Origin: Physcomitrium patens | Lineage: Eukaryota; Streptophyta; Bryopsida; Funariales; Funariaceae | DNA: 64,000 nt | Reading direction: 5' to 3' | NCBI RefSeq assembly: GCF_000002425.4 | Contig: NC_037275.1 | Location: 10,898,533 to 10,962,532, forward strand | Part shown: positions 1 to 64,000 of the stretch, in pieces | Numbering within the stretch: the stretch's first letter is position 1 | Layout: the number at the start of each line of letters is the position of its first letter | Notes under the pieces: model-generated | What the model was told of the DNA's origin: nothing | Databases searched by the model: none | The model's input: the letters and a program-made list of their open reading frames with translations, nothing else | Program-made: the position numbers and the translations under genes

Positions 1-181
1 ATCTTTCTATTTTATTCTATTTTTTTTTAATTTTGATTATTCAATTTTGTCTTTTGTATTCCATTTTATTTAATTTTGTTCAATTTTGTTCTTATTCAAT
101 TTGTCCTACTATGAGATGAAGTTTTATATTATTGTAGATTAGAAGGATCTTAAATACTTGAAACAGATTGGTCGTATTTCA
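1..181 (+). repeat. H 5' LTR, 3' end only
   Basis: A T-rich stretch with TTTAATTTTGTTCAATTTTG blocks ends in GTATTTCA just before the primer-binding site. It is the counterpart of about 25140-25328. The start lies left of the window. Confidence 0.8.
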
Positions 182-182
182 T

Positions 183-194
183 TAGTATCAGAGC
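183..194 (+). other. H primer-binding site (initiator tRNA-Met type)
   Basis: TAGTATCAGAGC differs by one base from TGGTATCAGAGC, the usual complement of plant initiator tRNA-Met 3' ends. It sits one base after the LTR end, as expected for minus-strand priming. Confidence 0.75.
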
Positions 195-359
195 AAATAT
201 TAGACTATTTACTTTTGATAATGTATCAGTAGTCATCATCTAGTCTAAGTTCAATTACTATAGTCACATTGGATATTATATTGAAGCTATCACAAGCTAC
301 TCTAAAAAATTCAATTAAAAAGTGAGAAGACATTATAATAGTAAAATCCAATAAAAAAA

Positions 360-1260
360 TTATAGCATGGAAGATATGGTAGAGTAATCTTAGATGGAGG
401 CTTAAATACAACACTTCTTAGGCCAAATAGCTACTTTACAACGGCAAATAGAAGCCTTGAGGATAAAGGAATCGACAACTTTTAGAAAAATTGAATAAGC
501 TTAGTACATACTTTGGGAATTCATGATGAGAAAATGTATATCAATGGCTCTTCAACATGCAGCAATACCTCTAACTATCCGAGGCAAATAACACTGAAGG
601 AATTATATATGTAGCCAACTATTTGAAAGATGCGGTAGCCATTTGATGGCGACATTAAGTTGAAAGCTATGGAGCGCAAGGTGGATCTTGAGATTGAGTT
701 TAAGAATCAATTTTGGCCCATCAATGTAGAAAAGATAGTACACAATTAGTTAGTAAATCTTATACAATCTAAGTTGATGCAAGATTATGTCTCTTGATAT
801 AAGTTCTTATATCTCCAAATTGAAAATGTTTTGGAGGTGGACATGATAGATCAATTCCTACAAATTTTGAAACTTGAGATCCATCAAGAAATAGAGCTAA
901 AGAATCCACAAACATTTGAAGAGGTAATTTGAATTATAGAGAGGATCAATGCTATAGATTTGAAAAATTGTAGAGCAAGATTTATAGCATAAAGTCCTAT
1001 GTTGCTATCTAATATTATGGCACAAGAATCAATGCTAATGGAGATTAATGCCCTACAAAGATCATTGACACTACAAAGACAACAAATTTTGGTGTAAAAG
1101 ACATTATCTTTCTATTGTTTAGAACTAAGCCATCAAATCGAAGATTGTTCAAAATGTCAAAATTCAAGCATCAACAAGACAAGGCAGGTTCATAGTCTTA
1201 AAACTCACCAAGCTGATAATTAAACAAAGCAAAAAAATGGAACTACCCAGTAAAGGTGCT
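360..1260 (+). pseudogene. H gag remnant
   Basis: In shifting frames this stretch reads as a plant Ty3/gypsy gag, with a capsid-like stretch at about 600-960. A degraded zinc knuckle at 1110-1148 keeps one early Cys, the His and the last Cys (C-x4-H-x4-C), but the first Cys of the CCHC set is missing. There are stops throughout, so no intact capsid protein is possible. Gag would package element RNA into virus-like particles. The assignment rests on position after the primer site and on the knuckle. Confidence 0.6.
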
Positions 1261-1299
1261 AAAAGCTAATATTAAGGATTGTTATTGTCCCTGAGAGAC

Positions 1300-2938
1300 A
1301 AATGGCATTGCCTCACATAATTATAAAAAGAATTGATTGATATAATTAACAAGACTACTAAAAAGTCAACCATGTCAAGTGCTTGTAGATTGTGGTTTTA
1401 CAAAAAATTACATCTCAACTAAAATGTCAATCAGCTTAAAAATAAAACTAAGGCAATTAAGAAAAGAAGTATATACCTTGATATGATCAAGAGAGCATAT
1501 TCAGTGAGACATGTAAAAAAAAAAATAATGAGATTGATTGACATCTACATCTTAAGAGAGAGGTTCAAGCTGACAAAACTAATATATGATGTTATCCTTG
1601 ATATACCATAATTAGAGATGGAAAATAAACAAGTTGATTAGATAGTAAAGACAATCTCTTTTAAAGATGGCGGACACAAGGTGACTCTTTGCATATCTAT
1701 ATCAAGTGAAGGAGAAAGAAAATCTACAATCAAAGACTTATTTGTAGGGACAACCTTCATAAAGAAGAAAATATTACATAAGCAACTAGTATATATGGTG
1801 GTTCCAAATCTTACATCAATGGAAGGCAAGATAGCTGAAGGAGCAGAACAATTCATACAAAAATATCGAGATGTCTTTCCAACCAACTTACTTAATGGCA
1901 TGCCTCTTAATTGAGGTGCCTTCTTTCAAATAGAACTATTACTTGGAGCAAAACCAGTAATTTGATCAATTTATCGCCTAGCACCAAAAGAACTTGAAGA
2001 TTTATATAAGATATTAGACAAACTCTTAGAGAAAGGCTTCATTCAAGAAAGCACATTACCATAGGAAGTACTTATATTCTTTGTATTTAAAAAAGATGGT
2101 AGACTTTGCCTTTGCCTTTGCATCAACTATCATGGCTTCAATAAACATATTGTTAAAAAATACATATCCACTTCCATACATAGATGATCTTTTTGACCAA
2201 CTTTGAGGTGCAACCATCTTTAGTAAATTAGATCTTTAAGGCAGCTATTGATAAACATCTATTGTAAGAAAGGATATAAAAAAGATGGAATTTTATACTC
2301 ACTATGAATATTTCAAATGACTAATTTTATCTTTTGGCCTCATCAATGCTCCGGCCTCTTTCATAGATCACATAAATAGATTGTTTTGAAATCTTTTGGA
2401 CAAGTATATAGTTGTCTTTATTGATGATATCCTTGTATACAATAAAATCTCTAAAGGGCATGAGCAACACCTACAAGAAGTACTATGCTAACTATAAGAT
2501 AGTTTGTTTTGTTACAAGCAATCAAAATGTGAACTTTGAAAGTTAAAAGTCATCTTTTTGAGGCATGTGGTTCTTTGAAGGCATGCATATGGAGTAAGAT
2601 AAGGTGAAAGTACTAGATGATTAGCCAACTTCCTAAGATGCTTTTGAAGTCTACTCATTTTTAGGCCTTGCTAGATATTATTACCATTTTATTTGACGAT
2701 TTGCTCAGATTGCTATCTCATTAACAAATCTACTAGAGAAAGGTGCCTCATTTGAATCGAAACTGGAGAAGCAAAGTGCCTTTGATAAATTCAAGGAGGT
2801 ACTTATTACTGCTCTAATATTATAACTGTATGATCTTAATCTTCATTATACACTTGATATTAATGCTTCCAACTTTGCTATTAGAGTGGTCCTTCAATAA
2901 GACTTTGGTAGACGCCTTCAACTTCAAGCATATAAATC
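1300..2938 (+). pseudogene. H protease and reverse transcriptase remnant
   Basis: The reverse transcriptase is recognisable despite frameshifts. An entry segment with INYHGF occurs near 2125, and the catalytic box VVFIDDILVY is intact at 2411-2440 with both aspartates. The palm and connection follow to about 2640, then the start of RNase H. Stops and a frameshift near 2180 separate the entry motif from the palm. RT would copy element RNA into DNA. The protease between about 1340 and 1900 is only inferred from position, and no clear DSG was found. The ORF breaks off at the Y1 insertion. Confidence 0.7.
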
Positions 2939-2942
2939 ACGT
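2939..2942. repeat. Target-site duplication of Y1 (left), ACGT
   Basis: ACGT here and ACGT at 14398-14401 flank Y1. H sequence is continuous across one copy of it. Confidence 0.85.
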
Positions 2943-3696
2943 TGTTATATTACGTACTATCTTGCTTAAGAACGCATTGTGTATTTGGCTGTAGGAGGTA
3001 GTATGGTGTTTCGCTAGTATACAAGTAGTCTATCGGGTTCTTGACTACCCAAATACAATCTATAACTGATTACAATGTAAAAGCTTAATTCCAATATAAA
3101 ATGCCTAGAAACCCTATATAACTTCAATTTCTTTTGTTATTTTTATTTTATTTTATTTATTTTATGTTTTTTATTTTATCTTTATCGTTAATTACCTTAA
3201 TCCTAGACCGTGAACTTTGGCAAGCTGTGATCCTTGATCTATCCTTTCGACTTGTTGTGAAACATCTATCGCTAGTGTCTCTACAAGCCCTTTCGAATAC
3301 TCAAGAAGTTCTAGTTCAACCTTGCTTATAGATTGTGAAACTATGCTGCAATTCGCACCGATGTCCCTTAGCCACTCGCCGATATTCCTCTTATCCCTAT
3401 TGGTAGGTCCCCAGTTATTATAGAAACCCTAAACAAACCCCAATTTTCCAATTCTCAATACCTCTTAAAACTGTTGGTAGATATCCTCTATCCGTACAGT
3501 CAGATCAACACAACGACGCATCCATTCAGCATACTCAACCTTCTAGATAATTTTGAATTTCAACCACAGAAGTATCTCTCATTTCATCAACAATCAAGAG
3601 TACTAGCCTTTCCTCTCTTACAAAAAAAATCCAATTCACCAATATAACACTGACTTTTAGCAACGATTGCCTCAATCTTCCCAAAATCCTATGAAG

Positions 3697-3738
<42 letters not shown>

Positions 3739-4340
3739 AATTCTCTATCTTTTTCCGAACATGAAGCTAGCTCTCCGACCCTTAAAACCCTGATTCTTCC
3801 TCTTTTATTTCTTAACCTATCCTCCCCTTTAACCCTGAGGAGTTCCTATTCTTCCACCTTGGACTCCCCGAATTGGAACAGCCGATAGAGCTTTCTCCTC
3901 CATTTTTACCTTTAAGAGATCTTTTTACCGAAAAGACGTTCTCAGAACGGTACAAAGAACGGAACAACCTGAAACAAAATCGAAGCCTGTAATCAGACCA
4001 TATTGGGTTGCCCGACCAAGTCAGGTCTCATATTGGGTAAGAGGCCCATAATAGGACCTGGATTAGAGGTCTTCTGAAATTGGATCCAATAGGCTCTTCG
4101 AACTAGGCTCACCCGTCGTTGAATTGGTCCTTTCCTTTTCTAGTGACTCCTGTTATTGGAATCAAACGGAGCATTTTATTACTAGTGAGTATGCCCCGGC
4201 TGATTGTAACGGGGTGACTGAACCTGGCCTCTCAGTATTTGTACTGGAATTGGCCACCGCTTCTAATATCCAAGGTGACTAAATATTAATAAATCTTCTT
4301 CATTTATATTTTCATCATATAGACGTGTTACAACACGACA
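2943..4340 (-). repeat. Y1 LTR (left; 3' LTR of the minus-strand element)
   Basis: It begins TGTTATATTACG (decayed from TGTCGTATTACG) and ends CAACACGACA. It holds an A39 run at 3697-3735. Length and A-run equal those of its partner LTR, but many CpG sites seen in the partner are TpG or CpA here, for example around 2970-2990. Confidence 0.9.
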
Positions 4341-4344
4341 TCCA

Positions 4345-5638
4345 CCTCCTCTGAACCTGTATATCCTCTGCTATGCACCAATTAACCTAGTTGCCATTTG
4401 ATTCATAATATGTTCTCCAAATCTTCGTCTAGTCCATCTCCACTGTCTCTGCTATTCAAATCAATTTTATCTTCCCATTGCGGAATATCTATGTCTTCAT
4501 TAAGGTCTTCTATATTTATTCATGCATATCTTTGTTTAAACAATTTCACTCTCTTTCCTGTAATTGGTATTTTTAACCTTGTGCCATCTAACTCCCGCAA
4601 TGAATAAGTCGCATTATCATGAACAGTTGTTATTACATACGGTCTAAATCAACGTTATGAAAACTTCCGTAAAGTGCTATATTGGTTGTCAAAACTACTA
4701 TCATAAACAAGTACCCAATCACCTTCTTCAATTGCTTTAGGTCTCAATTAATGTTGCTTATCAAATTGCGCCTTATTTTGTAACCTTGCTCTTTTTAACC
4801 TTTTCAATGCTATCTGCACATCTTCCAATCTTTGCTCCAATTGTCGAATCCTAATAGCCAGAAGTTCTTCTCTTGTCAATCCATCTTCCCATGGTAGCAT
4901 ACTCCAAATAAGTACCCTTTCTTCAATCGACATAATTGGTTTTTGACCTATCATAAGTTCTACTGGCATATATCCTGTCACCAAACTATGTGTTGTTTGA
5001 TCAGTCCATAATGCAAATGACAAAAGTCGTGGCCACTCTCTAACTTTCCCATTACAAGCTTTAACTAATGCTTTCACAATCGGTGGGTGACCACATTCGC
5101 TTTTTGCATTCCCTTCCGGATTATAAGCAGTAGTCAGTGATAGTTTAACTCCACATCTTTCAAAGGACTTACGAGCTTCTTATGCATTTAATTCTCCACG
5201 ATCTGCAGTGATTTTTCCTATGCATCCGTAGTGGCAAATGACATCTTCAAGCAAAAACCTACAAATCTCCTCTATAGATTTTGTCCTCAATGCTCTTCTT
5301 TCTACTTGATTTGATAAATCTTCACGAGCTAAAATCAAATATCTCATCTGCCATAACCCAACTCGCATAATAACCAAATCAACAACCCATTTAAAATGAA
5401 TAGCTAGAGGATACGTAGGATGAAGACCATCTCGATGTCGGATATTAGAATACGATTGACAGATTTCACATGACTCTACAAATGAGAGCACATCTCGATA
5501 CATATTTTTCCACCAATATCGTTCCTTGAGTTTAGCAAAAGTAGCCCAGATTTCTCTATGCCCTACCCATAAACTATCATGAAACTCCTTTAATAATTTT
5601 AGTTTTTCTTCCTTTTTGCCTATCACTCGTTGTGGCAT
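4345..5638 (-). pseudogene. Y1 integrase remnant
   Basis: Read on the minus strand from 5638, the protein has an H-H-C-C zinc-binding domain (HDSLWVGHRE, then CEICQ), then the start of the catalytic core with ADRGE carrying the second catalytic Asp. The core is broken near 5180, and the remaining ORF (4748-5077) carries the end of the core and the C-terminal arm. The equivalent Y2 reading (16387-17331) keeps the late NPEGNAKSERG box with the catalytic Glu. Integrase joins element DNA to the host target. Several stops make this copy inactive. No chromodomain follows. Confidence 0.8.
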
Positions 5639-5740
5639 CCCAATTCTTTTCTTCGGTCTCTTCCATAAAAATCCATCTCGAAGTAAAAATCCATATATTT
5701 TTTTTCTTATATGTTTGAATTTTTTTGTAGATCAATTCCC

Positions 5741-7080
5741 CTACTTAGTCAAGGTATTCAAGTAATGACCAATATCCAATAATTCTCCTTCATAATATTC
5801 TTCAAGAAATAGCTTGTCTTCTCTGTTGAGATTTGATATTGAATAGAATTTCAGTCCGACGTCATCAATATCTTCAACCATTTTGTCCTCCCTCTCGTAT
5901 CTTGCTCGAGATAGCATGTTTGCTACTAAATTGTCCTTCCCAGTAACATGCTTAAATTCTGGATTTAGTGACTTAATATAAGCAATCCATCTCAACATTG
6001 CAATATTTGGCGTTGAATAGTTAGTAATCATTCCAAGCAATGGCAAGCAATCTGTTTCAATTACTACTACTGTCCCAATCAAATAGTCCTTTTCAGCTTT
6101 CATAATCAAAAAAACTCCCCAAAGTTCTCTTTTGACTTGCGAATATGCACGCTGACGAATACTTAAAACTTTAGCTCCAAATCGAACTGCAAATCTATTC
6201 CCACTTGAATCATCTTGACCCACAGCCTATCCAATGGCAATTGGACAAGTGTCCACAGTAAGAATCACTGGTCTATTGCACTTATAATCAACCTTCCTCA
6301 ATATTGGACTTGACATCAATAATTTCTTCAATCTTTGCATTACATGAATATGCCTTTCTTTCCATTTAAATCGATAGCCCTTGCGTAACAGTTCATATAA
6401 TGGATCCACTATATGAGCATAGTAAGGGATCTAGATGCGGTATAATACACATGCACCTAAAAACCTGCAAACCTCTGTTAAAAAATCATAATCCTCTTTC
6501 ATCTTTCTAATTGCATCAACTTTAGTCGGATCTGGTTTTCTTCCGTAAGATCCACATAAATGTCCAACAATCACAACCTCTTGTACTCCAAATACGAACT
6601 TCATACCCGATAATGTAAGATGAACTTCTCCAAGCCGAGTTAAAATCTTTTCACAATCTTGTATATGATCAACAACATATTTGCAACACCCCCTCTTATC
6701 TAAAGTTTCATCCTTGTTTCCTTCTCTGCACCCTTTTATAAGAACATCATCCAGAAAAGGCATAGTCTTTTCCGGAATAAAATCTCTCAATACCTTATTC
6801 ATCCCATTCATCATATGCGCAACTGAGTTAATCATGCCTTGAGGAAGAGTGCACATTCTAACCAATCCAAGTGGTGTCCTCATTGTGGTCATATCTCTAC
6901 TTTCTTCGGCAAGTTGAAATTGATCATAACTTGAATACAAGTCACCCATTGAATAGATCGCCCTTCTTGCAAACGCCTCAACAAATTCATCCACAATAGG
7001 TCCAATTCTTGCATTTTTGACAGTTACTGCATTCACCACTTACATATCTTGAAATAAACCGTAGTGATCCATTCTTCTTA
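5741..7080 (-). pseudogene. Y1 RNase H and C-terminal half of reverse transcriptase
   Basis: On the minus strand, 7039 to 6431 reads as RT fingers/palm with DLYSSYDQFQL, the LPQG box and FLDDV catalytic aspartates near 6745. RNase H follows (6409-5741) with VDT and ETDCLPL. Stops separate the blocks. The N-terminal half of RT lies on the other side of the Y3 solo LTR, from 9766. The RT entry box in the Y2 copy reads IQDMQPMN where most plant Ty3/gypsy RTs have a VDYRxLN-like box, which marks a divergent lineage. Confidence 0.8.
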
Positions 7081-7088
7081 GGTACCGT

Positions 7089-9761
7089 TGTCGTATTACG
7101 TGCTTTCCTGCTTGAGAACGCGCTTGGCGTCTGGCTGTAGAAGGTAGTATGGAGATTCGCCAATAGTCAGGCAGTCTATCAGTTTTTGACTGTTAGAATA
7201 TAAACGATTGCAAGAATACACTGTAAATCTATACGGATGCCCTTCGACTGCTCGCCAAAGTCCTTTTTGTCCTGCCCGGTAGGTCTCTAAACATTACAGA
7301 GAACCTCGAACAACCCAAACTGTTAATCTTCGATACCGCTGTCGTGTTGTGGTTCGGCTACTATATGAAAATAATGTAATTATGTACTTAATATATAATT
7401 TATTAAGTAACATGGTAAGAGCCATGTTAGTATATTTTAGTTGGTTGTAGAATATAATTTGATTATTACTTTGAGAAGAGGGTGTTTAAAAAGATTACTA
7501 TAGAATTTGTATAACTTTAATTTCTTTTTGATAGTGGCTTTTAAGATTGGTTTTGGTTGATAGTAACTTCTAAATATTTAGAGTCACCTTTATTGGACAT
7601 TGGTGACATTTGAAAATTTATTTTTGATTCTTTTATTTGGTGTTTAGAGCATACATTATGTAAATCTTATAAGAAAAAGGATTGAAGAAGGATTTTGGTA
7701 GCAAAGGGAGGAATTAGGCCACCAATATAGATGAATGGAGATGAAAAATAAAAATCTCCATTCCTATTGGTCAAAAATCATGACCAATGGGCTTTGAGGA
7801 GGCTCCCCGAGGCCATATTAGGGATTAGGGTTAGTTTCTCGAGGTCATTCGAACTTTGAAGGCTAGAGTCAGAAGGTTTAGGTTTTTGGATATGGTTTTG
7901 GTGCAAAATTGGTGTCATTTGGGGTTTTTATGAAGAAGTTATAGGCGCTCAAAGTTAAGGTGTAAGTTTTCGACGTACTGTCACTCTTTTGAGCATACCG
8001 CACGCGTACAGACAGCAAACGAGGATCGGCGACCGGATTTGAAGAGAAAACTTTTTCGGCTACAGTTTGTGCATACTGTTTATCGAATTCCAAGCTTTTA
8101 TGAAGGAGATATTGGCAGTTGAAGTCAGAGCTTGATATCTAAGGGTAGTAAGTAGCCCGAATTACTTGTGCTTGTGATTTGAGCTATATCTTAGACAATT
8201 TGATGAGGTTTTAGCTCAAAATTTCCAAGATTGTGTGTAACCTTGTTATAAAGCTTTCTTTATAAGTTTTGTGTGATTTGGAGCTTGGGTTTAAGAGATA
8301 TAAGGAAAATAGTTTTCGGGTGCTTGTAAGTTAGGGTTTTGTGCACCTGCTAGGGTTTCTTAGATGCCGAACGATCGGTGATAGAAGTACGGTTCAATTT
8401 TTTTGTGGTAAAAGTTAAGTATAGCATCTAGCTTATGTAGAAATTTGTAACGAAGTGAACGGTTGAATTAGCTTTTATGAATTTTCAAAGTCTTATGTAA
8501 AAAGGTCTTTGGCGGGAAGAAATATATTTTGAAGAATTTTAAGATATTTTGAAATTTTATACAAAGTAAGGAGTTTGTTTTTGGGAGCTAAGGCATTATA
8601 TAAAAAAGAAACCTAAACTCTCTACAGCTAGATACTCGGTGTATTCCCAGATAGAAAATCACGCCATACGACACCGCTTTGTACTTACAATCTTGTATCC
8701 ACTGACTGTCTTGTTAGATTAACCCAATAAATTTTATTCACTCCGCATACTCAATCCTATAGACACCCTTTTAATTCTTCAATCTCAAACGTAACTCGAT
8801 TTCACTAAACAGTCAAGAGTAATCAAACCCACTTCATTAAAAATCCCGATTCACCATTACAACACTGACTTCAACAACGATTGTCTTAGTCTTCCCAAAA
8901 CCCTATGAAGAAAAAAAACCCAATTCTCTCTCTTCTTTCCCCGCCCGAAGCATAAAGCTCCTCTCCCCCTGATCTTCAAAAACCTCCCAAAAACTTATTC
9001 TCCCCCTAATCTTATCCTCTGAATTTCTTAAATCTTTCGTCTTGGATCCGGAATTGGCTCCCACTGTCAAAGCTTAGATCCGAAATTGGTCCCGCCGTCA
9101 GAGCTTTCTCTTCCATTTTTCTTCTGTTTTTACCTTTAAGAGATCCATTTACCGAAAACAATGTTCCTTGAAATGGCACAGAGAATAGGACAGCCTGAAA
9201 CAGAATCGAAACTCCGTACTCGGGTCCACATTGAGTCGCCCGACCAATTCAGGTCTCATATTGGGTAAGATGCCCGTAGTAACTCGGATGTTCGCGTAAT
9301 TGGGTCAAATTGGTCCTCGCGTCAGATTAGCTAAGAGGCCCATAGTAAGACCTAGATGTTCCCGTAATTGAATCAAATTGGTCCTTCGCGTCAGAGTGGC
9401 TGAGGCCCGTAGTAAGACCTGGATTTTCCCGTAATTAGACTGCATTGGATTGCCCGACCAATACAGGTCTCATATTGGGTAAGAGGACATGGATTGGATT
9501 CTTGAAATTGGATCCAATTGGCTCTTCGAACCAGGCTCACCCGTCGTGTGAATTGGTCCTTTCTCTTCCTGCTGACTCCCGTTATTGGAATCGAACGGAG
9601 CATTTCAGTATGCCCCGGCTGACTGTAACGGGGTGACGGAACCTGGCCACTCAATATTTATATTGGAGTTGGTCGTTGCTCCCAATATTCAAGGTAACTA
9701 AATATTAATAAAAGTCCCCTTTCTTTATATTTTCATGGTATACTCGTGTTACAACACGACA
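7089..9761 (-). mobile_element. Y3: solo LTR of family Y, itself interrupted by X
   Basis: It begins TGTCGTATTACG and ends CAACACGACA, flanked by CCGT at 7085-7088 and 9762-9765. The empty site (one CCGT) is present in Y2 near 19058, inside reverse transcriptase. Without X and its duplicated 4 bp it is 1335 bp, close to the other Y LTRs. No internal region remains, so it is a recombination product (solo LTR). It carries two to three units of a roughly 69-bp minisatellite at 9263-9450. Confidence 0.88.
7340..8673 (+). mobile_element. X: 1334-bp solo LTR of a related family
   Basis: It begins TGTCGTGTTGTGG and ends CCATACGACA, flanked by CCGC at 7336-7339 and 8674-8677. Intact Y LTRs (for example near 15345) show the empty site with one CCGC. 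Apart from the shared TGTCGT/ACGACA ends, its body is unlike Y LTRs. A diverged reverse-strand copy of much of its length lies at about 58300-59400. It has no ORF of note. Confidence 0.82.
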
Positions 9762-9765
9762 CCGT

Positions 9766-10521
9766 AAACCATTGACTAGAATACGACGCAAATGAAGGTT
9801 CTAATATTTTCATCTTCATCTTTTCTTTTAATAGTTCCACCAATTTAGGTAAATGTGCCCTCGGTACTAGAATCGGTCTTAGATTCTAAGGTACATGCAG
9901 TACAGTGAAGATAACCATAGGTGTTATAATATTCGGATCCACACACCCAATTTCATAAGATTCGAAGGCAAATGATCTACCTTGTTTAGCCAACATCTTT
10001 TTGAAGCAAGTAATTTCCTCCGGCAATAAAGAACCATCAGAACCAATCTTCAATTCTTCAAAAGTCTCTTCAATAAATTGATGTCCAATACTCATTGGAT
10101 CTCTTAAAATTGCTTCTTTTGATGCTTCTCCCATTTGTTCCTTAAAATCTTCTGGTAACTGTCCGACAACTGGCTTTACCTTCTTATCTGTCGTTTTATA
10201 TCTCGTCTCTACTGTGACTTTTGGTACTTGAAAAGATTCAAGTATGGTATAAACCTCTCTTGAATGAATCTCAACAATCTTATCATTATCTCCTAACCCA
10301 ATAGATGTAATCAATTCCAATGAATCTTCCAGTCCATTTTCTTCATAAACACCTAAAATCCTCTCATCATCTTGCAATGTACCTAACTTGCATAATTCTC
10401 CTTCAATATTATATAATCTTTTCTTTTCTTTTCTTTTAAAATCATCAACTTTCTTATACATAATATTTCCATTCTCCAAAATACCAATAAAACTCGCATC
10501 AAAGGTACCTTCATCTCGCAA
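9766..10521 (-). pseudogene. Y1 protease-RT linker and start of reverse transcriptase
   Basis: The minus-strand ORF (10521 to 9886) corresponds to the N-terminal 200 or so residues of the Y2 RT ORF at 18345-19775. It includes the segment EEITCFKKMLAKQGRSFAFE and the lead-in to the RT domain, and continues across a stop to 9766, where Y3 interrupts it. It has no function on its own. Confidence 0.75.
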
Positions 10522-10556
10522 GAGTACCTCCTCTTTTGTACCTCCATAATTTCGCT

Positions 10557-11465
10557 TTATGGTGGTACCTCCCCAAAATCCTTAAATCCTTCAACAATCT
10601 TTGGCAATGATTTCTCCCTCAACCTATCTCGATTCCGTTTATAGTTAGGAGGTACTGTTAGAAATTGTACAGCTTTCCTCCCATCTTTGCTACATACCCT
10701 TACATAAGCAAAACCATCATCAAGTACTTTTGTTTCCATCCGTGTTGCCGTAATATAAGGTTGTCCTAAAATCAACGGCTAAGACGTTGTATCTTGAACA
10801 AAGAAATGTTGTTCGGTCACAACATCTCCAATCCGAATTTTGACATCTGGACAAGCTCCATATAATTCGCCCCATGTGTTATTAGCTGCTCGTATTGCCC
10901 ATCTATGTTCTATATCAATTGGCCATTTTTGCTTCTTATAAAGATCTTTAGACATGAGATTTATTTCAAAACCATGGTCGACTAAAGCAACAATTGGTTC
11001 TTCTATATCTACAACTTTCACCAATACCTCAATAGTTGCCCTTGCCCAATACTTTTGAATATAATGGCTCAAAGTTCCCATTTCCTTATCACTATAATCT
11101 TCAAAATGTACTCGTTGATTATACCCATTCTTTTCATTTGTTGGTTGCTTGTAACCAATATCAACCTCTTCTTCTTCATTATATATTCTTGCATCAATAG
11201 TATGACTCATTCGAGTTTCACCCATTAATTGCCTCTTTCGCTTAATACTGTCAATGATAACATCATGAAATTCCTTCATTGCAATTCCCAAGACTTCTTT
11301 CAATGTGAATTCCACCTTAGCGTTTAATATACGTTCTTCCAACACCCCTTTCAAATTTGTTGCCCCTTCAATATCAGAAAGTAGCTTATAAGCAATTGAT
11401 TTGCCTTTATCTGTTGTGTCCATTGTTTTTTCTCCCAATGATGCTGAGGTATCCTTTACAGGCAA
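10557..11465 (-). pseudogene. Y1 aspartic protease region
   Basis: Two minus-strand ORFs (11465-10779 and 10775-10557, separated by a stop) cover a gag-pol linker and a retropepsin-like domain. The catalytic triplet reads D-H-G (10971-10979, within ALVDHGFEINLMS) where retropepsins normally have D-S/T-G. The downstream ILGQPYI matches the second conserved block. The protease would cut Gag-Pol. The same DHG is present in Y2, so it is probably a lineage feature rather than decay. Confidence 0.7.
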
Positions 11466-11498
11466 TTCTTGTGAAGCTGCCTCCCGAGCCTTGTCTCC

Positions 11499-12767
11499 TC
11501 AAGTTTGCCTCTTAAAAGAATTTCCTTCTCTAGTATCATCAAAATTTCCTCGTCTTTTTTCTTCCATCAAAGCTTCATGTTGGCTCTTAGCAATATATGC
11601 ATGAACTGAAAGAGACTCAACAGAATCCTCCCAACCTGTTCTACCTTGTATTGTAGCTGCAGTTCTCAATAACGCTTCTCGAGGTAATTTCCCTTCTTGC
11701 ATTGTAGAAACGGCAGAAGCCCAAAACTCACTAGTTTCCGTACTTCCACCAATTTCATCATCTACTCTAGCACCATAACTTGCACTTTCTCATGCTGCTG
11801 TTTCATGCTCTTTTAAGTAATCTTGAATCAATGCTCTCATTCTTTCCTTGCCAAAATTGGTTTGAGGAAGATCCTTTCTATCTTTTAATGCTATCTTCCC
11901 ATCTTTTTAGCGAATAATTCCTTGCCGTATCATATTATTAAATTCATTGCAATCTTTCCTAGTGTTTGAAGCGTCATCACACCAAATGCATCTTTGTACA
12001 TATCCTTGTTTTGAAACATTCTTCAAATTATTTGTAGAAGTATTCTCTTCAAGTCTTACTAATTTGATTTGAAGATCTCGCATTCCTCAAATAATTTCTT
12101 TCATGTCCATATCTGTTTTCTTTGATAAGAATGTCGAAGATTGAACTGTAGGCATTGTTGGTGGTGTTGTACGTACTGGAGCTTTGGGTGCTTGTACTAT
12201 TTTCGGAATATTGCTCCTATCCTTCCGCCTTTCTCTTTTTGTAAGCAACTCCACCGCATCTTCAACGTTCTTCCACTTTGTTGTCAATCCTTCATTTTCT
12301 TCTTTGTCTTCAAGAAGGAGTTCCAATTTCCCTTACAATTCTCCATCAACAGCTTGAAGAAATAGATCAACTTTATTTGGCTCCAATGTCAATTTTTCTA
12401 CCTTCGACAATTGAGAGTACTACCTCTTAAATTCTCTTAGTAGCTCTGTTGCTTACAAATTCTTATTAGGTTATTCAATCCATTCCGGAAATAGCTTCTT
12501 AGTAACGCGATCAGCATCTTCCAAGAAATATTCGTCTTTCAATGCATGTAAAAAAACCTCCCATGAATTCCCATAACGATCCGTAATCGATGTAATATGG
12601 TCTCTTATCTTCAGTATCATGGCAAGTCCAAATAATTCAACCATTTTCTTCTCTAAAACCTGATTTAATTCCATTTCACGAACATAACATCTTAAATACC
12701 TTGAAATATTCCTTCCATCAAATTGATCAATTTTATTGAGCACTGCTTGCAATGCTTTGGTTGCCAA
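11499..12767 (-). pseudogene. Y1 gag remnant
   Basis: Broken minus-strand ORFs (12767-12471, 12326-12087, 11702-11499) cover capsid-like and linker sequence matching Y2 gag at 20795-22225. The zinc knuckle near 11965-12000 reads C-I-W-C with the later His position changed to Asn, so the metal site is lost. A further stretch up to 12974 probably belongs to the leader and first gag codons. Confidence 0.7.
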
Positions 12768-12977
12768 AGCTTCTTTTCAATCATTACTTTGTTATTGCTG
12801 CATTGATAATGAGAAGACTTGAAATATACTAACAATAGATGGATCTACGTACATACCTTCTATTTTAGTAGAACCCCCACTAAAAACTCCTCCCAAAGAT
12901 CCTTCAAAATTTTTATTTTCGTTCTCTATAAAAATAAAAATAAAATATAACGAAATCCATACCTTCCACCTCAAGCT

Positions 12978-12995
12978 TTCACATTGGATTTACCA
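12978..12995 (-). other. Y1 primer-binding site (decayed tRNA-Trp type)
   Basis: This is the counterpart of the Y2 site at 22274-22291, with four transitions, two of them at its CpG positions. It lies four bases from the LTR. Confidence 0.7.
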
Positions 12996-12999
12996 CTTA

Positions 13000-13752
13000 T
13001 GTCGTATTACGTCCTATCTTGCTTGAGAACGTGCCCGGCGTTTGGCTGTAGGAGGTAGTATGGTGTTTCGCTAGTACACAAGTAGTCTATCGGGTTCTTG
13101 ACTACCCAAATACAATCTATATCCGATTGCAATGTAAAAGCTTAATTCCAATATAAAATACCTAAAAACCCTATATAACTTCAATTTCTTTTGTTATTTT
13201 TATTTTATTTTATTTATTTTATGTTTTTTATTTTATCTTTATCGTTAATGATCTTAATCCTAGACCGTGAACTTTGGTAAGCTGTGATCCTTGATCTATC
13301 CTTCTGACTTGTTATGAAATATCTTTCGCTAGTGTCTCTACAAGCCCTTTCGAATGCTCAAGAAGTTCTAGTTCAACCCCGCTTACAGATTGTGAGGTTA
13401 TGCTGCAATCCGCACCGATGTCCCTTAGCCGCTCGTCGATATTCCTCTTATCCCTATTGGTAGGTCCCCAGTTATTATAGAAACCCTAAACAAACCCCAA
13501 TTTGCCAACTCTCAATACTTCTTTAAACTGTTGGCACATATCCTCTATTCGTACAGTCAGATCAACACAACCACGCATGCATTCAGCATACTCAACCTTC
13601 TAAACAATTCTGAATTTCAACCACAGAAGTATCTCCCATTTCATCAACAATTAAGAGTACTAGCCTATCTCTCTTACAAAAAAAATCTAGTTCACCAATA
13701 TAACACTGACTTTTAGCAACGATTGCCTCAATCTTCCCCAAATCCTATGAAG

Positions 13753-13794
<42 letters not shown>

Positions 13795-14397
13795 AATTCT
13801 CTATCTTTTTCCGAACATGAAGCTAGCTCTCCGACCCTTAAAAACCCTGATTCTCGCCCTTTTATTTCTTAACCTATCCTCCTCTTTAACCCTGAGAAGT
13901 TCCTATTCTTCCACCTTGGACTCCCCGAATTGGAACAGCCGATAGAGCTTTCTCCTCCATTTTTACCTTTAAGAGATCTTTTTACCGAAAAGACGTTCTC
14001 AGAACGGTACAAAAAACGGAACAACCTGAAACAAAATCGAAGCCCGTAATCAAACCATATTGGGTTGCCCGACCAAGTCAGGTCTCATATTGGGTAAGAG
14101 GCCCATAATAGGACCTGGATTAGAGGTCTTCTGAAATTGGATCCAATTGGCTCTTCGAACTAGGCTCACCTGTCGATGAATTGGTCCTTTCCCTTTCTGT
14201 TAACTCCCGTTATTGGAATCGAACGGAGCATTTTGTTACTAGTGAGTATGCCCCGGCTGATTGTAACGGGGTGACTGAACCTGACCTCTCAGTATTTGTA
14301 CTGGAATTGGCCACCGCTTCTAATATCCAAGGTCACTAAATATTAATAAATCTTCTTCATTTATATTTTCATCATATAGACGTATTACAACACGACA
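13000..14397 (-). repeat. Y1 LTR (right; 5' LTR of the minus-strand element)
   Basis: It begins TGTCGTATTACG and ends CAACACGACA. It is 1398 bp with an A39 run at 13753-13791, the same length and run as the left LTR. Confidence 0.9.
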
Positions 14398-14401
14398 ACG
14401 T
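14398..14401. repeat. Target-site duplication of Y1 (right), ACGT
   Basis: Matches 2939-2942. Confidence 0.85.
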
Positions 14402-15092
14402 AAGCTTAGAAGGACAAAGTACAACTATTTTATATATGATCGAGAGCAATTAGCAATTATACAGGCTACAAAGATATGACAATACTATCTATTAGTGAAG
14501 CTAGTAGTTGATTCTTACTACATGATTTGTATTTGAAAAATATAAAATCACGACATCATCGTTGAAAAGAACAATTATAGTTTTTTGATATCTAGCTTGA
14601 GTATAAGCAAGGGTGACAACATATTCTTCCAAACAGCTTATTGTAGAATCTAGATTTAAAGGACAAATTGAGAGACAAGGCAGAAGTTGCTACCATTAGT
14701 AGTGTCATTTCAAATTTAACCAAAGAGGCAAAATGGAAGGAAATTATGCATTGGAATGCTTATTTTAAGATGGTTAGCAATCAGTTAAAAGTGGACAATA
14801 TATAATATTAAGATTATAGTCTTAGTGATAGCTTCGTCTCTTTTAAGATGTAGATTTATGTAACCAACAATACTATATTCTAAATATGTATACTTCAACA
14901 GGGACATGACATTCCAATATTTGGACATTTCGAATGAAAAAAGACTCTAAAACAGATCTCAAAGATATGGTTTTTGGCAGATTTGGATTATGATGTTCAA
15001 GCCTTTGTATGTTCTTGTAAGTCATCTCAATATAACAAAGCATGTAACACAACGTCCTCTAGACTATTGCAATCAATTTTATTACCTACAAC
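14402..15092 (+). pseudogene. H RNase H end and integrase zinc-binding domain
   Basis: Directly after the Y1 target duplication the plus strand continues the H RNase H, with YDREQLAIIQA, in frame with sequence before 2943. At 14905-15090 an integrase zinc-binding module is readable: a HDIPIFGH-like start, then DVQAFVCSCKSSQ, where the two Cys of the second pair are partly kept. Stops are frequent. The integrase core resumes at 23668 after Y2. Confidence 0.7.
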
Positions 15093-15096
15093 ACGT
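15093..15096. repeat. Target-site duplication of Y2 (left), ACGT
   Basis: Matches ACGT at 23664-23667. Confidence 0.85.
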
Positions 15097-16324
15097 TGTC
15101 GTATTACGTGCTTTCCTGCTCGAGAACGCGCCGGGCGTCTGGCTGTAGAAGGTAGTATGGAGATTCGCCGATAGTCAAGCAGTCTATCAGTTTTGACTGC
15201 TGGAATATAAACGACTGCAACAATGTATCGTAAATCTATACGGATGCTCTTCGATTGCTTGTCGAAGTCCTTTTTACCCCAGCCGGTAGGTCTCTAGACG
15301 TTACAGAGAACCCCGAACAACCCAAACTGTTAATCTTCAATACCGCTTTGTACTTACAATCTTGTATCCACTGACTGTCTTGTTAGATTAACCCAATAAA
15401 TTTCATTCATTCCGCATACTCAATCCTATAGACACCCTTTTAATCCTTCAATCACAGACGTAACTCGATTTTAGCAAACAGTCAAGAGTATTCAAACCCA
15501 CTTCATTAAAAATCTCGATTCATCATTACAATACTGACTTCAGCAGCGATTGCCTCAGTCTTCCCAAAACTCTACGAAGAAGAAAAATCCAAATTCTATG
15601 TCTTTCCTTCTCCGACCCGAAGCATGAAGCTCTTTTTCTCTAATCCCCTTGATCTTCAAAAACCTCCAATGAAAACCGAACTAGTAACCTTGTAAAAGCT
15701 TGAAACTAGCTCCTCCCGATTCCCAGAGAAAAAAAAACCCCCTCCCTGATCTCTGATCTGAAAAAAAAAAAAAAAAAAAACCCTCCTTCAAAACTATATC
15801 CCCCCTAACCTTATCCTCTGAATTTCTTCAATCTTCCGTCTTAGATCCGGAATTGGCTCCCATCGTCAAGCTTGGATCCAAAATTGGCTCTCGCCATCAG
15901 AGCTTTCTCCTCCATTTTTACCTTTAAGAAATCCATTTACTGAAAACAACGTTCCTTGAAACGGCTTAGAGAACAGGACAGCCCGAAACAGAATCGAACC
16001 CCGTAATCGGGACTACATTGAGTCGCCCGACCAATTCAGGTCTCATATTGGATAAGAGGACCCAGATTGGATTCTCGAAATTGGATCCAATTGGCTCTTC
16101 GAACCCGTCGTGTGAATTGGTCCTTCTCTTCCTGTTGACTCCTGTTATTGGAATCGAATGGAGCATTTCAGTATGCCCCGGCTGAGTGTAACGGAATGAC
16201 TGAACTTGACCACTCAGTATTTGTACTGGAGTTGGTCGATGCTCCCAATATTCGAGGTAATTGAATATTAATAAAATTCCCCTTTCTTTTTATTTTCACT
16301 GTATACTCATGTTACAACACAACA
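15097..16324 (-). repeat. Y2 LTR (left; 3' LTR)
   Basis: It begins TGTCGTATTACG and ends ACAACACAACA (a CpG of the usual ACGACA end is now CpA). It is 1228 bp, 139 bp shorter than its partner because one minisatellite segment is absent near 16055. Confidence 0.9.
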
Positions 16325-16386
16325 TCCACCTCCTCTGAACCTGTGCATCCTCCGGTATGCACCAATTTACCCAATTGCTGTTTGAT

Positions 16387-17331
16387 TCAGAATATATCCT
16401 CTACGTCTTTGTCCAGTTCGTCTTCGTCACCTTCATTATCCAAATCACTTTCATCTTCTTGCTGCGGAATCTCTATACCTTCATTAAGGTCTTCCATATT
16501 CATCTCTGCGTGTCTTCGTTTAAATATTTTTACTCGCTTCCCTGCAATTGGTATTTTCAATTTTGTACCATCTAACTCTCGTAATGAGTAAGTCGCATTA
16601 CCATGAACAGTTGTTACCACATATGGTCCAAACCAACATTTTGAGAATTTCCGCAAAGTACTATGTTGATTATCCAGACTATTGTCATAAACAAGTACCC
16701 AGTCACCTTCCTCGATTACTTTTGGTCTCAATCGATGTTGCTTATCGAATCGTGCCTTGTTTTGTAACCTTGCTCTTTTTAACCTTCCCAATGCTATCTG
16801 GACATCTTCCGTTCTTTGCTCCAATTGTCGAATCCTAATAGCCAGAAGTTCTTCTCTTGTCAATCCATCTTCCCATGGTAGCATACTCCAAGTAAGTACC
16901 TTTTCTTCAATCGGCATAATTGGTTTTTGACCTATCATAAGTTCTACTGGCATATATCCTGTCACCGAACTATGTGTTGTTCGATCAGCCCATAATGCAA
17001 ATGACAAAAGTCGTGGCCACTCTCTAACTTTCCCATTACAAGTTTTAACTAATGCTTTCACAATCAGCGGGTGACCACGTTCGCTTTTTGCATTCCCTTC
17101 TGGATTATAAGTAGTAGTCAGTGATAGTTTAACTCCACATCTTTCAAAGAACTTACGAGTTTCTTGTACATTTAATTCTCCACGATCTGCAGTGATTTTT
17201 CCTACGCATCCGTAACGGCAAATGACATCTTCAAGTAAAAACCTACAAATCCCCTCTATAGATTTTGTCCTCAATGCTCTTCTTTCTACTTGATTTGATA
17301 AATCTTCATGAGCTAAAACCAAATATCTCAT
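16387..17331 (-). pseudogene. Y2 integrase core and C-terminus
   Basis: A 314-codon minus-strand ORF. ITADRGE holds the second catalytic Asp at about residue 50, and the Glu sits in NPEGNAKSERG about 35 residues later. The C-terminal arm has GDWVLVYDNSL and FGPYVV, the usual DNA-binding fold of Ty3/gypsy integrases. It ends in an acidic tail (DESDLDNEGDEDELDKDVED). The first catalytic Asp (WVVDLV) lies just upstream in the ORF at 17335-18024, separated by a stop and frameshift at 17331-17340. The element's CG-centred insertions would be made by this enzyme when intact. Confidence 0.85.
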
Positions 17332-17334
17332 CTG

Positions 17335-18024
17335 TCATAACCCAACCAGTATAATAACCAAATCAACAACCCATTTAAAATGAATAGCTAGAGGATACGT
17401 AGGATGAAGACCATCTCGATGTCGGATATTAGAATACGATTGACAGATTTCACATGACTCTACAAATGAGAGCACATCTCGATACATATTTTTCCACCAA
17501 TATCGTTCCTTGAGTTTAGCAAAAGTAGCCCAGATTCCTCTATGCCCTGCCCATAAACTATCATGAAACCCCTTTAATAATTTTAGTTTTTCTTCCTTTT
17601 TGCCTATCACTCGCTGTGGCATCCCAATTCCTTTCTTCGGTCTCTTCCATAAGAATCCATCTCGAAGTAAAAATCCATATGCTTTTTTTCTTATTTGTTT
17701 GAATTTTTTTGTAGGCCAATTTCCCTGCTTAGTCAAGGTATTCAAGTAATGACCAATATCCAATAATTCTCCTTCATAAGATTCTTCAAGAAATAGCTTG
17801 TCTTCTCTGTTGAGATTTGATATTGAATAGAATTTCAATCCGACATCATCAATGTCTTCAACCATTTTGTCCTCCCTCTCGTATCTTGCTCGAGATAGCA
17901 TGTCTGCTACTAAATTGTCATTCCCAGTAACATGCTTAAATTCTGGATTTAGTGACTTAATATAAGCAATCCATTTCAACATTGCAATATCTAGCGTTGA
18001 ACAGTTAATAATCATTCCAAGCAA
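17335..18024 (-). pseudogene. Y2 RNase H end and integrase zinc-binding domain
   Basis: A 229-codon minus-strand ORF. The first part (LKWIAYIKSLNPEFKHVTGNDNLVADMLSR, abridged here) is the end of RNase H. The H-H-C-C module follows with HDSLWAGHRG and CEICQ, then WVVDLV with the first catalytic Asp of integrase. It overlaps the upstream RNase H ORF by a frameshift at about 18012-18024. Confidence 0.82.
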
Positions 18025-18314
18025 TCTGTTTCAATTACTACTACTGCCCCAATCAAATAGTCCTTTTCAGCTTTCATAGCCGAAACGACTCCCCAAAGTT
18101 CTCTTTTGACTTGCGAATATGCACGCTGACGAAAACTTAAAACTTTAGCCCCAAATCGAACTGCAAATCTACTCCCATTTGAATCATCTTGACCCACAGC
18201 CCATCCAATGGCAATTAGACTAGCGTCCACAGTAAGAATCACTGGTCTATTGCACTTATAATCGACCTTCCTCAATATTGGAGGTGACATCAATAATTTC
18301 TTCAATCTTTGCAT
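18012..18314 (-). pseudogene. Y2 RNase H
   Basis: A 100-codon ORF with TVDASLIAIGWAVGQ (first catalytic Asp) and ELWGVVSAMKAEKDY (Glu region), then ETDC (third Asp). It is joined to RT through a short stop-containing gap at 18315-18344. Confidence 0.8.
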
Positions 18315-18344
18315 TGCATGAATATGCCTTTCTTCTCATTTAAA

Positions 18345-19775
18345 TCAATAACCCTTGCATAACAGTTCATATAATGGATCTGCTATGTGAGCAAAATAAG
18401 GGATCCAGATTCGATAAAATACACATGCACCCAAAAACATGCGAACCTCTGTTAAAGAATCACAATCCTCTTTCATCCTTCTAATTGCATCAACTTTAGT
18501 CGGATCTAGTTTTCTTCCATAAGATCCACATAAATGTCCAACAATTACAACCTCTCGTACTCCAAATACGGACTTCATATCCGATAATGTAAGATGAACT
18601 TCTCCAAGCCGAGTTAAAATCTTTTCACAATCTTGTATATGATCAACAACATATCTGTGACACCCCCTCGTATCTAAAGTTTCATCCTTGTCTCCTTCTC
18701 TGCACCCTTTTATAGGAACATCATCCAGAAAAGGCATAGTCTTTTCCGGAATAAAATCTCTCAATATCTTATTCATCCCATTCATCATATGCGCAACTGA
18801 GTTAGTCGCGCCTTGAGGAAGAGTGCACATTTTAACCAATCTAAGCAGTGTCCTCATCGTGGTCATATCTCTACTTCCTTCGGCAAGTTGAAATTGATCA
18901 TAACCTGAATACAAGTCATCCATTGAATAGATCGCCCTTCCTGCAAACGCCTCAACAAATTTATCCACAATAGGTCCAATTCCTGCATTTTTGACAGTTA
19001 CTGCATTCATCGGTTGCATATCTTGAATAAACTGTAGTGACCCATTCTTCTTAGGTACCGTAAACCATCGACTAGAATACGACGCAAATGAAGGTTCTAA
19101 TATTTTCATCTTTATCTTTTCTTTCAATAGTTCGACCAATTTAGGTAAATGTGCCCTCGGTACTGGAATCGGTCTTAGATTCCAAGGTACATGCGGTACA
19201 GTGAAGATAACCATAGGTGTTATAATATTCAGATCCACACACCCAATTTCATAAGATTCGAAGGCAAACGATCTACCTTGTTTAGCCAACATCTTTTTGA
19301 AGCAAGTAATTTCCTCCGGCAATAAAGAACCATCAGAACCAATCTTCAATTCTTCAAAAGTCTCTTCAATAAACTGATGTCCAATACTCATTGGATCTCT
19401 TAAACTTGCTTCTTTTGATGCTTCTCCCATTTGTTCCTTAAAATCTTCTGGTAATGGTCCGGCAACAGGCTTTACCTTCTTATTTGCCGTTTTATATCTC
19501 GTCTCTACTGTGACTTCTAGTGCTTGAAAAGATTCAAGTATGGTATAAACCTCTCTCGAATGAATCTCAACAATCTTATCATTATCCCCTAATCCAATAG
19601 ATGTAATCAATTCCAATGAATCTTCTAGTCCATTTTCTTCATAAACACCCAAAATCCTCTCATCATCTTGCAATGTACCTATCTTGCGTAATTGTCCTTC
19701 AATATTATATAATCTTTTTCTTTCTTTTCTTTTAAAATCATCAACTTTCTTATAGATAATATTTCCATTCTCCAA
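18345..19775 (-). pseudogene. Y2 reverse transcriptase
   Basis: A 476-codon minus-strand ORF and the longest retroelement frame in the window. The first 190 or so residues are a linker. RT follows with PKKNGSLQFIQDMQPMN, DLYSGYDQFQL, LPQGATNSVAHMMN and the catalytic FLDDV (near 18718-18732). The DMQPMN entry box replaces the common DYRxLN. I recall similar RTs from retroelements of fungi and some early land plants, but this was not checked. The enzyme copies RNA to DNA from the tRNA primer at 22274-22291. The ORF opens at 19775 and the true gag-pol start lies further upstream. Confidence 0.87.
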
Positions 19776-19852
19776 TATACCAATAAAACTCGAATTAAAG
19801 GCACCTTCATCTCGCGAGAGTACCTCCTCTTTTGTACCTCCATAATCTCGCT

Positions 19853-20761
19853 TTACAGTGGTACCTCCCCAAAATCCTTAAATCCTTCAACAATCTTTGG
19901 CAATGGTTTCTCCTTCAACCTATCTCGATTCCGTTCATGGTTAGGAGGTACTGTTAGAAATTGTACAGCTTTCCTCCCATCTTCGCTCCGTACCCTTGCA
20001 TAAGTAGAACCATCGTCAAGTACTTTTGTTTCCATCCGTGTTGCCATGATATAAGGTTGTCCTAAAATCAACGGATAAGACGTTGTATCTTGAACGAAGA
20101 AATGTTGCTCCGTCGTAACATCCCCAATCCGAATTTTGACATCTGGACAAGCTCCATATAATTCGCCCCATGTGTTATTAGCTGCTCGTATTGCCCATCC
20201 ATGTTCCATATCAATTGGTCATTTTTGCTTCTTATAAAGATCTTTAAACATGAGATTTATTTCAGAACCATGGTCCACCAAGGCAACTATTGGTTCTTCT
20301 ATATCTCCTACCTTCACCAATACCTCAGTAGTTGCCCTTGTCCAATGCTTTCGAGTATAATGGCTCAAAGTTTCCATTTCCTTGTCACTAAAATCTTAGA
20401 AATGTACTCGTTGATTATACCCATTCTTTTCATTTGTTGGTTGCTTGTAACCAATATCAACCTCTTCTTCATCTCTACATATTCTTACATCAATAGCATG
20501 ACTCATTCGAGTTTCGCCCATTAATTACCTCTTTCGCTTAATACTGTCAATGATAACATCATGAAATTTCTTCTTTGCAATTCCTAAGACTTCTTTCAAT
20601 GTGAATTCCACCTTAGCGTTTAATATACGTTCTTCCAACACCCCTTTCAAATTTGTTGCCCCTTCAATGTCAGAAAGTAGCTTATAAGTAATTGATTTGC
20701 CCTTATCTTTTGTCTCCATTGTTTTTTCTCCCAATGATGCTGAGGTATCCTTTACAGGCAA
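19853..20761 (-). pseudogene. Y2 aspartic protease and gag-pol linker
   Basis: The minus-strand frame is broken near 20210 and 20524 by stops. The retropepsin-like triplet is D-H-G at 20267-20275 (VALVDHGSEINLM). Further blocks are EHGWAIRAANNT and YPLILGQPYI. The upstream piece (20761-20525) starts MPVKDTSASLGEKT and is the linker after gag. The protease would mature Gag-Pol. His in place of Ser/Thr at the middle triplet position is shared with Y1. Confidence 0.75.
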
Positions 20762-20794
20762 TTCTTGTGAAGCTGCCTCCCGAGCCTTGTCTCC

Positions 20795-22225
20795 TCAAGT
20801 TTGCCTCTTAAAAGAATTTCCTTCTCTAGTATCATCAAAATTTCCTCGTCTTTTTTCTTCCATCAAAGCTTCATGTTGGCTCTTAGCAATATATGCATGA
20901 ACTGAAAGAGACTCAACAGGATCCTCCCAACCAGTTCTTCCTAGTATTGTAGCTACAGTTCTCAATAACACTTCTCGAGGTAATTTCCCTTCTTGTATTG
21001 CAGAAACGGCAGAAGCCCAAAACTCACTAGTTTCCGTACTTCCACCAATTTCATCATCTACTCTAGCACCATAACTTGCACTTTCTCGTGCTACTGTTTC
21101 ATGCTCTTTTAAGTAATCTTGAATCAATGCTCTCATTCCTCCCTTGCCAAAATTGGTTTGAAGAAGATCCTCCCTATCTTTCAATGCTATCTTTCCATCT
21201 TTCCAGCAAATAATTCCCTGCCGTATCATATTAGTAAATTCATTGCAATCTTTTCTAGTGTGTGAAGCATCATCACACTAAATACATCTTTGTACATATC
21301 TTTGTTTTGAAACATTCTTCGAATTGTTTATAGAAGTATTCTCTTCAAGTCTTGCCAATTTGATTTGAAGATCTCGCATTCCTTGTATAATTTCTTCCAT
21401 ACCCATATCTGCTTTCTTTGACAAGGATGTCGAAGGTTGAACTGTAGGCATTGATGGTGGTGTTGTACGTACTGGAGCTTTGGGTGCTTGTACTGTTTTC
21501 GGAATATTGCTCCTATCCTTCCTCCTTTCTTTTTTTGTAAGCAACCCCATCGTATCTTCAACGTTCTTCCACTTCGTTGTCAATCCTTCATCTTCTTCTT
21601 TGTCTTCAAGAAGGGGTTCTAATTTCTCTTGCAATTCTCCATGAGCAGCTTGAAGAAATAGATCAACTTTGTTCGGCTCCAATGTCAATTTTTCTACCTT
21701 CGACAATTGAGAGTACTACCTCTCAAATTCCCTTAGTAGCTTTGTTGCTTGCAAATTCTTATTGGGCCGTTCAATCCATCCCAGAAACAGCTTCTTAGTA
21801 ACGCAATCAGCATCTTCCAAGAAATATTCATCTTTCAATGCATGTGAAAAATCCTCCCATTAATTCCCATAACGATCCATAATCGATGTAATGTGGTCTC
21901 TTATCTCTGGTATCGTGGTAAGTCCAAATAGTGCAACCATTTTCTTCTCAAAAACCCGATTTAATTCCATTTCACGAACATAACATCTTAAATACCTTGA
22001 AATATTCCTCCCATCAAATTGATCAATTTTATTGACAACTGCTTGCAATGCTTTGGTTGCCAAAGCTTCCTTTCGATCATTGCTTTGCTGTTGCTGTATT
22101 GACAATGAGAAGGCTTGAAACAAACTAGCAATAGATGGATCCATGTGCATACCTTGTCCTTTAGAAGACTCTCCACCAGAAACTCCTCCCAAAAATCCTT
22201 CAAAATTTTTATTTTCGTTTTCCAT
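20795..22225 (-). pseudogene. Y2 gag
   Basis: Minus-strand ORFs at 22225-21860, 21706-21278 and 21229-20795 cover gag. The first starts MENENKNFEGFLGG, a likely true start because it follows the leader 50-70 bp inside the LTR. A helical capsid-like part follows, then a basic, proline-rich linker. The zinc knuckle lies at about 21261-21300, CCHC-type (C-x2-C-x4-H-x4-C) with all four ligands kept but a stop codon between the first two Cys. A frameshifted gap lies at 21707-21859. Confidence 0.75.
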
Positions 22226-22273
22226 AAAATAAAGATAAAATCAACCAAAATCCAACACCTTCTACCTCAAGCT

Positions 22274-22291
22274 TTCACGTCGGGTTCACCA
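22274..22291 (-). other. Y2 primer-binding site, matches tRNA-Trp 3' end
   Basis: Read on the minus strand, TGGTGAACCCGACGTGAA begins with TGG (complement of CCA) and equals the reverse complement of the 3' 18 bases of plant cytosolic tRNA-Trp as I remember it (...TTCACGTCGGGTTCACCA). It lies five bases inside the LTR at 22297. Confidence 0.75.
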
Positions 22292-22296
22292 CTTTT

Positions 22297-23663
22297 TATC
22301 GTATTACGTGCTTTCCTGCTCGAGAACATGCCGGGCGTTTGGCTGTAGAAGGTAGTATGGAGATTCGCCGATAGTCAAGCAGTCTATCAGTTTTGACTGT
22401 TGGAATATAAACGACTGCAACAATGTACCGTAAATCTATATGGATGCTCTTCGACTGCTTGTCGAAGTCCTTTTTGTCCCAGCCGGTAGGTCTCTAGACG
22501 CTACAGAGAACCCCGAACAACCCAAACTATTAATCTTCAATACCGCTTTGTACTTACGATCTTGTATCCGTTGACTGTCTTGTTAGATTAACCCAATAAA
22601 TTTCATTCACTCCGCATATTCAATCCTATAGACAGCCTTTTAATCCTTCAATCACAGACGTAACTCGATTTCACAAAACAGTCAAGAGTATTCAAATCCA
22701 CTTCATTAAAAATCTCGATTCACCATTACAATACTGACTTCAGCAGCGATTGCCTCAGTCTTCCCAAAACTCTACGAAGAAGAAAAATCCAAATTCTATG
22801 TCTTTCCTTCCCCGACCCGAAGCATGAAGCTCTTTTTCTCTAATCCCCTTGATCTTCAAAAACCTCCAATGAAAACCGAACTAGTAACCTTGCAAAAGCT
22901 TGAAACTAGCTCCTCCCGATTCCCAGAGAAAAAAAAAACCCCTCCCTGATCTCTGATCTGAAAAAAAAAAAAAAAAAAAAAAAAACCCTCCTTCAAAACT
23001 ATATCCCCCCTAACCTTATCCTCTGAATTTCTTCAATCTTCCGTCTTAGATCCGGAATTGGCTCCCATCGTCAAGCTTGGATCCGAAATTGGCTCTCGCC
23101 GTCAGAGCTTTCTCCTCCGTTTTTATCTTTAAGAAATCCATTTACTGAAAACAACGTTCCCTGAAACGGCACAGAGAACAGGACAGCCCGAAACAGAATC
23201 GAACCCCGTAATCGGGACTACATTGAGTCGCCCGACCAATTCAGGTCTCATATTGGATAAGAGTCCAGTAGTAATCTGGATGTTCCCGTAATTGGGTCAA
23301 ATTGGTCCTCGCGTCGGATTGGCTAAGACCCGTAGTAAGACCTGGATTTCCCATAATTGGGTTGACCGGCCAATTCAGGTCTCATATTGGATAAGAGGAC
23401 CCGGATTGGATTCTCGAAATTGGATCCAATTGGCTCTTCAAACCCGTCGTGTGAATTGGTCCTTCTCTTCCTGCTGACTCCCGTTATTGGAATCGAATGG
23501 AGCATTTCAGTATGCCCCGGCTGACTGTAACGGAATGACTGAACTTGACCACTCAGTATTTGTACTGGAGTTGGTCGATGCTCCCAATATTCGAGGTAAT
23601 TGAATATTAATAAAATTCCCCTTTCTTTTTATTTTCACTGTATACTTGTGTTACAACACGACA
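22297..23663 (-). repeat. Y2 LTR (right; 5' LTR)
   Basis: It begins TATCGTATTACG (one base off TGTCGT) and ends CAACACGACA. It is 1367 bp, with the extra 139-bp minisatellite segment at about 23262-23400 lacking in the left LTR. The flanking ACGT is at 23664-23667. Confidence 0.9.
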
Positions 23664-23667
23664 ACGT

Positions 23668-24500
23668 TAAGAATAGATGACTATGGAACTCATTACATAT
23701 TTGTTGTAGATGCCTCATAATTACATTATGATTGTCGTCTTTGTGGATTGACTCTTGAGCAACTTTACTTGACTATAGTGCACATGGATATTGATGCCTT
23801 AGTGCTTATATAAGTTTTCTTCAATATCATCTTTTATCACTATAGAATACCTTGTGTCATCATTTCAAATCAAGATCCATGCTTCATGGAAAGTTTTTGG
23901 TAAGTCTTATTCAAACTACTAGGCACATAATTTGCCATGTCTATAGTTTTTCATCTCCAAACAGATGGGCAAACAGAGCATGCAAGTTGGACCTTGAAAG
24001 ATATGCTACAAGTATTTGTAGTGGTTCATCATAATGATTGGGATGAATACTTGACGTGCTTGGAGTTTATTTATAATGATAGTATTCAAATAAATATTAG
24101 TCATTCACTATTTTTTCTTAATACCGGTGAACATCTAATTATGCCAACAACTCTCTCTCATCCCATTAATATCAACAACCTAATAATAGAAGAATTTATA
24201 CAACAACTGACAATGGCCTTACAAGAGGCATAATATCACCTTCTACTGCACAAAATCAATAGAAAGAGTATGTAGATGACCATTAGCAACATAAGACCTT
24301 TCGAGAAGGTCATCAGATATTACTCTCCATTGCCAATTTGCCACTTGCTATATCTATTCAAATTTGTAAACTAGCACCTTGGTAGCTTGGACCTTTCTAT
24401 ATTTCTGTAATGGTTTTTGATGTCGCATATTACCTCAAGTTTTTGCCACATATTCAAGTCCATATAGTCTTTCATGTTTAGTAACTGAAGAGATTTCATA
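23668..24500 (+). pseudogene. H integrase core and C-terminus
   Basis: The plus strand continues integrase after Y2. An open stretch at 23937-24233 reads with FHLQTDGQTE (Glu region of the D-D-E core), DWDEYLTCLEF and YNDS, as in plant Ty3/gypsy integrases. The first catalytic Asp region at about 23700 is degraded by stops. The C-terminal part to about 24500 is faint. Confidence 0.78.
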
Positions 24501-24772
24501 CCAAGCCAAAGCACTTTCTAGATTGACACCAACTACCACTATTGTTAGTTGTAGTTGATGACAAATAAAAATATGAAGTGGACAATATTTTAGAGAATTG
24601 CTATCTTTACCATGGTAGTAGATGTCTACAACTTCAATATAAAGTTATTTGAAAAGGTTATCTCATTTACAATGCAATGTGAAAACTTACATAAAATCTC
24701 ACACATTTCCAAGCGATAATTTGGAGATACCATTGGAAGCAAAATGAGGATGTTCTGCATTAGTAGAGAGGA

Positions 24773-25328
24773 ATTAACTATAACATAGTATAGATAGGAT
24801 ATTTGTATAGGGATAGATAGTTAGAACCATAAAAGTTTTTAGATTAGGTTAGTGGATGAGGTAGAATCCATCTTAGAACATTCTAGAGAGAATTTAAGAT
24901 AATTAGTTAGATAGAATCGACCATAGAATCTTCTAAAAAAGTCTTAGGATGATTATTTAAGTAGAGTCTACTATAGAATTTTCTAGAGAGAATTTAAGAT
25001 AGTTATCTAAGTGGAATCCATCACCTAGGAATATTTTAGAAAATCTAGGATAATAGAATAAAGTATAAATAGGACTAGCTAGGGCCTTTTGAGGCATTTG
25101 ATTAGATATGGCTTTGAATCCTTTCACTTAATACAATTGGATTTTATATCTTTCTATTCTGTTTTGTTTTGTCTTAATTTTGATTGCTCAATTTTATCTT
25201 CTATGTTCTATTATATTTAATTTTATTCAATTTTGTTTTAATCTAATTTATTCTATCATGTGATGAACTTTTATGTTGCCATGGATTAGAAGGATCTTAG
25301 ATACTTGAGATAGACCAGTCCTGTTTCA
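24773..25328 (+). repeat. H 3' LTR with internal 50-bp tandem repeat
   Basis: It ends GTTTCA at 25328, the same end as the 5' LTR. The start is estimated from a purine-rich tract (GTAGAGAGGAA, 24763-24773) and may be off by some bases. It contains four 50-bp units at 24862-24911, 24912-24961, 24962-25011 and 25012-25061, each starting TAGAATC or TGGAATC. Confidence 0.7.
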
Positions 25329-25349
25329 TTTTCTCTTAGTAAAATTTGG

Positions 25350-25519
25350 TTTTGAACTTTTTTGTTTAATTCTATTCTATTCTCTTTTATTTTATTTTTT
25401 CTTTCATATTCCATTTTGTTTAATTTTATTCTAGTCTATGCAATCCTACATAGAAATAAGATTTATACTGCTATGGTTTAGAAGGGTCTTAGATCTTAAA
25501 GATAATCTAGTCTTGTTTC
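25350..25519 (+). repeat. Second H-type LTR tail
   Basis: Immediately downstream of the H 3' LTR, a diverged copy of the last roughly 170 bp of the same LTR ends GTTTCA at 25519. H probably inserted beside or into an older relative. Confidence 0.65.
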
Positions 25520-26263
25520 ACTAAAAATGTTTATCTAATTTTTAAAGCTTAATGTCCAAAGAAAGGGCTTCTATGAATGCTTCACAAATCTAATGTTTAA
25601 TTTTTTTTTCTCCTTGTTTTTATTTGTAGCTCCACATTCCATCTTCTTATCTCTAATAAAAATTCTTATTATTGAAGGTATTTATAATAATTTCTAAGAA
25701 GACTAATATCATCTCATTAAAAAAGAATGTTTGGACCTATCTAGATAGTTATATAATTTATTTTTTAAGTATGATAACCTAGTAATATGTTAGGAATTGC
25801 CTATAAGTCATGTTAAGCCATGCTAGCATATTATAGTAATATAGACTTCTCAAAGTACTGAGTAGTAAAACAAAAAAATATTTTTTATCTATATATTTGG
25901 ACATTAACTATTAGTATTAGAGGGATGACTTATAGGAAGGAATTTGATAGCATTGAAATACAATGCCTTTTCTTGTTATTGTTTGGATTTGTGAAGCCTA
26001 GATCAAAGTTTTTTGATTGATTCTATATGTTCTTTGCAATTTTTTTCTTCTATACAAATTAAAAATTTGGCTTATTATTTGATATTACAATAGAATTTTT
26101 AATTATGATATTTCTAAAAAGACTTAATTTCATAAAAATAATCAATAAGAATAGAATAATTTTTTAATCATTATGGTATTTTAAAGACTATTCTTTGATT
26201 ATAATATAGATCACTAAGTGTGATGTTTCTTCAATGGTTGAAGTAGAGTTATTGATAGCATAG
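25520..26263. other. Gene-free AT-rich stretch with weak LTR similarity
   Basis: No ORF. A short block at about 25760-25860 (AAGCCATGCTAGCATATTA) resembles the early part of solo LTR X (7400-7470), so this may be a decayed X-type LTR. The evidence is weak. Confidence 0.35.
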
Positions 26264-26347
26264 TATCACAACAATATGTATTTATTCTAATAATTACTTT
26301 TATGTAGATTATCTTCCTCTAATTTAATTTTTTTAAAATTATTTGAG

Positions 26348-27440
26348 TTGTTTATCAAAGAAAAGATTATGGATGCTACTCTCAAGAAAAGTGAAAGTAG
26401 TTTTACAACTATTACAAATCTTCATGAGCTTGTTAACACTCTACAAATAAAAATCTCATGTATTTTTAACATGAATCATAGAGGTGCTATCTCTATACAT
26501 ATTAAAGAAGTCTATAATCTATGCCAAAAAGTTGTATAATTGAAGGAAATAAGTATATCAACCTCACAAATAAATTCAAGAAGTCTCGCTTTAATAAGCA
26601 AAAAAGAAACAAGGACTAATATGCTCAAGAAGTTTGATAAAAAAAGATAAAAAATTTGACGATTTTTACAACAAATTAAGCTCTATTCGAGGTTGTATTA
26701 TTTCTAATATTTCAATGGCTTTACTCAAATTGGATTCATATGTGCACTTCTATCAAAAAGTACTTTCTCTTGATTTGTATCTTTTATGGAAAAAGACTCA
26801 CAACTATTTTGTGTCTTAAATTTATTCTTGAAAATAATTAAGGCTATATTTAGAAAAAATAATTAAAAAATGGTAGTAAATATGAAGCTTGTATTACTAC
26901 AACAAAGACCATGTTCAACTACTACATATACTATTGAATTACAAAATCTTACTTGCGACATAGATTGGAATGACAAAGCTCTAATTAATCAATTTTGAAA
27001 TAGATTAAAAGATAATATCAAAGATTTATTATTGACAATGTTAAGAATAGATTCATTGGAGCAATTTATTACTTAAGTCATTGCATGCAACAATTCGCTC
27101 TTTAAAAGATGCTATGAATAAAGATTTGGTTGAAGAAGTACAATTCAAAGCCATAGCAATATCTTCTAAGTTTTTAGAAGCTTACTCATCTAAGCCAAAG
27201 CCTATGTAAATTGACATGGTAAGTTTTAGATCTCTTACTAAGCAAAAAAAGACTTGTCATTGTCAAGAAGGTCTCTACCTATATTGTGGAAAATACAAGC
27301 ACTTTGCTCAATATTATCCAAAGAAGCAATACAATCACAAAATGAGGAGCATGGTTACCAAAAAAGTTGATGTATCAAAAAACAAATTTTTCAGCTATAA
27401 TAGGGATTATGTAACTAAAATTTTATATAACACCTAGTAA
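26348..27440 (+). pseudogene. Z1 gag
   Basis: Open stretches at 26348-26539, 26634-26819 and 27216-27437 make up gag, homologous to Z3 gag (59993-60298 and 61917-62420). The zinc knuckle near 27268-27330 reads YLYCGKYKHFAQYYP. The second Cys and the His survive, but the first and last Cys are Tyr, a G to A change each. RNA binding would be lost. Confidence 0.7.
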
Positions 27441-27887
27441 AGGTCCTATTCTTTCTTTAGATCCGTCACCTTGTTTTATAATAGATGTGTATTTAGGACC
27501 AAAAAATCACAAAGACTTAGCATGGTTAGATTCAAGAGCCTCAGCTTGTTTTATAAACAAAAACTTTGTTAAAAATACAAGAGATATCATTGGTCAAAAA
27601 AACTAAATCTGTACATATGAAAGTTATAGATAGTTGTTTGTTGTCTTTTGGAAATGTAATCCATGAGATTGTTCCTTTAGATAGAGCAATTAAAGATCAT
27701 AATAGCATAGTATTATTTAATGTAATAAGATCTCTCTCAAATCTAATTATTTTAGAATTATCATGGTTAAAAAAATATAATCCTTAAATAGATTATATTT
27801 CTTATAAATTTAATATTTTAAAATTTTGATCTAAAATTTTATTAGTCAAGTAAAATACATAAGTCTAATACATCCAAATCCTTACTT
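27441..27887 (+). pseudogene. Z1 aspartic protease remnant
   Basis: LAWLDSRASACFI near 27520-27560 is the retropepsin active site with DSG changed to DSR (Gly to Arg). An open piece follows at 27566-27787 with homology to Z3. It is cut at 27887 by the LTR of the nested minus-strand copy. Confidence 0.65.
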
Positions 27888-28195
27888 CTATATATACTAT
27901 CTATTTGGGATTTATGTAGCAATATTTTATAGGACCTCCAAAAATGTGTTGACTTTACATGACATATATCTTAACTTACAAGGTAAGTTTCTTATATAGA
28001 CACTATATAGTTAGCTTTTTGACTAAATTTTTAACCTACCAATCAGCTAAAAATACATGTAAAATTAAAATAATATTTTAAAAGCTTTTAAAAAGCTTTT
28101 TTAGAAGGTATTATAAAATTCATTTATATTTATCTATTTTTATTTATTTATATTATCTAGGTAATAATTATAGTAAATATATATTCAAAATATTA
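27888..28195 (-). repeat. Z2 3' LTR, truncated
   Basis: Reverse complement of the inner part of the Z LTR (compare 33075-33400). The outer roughly 250 bp are missing at the junction with Z1. Confidence 0.7.
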
Positions 28196-28789
28196 TCTCC
28201 TTTTTTTAGTGACGAGTTCTATGAGGAGTTGTGATCATATATTGAGGAAGTCTAAGATATGACAAATTGTATTTGTAACATACTCTGATTTTTATTCCCT
28301 TCAAAGGTAGTTGATTCGTCCTCTCAACTATCAGTAATATCTTATTCTAGAATCGAAAGACAACCTTGTTATTTGATCATTATTGAAACCATTGTAACTT
28401 CCTTCAAACAAAATATTTCTAATACCATGAAGACTCGTTTCTACTTTTAATAAAATCACCAAACATTGAGAGTCTCTTTCTTAGTCATGATACCAAATGT
28501 ATTATATATTTCTATCTATTCAAAGAAGAACATGTCATTTTAAAGGCCTTCATCTATATTACATTGTCTTGAAGGTTATGATAATTATAATATCTCATCC
28601 AATAATTACTAAATAATAGTTCTTGAGTTAAATCTGTTGGTTATTTATTCTTCATCTCTTTAATGCCACAATTATATAAAAACTACAAATAAAGATAGTA
28701 GGTAGAATGTAATCTTTCATAAATTGTATTTCTTTTATAGTAAAGATTTTTTGTCTTTTTTCAAAGTTTTGATAGATATTGTTGATAAA

Positions 28790-28965
28790 AAGCTTTGACC
28801 TTCATTACTACATTTGTAAGATTTTTTTGCTAGCTTCCATGTAAATTTGCTAATATTGTATCTATGCCAATAAATAACATATTCCAACTTATGTTAGTAC
28901 CTCCTTGATTCTAAGACTTCTTCCATCTTAAATTCTTGATTATTATCCATTTCTCTAAGAGATAG
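28790..28965 (-). pseudogene. Z2 chromodomain remnant
   Basis: The minus strand reads MEEVLESRRY, then a stop, then LEYVIYWHRYNISKFTWK, the chromodomain pattern with both aromatic/Trp positions kept (W in YWHRY and in FTWK). Chromodomains target chromovirus integration to marked chromatin. It is cut off from the integrase by W. Confidence 0.65.
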
Positions 28966-29039
28966 TGTTATATTATGTGGTGTTGCTTAAAAGTGCACTA
29001 GGCACTTTGTTGTAAAAAGTAGAATAGAAATTGTAATAA

Positions 29040-29790
29040 AAAATCTTAATTCTAATAAAATTCTAAATAAACTCTAATTAAACCTTAATAATACTAAATA
29101 AGCTTTAATTAAATTCAAAAAAAACCTTAAAGAAATTACAAAAGAAACAATAAGAAATCTTAAAAGAATTGAAAAAAAATCCATGATAAATTTTAAAAGA
29201 ATCTTTAATAAGCTCTAAAAAATATTAAAATAATCACAATTATATCTTAAATAAATTTCAATCAAGTTCTAATTTAATCCTAGTTGAAATCCTAATAGAC
29301 TTCAATGAAATCCTAGACAAATTCTAAATCCTAAACTGAACTCTAGATCAAACCTTAAATCCTAAATCAAACCCTAAATCAAATCCTAGACAAGCTATAA
29401 ATCCTAAACCAATTCTTAAATCAAATCCTAGACAAATCCTAAATCCTAAATCAAATCCTAGATCAAATCCTAGATTCTAAATTAAATCCTAAATCAAACC
29501 TTAGACTCTAAATCAAATCTTCAATTAAATCCTAGATAAATCCTAAATCCTAAAATACATCCTAAATCAAACCTTAGACAAATCTTAAATCTTAAATCAA
29601 ATCTTTGATCAAATCCTAGACCATAAATTAAACTCTAAATCAAACTCTAAATAAATCCTAAATCAAATCCAAGATCAAATCCTAAATCAAATCCTAAATC
29701 AAATCCTAAATCAAATCCTAAACAAATCCTAAAACCCAAACTAAATCCTAGATCAAACTCTAGATCTGAAACTAAACCTTAACCCTATTC
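29040..29790. repeat. Degenerate tandem array, CAAATCCTAAAT type
   Basis: About 750 bp of short direct repeats around AAATCCTAAATC / CTAGATCAA. The most regular part is (CAAATCCTAAAT)n at about 29684-29726. It is close to the plant telomere repeat CCCTAAA with C to T changes, and several exact AACCCTAAA units occur. Confidence 0.75.
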
Positions 29791-30518
29791 AATTTAATCC
29801 TAATATAGTTTAGAATCTTAATATCTATCAATTGAATCATTGAACTTGCTTAAATATTTTACATACTTATCAACAATTGAGTTGAAAATAAGTACACAAA
29901 ATTTATAGATAATTTCATTGACTAAATAGAAAAAAAAAAAAAAAAATCCTAAATTCTACTTAGGTCTTGATTGGCCTCCTACTTCAATTTGAATATTGAA
30001 ATTCAAGTGCCAATATCTCCTTATCAAACCATAAAATTGTTCTCAAATTTCACATATGTGTGGTAATTCAAGTCTATTACTTTTATGCAAATTTTACTCC
30101 ACTCTAATTAGTAGATTACTGAAGATCTTAAAAATTCTAATTACTTCTAAAAGTCCTATTTTAAAGACCTCAACCTATTTAAAAATCAATAGCCTTCAAT
30201 TCAACTATTTGATCAAGCTCAAACTAATAGTATATACTTTAGACAACTATTTTCATAAGTTATCAAAATTTAAACTATATATCTACTATCAAACTCATGA
30301 AATTCTCCAAAATGTAATATCCTTTTTATTTCACAAATTTCAGAGTCATCCAAAATAATTAAGACTTTGTAAAGCTCTTGCAAATTTATTATATATTCAA
30401 TTCCCTCAAAATTAATGCTTAAAAAAATTCTATCAAGTCTACTCTACAATTCCACTTTTTGATCTTCAAAAGAATCCCAAAGTCGCCATAAGTGTACAAT
30501 TTTGTGCCTCATGATCAA

Positions 30519-30537
30519 GGTTTAGGGTTTAGGGTTT
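30519..30537 (+). repeat. Plant-type telomere repeat, about 2.5 units
   Basis: GGTTTAGGGTTTAGGGTTT, about 730 bp downstream of the degenerate array and on the opposite strand sense, still inside W. Confidence 0.8.
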
Positions 30538-30853
30538 CGACTCAGGTTGACAATCAATCCTCTCTGGATATCAATTCTTGGCTTTTTGAGGTAATTTTTG
30601 ATAAAATTTACTCTTAATTTCCTTCTTATATATGGCTATATCATTTAATTTTCTAATTTACTTTGTTTTGTCTTATTTATGACTCTACAAAATAAATAGA
30701 AGCCCATTTTGTAAAAATAATATTAGTAATTTTTAGTTTTACTACCCTTTTAAATATTATCTATATTTCTAAGATGATTTTAACTAAGATCTTCTATAAT
30801 ATAATAATTTCCACACTCTTTCACCTATTACCTATATTACATCATGACAATGG

Positions 30854-31735
30854 TGGTATTTGTCTTCTTTCTAGGATATTTATTGTCTTATATGGCTCAA
30901 AAAAAGATACATGAAATACGAGATGGATTTTCATAGATTCTAGTAGATATAATCAATAAGCGACTAAATTGACTTGTTCACAAATAGGAAATGGTCTAAA
31001 TCTACAATAATCCAATTTATCATAAAAATGAATAGTTTTAATATTACAATGAAGTAACTGTATCTTATCACTAATATGAAAATGAGATTATTTCTTGCAA
31101 TAAGCATCTACATTGCACTTTTATTGTTCTTGAGTCTCTTTTGGTCGTATCTTTATTGTTATATGTAGCTCACATAAATAATTTGCCAAATCTTCTACCG
31201 CATGATAATCAACTTTTAAAAAGTCAAAAGCATTAAATTATGAATAACATCCATTATTAATAAAAAAAAAAATATTTATTATGTAAAAGAATGTATTATA
31301 TTATTATAAGTAAACTTTGCCAATGGCAAAAGAATTGTCCAATCATCTTATTGATAATTGATGGTATACCTCAAATATTGCTTTAAAATTTAATTTACAC
31401 ACCTTATTTGTCCATTAGTTTAAGGATGGAAAGTTGAAGATAGTTTGATGTCCACTTTTAGAATCTTAAAAAGCGTTCTCTAAAATCTTAATACAAACTA
31501 AGTTCTCTTATTTAATATAATATCCTTATACAATCTATAATAACAATACATGTTGTCAAGCAAAAGCTTAGTTGTTTTTTCAATTGTGATAGTTTTTGTA
31601 TATAATACAAAATATGTTATTTTAGTGAAACAATCTACTATCACAAATATAGAGTCATAAAAACTTAAGACCAAAGGATCCATGATAAAATCCATAGAAA
31701 TAGAAGATTGTAGTTCTTCATGATAAATATGAAGT
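30854..31735 (-). pseudogene. Z2 integrase core and C-terminus
   Basis: On the minus strand, MDFIMDPLVL and IVDCFTKITYFV (31695-31498) are the start of the catalytic core. The C-terminal region follows to 30854 with decayed sequence matching 57840-58080. It joins RT directly at about 31710-31735. Confidence 0.7.
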
Positions 31736-32440
31736 TCATGTTCTTTTGTATTCTAAGAATAGATTAAGATGTTATCTATATAACAGACAAAAAAGTCATC
31801 TAAAAGCTATCAAAAAATATCATTCATTAAATATTAGAAATCTATTAATGTATTTATAAGTCCAAAAGGTATGATGTTGTATTCAAAATATCCATAATTT
31901 ATTTGAAATGTAGTCTTCCATTCATCTCCTTCTTTGATGAGTATCAAATTGTATGCCCCTTGTAGATTTATTTTTATATAGAACTTAGCTTAGTTTAATT
32001 AATCAAGAAGTTTAGATATCAAAAGAAGTAGATACTTATTCTTAATAGTGATTTTATTGAGTTATTGATAATCAACACACATCCGTAATGATCTATTATT
32101 TTTCTTCACAAATAAAATTAGAGCTCATGTTGGAGATTTGGAATGGTGTATGAAGTTTTCAACCAAATTTTCTTCAATATATTCCTTGAGTTCAGCCAAT
32201 TCATTTTGTAATAAATAATAAATTGGTCTAAATGACAATTGAGCTTTTTCTTGAAGGTCAATTGAACAATCATAAGGATGATGTTTTGATAGAGTATTCA
32301 TATTTTTTTTCTCAAATACATCTTGAAAATCTTCATATTTGCTTAAAATATTACTTAAAGTCTTTCTACCATTAGGAATAGATACAACATAGATGATACA
32401 AGATAATTCTTCTTTTGCAGCATATAAAAAAGCTCTTGTA
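31736..32440 (-). pseudogene. Z2 reverse transcriptase
   Basis: The minus strand reads a protease tail, then RT with FVKKNNRSLRMCVDYQ, LNKITIKNKY and the catalytic YIDNILIYS near 31765-31790, where the second Asp of the DD pair is Asn. Several stops. The upstream stretch 32441-32832 holds no recognisable gag. Confidence 0.7.
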
Positions 32441-32832
32441 CCTACAAATAGAAGTTTAATTATACTAAATTTATGAATTTTTACTTCATCAATTATATTC
32501 TTGATTATACTTTTAGAAAAGTCAAGACTATAAAAAATCTAATCTATTTTATGACTATTTTTTATGATTCTATGAATTGTTCTTTTATTTGTGCCATTAT
32601 AGTCTTCATTTTTAGAAGCTTTTCCATAATAATATATAAAGAAAGGAAGATATCTAATATTGCTCAAGACAAATAAAAGAGGACTTGAAAATAAAGAAAA
32701 AAATACTAAGAATAATATCAGTTTAGAAGAGGCTAATCTGCAATGCTTAATACACTTTAGTTTTATCAAAAAAAATGAGTAATCTACTTCAAATCAAAAA
32801 AAGTCAAAGCTTTGATATTATAAGTATACTCT

Positions 32833-33003
32833 TGTTAATTTATCAAGGATAAGAACTCAATGAAAGCAAATAAATAAGTGAGACTCTCTCAAAGAAATAA
32901 AAATAGAGAAGTATGTATAAAAATAAAAATTAGAATGGCTATTGCCAAAAAAAAAAAAAAAAAAAAAAAAATAGAGACTCCTTGAAAGTAAACTAAAAAT
33001 TTA

Positions 33004-33037
<34 letters not shown>

Positions 33038-33414
33038 ACAAGAGTGAAGAAGGCTTCATTCTTGCTTCTATATATAATATCTACCTAAGATCTATATAGC
33101 AACATTCTATAGGACCTCAAAAAACATATTGACTTTCCATAATACATATCTTAACTTACAAGAAAAGCTTTCTATATGGATATAACATGATTAACATATT
33201 TTGCAAGCTATCAACACATGTGATATGTGGTTAGATTGTTGTCCAAGTTTCTAACCTATTAATCAGCAACAAATATATATAAAGTCAAAACAATGTCTAA
33301 GAAGCTTATAAAAAGCTTTTTTTGAAGATATTATGAAATTAATCTACTTTTACCTACTTCTCTCTATTCATATCACCTAGATAAAAATTACAATAGATAT
33401 ACATATTTGTGACA
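32833..33414 (-). repeat. Z2 5' LTR
   Basis: In minus sense it begins TGTCACAAATATG (33414) and ends AATTAACA (32833). It is 582 bp with two A-runs (about 32949-32971 and 33006-33035). Confidence 0.8.
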
Positions 33415-36129
33415 GTTGACTAAGAACTTCATATGCCATTCAAAATCTCTAATACAAGCTCCTATCTTATTTGTAAAGAATAAAGATGAATCTTTGCAAA
33501 TGTGTGTAGATTATCAAGGACTTAATAAGATCATTCTTAAAAATAAGTATTCCATTTTTCTAATTTTAAGAATTTTTGATCAACTCAATCAAGTATAGAT
33601 TTATATAAAAATAGATCTATGATGAGTATATAACTTAGTCTACATCAAAGAAGGAGATGAATAGAAGATTGATTTTTGAACTAAATATGGACATTTCAAA
33701 TATAATGTCATATCTATTGGACTCACAAATATAGCAATTATTTTTCAACATTTCATGAATGATTTTTCTTATGATTTTTTTGATGATTTTATTATCTATT
33801 TTTTAGACAACATTCTAATCTACTCTAAAAATACAAAAGAATATGAACTTTATATTTGTTTTATATTACAAAAACTTAGAGATATAAGATTATATGTTAA
33901 GATGGAAAAATATATATTCTATATTACTAAAGTTGATTTCTTAGAATACATCATTTTCAACAAAAGATTAATGATAGATTCAAAGAAGATTCAAACTATT
34001 ATAGATTAGAAGATTCCAAAAACAATAAGAGATGTGTAATACTTTTAGAATTTGCTAATTATTATAAGATCTTGATTAAAAACTTTTTTTAAGTTATAGC
34101 TCTTCTTACATGTTTAACATATAAATACAAACTTAAGTAGAATAAAGAAGTCAATGCATCTTTTAAAGCCTTTAAGACAAAATTTATTTCTATACCAATT
34201 TTTTATTGCATTGTTTTTTTCAAGGCATTCTTCATGAAAACAGATGCATCACACTTTGCTATAGGTATCGTTTTGTCATAAATAGAAGTAGATAACAAGC
34301 TCCACTTAATACCTTTATATTCCAAGAAATTTTCAATAGTCGAGATTAATTATTAAATCTACAACAAAGAACTTCTTGCAATAATAGATTCATTTTAAGA
34401 ATGATGTCATTATTTAGAAGGCACCTTCAGTCCTATCATTATTTATATGGATCACAAGAACCTCAAGTATTTCATGTTGATATGAGTTTTGAATGATTAC
34501 CAAGTTTGTTGGAACATGTCTTTATGAAGATTTGATTTCAAGATCATTTATTGACTCAAAAAATAATAAGGTTTATTAAACACCTTTTTTAGAAATTTTT
34601 ATCTTATTTTTTAGAAATTTTTATCAAATTTTTATCTATTTCTTTTCATCAAAAAAGAATGATTTTTTGAAATCAGATCATTTTCACCTTTAAGCAATAT
34701 AATCAACAATGACTATTGATTCAACTTTTCTCAAGCAAGTTCAATCAAGTATGAGCTTTGATCTTCTTATTCATGATATTAAAAATAATTCTTTTGAGTC
34801 TCTTGGTACTTCTAAGTTTAAGTTCAAGAATAATCTACTCTATTTCAAGAGAAAATTATATATTCTAAAAGGCAAAGCATGATTATATGTTCTTCAAGCT
34901 TGTCATGATTTTTTAATAGCAAAACATTTTGGATACAATAAGACTTTGGAGCTAAGATCTAAAGAGTTTTGGTGATGTCAAATATAAAAGATAGTCAAAG
35001 ACCTTGTACAATCATGTAATATTTGTTCAAAATCCAAAACTCCTTGTCATCAATCTTGTGAAGTTCTTCAACCATTACATATTCTAAAACAACCATGGTC
35101 TTTTATTTCTATAAATTTTATCATGGATCTTTCAATCTCAAGTTAGTATAATTCTATATTTGTAATAATAGATCATTTTTCCAAGATGGCATATTTTATA
35201 CAATGTATAAAATCTATCATAAGTAAAAAAATGGCTAAGCTTTTTTTGACAATATTTTTTGCTAGCATAGATTACTCAAGGATATATATTAGATAGGAGA
35301 AATTAATTTGTATTAATATTTTAAAGAATATTTTTTAAAATTTTAAAAGTAGATACAAAGCTCTCTTTGACTTTTTATTTGCAAACTGATGAGCAAACGG
35401 AACATGTAAATCAAGTTCTAGAGTTGTATTTGAGATGTACCATCAACTATCATAAAGATGATTGGACAACTCTTTTGTCATCATTAGAGTTTGCATACAA
35501 TGATTTGATGCATTTTTCTATTCAATGAATATTTTTATATTAATTATGATTATCATCTATGACTTGATACTTTTGACTTTTCAAAAAATGGTAATCTTGT
35601 TGTAAAAGATTTGGTGAATTGTCTGTCAGAGCTATATACAACAATGAAGGCATAATTAAAAGAATTTTAAGAATGACAAAAGATTAATGTAAATGCCTAT
35701 CACAAGGAATAATTAAAATTTAATATGGATAATAAGATATAATAAGTTTGTTGCAATATCAAAACTACTTATTCTTATGACAAATTAGACTATTATAGGC
35801 TTGAATCTTTTTTATTTTTAAATAAGTCAATCATGTTGTTTATCAATTACACCTTCTTAGATCTATAAAGATCAACCATGTATTTGACATATTTCTTCTT
35901 GAATCATATAAGATAGTGAATATCTTGAGAAGAAGAAAAATGCCACCTCTTCTTATAGAAGTAAATAATAATTAAGAATTTGAGGTAGAAGAAGTCTTAG
36001 ATTCAAGGTTGTATCTAAATAGATTGGAATATTTTGTTGATTAGTACAGATATGATATTAAAAAATACACATGAGTGCCAACAAAAAATCTTACAAATAT
36101 AATGAAGAGAATTGACGCTTTTCATCAAT
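33415..36129 (+). pseudogene. Z1 pol: RT, RNase H, integrase, chromodomain
   Basis: RT starts near 33416 (open 33416-33598, MCVDYQGLNKIILKNKYS), with the catalytic FLDNILIYS near 33801-33830 (second Asp now Asn). RNase H lies at about 34200-34560. The integrase zinc domain is at about 34880-35045 (CHDF..., CNICSKSK) and the core at about 35095-35560. A chromodomain lies at 35979-36126 (FEVEEVLDSRLYLNRLEYFVD), in which both conserved Trp codons are now stops (TAG, TGA). This is the most complete pol of family Z here and identifies it as a chromovirus. Confidence 0.78.
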
Positions 36130-36216
36130 ATTCATCAAAACAAAGATGAAGAAAAACAAGATCCATAAAAGATGATGACTGCTTTTCATCAAATTTGTTT
36201 CTAGAAAGGAATATTA

Positions 36217-36219
36217 TAT

Positions 36220-36250
<31 letters not shown>

Positions 36251-36774
36251 TCTAATAATTACCTATATGATTAAATAAAAGTAGATAAAAGTATATTAAT
36301 TTCATAATATCTTTTAGAAAAGTTTCTTAAAAGCTTTGTAGATACTACTTTAATTTTATATGTATTTGTAATTAATTGATAAGCTAGAAATTTAATCAAC
36401 AAATTATCCACATATTACATATGTTAGTAGCTTATGGAACAAGTTAACTATATGGTCCACATACAAATAACTTGCTTTGCAAGTTAAGACATGTATTTAG
36501 CAAAGTCAACACTTGTTGGAGGTTTTATAGCATATTGTCATTTAGCTCCTAGTTAGAAAGTATATATGGAGGCAAGAGTGAAGCCTTTTTTACTCTTGTC
36601 AATGCCTTTTTAATTCTTAGTCTTGTTTGAAGACTTTCTAATCTTCTTGTCTTTGATAATAACCATTCTAGTTTAATATATTACCATCTTGAAGTGATTT
36701 CTTAAACTTTTTGAATGACACAAGAATGTATTGAGTTTCTCTTTCTTTGAGATTCATATCTTTGATACATAGCA
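36217..36774 (+). repeat. Z1 3' LTR
   Basis: Preceded by a purine tract (CTAGAAAGGAATA). It begins TATCACATATATAT with an (AT)n run at 36222-36250. The end is placed by comparison with the Z2 and Z3 LTR ends. Confidence 0.7.
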
Positions 36775-38190
36775 CTAAATACTATATTCTCTAGTGGTAG
36801 TGAGATTCTATCTTATCTAATTATTGACTTAAGATTAGGAGATTGTGGTATTGTAGCAACTGCCTCAAATCTAGTATAGGATTTATTTGGTGAGGGGCCA
36901 AATAATGAGTTAGCTTGATTCTATTTTATAGATAATAGTTGATCCGTTATATGAAAGGAGAGGAGAGATAATAGGGGGATTTTGTATATTATTGGAATGT
37001 GATGAAGATTATATATTTGGTTGTTATACCTCTCTCTAATTTATTGATTGGCTTGTTGATGTCCAAATTGGCCATATATTGATTGGTTCTATGGTGGTCT
37101 AAGTCAATGTCAATGTCTTATGTTTCTTTGTGTTGTTTGTTATAGATAGAGCCTTTTTCATTATATAGATACATAGTCTAAGTCTTTTACTTTGTGCATT
37201 GATTTGAATGACCAAACACTGTAACTTTGTAGTAGAGAGGTGTATTTGGAGTCGGACCTAAAAGACTAATCATATCCAATACTTTGGTGATATTATTTAT
37301 AAGTATCTTAATCCTAAGGCCTATGGTCTTGCATGTGTATGAGGATCCTTCCACAACAAACAATAATTGATGCCGTAATCTTTAGACATTGTTTGTATCT
37401 AAGATATTGGCTTAATCCTAAGAGTTGAATCCATACCAAGTAGGTTACGAATTTGTAAGTTTGCACATTGGTTGCCAAAAAGTGTAGGCTTCATGTGGTA
37501 AAGAAATTCTCTCTTCTCTCAAATCTATAAGCCAATGAGAAGGCTTGTTGTACCCCTTCTATCAAATCTATAAGCCAATGAGAAGGCTTGTTGTACCCCT
37601 TCTATCAAATCTATAAGCCAATGAGAGGGCTTGTTGTACCCCTCTAGGAAGGTAAAAGTGATTTCAAATAATCATCTCCCAATTAGGGAACAAGACCAAA
37701 TCCAATTGTATAAGGTTGAGAAAGCCCACTCTTTCAATGTGGCTTGCCCTGGACTTTTGCCATGGATAAATTCCACGGGCAGAGCTGCAGTGTCTGTTCA
37801 CGAATCGCATAATAATGAAAAGTTCCTCATCAGAAAACGTCACCTTTATATGTCAGTATTGCATGTCGACTGGGCTGCATTGTCCCTAATCCTTGGATTT
37901 TGAGGAGCAGGTTGCATGGGCGTCTGGCCGATACTACTACATTCTCCTCCATATCGATCGAAAAAGTATGCTCTCGCTTATTTTGGATTGGCGAAGTGTG
38001 ATCTAGTATAGGGGCGTTGCTCAGCCATCAGGGGAGCAGCACCCTTAGCTATTGTCATTGGTGCCTCACATTCACACAAAAATGGTCATTGCACGTTGGT
38101 TGTATGAGGCAGGGGTGTAGTCGAGACCTAGTCCTGTAAACTAGATATTTATAACCAGCTGCTAATATTACATTAAGAGAAGACTAGAGC
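36775..38190. other. Intergenic, no gene seen
   Basis: Mostly unique, moderately AT-rich. It contains the 43-bp tandem repeat at 37520. The part after about 37650 is richer in G+C than the retroelement zone, but no ORF stands out. Confidence 0.5.
37520..37646. repeat. 43-bp tandem repeat, three units
   Basis: Units at 37520-37562, 37563-37605 and 37606-37646, each starting CAAATCTATAAGCCAATGAG. The first two are identical and the third differs by a few bases. Confidence 0.95.
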
Positions 38191-38199
38191 GTTGCTAAT

Positions 38200-39477
38200 C
38201 TAAACCTATTCGCAATCGTGTCGCCCCCATCGCTTCCGCTCCGCCTCCACTTCTCTCCTAACCATCTCACTCTATCCGCTCTACCATCTTCTCCACTTCA
38301 TCAAGCTAAATCTTCCATATTTCCTTATACAATTCAAGATATTTCCAACTTCTCACACACTCCAATAACAACCATGTTTTCATTCATAAAAAAAACTGGA
38401 TGTGTATGTGTGCACAGATATCTTTACACACACACATTTTTCGTGCAGGAAATTGCTGAATTGAAGGGATATTCGGAAGGATTGGGGTACATATTCTAAG
38501 GAATGTGCATCAGTTGTGCGTGGAAAGCTTGCTTCGGGAAGGATATCTGCTTTGCTTGAAGTCTGTTTTCAGTGGATCATTAGAATGTGTAGAATATAAA
38601 CACACGTATTCTGGCCACATTTTTGTTCTGTTTTTTTAATGTTGCTTTTATGTTTCGAATGAGGTGAAAATTCTGTGTATCCAACTTCTGGATGGAAAGT
38701 GAGTTGGGGTGGTTTTTAGAATAGTCGGTCGAGGATTTACAATTGGGGATAAGCTGGTGTCAGTGATCAGATTTGGCTTCCACAGAGGACGAGGCTACAT
38801 GCCGTTATGTACGTGTTACAATAGTGCGAGGAATCAGGGAGTTACTATGTGAAAATTCACAAAAATGGAGGGGTCGGACTTCGTAACGAAAGATGGTGCT
38901 CAGAATTATTAATGCAATTTCCTTGCTTGCCCCTGAATACCATGAGGTCACCTTGTATTATTTGGATGGAATACACATGAATAGTTTCGTCTGTGACAAC
39001 AATCGCAGTAGCGGAGATGCTCAACCTGCTGAGAACATTCGATACAACACCCCACATTGACTTCTCAAACACCCATACCTAGACTTTTACGCCTCAGGGT
39101 ATTTTATCTTGCCAATTAGTAAAGCTCCTGAACTCTCCAGTTAATTCAATTACTGATACAAAATGTACATAGTGCTCAGCTTAAAAGTTAACTGTAATTA
39201 CTTTTTTTAGCTTGTCAACCTAGAAGCTGAATCTCAAGTTCATTAGCTGTTGTATTCTTCACAAGTCCAGCACGAAATGAGTTAAAGTGAAGCTCTGGAG
39301 TACTTGCAATGACCCTGGCACATTTACTGTTAGGATTTGAGCAGGGGGGTTTCTAAAATTGATGCGGATCCTTTAGGAGGAAGAGAGGATCAAATTCTGG
39401 CAGTAGAATTCTGCGTTGTCAGAGATTAACAGCAAGAGTGTTATCGACCCTACTCGCAAAGTTGCCATTGCTGGCTC
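38200..39477. other. Transcribed-looking unique region, unassigned
   Basis: Base composition is like the neighbouring gene. A plus-strand stretch at 38218-38499 is open, but a TTTTTCGTGCAG/GAA acceptor-like site and CA/TG repeats in it argue for untranslated or intronic sequence. 38850-39477 is likely the 3' untranslated part of the minus-strand gene ending at 39478. Confidence 0.35.
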
Positions 39478-42374
39478 TCAGTCATCATCACTGTCATCAA
39501 TGTTCGCGAAGTCCTGCAACATGCGACTTTCCAACATGGCTGCCTTGATCTGGCGGAGCTCTGCAATGTCTTGCCACAAGCGGCTATCGTTAACCAGCTT
39601 GTTCTCGGCCAACGACGCGCGGCAGCCTGCAAGCCACCAAAATGGCGTTTTAATAGAGTAAATTAAACTATGTCTGAAGCTTGTGACCGAATTGAAAAAC
39701 AACCAGGTTGAGAGAATGATCCTTCTCAGCCTCGTCACACACACAAACACACACAAGTTGTTGCAAAATTTGTTTGTGGACCTGAAGCTGCGCAGAGGCA
39801 AACGTCATCTTTCCTCTTTGTTGCAATGTAGTTGAGAGCTGCAGCTCGGTCGTAGATGTGTTCACAATCTTCACTGAATCAACATCAATAAAAAAAAAAG
39901 CATCCAAATTGTCTCATTCTCGGATCCTCCCCAAAAATTCTATACTGAGGAATAGTTTTAGGTTGATGGACTCACTTTCTCACCAATAATTAGGAGGAAG
40001 GTAAATTACAAAACCAAGAAAACTTGACGTGAATTGGAAAAAAGTTGCAACCTTCGAACTGGGTCTACGAGATCAACCACTGGAATCCCGCAGATTGGGC
40101 AGACAATATTTAGCGATGAATAGAAGGAGTTTGTCATGTACACATCACTTGCATTCCCCTCGTCTATCTGTTTCACTGCTTTTCGGCAACACTGCATCCA
40201 GCAGAAACAAAGATATGAAGTGAGTAGGAAATTCTACAATAGAGTAGGAGATCCTTTTACATAAATCACCTCCGCAGATGATTCGCTTCTGAACATCCCT
40301 GGACGACCTAAACACAGATGATATGAGCAAACTAGATAAGAATATGATTCATATGCACTAAACCCTGCTTAAATTGAATAAGTTACAATGACGACCAACT
40401 AGATCCTATTCAGAGAACACAGATCGTAAAATTCTTCAGAGTACAAACGAAGAAGCATTTCTGAGTCTCACCAGACACCCTCCGCTCCCCTCACGATTCG
40501 TATACGCTTGAGGCCCCGTAAATTTATCTTCAGCCAGATCTGTCATTCCATTGTTGATATTCAAGGATTTAGAAAGAGGCTTCTTATCAACTCGTAGGCT
40601 TGAGTCTGGCTTGCAAATTGCTATCCCTGCAAGACTGTTGATCACACCATCCATGGTGGCCCTCACTTGATCGGCTTCAATCTGGTCCTTCTCAGTTGCG
40701 TCGATATTAGATGCTTCCCCCAATGCGCAACCCGCGTACATAATCTCCTCCTCCTCTAGTCGTTTCTTCAACTCCACAAATTCGAAATGCTTCCTAGCCC
40801 TCACCTCGTCATCTTCTTCCATATCAACTCCATCAAGGACAAACTTGACATGAAAATCATCAGGAATTGTCTGCTGCCGCTCTGTTAAGTCACTCATCTC
40901 GGAGGCTTCCTTCTTCACAAGTGCCGGTTTCCGCTCCACACACACTCCTTCCACATCCTTGAGCTCCTCACTTCTCCTAATCGCAGCATCTGACTTGCAT
41001 GTATTCTGAAATATTGAACTTTGATCAAACTCGGCACCATTCGTCATTTGCTCCTCCAAGGTTCTATCATCGTGACTGATGTCAGAGTGATCCACTCTGA
41101 TCAACGGCTTGGAAATCTGGAAACACTTAACTTCGTGCTTGAAATGACCACTCTCCGTGAGTGGGGACTTATCAGCAACTGCCTGCTGGTATTTCGATTC
41201 TTCGGATCCATGTAACGTAAGGCCTCTGAGCAATGCCTTGTCACCCTCGTGTGCCAATCGTAGCATTTGAAGGCCATCCCGGTCAATCTCCAGCCTGTTA
41301 GTTTTCCCATCTTTCTGATTCGTGTCCGTGACGGACTCCTCCATCTCTCCACTCACATTTCTCATTACTTTGGTTCGCTTCAGTCAACAGAGTAGGCACA
41401 CAATTTCCACCTTCCTTGCAAGAAAATCCTTCATGGGAAGATAGTTTCCATTAGAAAAAAGAATATGTTTCATAGCTGCATACAATCAAGTCAGGTATTA
41501 ACTCCAAATCCATGAAGAAGTAAGAACTGTACAAAAATTCTGGCCGAACAAGCTTCATCATATTGACAAACAGCAGATAGTCCAAACTGTTGAATGCAGT
41601 GACTGAATCTTCCCACTGAATATGGAAAGAGAACTGAAAGGAAAAGAAAAGAGACTGACAGAGACTGTCAATAAGCTCGTGATTAGTCAAGACACACTAC
41701 CACGATAACCCTGTGATTCTGATTAGGGACAAAACTTCGAAGAATAAGAGTATCATAACAAACTGTTACTTCACACGATCGATTTCTAATAAACAAAAAC
41801 AAATACCGACTCCATACGTTCAGAACGGAGGGTGTACATTCAACAGCCATTGACGATTCTCAATGCTCATTCTGCCTCTGCTTCGATAAACAACTCAAAG
41901 CACAACAAACAAGGAAGCTGATTCATACAAGTAAGGATGTCATAACGGGGAGGCTCTACATGAAGTGGAGGTGATAAAGGCAGTCCATTGACAAGTGAAC
42001 ACAATCGCGGTTTTTGAAGAATGATAAAGAACTACAGGGACTAAGAAACAAACAAGGTAAGCCAGATTCATAAAGGTGCAAGGACAAAGAACTTGTACTA
42101 GGTTCATGGAGGAAGGAAGTAAGGCCTTGAACTAGTAGTGTCCATTGAAACCCAAGAGGTAGTCAGTCACAACCCCTACACGCCAATCAACAGCAAAATT
42201 TACGCTCCTCATCCCTAGACACACGTGTGATAAAACATGTGTGTGTGTGTGTTGATTCTACACAAAACCCACCTGCGCATCTTTATCTTCCAAAGCATAT
42301 AAATGCTCCATGAAATGCCGCAGCCGCTGGTAATCCACCCACATCAAGAACCCGAGCTCGGAATCCAACCCCAT
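39478..42374 (-). CDS. Unidentified six-exon gene with a CPICG motif
   Basis: I do not recognise the product. Proposed minus-strand exons are 42374-42273, 41377-40495, 40307-40270, 40191-40024, 39868-39751 and 39626-39478. All junctions are GT-AG and the phases agree, giving 1458 nt and 485 residues. The protein would start MGLDSELGFLMWVDYQ. The large second exon is acidic and low-complexity, with a coiled-coil-like stretch RKHFEFVELKKRLEEEE. Exon 4 has a possible half zinc site, NIVCPICGIPVVD (about residues 370-382). The C-terminus is helical and acidic, ending DFANIDDSDDD. The second exon alone is open for 309 codons. The first exon and the acceptors at 41378 and 39869 are the least certain. 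An extra upstream exon at 42380-42780 is possible, since minus-strand frames are open there. Nuclear location is a guess. Confidence 0.5.
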
Positions 42375-42799
42375 CGCAAGAGCCCACCCTGAAAACCTCC
42401 AAAAACATGATAATGGGCAGCGAGGCTTTCGTGTCCGACGCAATCGATCATGCAGATGTGCAATTCCCAATCCAGACGAGGGTTCCGAGCATGAGAGGAG
42501 GAGAGGTTCATCCAGACGGTTTTCGCATGCGCTCCCGTGTCCTCGAAAACCTTTGCTAATTCCACCCAAATCCAATATTCGAGATTGCATCCTCGCGACT
42601 GCTAACCCTCATCCTCTTCCCACAATTGCCGACCTCGTCTTCGCAGCACGGCATCGATTCGCTCTGCGAGTGACTGTGCATGGTGTCGGTATGAGCTGCG
42701 AATCTTTGCGACCCGCCCAGTTCGGACAGATTCACAATGGCCGTCGCTTTCGCCGACAACGGAAATGCTCGTCGGTCCAACGAGGGTTTCTTTTTTCTT

Positions 42800-43744
42800 T
42801 CGTGTCTTTTTCTTTTTGTAGTTTAAGTTGAGTTTCTTGCAGATATCGGCGTGTCCCTGGTTGTAATATTTTCATCTTTTTCTTTTTCTTATTTTTCCTT
42901 CTGTGTTTTGATTTGGGATGAAGTTAAAACATTTGGCAACAACTGCTTGGAATGTGGGTTAATTTGATGGGTGCTGATTATACACAACTTTACTTTTATT
43001 CTTTTGTTGTGGATTGAATTTCATCCCAACTTTCTCAGGAACTGAATATATGCATTATGTATACAAAGTCTTCATTTATATATTCAGTTCCTGAGAGTTT
43101 TATGTATTTTTAAAGAAAAGTATATTAAAAAATTCAAATTAAGACTAAGCCTTTTAAAACATACAAGTTAATACACAAACATGCTAATGATCTAATGGAA
43201 ACTGTACCAAAGCATGAATAAATTTGGCAGTTTCAAGACTCAAAAGGCATATCAGAATATTGTTTCTACTTGAACCGGCTAAAAAGCTCTAAAGGTTTTT
43301 GAACGACCATAAAAATCCCGTACCTTTCTTTTCTTTTTTATCATTGAGCGCTTTTGAAAAAGTTTTCAGATCAAAAATTAATTTTCTGAAAAATATCATC
43401 ACCAGATATATCTAGAGTGCATCTTTGTGTGAAGAAATATCTTGAAAGGTCACTAACAATTTTACATACGCCTTTAGAATATTCTGTGCTTGCGTGACAA
43501 TAAAAATATGAATTTCTTCGAACAAGACTGGAGAGCAAGCACATTCTATAGAACTGATATTTTTAAGAAAAAAAAATCAAAAAACAAAAAATCAAAAAAT
43601 CAAAAAAAACAAAAAACAAAAAACAAAAAATCAAAAATCAAAAATCAAAAAAATCAAAAATCAAAAATCAAAAAATTCAAAATACATATATGTATGTGTG
43701 TAAATTTTTTATTATTACTATTACATAAATCATTCTGTTTTCAT

Positions 43745-43784
<40 letters not shown>

Positions 43785-45220
43785 CTTATTTTTTTTAGTT
43801 GAATTACCAATGTTATCATTAAAATCTGGGGGGGTTTCAAGTATCTCAAACATTATTCCAACAAAAAAATTTCTTTACAAATTAAATGGTTGCATAGAAA
43901 TGTTTAAAATTTGAATGATTTATAACCTTATGTTTTTAAACTATCATTAATATGATTCATGTGTAATTAAGTAACTTATGTAAATAGTAACTTAAAAAAT
44001 TAAATTTTTATATTAAAAAAACTACTAATTTGTTGAAATATTATAGTATATATTCAATTGAATGCAATCTTATTTCAAAACTACATTTTTATTACACAAT
44101 CTTTTTGAAGAATATGCTTTCAAATTCATCTATATAGAAAAAAAATAGTAATAAAACAAAATAAATAACAAAGTAGACTAAGAAAGATTGCAACTTCTTT
44201 TTAACAACTGCATATGCAAACAGATTTGTTTATACGTATATATACACTCTCACTATTTTAATCATTTTCTAGGACAAAAAATTATTTGTTTTAAAACTGT
44301 TTGTGATGCATTAAGTAGTTTTTATGATATATTTATTTTCTTTTGAATATATCGAGAAAATATTTGAGAAGTTGTAATGAAGAAGGCAATTTAAAACTAA
44401 AATGAATAAAACAAATATTTAACATTGGTATATATTTAGTGATGTCTTCAAAAAGATAAAATATCTTAACTTTTACTACATCATTTGACATCTTACAAAT
44501 TATACATAAGAAATTTTGAATTTCATCTTACATGAATATATATAGTTTTTTATACTTTTTAAAATTTTAAATGTTAATTGAAATCACACCATTCAGGAAA
44601 TAATTTATTGATGAGTTTCATAAATAATCGGATTGAAAAAAACTCAAACTAAAAGATCTCATGTGTATTAAAAATTATAGAAACATCATTATCTTGGAGT
44701 CCACCCACAGTATGTTTTCGTGTGGATTTCTCAAAATTCTCTTCAAAGTACACAAAACTTATTGTAAATATAACTCAAGGTCTACATCCTAACTACAATT
44801 TTTTCTCCTTTACATTGAAAATTACAATATCAAAATAATTAATTGTTTCTTTTTCGTCCAAATATGACCAATTGAAAGTGAATTTTAAAATCTGGAAAAA
44901 AGCATCAAGAAAAGTTAATCAATTAAAAAAATGCTAAGTTGTTTTTGTATGCATAAAAATTTACACAAATCCAAACTTTAAGATATAAAAAGTATAGAAC
45001 CGAGTAAAACTTCCAGAAGAAAAACAAACATAAAAATGAATGACATATTTCAACTTCAAACCCAACCAACCCAAAAACTATGCTTATTTCAAAACTTTAA
45101 AGTAAAAGGAACTCTGTTATTTTCAACACTATGGAGGAATGTCAAAAAGTAAAAAAGCATACACACGTTGGAAAGCTTTAAAGGAAAAGGAACATAGTCC
45201 AATGGATGGAGAATCTCAAT
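42800..45220. other. AT-rich spacer with microsatellites
   Basis: No gene seen. It contains an A-rich CAAAAA/TCAAAAA tract at about 43565-43682 and (AT)23 at 43747-43792. Open frames here are lysine-rich products of the A tract. Confidence 0.7.
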
Positions 45221-45230
45221 GTTAGGGCCA

Positions 45231-45421
45231 CCAACGTGGCGGCATATTTTCCTCATCCAACTGCCACGTAGGCGTCCATCTTAGAAGCCACTTCCTGAAT
45301 GCATGGTGATGACCAACGGGTCCAGTATCTATGACGTCATGTTTACGTCATATTTACGTCATGAGATATGACGGAATCCGGGGTGGAGGGGTCAGGTGGA
45401 GTCTCCCACGTGCGCCACGTG
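45231..45421. promoter_or_regulatory. Cluster of seven ACGT-core elements
   Basis: ACGT cores start at 45234, 45266, 45334, 45345, 45356, 45408 and 45417. They include ATGACGTCAT (palindromic bZIP/TGA type), two TTTACGTCAT copies 11 bp apart, AACGTGGC, GCCACGTAGG and CCCACGTGCGCCACGTGG (two G-box type). ACGT cores bind plant bZIP and bHLH factors. Local G+C is far higher than on either side. The likely transcript direction is plus, toward 45560, but no gene follows. Confidence 0.6.
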
Positions 45422-45570
45422 GTTCTTCCAGGGCCGTTTCTGGCCGTCAAATTTGCCAGGGGTCGACGAAGGCGACACGACCCCCATCCACTGTTTTCAT
45501 CCGTCTGTCCCTCCACATTCGTCCACGACGTTCGTTCATCGCATCATTTGCACACCCTGGTTACAAGACG
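45422..45570 (+). other. GC-rich segment after the ACGT cluster
   Basis: All three plus frames are open across much of it, which reflects GC content rather than coding. It could be the 5' end of a noncoding transcript or a decayed gene start. No known protein motif. Confidence 0.35.
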
Positions 45571-45599
45571 TTTGTTTTTATAGATTTCTGACAATCAAC

Positions 45600-48518
45600 G
45601 CTTTTAGGAACATTCTATGATTAATTTCTTACCAGAAAATGAAGTAAAAGAAATAAACAAATAAATATAATTTATATTTATATATAGATATTTTCACTAT
45701 TTAGTTTTTTTTTTTTGGTAGAAGATGATGATTTAGTTTTAATCTTGATTTTGTTTTTAAAATGAAATCTATAATAACAAAATGATTTTGTTTTATATTT
45801 TGAATTCATGGTTGATTCGAATTTTATGACTAAATTCAACTTATATTTTATACGTATAAATGAATAAAAAGTACGAAAAAAGTTATTAGTTAGTTGTTTG
45901 GGATTGCTCAAGTTTTTTAATGAAAAATTTCACATGTCCTTTTCATTGTACAAACATGGAAACAATTTGTTTTTCTACAAAATAATTGAATGAAGAAAAT
46001 AATTTAGAAACAAGATAGATGGCAGGAGAAATATTTTATTCAATTTGCTGAGTCATCTTTCTTAGTACAATTTTGTTGGGACATTTGCCAACGTAAAATT
46101 ATGGACATTCATGTCAATCTTCTATCGTGGATTGATTGCATAATTTAGCCCAGATGCAAACTTCTCAAGATGCCTCAAATTACAACAATGCAAAATTATT
46201 AAGAAATATTTTTCAAACTTCAAAAAGAGAGCAAGATAAATTGACAATGATCTTTAATATTTTTGTAGGAAGATATGGAGAATTCTGAAATAGCCAATAA
46301 TAATAATAATAATAATAATAATGAAAAATAAAATAACACATTATAAATGTATTGGAATTTTGACAGAAAAAGGCTTTGTCAATGAATGTATGTGTGTATA
46401 TATATACTCGGCATACCTAAAATATCATACCTTGACAAACTTGTAATCTTGAATTTCTAAAAATGAACTATATCATAAAAATAGATTAATTCATTTTCAT
46501 TTTGAATTCATTAAAAATGAGTGAACTTTGATAGTAGAGAAAACTGAAAAACTGTTAATATTCTCAGCAATCATAACTTTAAAATGAGTTTGCAAACATG
46601 AATTATTCACAGTAACATTATATTATAATAATTATATAAAAGTGCAATAATTTGGGGAAAATAATTTAGTAATAGATCTGTTGCTTATAAAAGTTCCTTC
46701 GACTTGATTTCCAAACTGTTAGGTAATTCTTTATATTAAATTATTTTTTATTGATATTCTAAAAAAAGCATGTTTTTTAAATGATAAAAAGCTGTATTGA
46801 ATATTTTAGAAAAAATATGGTAACATTTAAATAAGACAAATGTTCTATAATATTTGTGGAAAAGAAATGAAACGCATTAGAATAGTAATTCAAGATTTCG
46901 AGAAATTTTGGGAACCATGAGATTAATTAGCAAAAAATATCTTATTGATCGTCTAAGAAGAAAATAATAAATTTAACTCGAATAACACCATCCATAATAG
47001 AAAACTTTTAAAAAATCTGAACCTTATTCAAATGATCTTTATACCTAATAAAACCTATTTTTTTTTTACTTCTTCAATAAACTTTATTGAATGTTCCCAT
47101 GAAGATTATCTTGGTTCTTCCACCACATTTTTTAGATTAATTTGAATAATTCTTTGCAATGATTTATTTCAGTATTAGTTTAATTTTGATTTATATATTG
47201 GTGATTTCTCAAATACCAGCACAGGTGCAGAAATAATGATGGAGTAAATTTAAAACTTCTACATCAAACTAAATTTTAATACTCACCATCAAAGTGTAGA
47301 AATTTGCCTCAAAGAATTATTTTTCTTTTACCAGGATGGAAATAAAAAGAATCCTTTAATGAGGAAATATCCTTTTTGAGTAATGAATTAATATCTGATA
47401 CCTACTTATTGCTATTTGATTTATTTTGATTTCAATTTTTATTATCATCTGAAAATCATGAATTGGTATAACCGTCAATCTTCATCTATTTTTTATTCAC
47501 AGTCAAAGAAACCCATAAATGCTAAAACTTGTACAAAATATCATCATATAATAATTGGCCTAGTAGAAGACTGTCAGATTCATTCTATTGGTATATTTAT
47601 TTTTTGAAATTATTATGTAATACTTTAATATAATTTCAAACCTTAAAAATGATTTATTTGTCTTAATATTTTACACATGATAAAATTCGATTATACTAAG
47701 TATACTACTTGTGTTTATAAATCTTCAAACTTTCCTTACAGTTGATATGCTGGAAAGATAATCAACTTATGCACCAGCTTAGCAATCCAAAATTGGCAAA
47801 TTTGTTTTCATAGATAAGACTAAAACAACTCAAATAAATGTAATACAATTTTTTTATATAATTTTATAGGAAACATCTTTTCTTACGTACACAAGCTATT
47901 TGGGTTATTTCTTATCTCAATTGTGACTCTGACATGTCCATTCCAAATCCATATTAACAATATACATTTTGGTTAACATATCTTGAAGTTGCTATTATTA
48001 AAAAATGATATAGTGTATACTTTAATTAGTAAAAACAAACATACATATGTGTGGTTCTTTTGTATTCCTCTTTCTAAAATTAAAATATCTTTTAAAAAAT
48101 TTAACGTTTGATTATTTACTTTTAAAACTTGATATCCTTAATTCAAATTATTAATTATTCCATCATTATAAGAAAGAATGTTCTTTTATGTTCATTGAGT
48201 ATTTGTATTGTTCTACAATAGCACCAAAACATCAATCAGCCTAAAAATCATTTATAAATGTTTTTACACAAAAGAATTTTGAAGAAAATGAAATTTTAAT
48301 TAAAGAACATAAAGGAATGTGACAGTTCAATTGTTTTAAAATATAAAAGTATAGGTAGGAAGTTTTGTGATACAACTATTAGTACACTTGACATGCTTTG
48401 AATAACCAGAGTTAGAAGGCAACATGTATATCTTCAATTACCCATATTAAGATTAAATAGGGATATATATATATATATATATATATAAGAATAAATTTGT
48501 GACTCATGAAGTATTTTG

Positions 48519-48553
<35 letters not shown>

Positions 48554-48744
48554 TTCAAATTCAAATTCATCCAACCTCAATCAGTTTGCATTGTTTAAAA
48601 CCTCAACACATATATTCCAAATTCAAATTCAAAATCCAAATGCAAAAATGCAAAAAAAAATCCAAAATATGCATCCAACATAGTTTCAAAGAATGTAACA
48701 AGAAAAAAAATCAAAATCTATATGTTGGGTTCATAAAACATTAT

Positions 48745-48780
<36 letters not shown>

Positions 48781-49020
48781 CACATACTCACATAGAGAAA
48801 TGTTAAATAGACCCATGCTTTTACTAAATAGACCCACCCTTCATAAAGAATATGATAATCATGATGAATGTGGTTAATTTTCATTGGTTGCAAATCTAAT
48901 TGTGGAGAAATGAATCTAGATGTCATTTATTTTCTTTTCATAATGATTTGGATGGGTGGGTAAATATAATAAAAATTTGGGTGTATTCAACATTCTCATC
49001 TACACAATAAAAAAAAAAAC

Positions 49021-49060
<40 letters not shown>

Positions 49061-49200
49061 ATTAAATTTTATATAAGACCTCAGTCCGAATTGTTCCAGA
49101 TAAAGACATTTTGAAGTTGCTATCCTATCTATGAAAAATAAAAAGAAAAAGAAAAGAAAAGAATTATGGTGCATCAAAAGGACGTGGAACTCATTCAATG
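45600..49200. other. AT-rich spacer with microsatellites
   Basis: No gene seen. (AAT)n at about 46297-46323 and (AT)n at 48463-48487, 48522-48550, 48743-48780 and 49023-49054. Confidence 0.75.
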
Positions 49201-50112
49201 AGCTATCCAAGCCGATGACAGAAAGTATTGGCGGCAATACTACTTTAAAGTAAACGCAATTTCCAAGGGACGCTTTTAAAGGAGAACCCAATAGCGAAGC
49301 GTCATGGGGTGGTGGCAGGCTCCGGTGGATGCGATCGAGCTGGAAAAGTAACTGAAAAGTAAGACGATAGCCCGACGAAAAAAAGCAATTCCCGTCGATT
49401 TGTGTCCGCCGACAGTCGCCGTCAGGGCCTCCCAAGGGGGCAAATGTGGAGGTCTGTCTTGCTTTCAAATGCTCCGCTTCACTTGAAGCATCCCTCACAT
49501 TGCCATAGCTACGCTACGACTGATGAGAGCGAGCTTGCAACTGGTTCAAGGTTGCTCTCGGAGTAACTAATGCTGCTCTCTGTGAGCCCCCCAGTGTGAT
49601 TTGTGGAGCCTTCGTTGGAATTTTCGTAAAGCATCGAAGAATTGTGAGAAGCTCCCCGGTTTCGATGTAGTGCGAAGGCTGGCTGTGATTTTGAAATTGG
49701 CGTTCCGTTGTATTTTTTGTATCGTGGTCTCGGGATTTTTGAGTTGAGGAGTTGAGTGAAGTTAGCATGGCGTGCTTCAGCGGGTCTTGGGAGATTGTTG
49801 TCGGGCAAGGTTTGTGCTACAGGGAAACGATTATTGCTTCAATTGATTTTCTGTAGCGCTGTTGCTTTGCACGCACGGGTGCTCGTTGCTTTGTTCCGCC
49901 CTCGTGCTGTTTTGATTTTCGAACGGTGTTTTTTTCGTACGTGTCTCTGATTGGTGTTTCATATTTCACACGTTGTGTCACATTCGCTGCATCTGCTTCC
50001 AGTGGCTCTAGAGAGTCGGCTTGCGTGTTCACGCTCCTTTTTTTTTTTTTTTTTCCACCTCTCCCTATAGCCGATTTAAGTTGTAAGTATTCGATTTTTT
50101 AGAAGAAGATAG
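49200..50112 (+). promoter_or_regulatory. Upstream and 5' untranslated region of the BYPASS1-like gene
   Basis: G+C rises from about 49200. A pyrimidine-rich T tract (50037-50055) and CACCTCTCCC lie shortly before the ATG at 50113. Open frames on both strands here lack protein-like features. No clear TATA box is assigned. Confidence 0.45.
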
Positions 50113-51198
50113 ATGACGCAAAAAGAAGGATCATCGTTACTTGCAAGCCTCGGCGCGGCGTTCAACTTGCAGTTCTCGCTGCTTCGCAGCAACTCCAACA
50201 ATGTGGCGTCCAAGCAGCACCCCTTGTTGCAGGAATTTGAGAACCGACTCAGCGATAGCTTGGACTCGTTGAAGCCTGCCTGTGAGGAGAAAGGCTACTT
50301 GAGCATCCATTGGCTGCTTCAAGCTATGTCTGTCGTTCTGGCTACGCATATTAACGTTGAGGCTCTCATTTCAGAGTCTCAACTTACCTTGTGTCTTCAG
50401 AGAGACGACAAATGGTTAAACGAATATCTTGACGACAGCGCCAAGCTTCTGGATGTTTGCAACGTCCTGAAGGAAGGGATAAGTGAGGTAGAGCAGTACC
50501 AGATGTCGGTGCAGCGTGCTTTGCACAATCTTGACAACAGGGAAATCTCGTGCGAGTTTAAGTATTCGCGAGCGCGGAATTCTTTGAGTGAATGCAAGGA
50601 AGCTATTAATAGGAAAGACACAGTATACAGGCAAGGGTTTCCCAAATCTAAGCTGGAGAATTGCAGTTCCATGTTGAGAAATATGGGAGAGAAGCTTGTG
50701 AATCCGAAGGGGTTAGAGGCCATTAGAGGTAATGGATTCTTGAACGCGATCTATGGAGCTAAGGTGACGACGATTTTCTTGTGCGGATTGCTGGTCACTG
50801 CTCTGACATGTAAACCGAAGCGGCCTCTGTCAAGTCTAAGCGTAGCAAGCCACTACAAATGGTCACCATCTTTAATCTCCTTGCAGCAGCGAGTGAAGGA
50901 GGACACCGATAAAAGAAAAAACAAAGGTTCCATTGCGTTGCTCCGCGAGCTTGACAGTGTCGACGCCTCTGTGCGTCGTCTGCATGGAATTTTGGATCAA
51001 TATTTGAGCGGAAGAGCCTTTCCATTGTCACAGGAGCAAGCACAAGAGTTGGCTCTGGATGTGGACGAGTTACGAAAGCATTCTTCGGATCTTGGACAAG
51101 GGTTGACACCGTTGGAGGGTCACGTAAATGAGCTCTTCAGAATGTTAATTGCTAGTCGGCTGGCCTTACTTGACATCATCAGCAGCTCAAGAACTTAA
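50113..51198 (+). CDS. BYPASS1-like (BPS1/ROH1-related) protein, single exon
   Basis: 361 residues, close to the usual 330-400 for the plant BPS1 family. Family-like blocks are SIHWLLQAMSVVLATHINVE (64-83), EYLDDSAKLLDVCNVLKEGI (104-123) and the C-terminal helix LEGHVNELFRMLIASRLALLD (334-354). A hydrophobic stretch at 217-233 (KVTTIFLCGLLVTALTC) may be a membrane segment, followed by basic KPKRP. The rest is helical. In Arabidopsis, BPS1 restrains production of a root-derived mobile signal that stops shoot growth; its biochemical role is unsettled. The start at 50113 is the first ATG of the frame after a leader. No intron. Family membership is by motif recall and should be good; which paralogue it is cannot be said. 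Confidence 0.78.
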   Translation: MTQKEGSSLLASLGAAFNLQFSLLRSNSNNVASKQHPLLQEFENRLSDSLDSLKPACEEKGYLSIHWLLQAMSVVLATHINVEALISESQLTLCLQRDDKWLNEYLDDSAKLLDVCNVLKEGISEVEQYQMSVQRALHNLDNREISCEFKYSRARNSLSECKEAINRKDTVYRQGFPKSKLENCSSMLRNMGEKLVNPKGLEAIRGNGFLNAIYGAKVTTIFLCGLLVTALTCKPKRPLSSLSVASHYKWSPSLISLQQRVKEDTDKRKNKGSIALLRELDSVDASVRRLHGILDQYLSGRAFPLSQEQAQELALDVDELRKHSSDLGQGLTPLEGHVNELFRMLIASRLALLDIISSSRT

Positions 51199-51483
51199 AG
51201 GAAGGCGTTATTGCATCATATTGTGAACTTGGTCTTCCACTAATCTCAACTCACGGCCTCTCATGTCCTCGTGCCAATGGGTATGTTGCAACTCATTGGA
51301 AGGTAAAGTTGCCTGTCGTGCAAGTGTAAAGATTAATTTCTTTACAAATTGTCAAAAGTATCCAGTGAAGGCTTGGCCTTTTGGCAGTCAATTCTCCTGC
51401 GGTAATCAATATCCATGGATAGTGAATGTAGATACATAGTGACAAGAGAAAATTATGCGTAAAATATCATAATATCATTATCA

Positions 51484-51530
<47 letters not shown>

Positions 51531-52421
51531 TTTTTTTTTTTCCTTGATTAAAAAAAAAAAACAAAAACAAAAACAACAACAACAACAACAATACTGTAAT
51601 GATAGTACGTGTAGAGAGCAGGTTCTGCAGTTGTAAGTAAAATTTTGATCGATTACATTCATGAAGAGTGTTGTCGGGGATTTCGATCCTTAATCAAGGT
51701 TCGTAATCGTCTACTATGTACTTGAGTTTCTGTTTGCATTATGTGCGTTTCCCCGAGGTTTTCCTGTCATTATTTACTCGGACTCAGTTATTGGAACTTG
51801 TCACATCTGTACCGTAGTGGCATGGTACTTCCATCTCGACTTGCAAGGGTTCGGGATTCGCAATGGTTTTCAGGATATTTTGGTGCTGTAGAAAATTATT
51901 CTCGGGTACATTGTAAACCGAAACAATGAAGTTTTGGTGTATCCGACTAAACTTGTTACCCATTGATTGTTAGCAGCCATTGAGGCTCACAATCTGAGGT
52001 TTGATTCTCCTTGCCACTATCATCAATGAACTATTAAACTTTTTTTTCTTTTTTTCTTTTTTTTTTCTTCCCAAATTGCACAGATCGTAAAAGTTCCTTA
52101 TTGATGACTAGGAGATGCTGATATGCATCAAGAGTCAAGGTTAAGGTCAATTTGAGACTACTGAAAGATCAAATCCATTCTTCCAATTGAATGAGGCATC
52201 GGAGTTAGCCTGATTGGATGTGAAAATATGGTCGGAATCGATTAAAAAAATAAAATAAAATAATTCTTACTCATGCATAAATGAAAGTGCAATTTAGATG
52301 AGTTCTAAATTCAACATAAGTATATGTAATTGGAAATTGTGTATAAAATAGATTTTTATTTATAATTAGTTGATTTATAAAATCACATAAATATATGTGC
52401 AAACTATGTATGTATATATAT

Positions 52422-52457
<36 letters not shown>

Positions 52458-53569
52458 GTACCTCTCTTAGTCAAAATGATCCATAGCTAAGAATTTTATT
52501 GAGTAGTGGAGGTTATTGAGTTTTGAAGTTCCTCTATAAACCTAATAGCATTAAAAAAAAAAGAAAAAAAAGAAATCAAGGTATAGGAGATCAACTTAGG
52601 GAGGTATAACTATATGTAAAATTTGAGCTAATAAAAAATATTAATAAATTATTTTATTTTTGAAATTTTCTATTATCTCAAATATTAATAATATTGTTCA
52701 TAGATATAAATTTAAACTTGTGAATATTATATTATAAATTTATTTAAATTTATTTAACTTATAATTGTTTCTAAGATAAAATGTATAGTATATTGAAAAG
52801 GCTAGTATTCAAAATATAATTTATAATAAGTTATTTGTATAACAAAGTCTGGATGTGTTTGTAGTATTCTAAAACTATACCACAAACCAAAACTATGTTA
52901 ATAATGTAGTTGCATATTACATCTCTTTTGCATTGCAGTTTTATAATTATGTGTGTTATTGTTCCTATTTATGTATGTAATTTGAAGTTTTATTTGTTTT
53001 TCATGTACATCTTTTATTACTTTAAATTTAATCTGATTTTTGTGTAGTATTTAATGAAGTATGTTTGTGTGTTTCTTCACTACATTACTTACAGTAAATT
53101 ATGTTATTTTACACCGTTACCTCACTTCAACATAGTACTCCCAAAACACAGAAAAAGTCCCCATTGCTAGTATTTACTTGCATAAATATATAATTTATTA
53201 CTATTTGAAGTAATCAAATTTATTATTTTAATATAAAAATATCATAAACTAATTATTAAAAAATAAGAAATAATTTGGTCTCTGATCATCTACAAAATTG
53301 AACATTCTGGATGCATTTGGTCTAATTTTTATCACCTTTCTTATAATTATCTTTTCTGTTGTTCAAAATACTCCAAAATTATATTTAATTTTTTAAATAT
53401 CCTTGTCAAAGTAATCTTTAAGTTAAGTTTTCAAATATTGATAATAATAGCAATAATAATAATAATAATAATAATAATGTTTTCTTAACTTTTGCTTTGA
53501 AATTTTGAAAGGAAATATTTTATAAAAAAAGCACCTAATCTCAATGCTGTTATTTGGTTTCTAAAATTC

Positions 53570-53605
<36 letters not shown>

Positions 53606-54540
53606 ATATTTTTAATCACACATTGTAATTTTTTGTCGTTGTTTTATGCTGCACTATACAAGTAGAACAATATTGTTGGAGATTTTAAATAGCATTTTTA
53701 AATATTAGGATTTCAATGAACCTTTTTCTCTCAAAATATTCTAAATTTTTGATGATCTAAATGTAACATAGAATGCTTTTCAAAATTAATATCAAATTAC
53801 TGTTATTTAAAAACATGGAGATGGTAATTCAATTTTTCGTATTGCTTCAAATACTAGGAATAATCTAAATAGCATACAACACACATAATATAAATAATGT
53901 GTTACTAAATTACAGTGAAAAAACTACAAGTATAACTTTACAGGCAAATGATTATGTAATTCCAAAATGTAACAGTATAAGATGCAAAATTTGAATTGAT
54001 GAGTAATACTAATTTGTTCTTATTTTATATTATATTTTTTGATATTGGTGGCATTATGATGTGCAATCCTCACATACTGAGAAAATATGAAAGATTTAAA
54101 TATATTTTTAATAAAATTTAAAAATAGTATGTATATTGTAACTTTAAAAAAAACCAAAGATGAAAAATTTAAAATAGCCATTCAAAATTAAAATTAAAAA
54201 AACCCAATAAAACCCAATAAAAGCAAAAGGAGGGGACAAAATAATCATCAAATTGAGTGCGATTATTTGACAAATCTGATTTTGAATTCTACTACTACTA
54301 CTACCACAAAAAAGAAAAATTCGAAGTACTAATCTCAATCTAATATCAAAATTAATATGTAACAAAATATAAAACAAAAAATTAAATTATTTTGTGTACA
54401 AGCTGGGATCCAATGTTGATACTGGATGAATTTATTTTCCTCATCCATATTCAAACTCATCCACGACAATTACGCCAACCTCTGTACATCCAAGAGACAG
54501 GGAGATGCTCTCCTCACCCATCCAACGGGCGGTGTGAAAG
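51199..54540. other. 3' flank of the BYPASS1-like gene and AT-rich spacer
   Basis: No gene seen. It holds (GT)n at about 51487-51514 running into a T run (51514-51541) and A-rich CAAAAA/CAA repeats (51550-51590), (AG)n at 52424-52454, (AAT)n at about 53452-53479 and (AT)n at 53573-53600. Confidence 0.75.
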
Positions 54541-54552
54541 GGTCCATTGGTT

Positions 54553-54561
54553 TTAGGGTTT
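54553..54561 (+). promoter_or_regulatory. Telo-box in the LYSA promoter/5' UTR
   Basis: TTAGGGTTT (reverse complement AAACCCTAA) lies about 75 bp before the ATG of the diaminopimelate decarboxylase gene. Telo-boxes near transcription starts are common in plant housekeeping genes. Confidence 0.55.
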
Positions 54562-54608
54562 AGCATGTTATGGAAGGGCAGAACCGGGTCGCGGTCGCAT
54601 TTGTGTAG

Positions 54609-56183
<1,575 letters not shown>

Positions 56184-57765
56184 GTGGATTGCATGCTTGG
56201 CGCAGTTCAAGCCAGGCAGTTCAGAATATTTGTTTCACCTCCTATCCTTAATCTCAAATGATGAGGCACACCTCTTACAATTTGTGCAGCCTAAGTTTCT
56301 TCATTTGCTTGTTTTTGTAGTCAACTTATGCGTGGAGATGTTACTTTTGTCTTAGCTATCGCAAGCGTGTCTTTCCAGAACTTTCCTCTGACTCGCCGTA
56401 GTTGCTGCAAGCTTAGTGTCTCGGTTAGCGAACGTGTGGGATGGCGGTTTTGTTGATTTATTCATCTGGTGTGAGTTGTGAGACATGCACACCGCCTGTA
56501 TGCTATTGGAACTTCTAGAGCAAAGCAGCATGGACCAAATTCCTACCTGTTGTGAAGACACAGTCTTGCCCTGGAATTGTAGGTCTTGTTTATGCTGATG
56601 TATAATTGTACAGACATGGAGGATTGCCTTGACACTAATTAATATATTTGGTTTCTCAAGATCACTTATGTGCTTTGCATACGGACTTCCCATGTCGTGA
56701 CCAGAGGTGCGGATCAAATGTGAAGTCATGACCCCCCAGTCTATCACATCTATAATTAGACTTTCGCAGAATACTTTTGATCTGGTTGCATATGTATGGT
56801 TCTTTTGTTTTTCATTCCTTTATTGTTTGTAATTTTCAGAAGTTCCGTGAAGGATGTTTTTGTGTTTTGCCCGATATCCAGGTCCTGCGCCAGCCACAAT
56901 CCTACAATTAGTAGTAACCATTTCAGTAGCCACGATACCATGTTAATATTCTTCAGGCAGCTGTGCAACTCGTTTTCTCCGTCGGAGCACAGTGCCGAAC
57001 ATCTACGTTTGCAGTTGTGGCCAGACACTCAAACGGCATGAGGGGTTTCCTATCTCGATTAATCTAAAACAACGTCCATTTAACAGTTTGAAGCATCTTT
57101 CTGGTTTGACACAAAAAGTGATCGGTTATCCTAGCTACACTTAATTTCTACCTTTAGACTCATGGACAATCAAGCCACTGTATGAACGTCTAGTGTTCCA
57201 TCTATAAAATAGTTCCTTGCCTTATTTTTAATTAAAACGATGCTTAGTGGATCTATCTATCTGTATTTAAGTTTTAATTTTTTTTTGGAGATGCCTAGAT
57301 ATCAAGTTGATAATTGAAGAAATGTCTAATTATAAATTGAAGAGAGGAAATAGAATGATCATTCCTTTTATTTGGTGAGTTACTTATATATTTATGAGTA
57401 GAAGTGTAAATTTATTGTTGTATTAATTATGATGATGAATACTCAATGAAGACAAGTAAATATTTTATTAAATTATTAATTAATTAAATATTTAATTTAA
57501 AATTTATATTATCAATTTATATTTTTACAAAATATATCATAATATATTTTTTAAAAATATTGATAGCACATTTTAAAAAAAAAGACTACCTTTAGAATTA
57601 TAAATATGTTTATTGTATAATATGTTTATATATTTGTTTTATTTTTATTTTAAAAAATCATAAATATATAATTTTTAAATATATATTTTTAAACTATATA
57701 TATTATTAATTAAATGATTTTAAAAAATAAAGATTATTTCATAGATAAACAATTATTTCAATCTA
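56184..57765. other. LYSA 3' flank and AT-rich spacer
   Basis: 56184 to about 57050 keeps gene-like composition and is probably 3' UTR or flank. Open frames on both strands there have no recognised motif. From about 57200 it is AT-rich with no gene. Confidence 0.55.
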
Positions 57766-58083
57766 TTTTGGCATTGCCTTAAATCTAAGATTTCTTCTAC
57801 CTTAGCTCTTGATTATTATCCACTTCTATAGGAAGAGGTAGCTATTCTTGAAATATTCATTATCTTATATGGCTCAAAAAAAGATATGGGGAATACGAGA
57901 TAGATCTTCATAGACTACAATAGATGTAATCAATAAGCACCAAGATTGACTTTTTTCACTTGTAGGAAAAGGTCTAAGCCTATGATAATCCAACTTATTA
58001 CAATGATAAGTAGACTTGATATTGTGACAAATTAACCATACCTTATCACCTATTATGAATTGTAGTTGTTCTTTGTAATAGGG
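57766..58083 (-). pseudogene. Z4: integrase C-terminus fragment of a Z element
   Basis: The minus strand matches the integrase C-terminal segment seen at 30854-31080 in Z2, and runs uninterrupted into the start of the chromodomain. It abuts the LTR of Z3, so Z3 probably inserted in it. Confidence 0.65.
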
Positions 58084-58087
58084 TATC

Positions 58088-58127
<40 letters not shown>

Positions 58128-58296
58128 TCTAATAATTATTTATATGATTAAGTAGAAGTAAGTAAAAATAGATTAATTTTATAATATCTTTTAGAAAAAC
58201 TTCCTAGAAGCTTCATAAATGCTGGTTTGACTTTATATATGTTTGTAGTTAATTAGTAGATTAAAAACTTGATCAACAAGTTAGCTACATGATACA

Positions 58297-59400
58297 TGTC
58301 ATATGACATGATTTTTCTATTTGAAAATACATTGGATATCCAACTATAGAAAGTTTAGCTTTAACTTATTGACAAAGCTCCAATAGATGATTTATTCTTA
58401 TAACAGAGGGCAAGTAAAGGCAACAATATCAAAAGAAATTCTATTAATAAAAACCTTTTATATTTAATAAGGTTGGTACATAAAACTTTCGAGAGTACTT
58501 GAAAATTTTCTAACATCCTTTTTTATACCAAATCATAATTAATCATTTGCTAATAAGTTAGATATCCAATAAGCTCAAAGAAAATCCATAATTTCCTTTC
58601 AAAAATTCATATTTATATCATAATTTTATCATAACTCTTTATCTCCATCTTTCACATATATATAAAGTCTCGACTTCCAAAAATTCCTTTACTTTGCATA
58701 AAATGTTCAAATTATAGCAAAATCCTTTCAAAACATTTTTCTCCCACAAAGGATGTTTTCTCCCTCAATTTTAGAATTTCATATCTCTTTATCTAATTGT
58801 TCAATTTTTCTCAAATTTCTATATAATGTAGAATTTATTCTTAAGCTTAATTTAAAAGTAATGTCTTCAAGTAGTCATTTTTCCTCCAAATCAACTTCAA
58901 ACTTTTTCCATTTTGCATGCAAAATGTATTCCTTTAAATCAACTTTTCCATTGTACAATCTGATCCTGAAAAGTCCTTCATGTGCGTGTATTATGCCCTA
59001 AAGAGTGACAGTAGGTACAAAATTGACACCTTGTCTTTAAGTGCTTATATCTCATTCATAAAATCTCCAAATCATACAAAATATTCACCAAAACCATATC
59101 CAAAATTCTAAACTTAATAATCATAACCTTTGATATTTGAATGGTTTCAAAAAAGTAACCCAAATTCCTAATAAGGCCTCAAGTAGCCTCCTTGAAGCCC
59201 ATTGGACATAACTTTTGGCTAATAAGAAAAGAGATTTTTATCATCCATCTCCATTCATCCATATATTTGGCTTAACTATCATTTTTTCACACAAAAATTC
59301 TTTTCTAATCCTTTTTCTAATAAGATTTTTATATTATATGTCCTAAATACCAAATAAAAGAAACAAAATATGGTTTCAAAAGTCACTAATGTTTAATATG
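58297..59400 (-). mobile_element. X2: reverse-strand copy of solo LTR X, right end missing
   Basis: In minus sense 59388 to about 58590 aligns with X positions about 7595-8620 (shared ...GAATGGAGATG... and GTCACTCTTT blocks). The left end TGTCATATG is a decayed TGTCGTATGG. About 255 bp of the X start and roughly 110 bp of the Z LTR are missing at the right junction. Confidence 0.6.
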
Positions 59401-59420
59401 TAGTGACTTTTGAAACCATA
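59369..59420. repeat. Perfect 20-bp inverted repeat at the X2/LTR junction
   Basis: Arms 59369-59388 and 59401-59420 are exact reverse complements with a 12-bp spacer. Confidence 0.95.
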
Positions 59421-59992
59421 AGTCAATACATATTGGAAATCTTATAGAATATTGCCTTCTGGCTCTTAGTTAGAAAAGATATATGGAAACAAGAGTGAAG
59501 CCTTCTTCACTTTTATCAATGCCTTTTTAGTCTTTAGTCTTGCTTCAAGGATTTCTAATCTTCTTATTTTTGGCAATAGCTATTTTAATTCACTATATTA
59601 CCATCTTTCAATGATTTTGTAATTTTTTCAAGTACATAAGAGTGTACTGAGATTTGTTTTTTTGAAATTCATGTCCTTGATAATTTGACAAGAGCGCTAA
59701 TTTATTGGTCTTGTATTATTTTAGAACTAAATGGATTATCTTACTTTTATTTTTGTATTTTGAAGGTTACAAATTATTCACTTTTAAAAAAGCTATTTAG
59801 TTTTTTAATACTATTTTTTTATTTTAAAGAGAGCAGATTAACTACCTTTAAACAAATTACTTAATTTTCTAACATTAATTTTTTTCTTTTAAGAGAGTAT
59901 ATTACTTTTTTTTATAGAAATCTTTATTTGATATTAGAGGTTATAAATTATCTTCTTTTAATATTATTTGTAGATTTATTAAGTTATTTGAA

Positions 59993-60480
59993 ATGGAAGG
60001 AATAATCATAGATGCTATATTTAGTAAAAGTGAGAATAGATTTGTAACTATTGTAATTTTTTATGAATTTTTCAATATTCTTTGGATAGAATTTTTTGGC
60101 ATTATCAATGCCAACTATAGAAACATTAATCCTATATCCATGGACAAAGTTCAAAGTCTATATCTTGAAGTTGTGCAATTGAAGGAAGTAAGTACATCAA
60201 CCTTACAACCAAATCCAAGAAGTTTTACTTTTGTAAGTACAATGGGGACAAAGATTAGTATGCTTAAGAAGTTTAATGGAATAAGATTAAAATTTTGAGG
60301 ATTTCTACAATAAATTAAGTTCTATTTAAGATTACATACCTTCCAATATCTTTATGGATTTATTCAAAATGGGTTTATAAATCCATTTCTATCTAGAAAT
60401 GCTCTGTGAGCCAAAAATCCTCCCTATTTACTTTAAGAAGAAAAATAACTATACAACAAGTTTAAAAGATAGTAGAAACT
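59993..60480 (+). pseudogene. Z3 gag, first part
   Basis: Open from MEGIIIDAIFSKSENRF (59993) for 101 codons, then frameshifted (KKFNG...). It is homologous to Z1 gag at 26348-26820. Confidence 0.65.
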
Positions 60481-61870
60481 AATTGTGTAATTACTTTAAT
60501 GGTTAGTTAGTTAATCAAATGATTATAATTCCAAGTCTCTAAATAATATCTTCCAAGAAATGATTACCATTTGATGTAACTTAAAATAAGTGATAAAAAA
60601 TAAATAAGAGAAGAGAAGAATGAGATACAAATTATAAAATGGAAGTAGCAAGATGAAAAAAAGAGAGAACAAACAACTAGATGGAATAACGCAATTGGAT
60701 GAAAATAGCATAATTGGATGAAGAACAACACTACTAAATGGAAACAATACCACTGTCAATTTCAAACCATTATAACTTTTCCATTTCAACTCCAAATTTC
60801 ATGATTCTTTCACCCAATCTTATTGATTTTTTCCCCCTATACAATGAACATATCTAACTAAAAAAAGAATCCTACTAACAATGAGCTTTAAGAGGACCAG
60901 CATGGTTATAAAACAAACAACTTATAATATAAGTTTATTACAATAAAAACACAACAGCTCTTTGGTGCCTCAATAGGCCTCCCTTACCAAAGGCTCAAAT
61001 CAAAGGTCAAAGAGAGAGAGAGATGAAGAACAAGGCTTTGAAAAGGCCTTATATATCCAAGCCTTCAAGCCATTTACCGACAATTATTTTATTGATAATT
61101 TGCAAGTAACAACTAATTTGGAAGCCTTTTCATAAACTAATCCATGAAAGTGGTATAACTTGCATGTTACTTCTACCAACAAATATTTTTAGTACCATTA
61201 ATCATTAAGAAGTCAATCTACACCTCCTATGATCTCCAACCAATGCCATTTGTGAAAAAAACTAATGGTTGGCATCCATTTACCATAAGGTAGTGATAAA
61301 TCACTATAGATACCAATCAATGGATAGATTTTATTTTCTAATAATTTAATTAACCAAAAATGTATCTAAAATAACTTATTAATTTTTGAAAGGAATTTGC
61401 TATAAAAAAACTTGATTTGTTGTTGTGGGAATAATAGTTGAAAGATAGAATAGCTTTCCATCTTCTTTCTTCACTATCATTTATGGCTTCAAGAGTAAAG
61501 TAACTTTCTAACTTCTTCCTTCACCATCTCTTGTAGCTTCAAGAATAGAATAATTATTTATCTTCTTTCTTCACCATTTCTTGTGGCTTTAAGAGTGGAA
61601 TAACTTTCTATTCTTTTTTCACCATATTCCTACTATAATTAACTCCACCTTTCCTAAAAACCTCTATTTTTTTACAATTAATAAATAATTAATATTATAT
61701 CTTATTAAAACACCAAAAATTACCTAAATAAAATTTTGGTACATAATTTATGGCTCACATGTCTTCTCTTAGTATGTACCTTTGATGGTAAAGGATTAAT
61801 AATTCCTTTATGATTTGAATTCATTCCTAAAAGTGTTTACAGTTACATTTGGAGAAAGAAATAAAAAAAA
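60481..61870. mobile_element. V: unidentified insertion of about 1.4 kb in Z3 gag
   Basis: Z1 gag is continuous here, whereas Z3 has about 1.39 kb extra. The flanks GAAACT (about 60475-60480) and GAGACT (about 61877-61882) may be a target duplication. It has a GA run and TTATATAT-like promoter sequence near 61045, and a 50-bp tandem repeat. No ORF. It may be an LTR of another family; the ends are uncertain. Confidence 0.45.
61446..61633. repeat. 50-bp tandem repeat, 3.7 units
   Basis: Units start at 61446, 61496, 61546 and 61596, sharing CTTCTTTCTTCAC and GGCTTCAAGAG blocks. Confidence 0.9.
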
Positions 61871-62900
61871 AGTAATAGAGACTAAGTTCTTATCTTTAGA
61901 ACAAGGATCATGGCTTCCTATCATGTATGCTTTTGAATTCCAAAACCTTTTTTTCAACATAGATTAAAATGACAAAGTCTTTATTAATCAATTTTGATAT
62001 AGATTAAATGATAGTGTCAAAGATTTATTATTGAAAATGCCAAAAGAAAAATCTTTAAAAAAAATTATTGGTCAAGCCATTGCATGTAATAATCAATTAT
62101 TTGAAAGGTGAAAGAAACAAAAACTTGGTTGGAGAAGAATAAGTCAAGTAATAATGACAGCTCTCAAGTTTTCAAAAACTTACTCATCAAGGCCAAAATC
62201 AATATAAATTAATATGGTACATTTTAAATTCCTTAATAAGTTAGAAAAGACTCAAAATTATTAAGAAGGTTTATGCTTATATTATAAAAAAGCTAATCAC
62301 ATTACTCAATATTATCCAAAGAAGCAAAATAACTACAAAATAAGAGGCATAATTACCAAAAAAAGATACTGTGTCAAAAAATAAGTTTTTCCATCTACAA
62401 TAGAGACAATGTGGTTAAAATTATGTACAATATCAAGTAAAGATCCTATTCTTTATTTAGATTATTTAACTTTCTTTATAATAGATATGTATTTAGGACC
62501 TAAAAATCATAAAATCTTTGGATTATTAGATCTTAAAGCTTCAATTTATTTTATAAACAAAGACTTTGTCAAAAAAGAAGAAAATTAAATCCATACATAT
62601 AGAAGTCATAGGTGGTCATTTGTTATCTTCTTAAGAAGTTATCCATGAGACTATTTTTTTAGATATAGTAATTAGAGATTATAATAGCATATTAATATTT
62701 AATATCATAAGATGTCTTTATAATCTTATTATTTTAAAATTCTTGTAGTTAAAAAAATATAACTATCAAATAGATTAGATTTATTCTAATCTTAATTTTA
62801 ATGATAGTTAAATATTAAATCTTATTAGTTAAGTAAAATTTTTTAAGTCTAATATATCAAAATTCTTATTAGTAGGTGTCAGAGCTTTTATATATGCCAT
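61871..62900 (+). pseudogene. Z3 gag end and protease
   Basis: Frameshifted gag matching Z1 27000-27440. The knuckle reads CLYYKKANH near 62270-62300 (second Cys changed to Tyr). The protease active-site region lies near 62520-62560, with the DSG no longer legible. Confidence 0.6.
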
Positions 62901-64000
62901 AAAAGAAGGGTCATCTTTTGTTATATATGCCATGTCTATTTTTGATAGTAGAAATATTTTAAGTAATATTTCTAGCCAATATCAAGATTTGAAAGATATT
63001 TTTGAAAAAAAAATAAAGATATTTTTTTAGAGCATCAACTTTATGATTATTCACTTGATTTGCAAGAAGAACCTCAACCATCATTTGGATTGATCTATAA
63101 TTTATTATAAAATGAGTTTGCTTCATTAAAGGAGTATATTAATGAAAACTTGGCTAAAAACTTCATACGCCATTCAAAATTTCCAATAAGAGATTCTATC
63201 TTATTTGTGAAGAAAAAAGACGGATTTCTATGGATGTGCATAGATTATTGAGGACTTTATGAGATAAATATCAAGAATAGGTATCTCCTACTACTGATTT
63301 TAAAAATTTTTAATTAGCTCAATGAAGCAAAGATCTTTAAAAAAATAAATCTATAAAGAGCATACAACTTAGTTTCCATCAAAGAAAGAAATGAATAAAA
63401 GATTGCTTTTCAAACTACGTATAGATATTTTGAATATAATATTATACCTTTCAGACTCATAAATGTATTAATCAATTTTTAATATCTTATAAAATATATT
63501 TTTTATCAATTTTTTAATGATTTTATTGTTTGTTATTTAAATAATATTCTAATCTATTTAAAAAGCATAGAAAAATATAAACTCTATATTTTTTGTGTAT
63601 TACTATGGAATTTACTATAGATTTTTTAATTTCAAGTTCGTAAGATTTTATATTTGTGATAGTAGATTATTTTATAAATATGACATATTTTGTACCATTT
63701 GCAAAATCTATCATAAATAAATAAATAGCTAAGCTTTTTTTTGGACAATATCTATTGCTATCATGGATTGTCTAAGGATATAAGATTAGATAGGGAGATT
63801 CAATTTATATCAAGATTTTAGAAAATCTTTTTAAAAATTTTAAACGTGGATGTAAAGCTCTCTTTGGCTTTTTATTTATAAATTGATCGGCAAATGAAAC
63901 AAGTAAATTAAATTTTAGAGCAATATTTGAGGTATACCATCAATTATCATCAAGATGATTGAATAATTCCTTTGTTATTGGTAAAATTTGTGTACAATAA
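62901..64000 (+). pseudogene. Z3 RT joined to integrase, runs off the edge
   Basis: RT reads FVKKKDGFLWMCIDY, LNNILIYLKS near 63530-63570 (both Asp of the DD pair now Asn). The integrase core follows at once (DNIYCYHGLSKDI, near 63740-63780). RNase H and the integrase zinc domain are skipped, as in Z2. The window ends inside integrase. Confidence 0.65.

What the first reader, a model, noticed from the sequence alone, without database searches (positions are those of the whole stretch)
2939..23667. LTR elements with CG-centred 4-bp target duplications
Four insertions have readable target duplications: ACGT (Y1), ACGT (Y2), CCGT (Y3), CCGC (X). All are 4 bp with CG in the middle. For CCGT and CCGC the unoccupied site exists in a sister copy in the window (near 19058 and 15345), so the CG was present before insertion. 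Ty3/gypsy integrases usually make 5-bp (sometimes 4-bp) duplications with weak sequence preference. Hits on CG in AT-rich, apparently CpG-poor element H suggest real target choice, perhaps for CpG-containing or methylated DNA. W (ATAG/ATGG) could be a decayed ACGG. Four sites is a small sample.
Basis: partly seen in the sequence, partly recalled or inferred. Interest (0 to 1): 0.75.

Follow-up and report, generated by a model that had tools for sequence, protein, structure and literature searches.

The report
Moss retrotransposons that target CG sites
These look like ordinary members of a moss retrotransposon group whose integrase inserts almost only where the DNA reads N-C-G-N; the preference is real and very strict, but it was already reported in 2019.

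Summary
Four insertions (Y1, Y2, Y3, X) carry exact 4-bp duplications ACGT, ACGT, CCGT, CCGC, and unoccupied CCGT and CCGC sites exist in sister copies. Genome-wide the rule is strict. Of 2,890 exact left ends, 1,193 are internal junctions by motif; of the other 1,697, 1,341 (79%) have CG in place. In the first 100 listed places, all 63 non-internal flanks are CG (54) or the CpG-decay products TG/CA (9). In 20 copies of sister family X, 33 of 34 outer flanks are CG or TG/CA. A chromodomain retrotransposon of the same genome has CG there in 20 of 1,613 places. The preference is MCGK, with no clear signal outside the 4 bp. The integrase lacks a chromodomain; the host is inferred to be Physcomitrium patens. 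This matches the Phygy clade, for which Neumann et al. 2019 (PMC6317226) already state "an insertion preference to NCGN". Added here: the strictness, the decay explanation, the same-genome control, a second family, liverwort relatives, and a candidate contact residue. Whether methylated CG is preferred is untested.

The parts
2939..2942 (.). ACGT, left target duplication of Y1
2943..14397 (-). Y1, full-length Ty3/gypsy element (LTRs 2943-4340 and 13000-14397), interrupted by Y3
14398..14401 (.). ACGT, right target duplication of Y1
7085..7088 (.). CCGT, left target duplication of Y3
7089..9761 (-). Y3, solo LTR in the internal region of Y1, interrupted by X
9762..9765 (.). CCGT, right target duplication of Y3
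7336..7339 (.). CCGC, left target duplication of X
7340..8673 (+). X, solo LTR of a sister family inside Y3 (the integrase core of an X copy elsewhere is 73% identical to Y2's over 290 residues)
8674..8677 (.). CCGC, right target duplication of X
15093..15096 (.). ACGT, left target duplication of Y2
15097..23663 (-). Y2, full-length element (LTRs 15097-16324 and 22297-23663)
23664..23667 (.). ACGT, right target duplication of Y2
16387..17334 (-). integrase catalytic part and SH3-like C-terminal part of Y2 (both below Pfam cut-off); stop codon about 60 bases from the LTR, no chromodomain hit
17335..18030 (-). ORF of Y2 with the integrase zinc-binding (H2C2) domain
18345..19877 (-). reverse transcriptase ORF of Y2
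19058..19061 (.). CCGT, unoccupied site in Y2 matching the Y3 insertion point
15343..15346 (.). CCGC, unoccupied site matching the X insertion point (also 22543-22546)
28966..30849 (.). probable W of the finding: CpG-depleted LTR-like stretch flanked by ATAG/ATGG; kinship to Y not shown beyond its ends

Best explanation
Y1, Y2, Y3 and X are members of the Phygy clade of non-chromodomain Ty3/gypsy retrotransposons in the moss Physcomitrium patens. Their integrase joins the two LTR ends to target DNA with a 4-bp stagger and accepts almost only sites whose two central bases are C-G, preferably MCGK. Filling of the gaps then leaves NCGN on both sides. Shown: the 4-bp duplication, the CG centre, that CG was there before insertion in two cases in the window, that the rule holds genome-wide for Y and in a sample of the sister family X, and that a chromodomain family in the same genome lacks it. 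Inferred: the host name, the clade placement, and that the integrase itself reads the site. The pattern is the retroviral rule for 4-bp staggers (flexible pyrimidine-purine step in the centre, T disfavoured at the first position and A at the last) narrowed to CG. A base contact may come from the acidic residue that stands where foamy virus integrase has Ala188.
For: 1,341 of 1,697 outer left ends have CG. All 63 outer flanks among the first 100 listed places are CG or TG/CA. 72 of 79 distinct flanks are CG, the other 7 TG/CA, with no clear signal outside the 4 bp. X: 33 of 34 outer flanks are CG or TG/CA, and 13 of 14 paired duplications fit decay from CG. Control 20 of 1,613. Empty sites. No Chromo hit in six ORFs with E up to 5 asked for. 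Nearest solved structures by sequence are foamy virus integrase, E 1e-5, and Ty3, E 0.0013. Central YR preference and T/A avoidance for 4-bp staggers (PMC4422553, abstract and section 6). NCGN for Phygy in print.
Against: 356 of the 1,697 genome-wide are neither CG nor the internal motif and were not read one by one; only nine of that kind were. One X copy has CCCT on the left and ATGC on the right. Clade membership was not tested on a tree with Phygy references, and the host name is inferred. A host tether that prefers CG DNA would give the same flanks. The acidic residue is a single aligned column and no test of function.
Confidence: 0.8

Rival explanations
1. The integrase, or a partner that it carries, selects methylated CG, so that the element homes to silenced DNA without a chromodomain.
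For: In P. patens methylation lies in TEs and only about 0.5% of methylated cytosines lie in genes (PMC6453930, passages). Flank DNA outside Phygy-like sequence is CpG-depleted (observed/expected 0.54, 60,790 bases), unlike three long ORFs in the window, 0.74-0.88. TG/CA decay of duplications fits methylated surroundings after insertion.
Against: Decay after insertion says nothing of the state before it. Loss of insertions in genes by selection gives the same bias. No methyl-CpG-binding, CXXC or SRA domain was hit in the ORFs scanned.
Confidence: 0.15
2. CG-centred sites only appear preferred because insertions elsewhere were removed, or because the elements sit in CG-rich DNA.
For: Y1 and Y2 DNA is richer in CG (2.4 and 2.85 per 100 bases) than four non-coding AT-rich stretches of the window (0.22-1.1).
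Against: CG is only 1.67% of steps in the flanks next to the sites, and a chromodomain family in the same genome has CG in 20 of 1,613. I know of no selection that would spare only NCGN.
Confidence: 0.03
3. The CG belongs to the element's own ends, and the true duplication is shorter or absent.
For: The LTR ends themselves hold CG near the tips (TGTCGT...ACGACA).
Against: Unoccupied sites hold the whole CCGT or CCGC once. The outer bases vary between copies, while the two sides of one solo LTR are identical in 7 of 12 pairs and differ by one base in the other 5.
Confidence: 0.01

Closest known systems
Phygy clade (non-chromovirus Ty3/gypsy, P. patens; Neumann et al. 2019, PMC6317226)
   Same: No chromodomain, rather short element, NCGN preference; 4-bp duplication most common according to PMC6911290; host probably the same
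   Different: No tested feature differs. The source calls the clade species-specific; integrase relatives named from liverworts were found here
Tcn1-type chromovirus (RLG1 of P. patens, as labelled in the literature)
   Same: Ty3/gypsy, very abundant in the same genome
   Different: Chromodomain present. The chromodomain family sampled here has no CG preference, and Thr stands where Phygy has Glu in the two copies where the motif was found. That this family is RLG1 or Tcn1-type was not tested
ZAM of Drosophila (PMC2527525, abstract read)
   Same: LTR element whose integrase targets a CG-rich sequence, CGCGCg, with direct DNA binding in vitro
   Different: Longer motif; kinship was not compared here
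Prototype foamy virus and MLV integrases (PMC4422553)
   Same: 4-bp stagger, flexible pyrimidine-purine centre, T disfavoured at the first and A at the last position
   Different: The four retroviruses have a mild preference (YR on average 63% above random); here it is almost absolute and for CG only

Membership tests
Phygy | Ty3/gypsy pol with reverse transcriptase, RNase H and H2C2 integrase | tested here: met
   RVT_1, RT_RNaseH, Integrase_H2C2 over cut-off in Y1 or Y2 ORFs; rve only weak, E 0.012
Phygy | no chromodomain | tested here: met
   no Chromo hit in six ORFs with E up to 5 asked for (the filters drop most above 0.1); integrase stop about 60 bases from the LTR
Phygy | 4-bp duplication | tested here: met
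Phygy | insertion preference NCGN | tested here: met
Phygy | short element, polyprotein spanning nearly the whole internal part | tested here: inconclusive
   Y2 is 8.6 kb, internal part 6.0 kb; the coding region is split into several ORFs
Phygy | placement in the Phygy branch of RT/RH/INT trees | not tested
   reference sequences not at hand
Phygy | host Physcomitrium patens | tested here: inconclusive
   470 Mb in 101 contigs; species name inferred from this, from the plant-like ORFs (recalled labels) and from the element itself
Tcn1-type chromovirus (RLG1) | chromodomain after the integrase | tested here: not met

The most novel reading that the evidence does not exclude
The Phygy integrase reads methylated CG directly, through an acidic residue at the foamy-virus Ala188 position. 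It thereby steers new copies into young, silenced, still CG-rich transposons, a DNA-level route to heterochromatin that needs no chromodomain and is shared by moss and liverwort relatives.
Probability: 0.12. Interest if true: 0.75.

Novelty: already known. Interest (0 to 1): 0.35.

Why it matters
The preference is in print as one clause, but its strictness makes it a clean natural case of base-specific target choice by a retrovirus-like integrase. A CG requirement alone would bias insertion per base towards young transposon DNA (2.2-2.9 CG per 100 bases in Y1, Y2, X) and away from decayed DNA (0.22-0.51 in three AT-rich stretches, 1.1 in a fourth). It would bias it towards exons too (3.9-5.7 in three ORFs), where selection would remove it. 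That is an alternative or supplement to chromodomain steering for the build-up of nested islands, and it can be tested in a moss with methylation mutants.

Tried and rejected
Reading Y as RLG1 (my first guess, notebook entry) was dropped: RLG1 is described with a chromodomain (PMC7466625, passages) and Y shows none. CG as part of the element's ends was dropped because of the empty sites. A scan of viral contigs for relatives of the integrase ORF found none, so the target sites of the liverwort and metagenome relatives could not be read. I did not use structure prediction. I did not measure the duplication length of the chromodomain control family: in the six loci fetched, no LTR showed two flanks that I could take as outer. 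The labels of two window ORFs and the species name rest on recall or inference. Neumann's additional files, which list duplications, were not read.

Full report
Anatomy. The region 2939-23667 holds two full-length Ty3/gypsy elements with ORFs on the minus strand (Y1, Y2), a solo LTR (Y3) inside Y1, and a solo LTR of a sister family (X) inside Y3. Duplications are ACGT, ACGT, CCGT and CCGC. The unoccupied sites for Y3 and X are present in Y2 and its LTRs with the same four bases. ORFs of Y1 and Y2 match reverse transcriptase, RNase H and the integrase zinc-binding domain over cut-off; the catalytic and SH3-like parts match only weakly by Pfam, E 0.012 and 0.029. phmmer finds foamy virus integrase (E 1e-5) and Ty3 (E 0.0013) among solved structures. 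No chromodomain hit was found in six ORFs, and the integrase ORF ends about 60 bases before the LTR.

Genome-wide test, Y. The window's genome has 470 Mb in 101 contigs. A 31-base left-end pattern with up to 2 mismatches occurs 6,373 times. The exact 19-base left end occurs 2,890 times. It is preceded by CG at the two central duplication positions in 1,341 and by the internal-junction motif in 1,193, so 1,341 of the other 1,697 (79%) have CG. The remaining 356 were not all read and may include variant internal junctions. Among the first 100 listed places (all on contig C1), 54 are CG, 37 internal, and nine neither (tally checked). The nine read ACAT four times, ATGG, CTGG, ATGC, TTGT and TTGG. 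That is 63 of 63 CG or one step of CpG decay. Several share flanks (a cluster near 1.9-2.4 Mb on C1), so they are not all independent.

Distinct flanks. From the 68 loci then held and the window, after collapsing identical flanks, 32 left and 47 right outer flanks remained. Internal junctions were removed by motif, on the left with one mismatch allowed, which could also drop a true outer flank. Central bases: 72 CG, 3 TG, 4 CA, nothing else. The flanking DNA has 25 CG in 1,501 steps. First base of the duplication, both strands pooled over the 72 CG flanks: A 73, C 46, G 15, T 10, giving MCGK. Beyond the 4 bp the largest chi-square over 20 offsets was 9.9 with 3 degrees of freedom, so no clear signal. 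Twelve LTRs had two outer flanks: ten CG/CG and two CG/TG; seven have identical 4-mers, five differ by one base. Three of the twelve (L023, L026, L033) look like copies of one insertion.

Sister family X. Twenty of the 40 listed X copies were read. Left: 18 outer flanks (2 internal by their purine tract), 13 CG, 4 TG/CA, 1 other (CCCT). Right: the end was found in 17 of 20, one of them presumed internal; of 16 outer flanks 7 are CG and 9 TG/CA. Of 14 pairs, 5 are CG/CG, 6 CG/decayed, 2 decayed on both sides, and 1 does not match (CCCT/ATGC). With a per-copy decay of 10 in 26 fitted to the 13 matching pairs, 4.9, 6.2 and 1.9 are expected (hand arithmetic). So the TG/CA cases are what decay of CG targets would leave. 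An X copy's integrase core is 73% identical to Y2's over 290 residues.

Control. A chromodomain family of the same genome was located and its LTR ends read from four loci. Its exact 18-base right end occurs 1,613 times and is followed by NCG in 20. Part of the 1,613 are internal junctions, how many was not counted. Ten flanks that I took as outer have no central CG (by eye). The preference therefore belongs to the element, not to the genome.

Prior work. Neumann et al. 2019 (PMC6317226; passages read) define Phygy as a P. [quoted passage not shown] Jedlicka et al. 2019 (PMC6911290; section 8 and passages) report 4-bp TSDs as most common for Phygy and GC-rich central dinucleotides in pooled 4-bp TSDs. 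A search for NCGN with retrotransposon found two papers, one of them Neumann. So the phenomenon is known. The nine paper searches listed nothing whose title or abstract start treats its strictness or mechanism; they cover only the held open-access papers, and their lists were capped.

Mechanism. For retroviruses with 4-bp staggers, integration favours flexible YR steps in the centre and disfavours T at the first and A at the last duplication position (PMC4422553; abstract and section 6). Phygy's MCGK is that rule narrowed to CG. The abstract names foamy virus Ala188 as a base contact. In the phmmer alignment, if the solved chain carries three extra N-terminal residues (my reading of its length and recalled numbering), Ala188 stands opposite Glu53 of the ORF at 16387-17334. 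This column is Glu in 13 and Asp in 1 of the 14 aligned sequences that have a letter there; the 15th has a gap. It is Glu in the X copy read, and Thr in the two of four chromodomain loci where the motif was found. This is a lead, not a test. ZAM of Drosophila is a precedent for an integrase that targets CGCGCg and binds it directly in vitro (PMC2527525, abstract).

Methylation. P. patens methylation lies in TEs and is segregated from genes (PMC6453930, passages). Of 80 flanks, 17 adjoin sequence like the window's Phygy copies; flank DNA outside such matches has CpG observed/expected 0.54. This fits insertion into methylated DNA but equally fits survival there. The question stays open.

Distribution. 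The integrase ORF has 246 relatives in the protein database, 120 listed. Those of the 120 that carry an organism name are from Riccia sorocarpa, Riccia fluitans or Calypogeia fissa, 50-77% identical over half or more of the query. Riccia sorocarpa and Calypogeia fissa are liverworts. The integrase lineage is thus wider than one moss. Their target sites could not be read here.

Noticed in passing
window 28966-30849: Probably very old LTR-like stretch W with ends like Y (TGTTATATTATG...CATGACA), 2 CG in 1,884 bases, flanks ATAG/ATGG, and internal repeats near 29276-29779.
   Followed up: partly
L022, L027, L029, L031, L032 and L023, L026, L030, L033 (C1, about 1.9-2.4 Mb): Several LTR loci share the same flanks (agaattACGG, gttgatACGG/ATGG/ACGA), which points to copying of a larger segment that holds one insertion.
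   Followed up: no
window 26927-27884 / 61926-62868 and 31312-32563 / 63989-62752: AT-rich repeats about 74% alike, in stretches almost without CG (observed/expected 0.14 and 0.18).
   Followed up: no
window 16387-17334: Integrase relatives named from the liverworts Riccia and Calypogeia, many on contigs of tens of Mb, although the clade has been called specific to one moss.
   Followed up: partly
window 54609-56183 and 50113-51198: Long ORFs that look like a plastid diaminopimelate decarboxylase and a BYPASS1-like protein (labels recalled, not searched); CpG observed/expected 0.88 and 0.86.
   Followed up: no
window 10779-11498: ORF of Y1 with matches to DUF4100 and TUDOR below the curated cut-offs.
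   Followed up: no
window 58297-59398: Minus-strand remnant about 75% like part of the X LTR, without a readable left end.
   Followed up: partly
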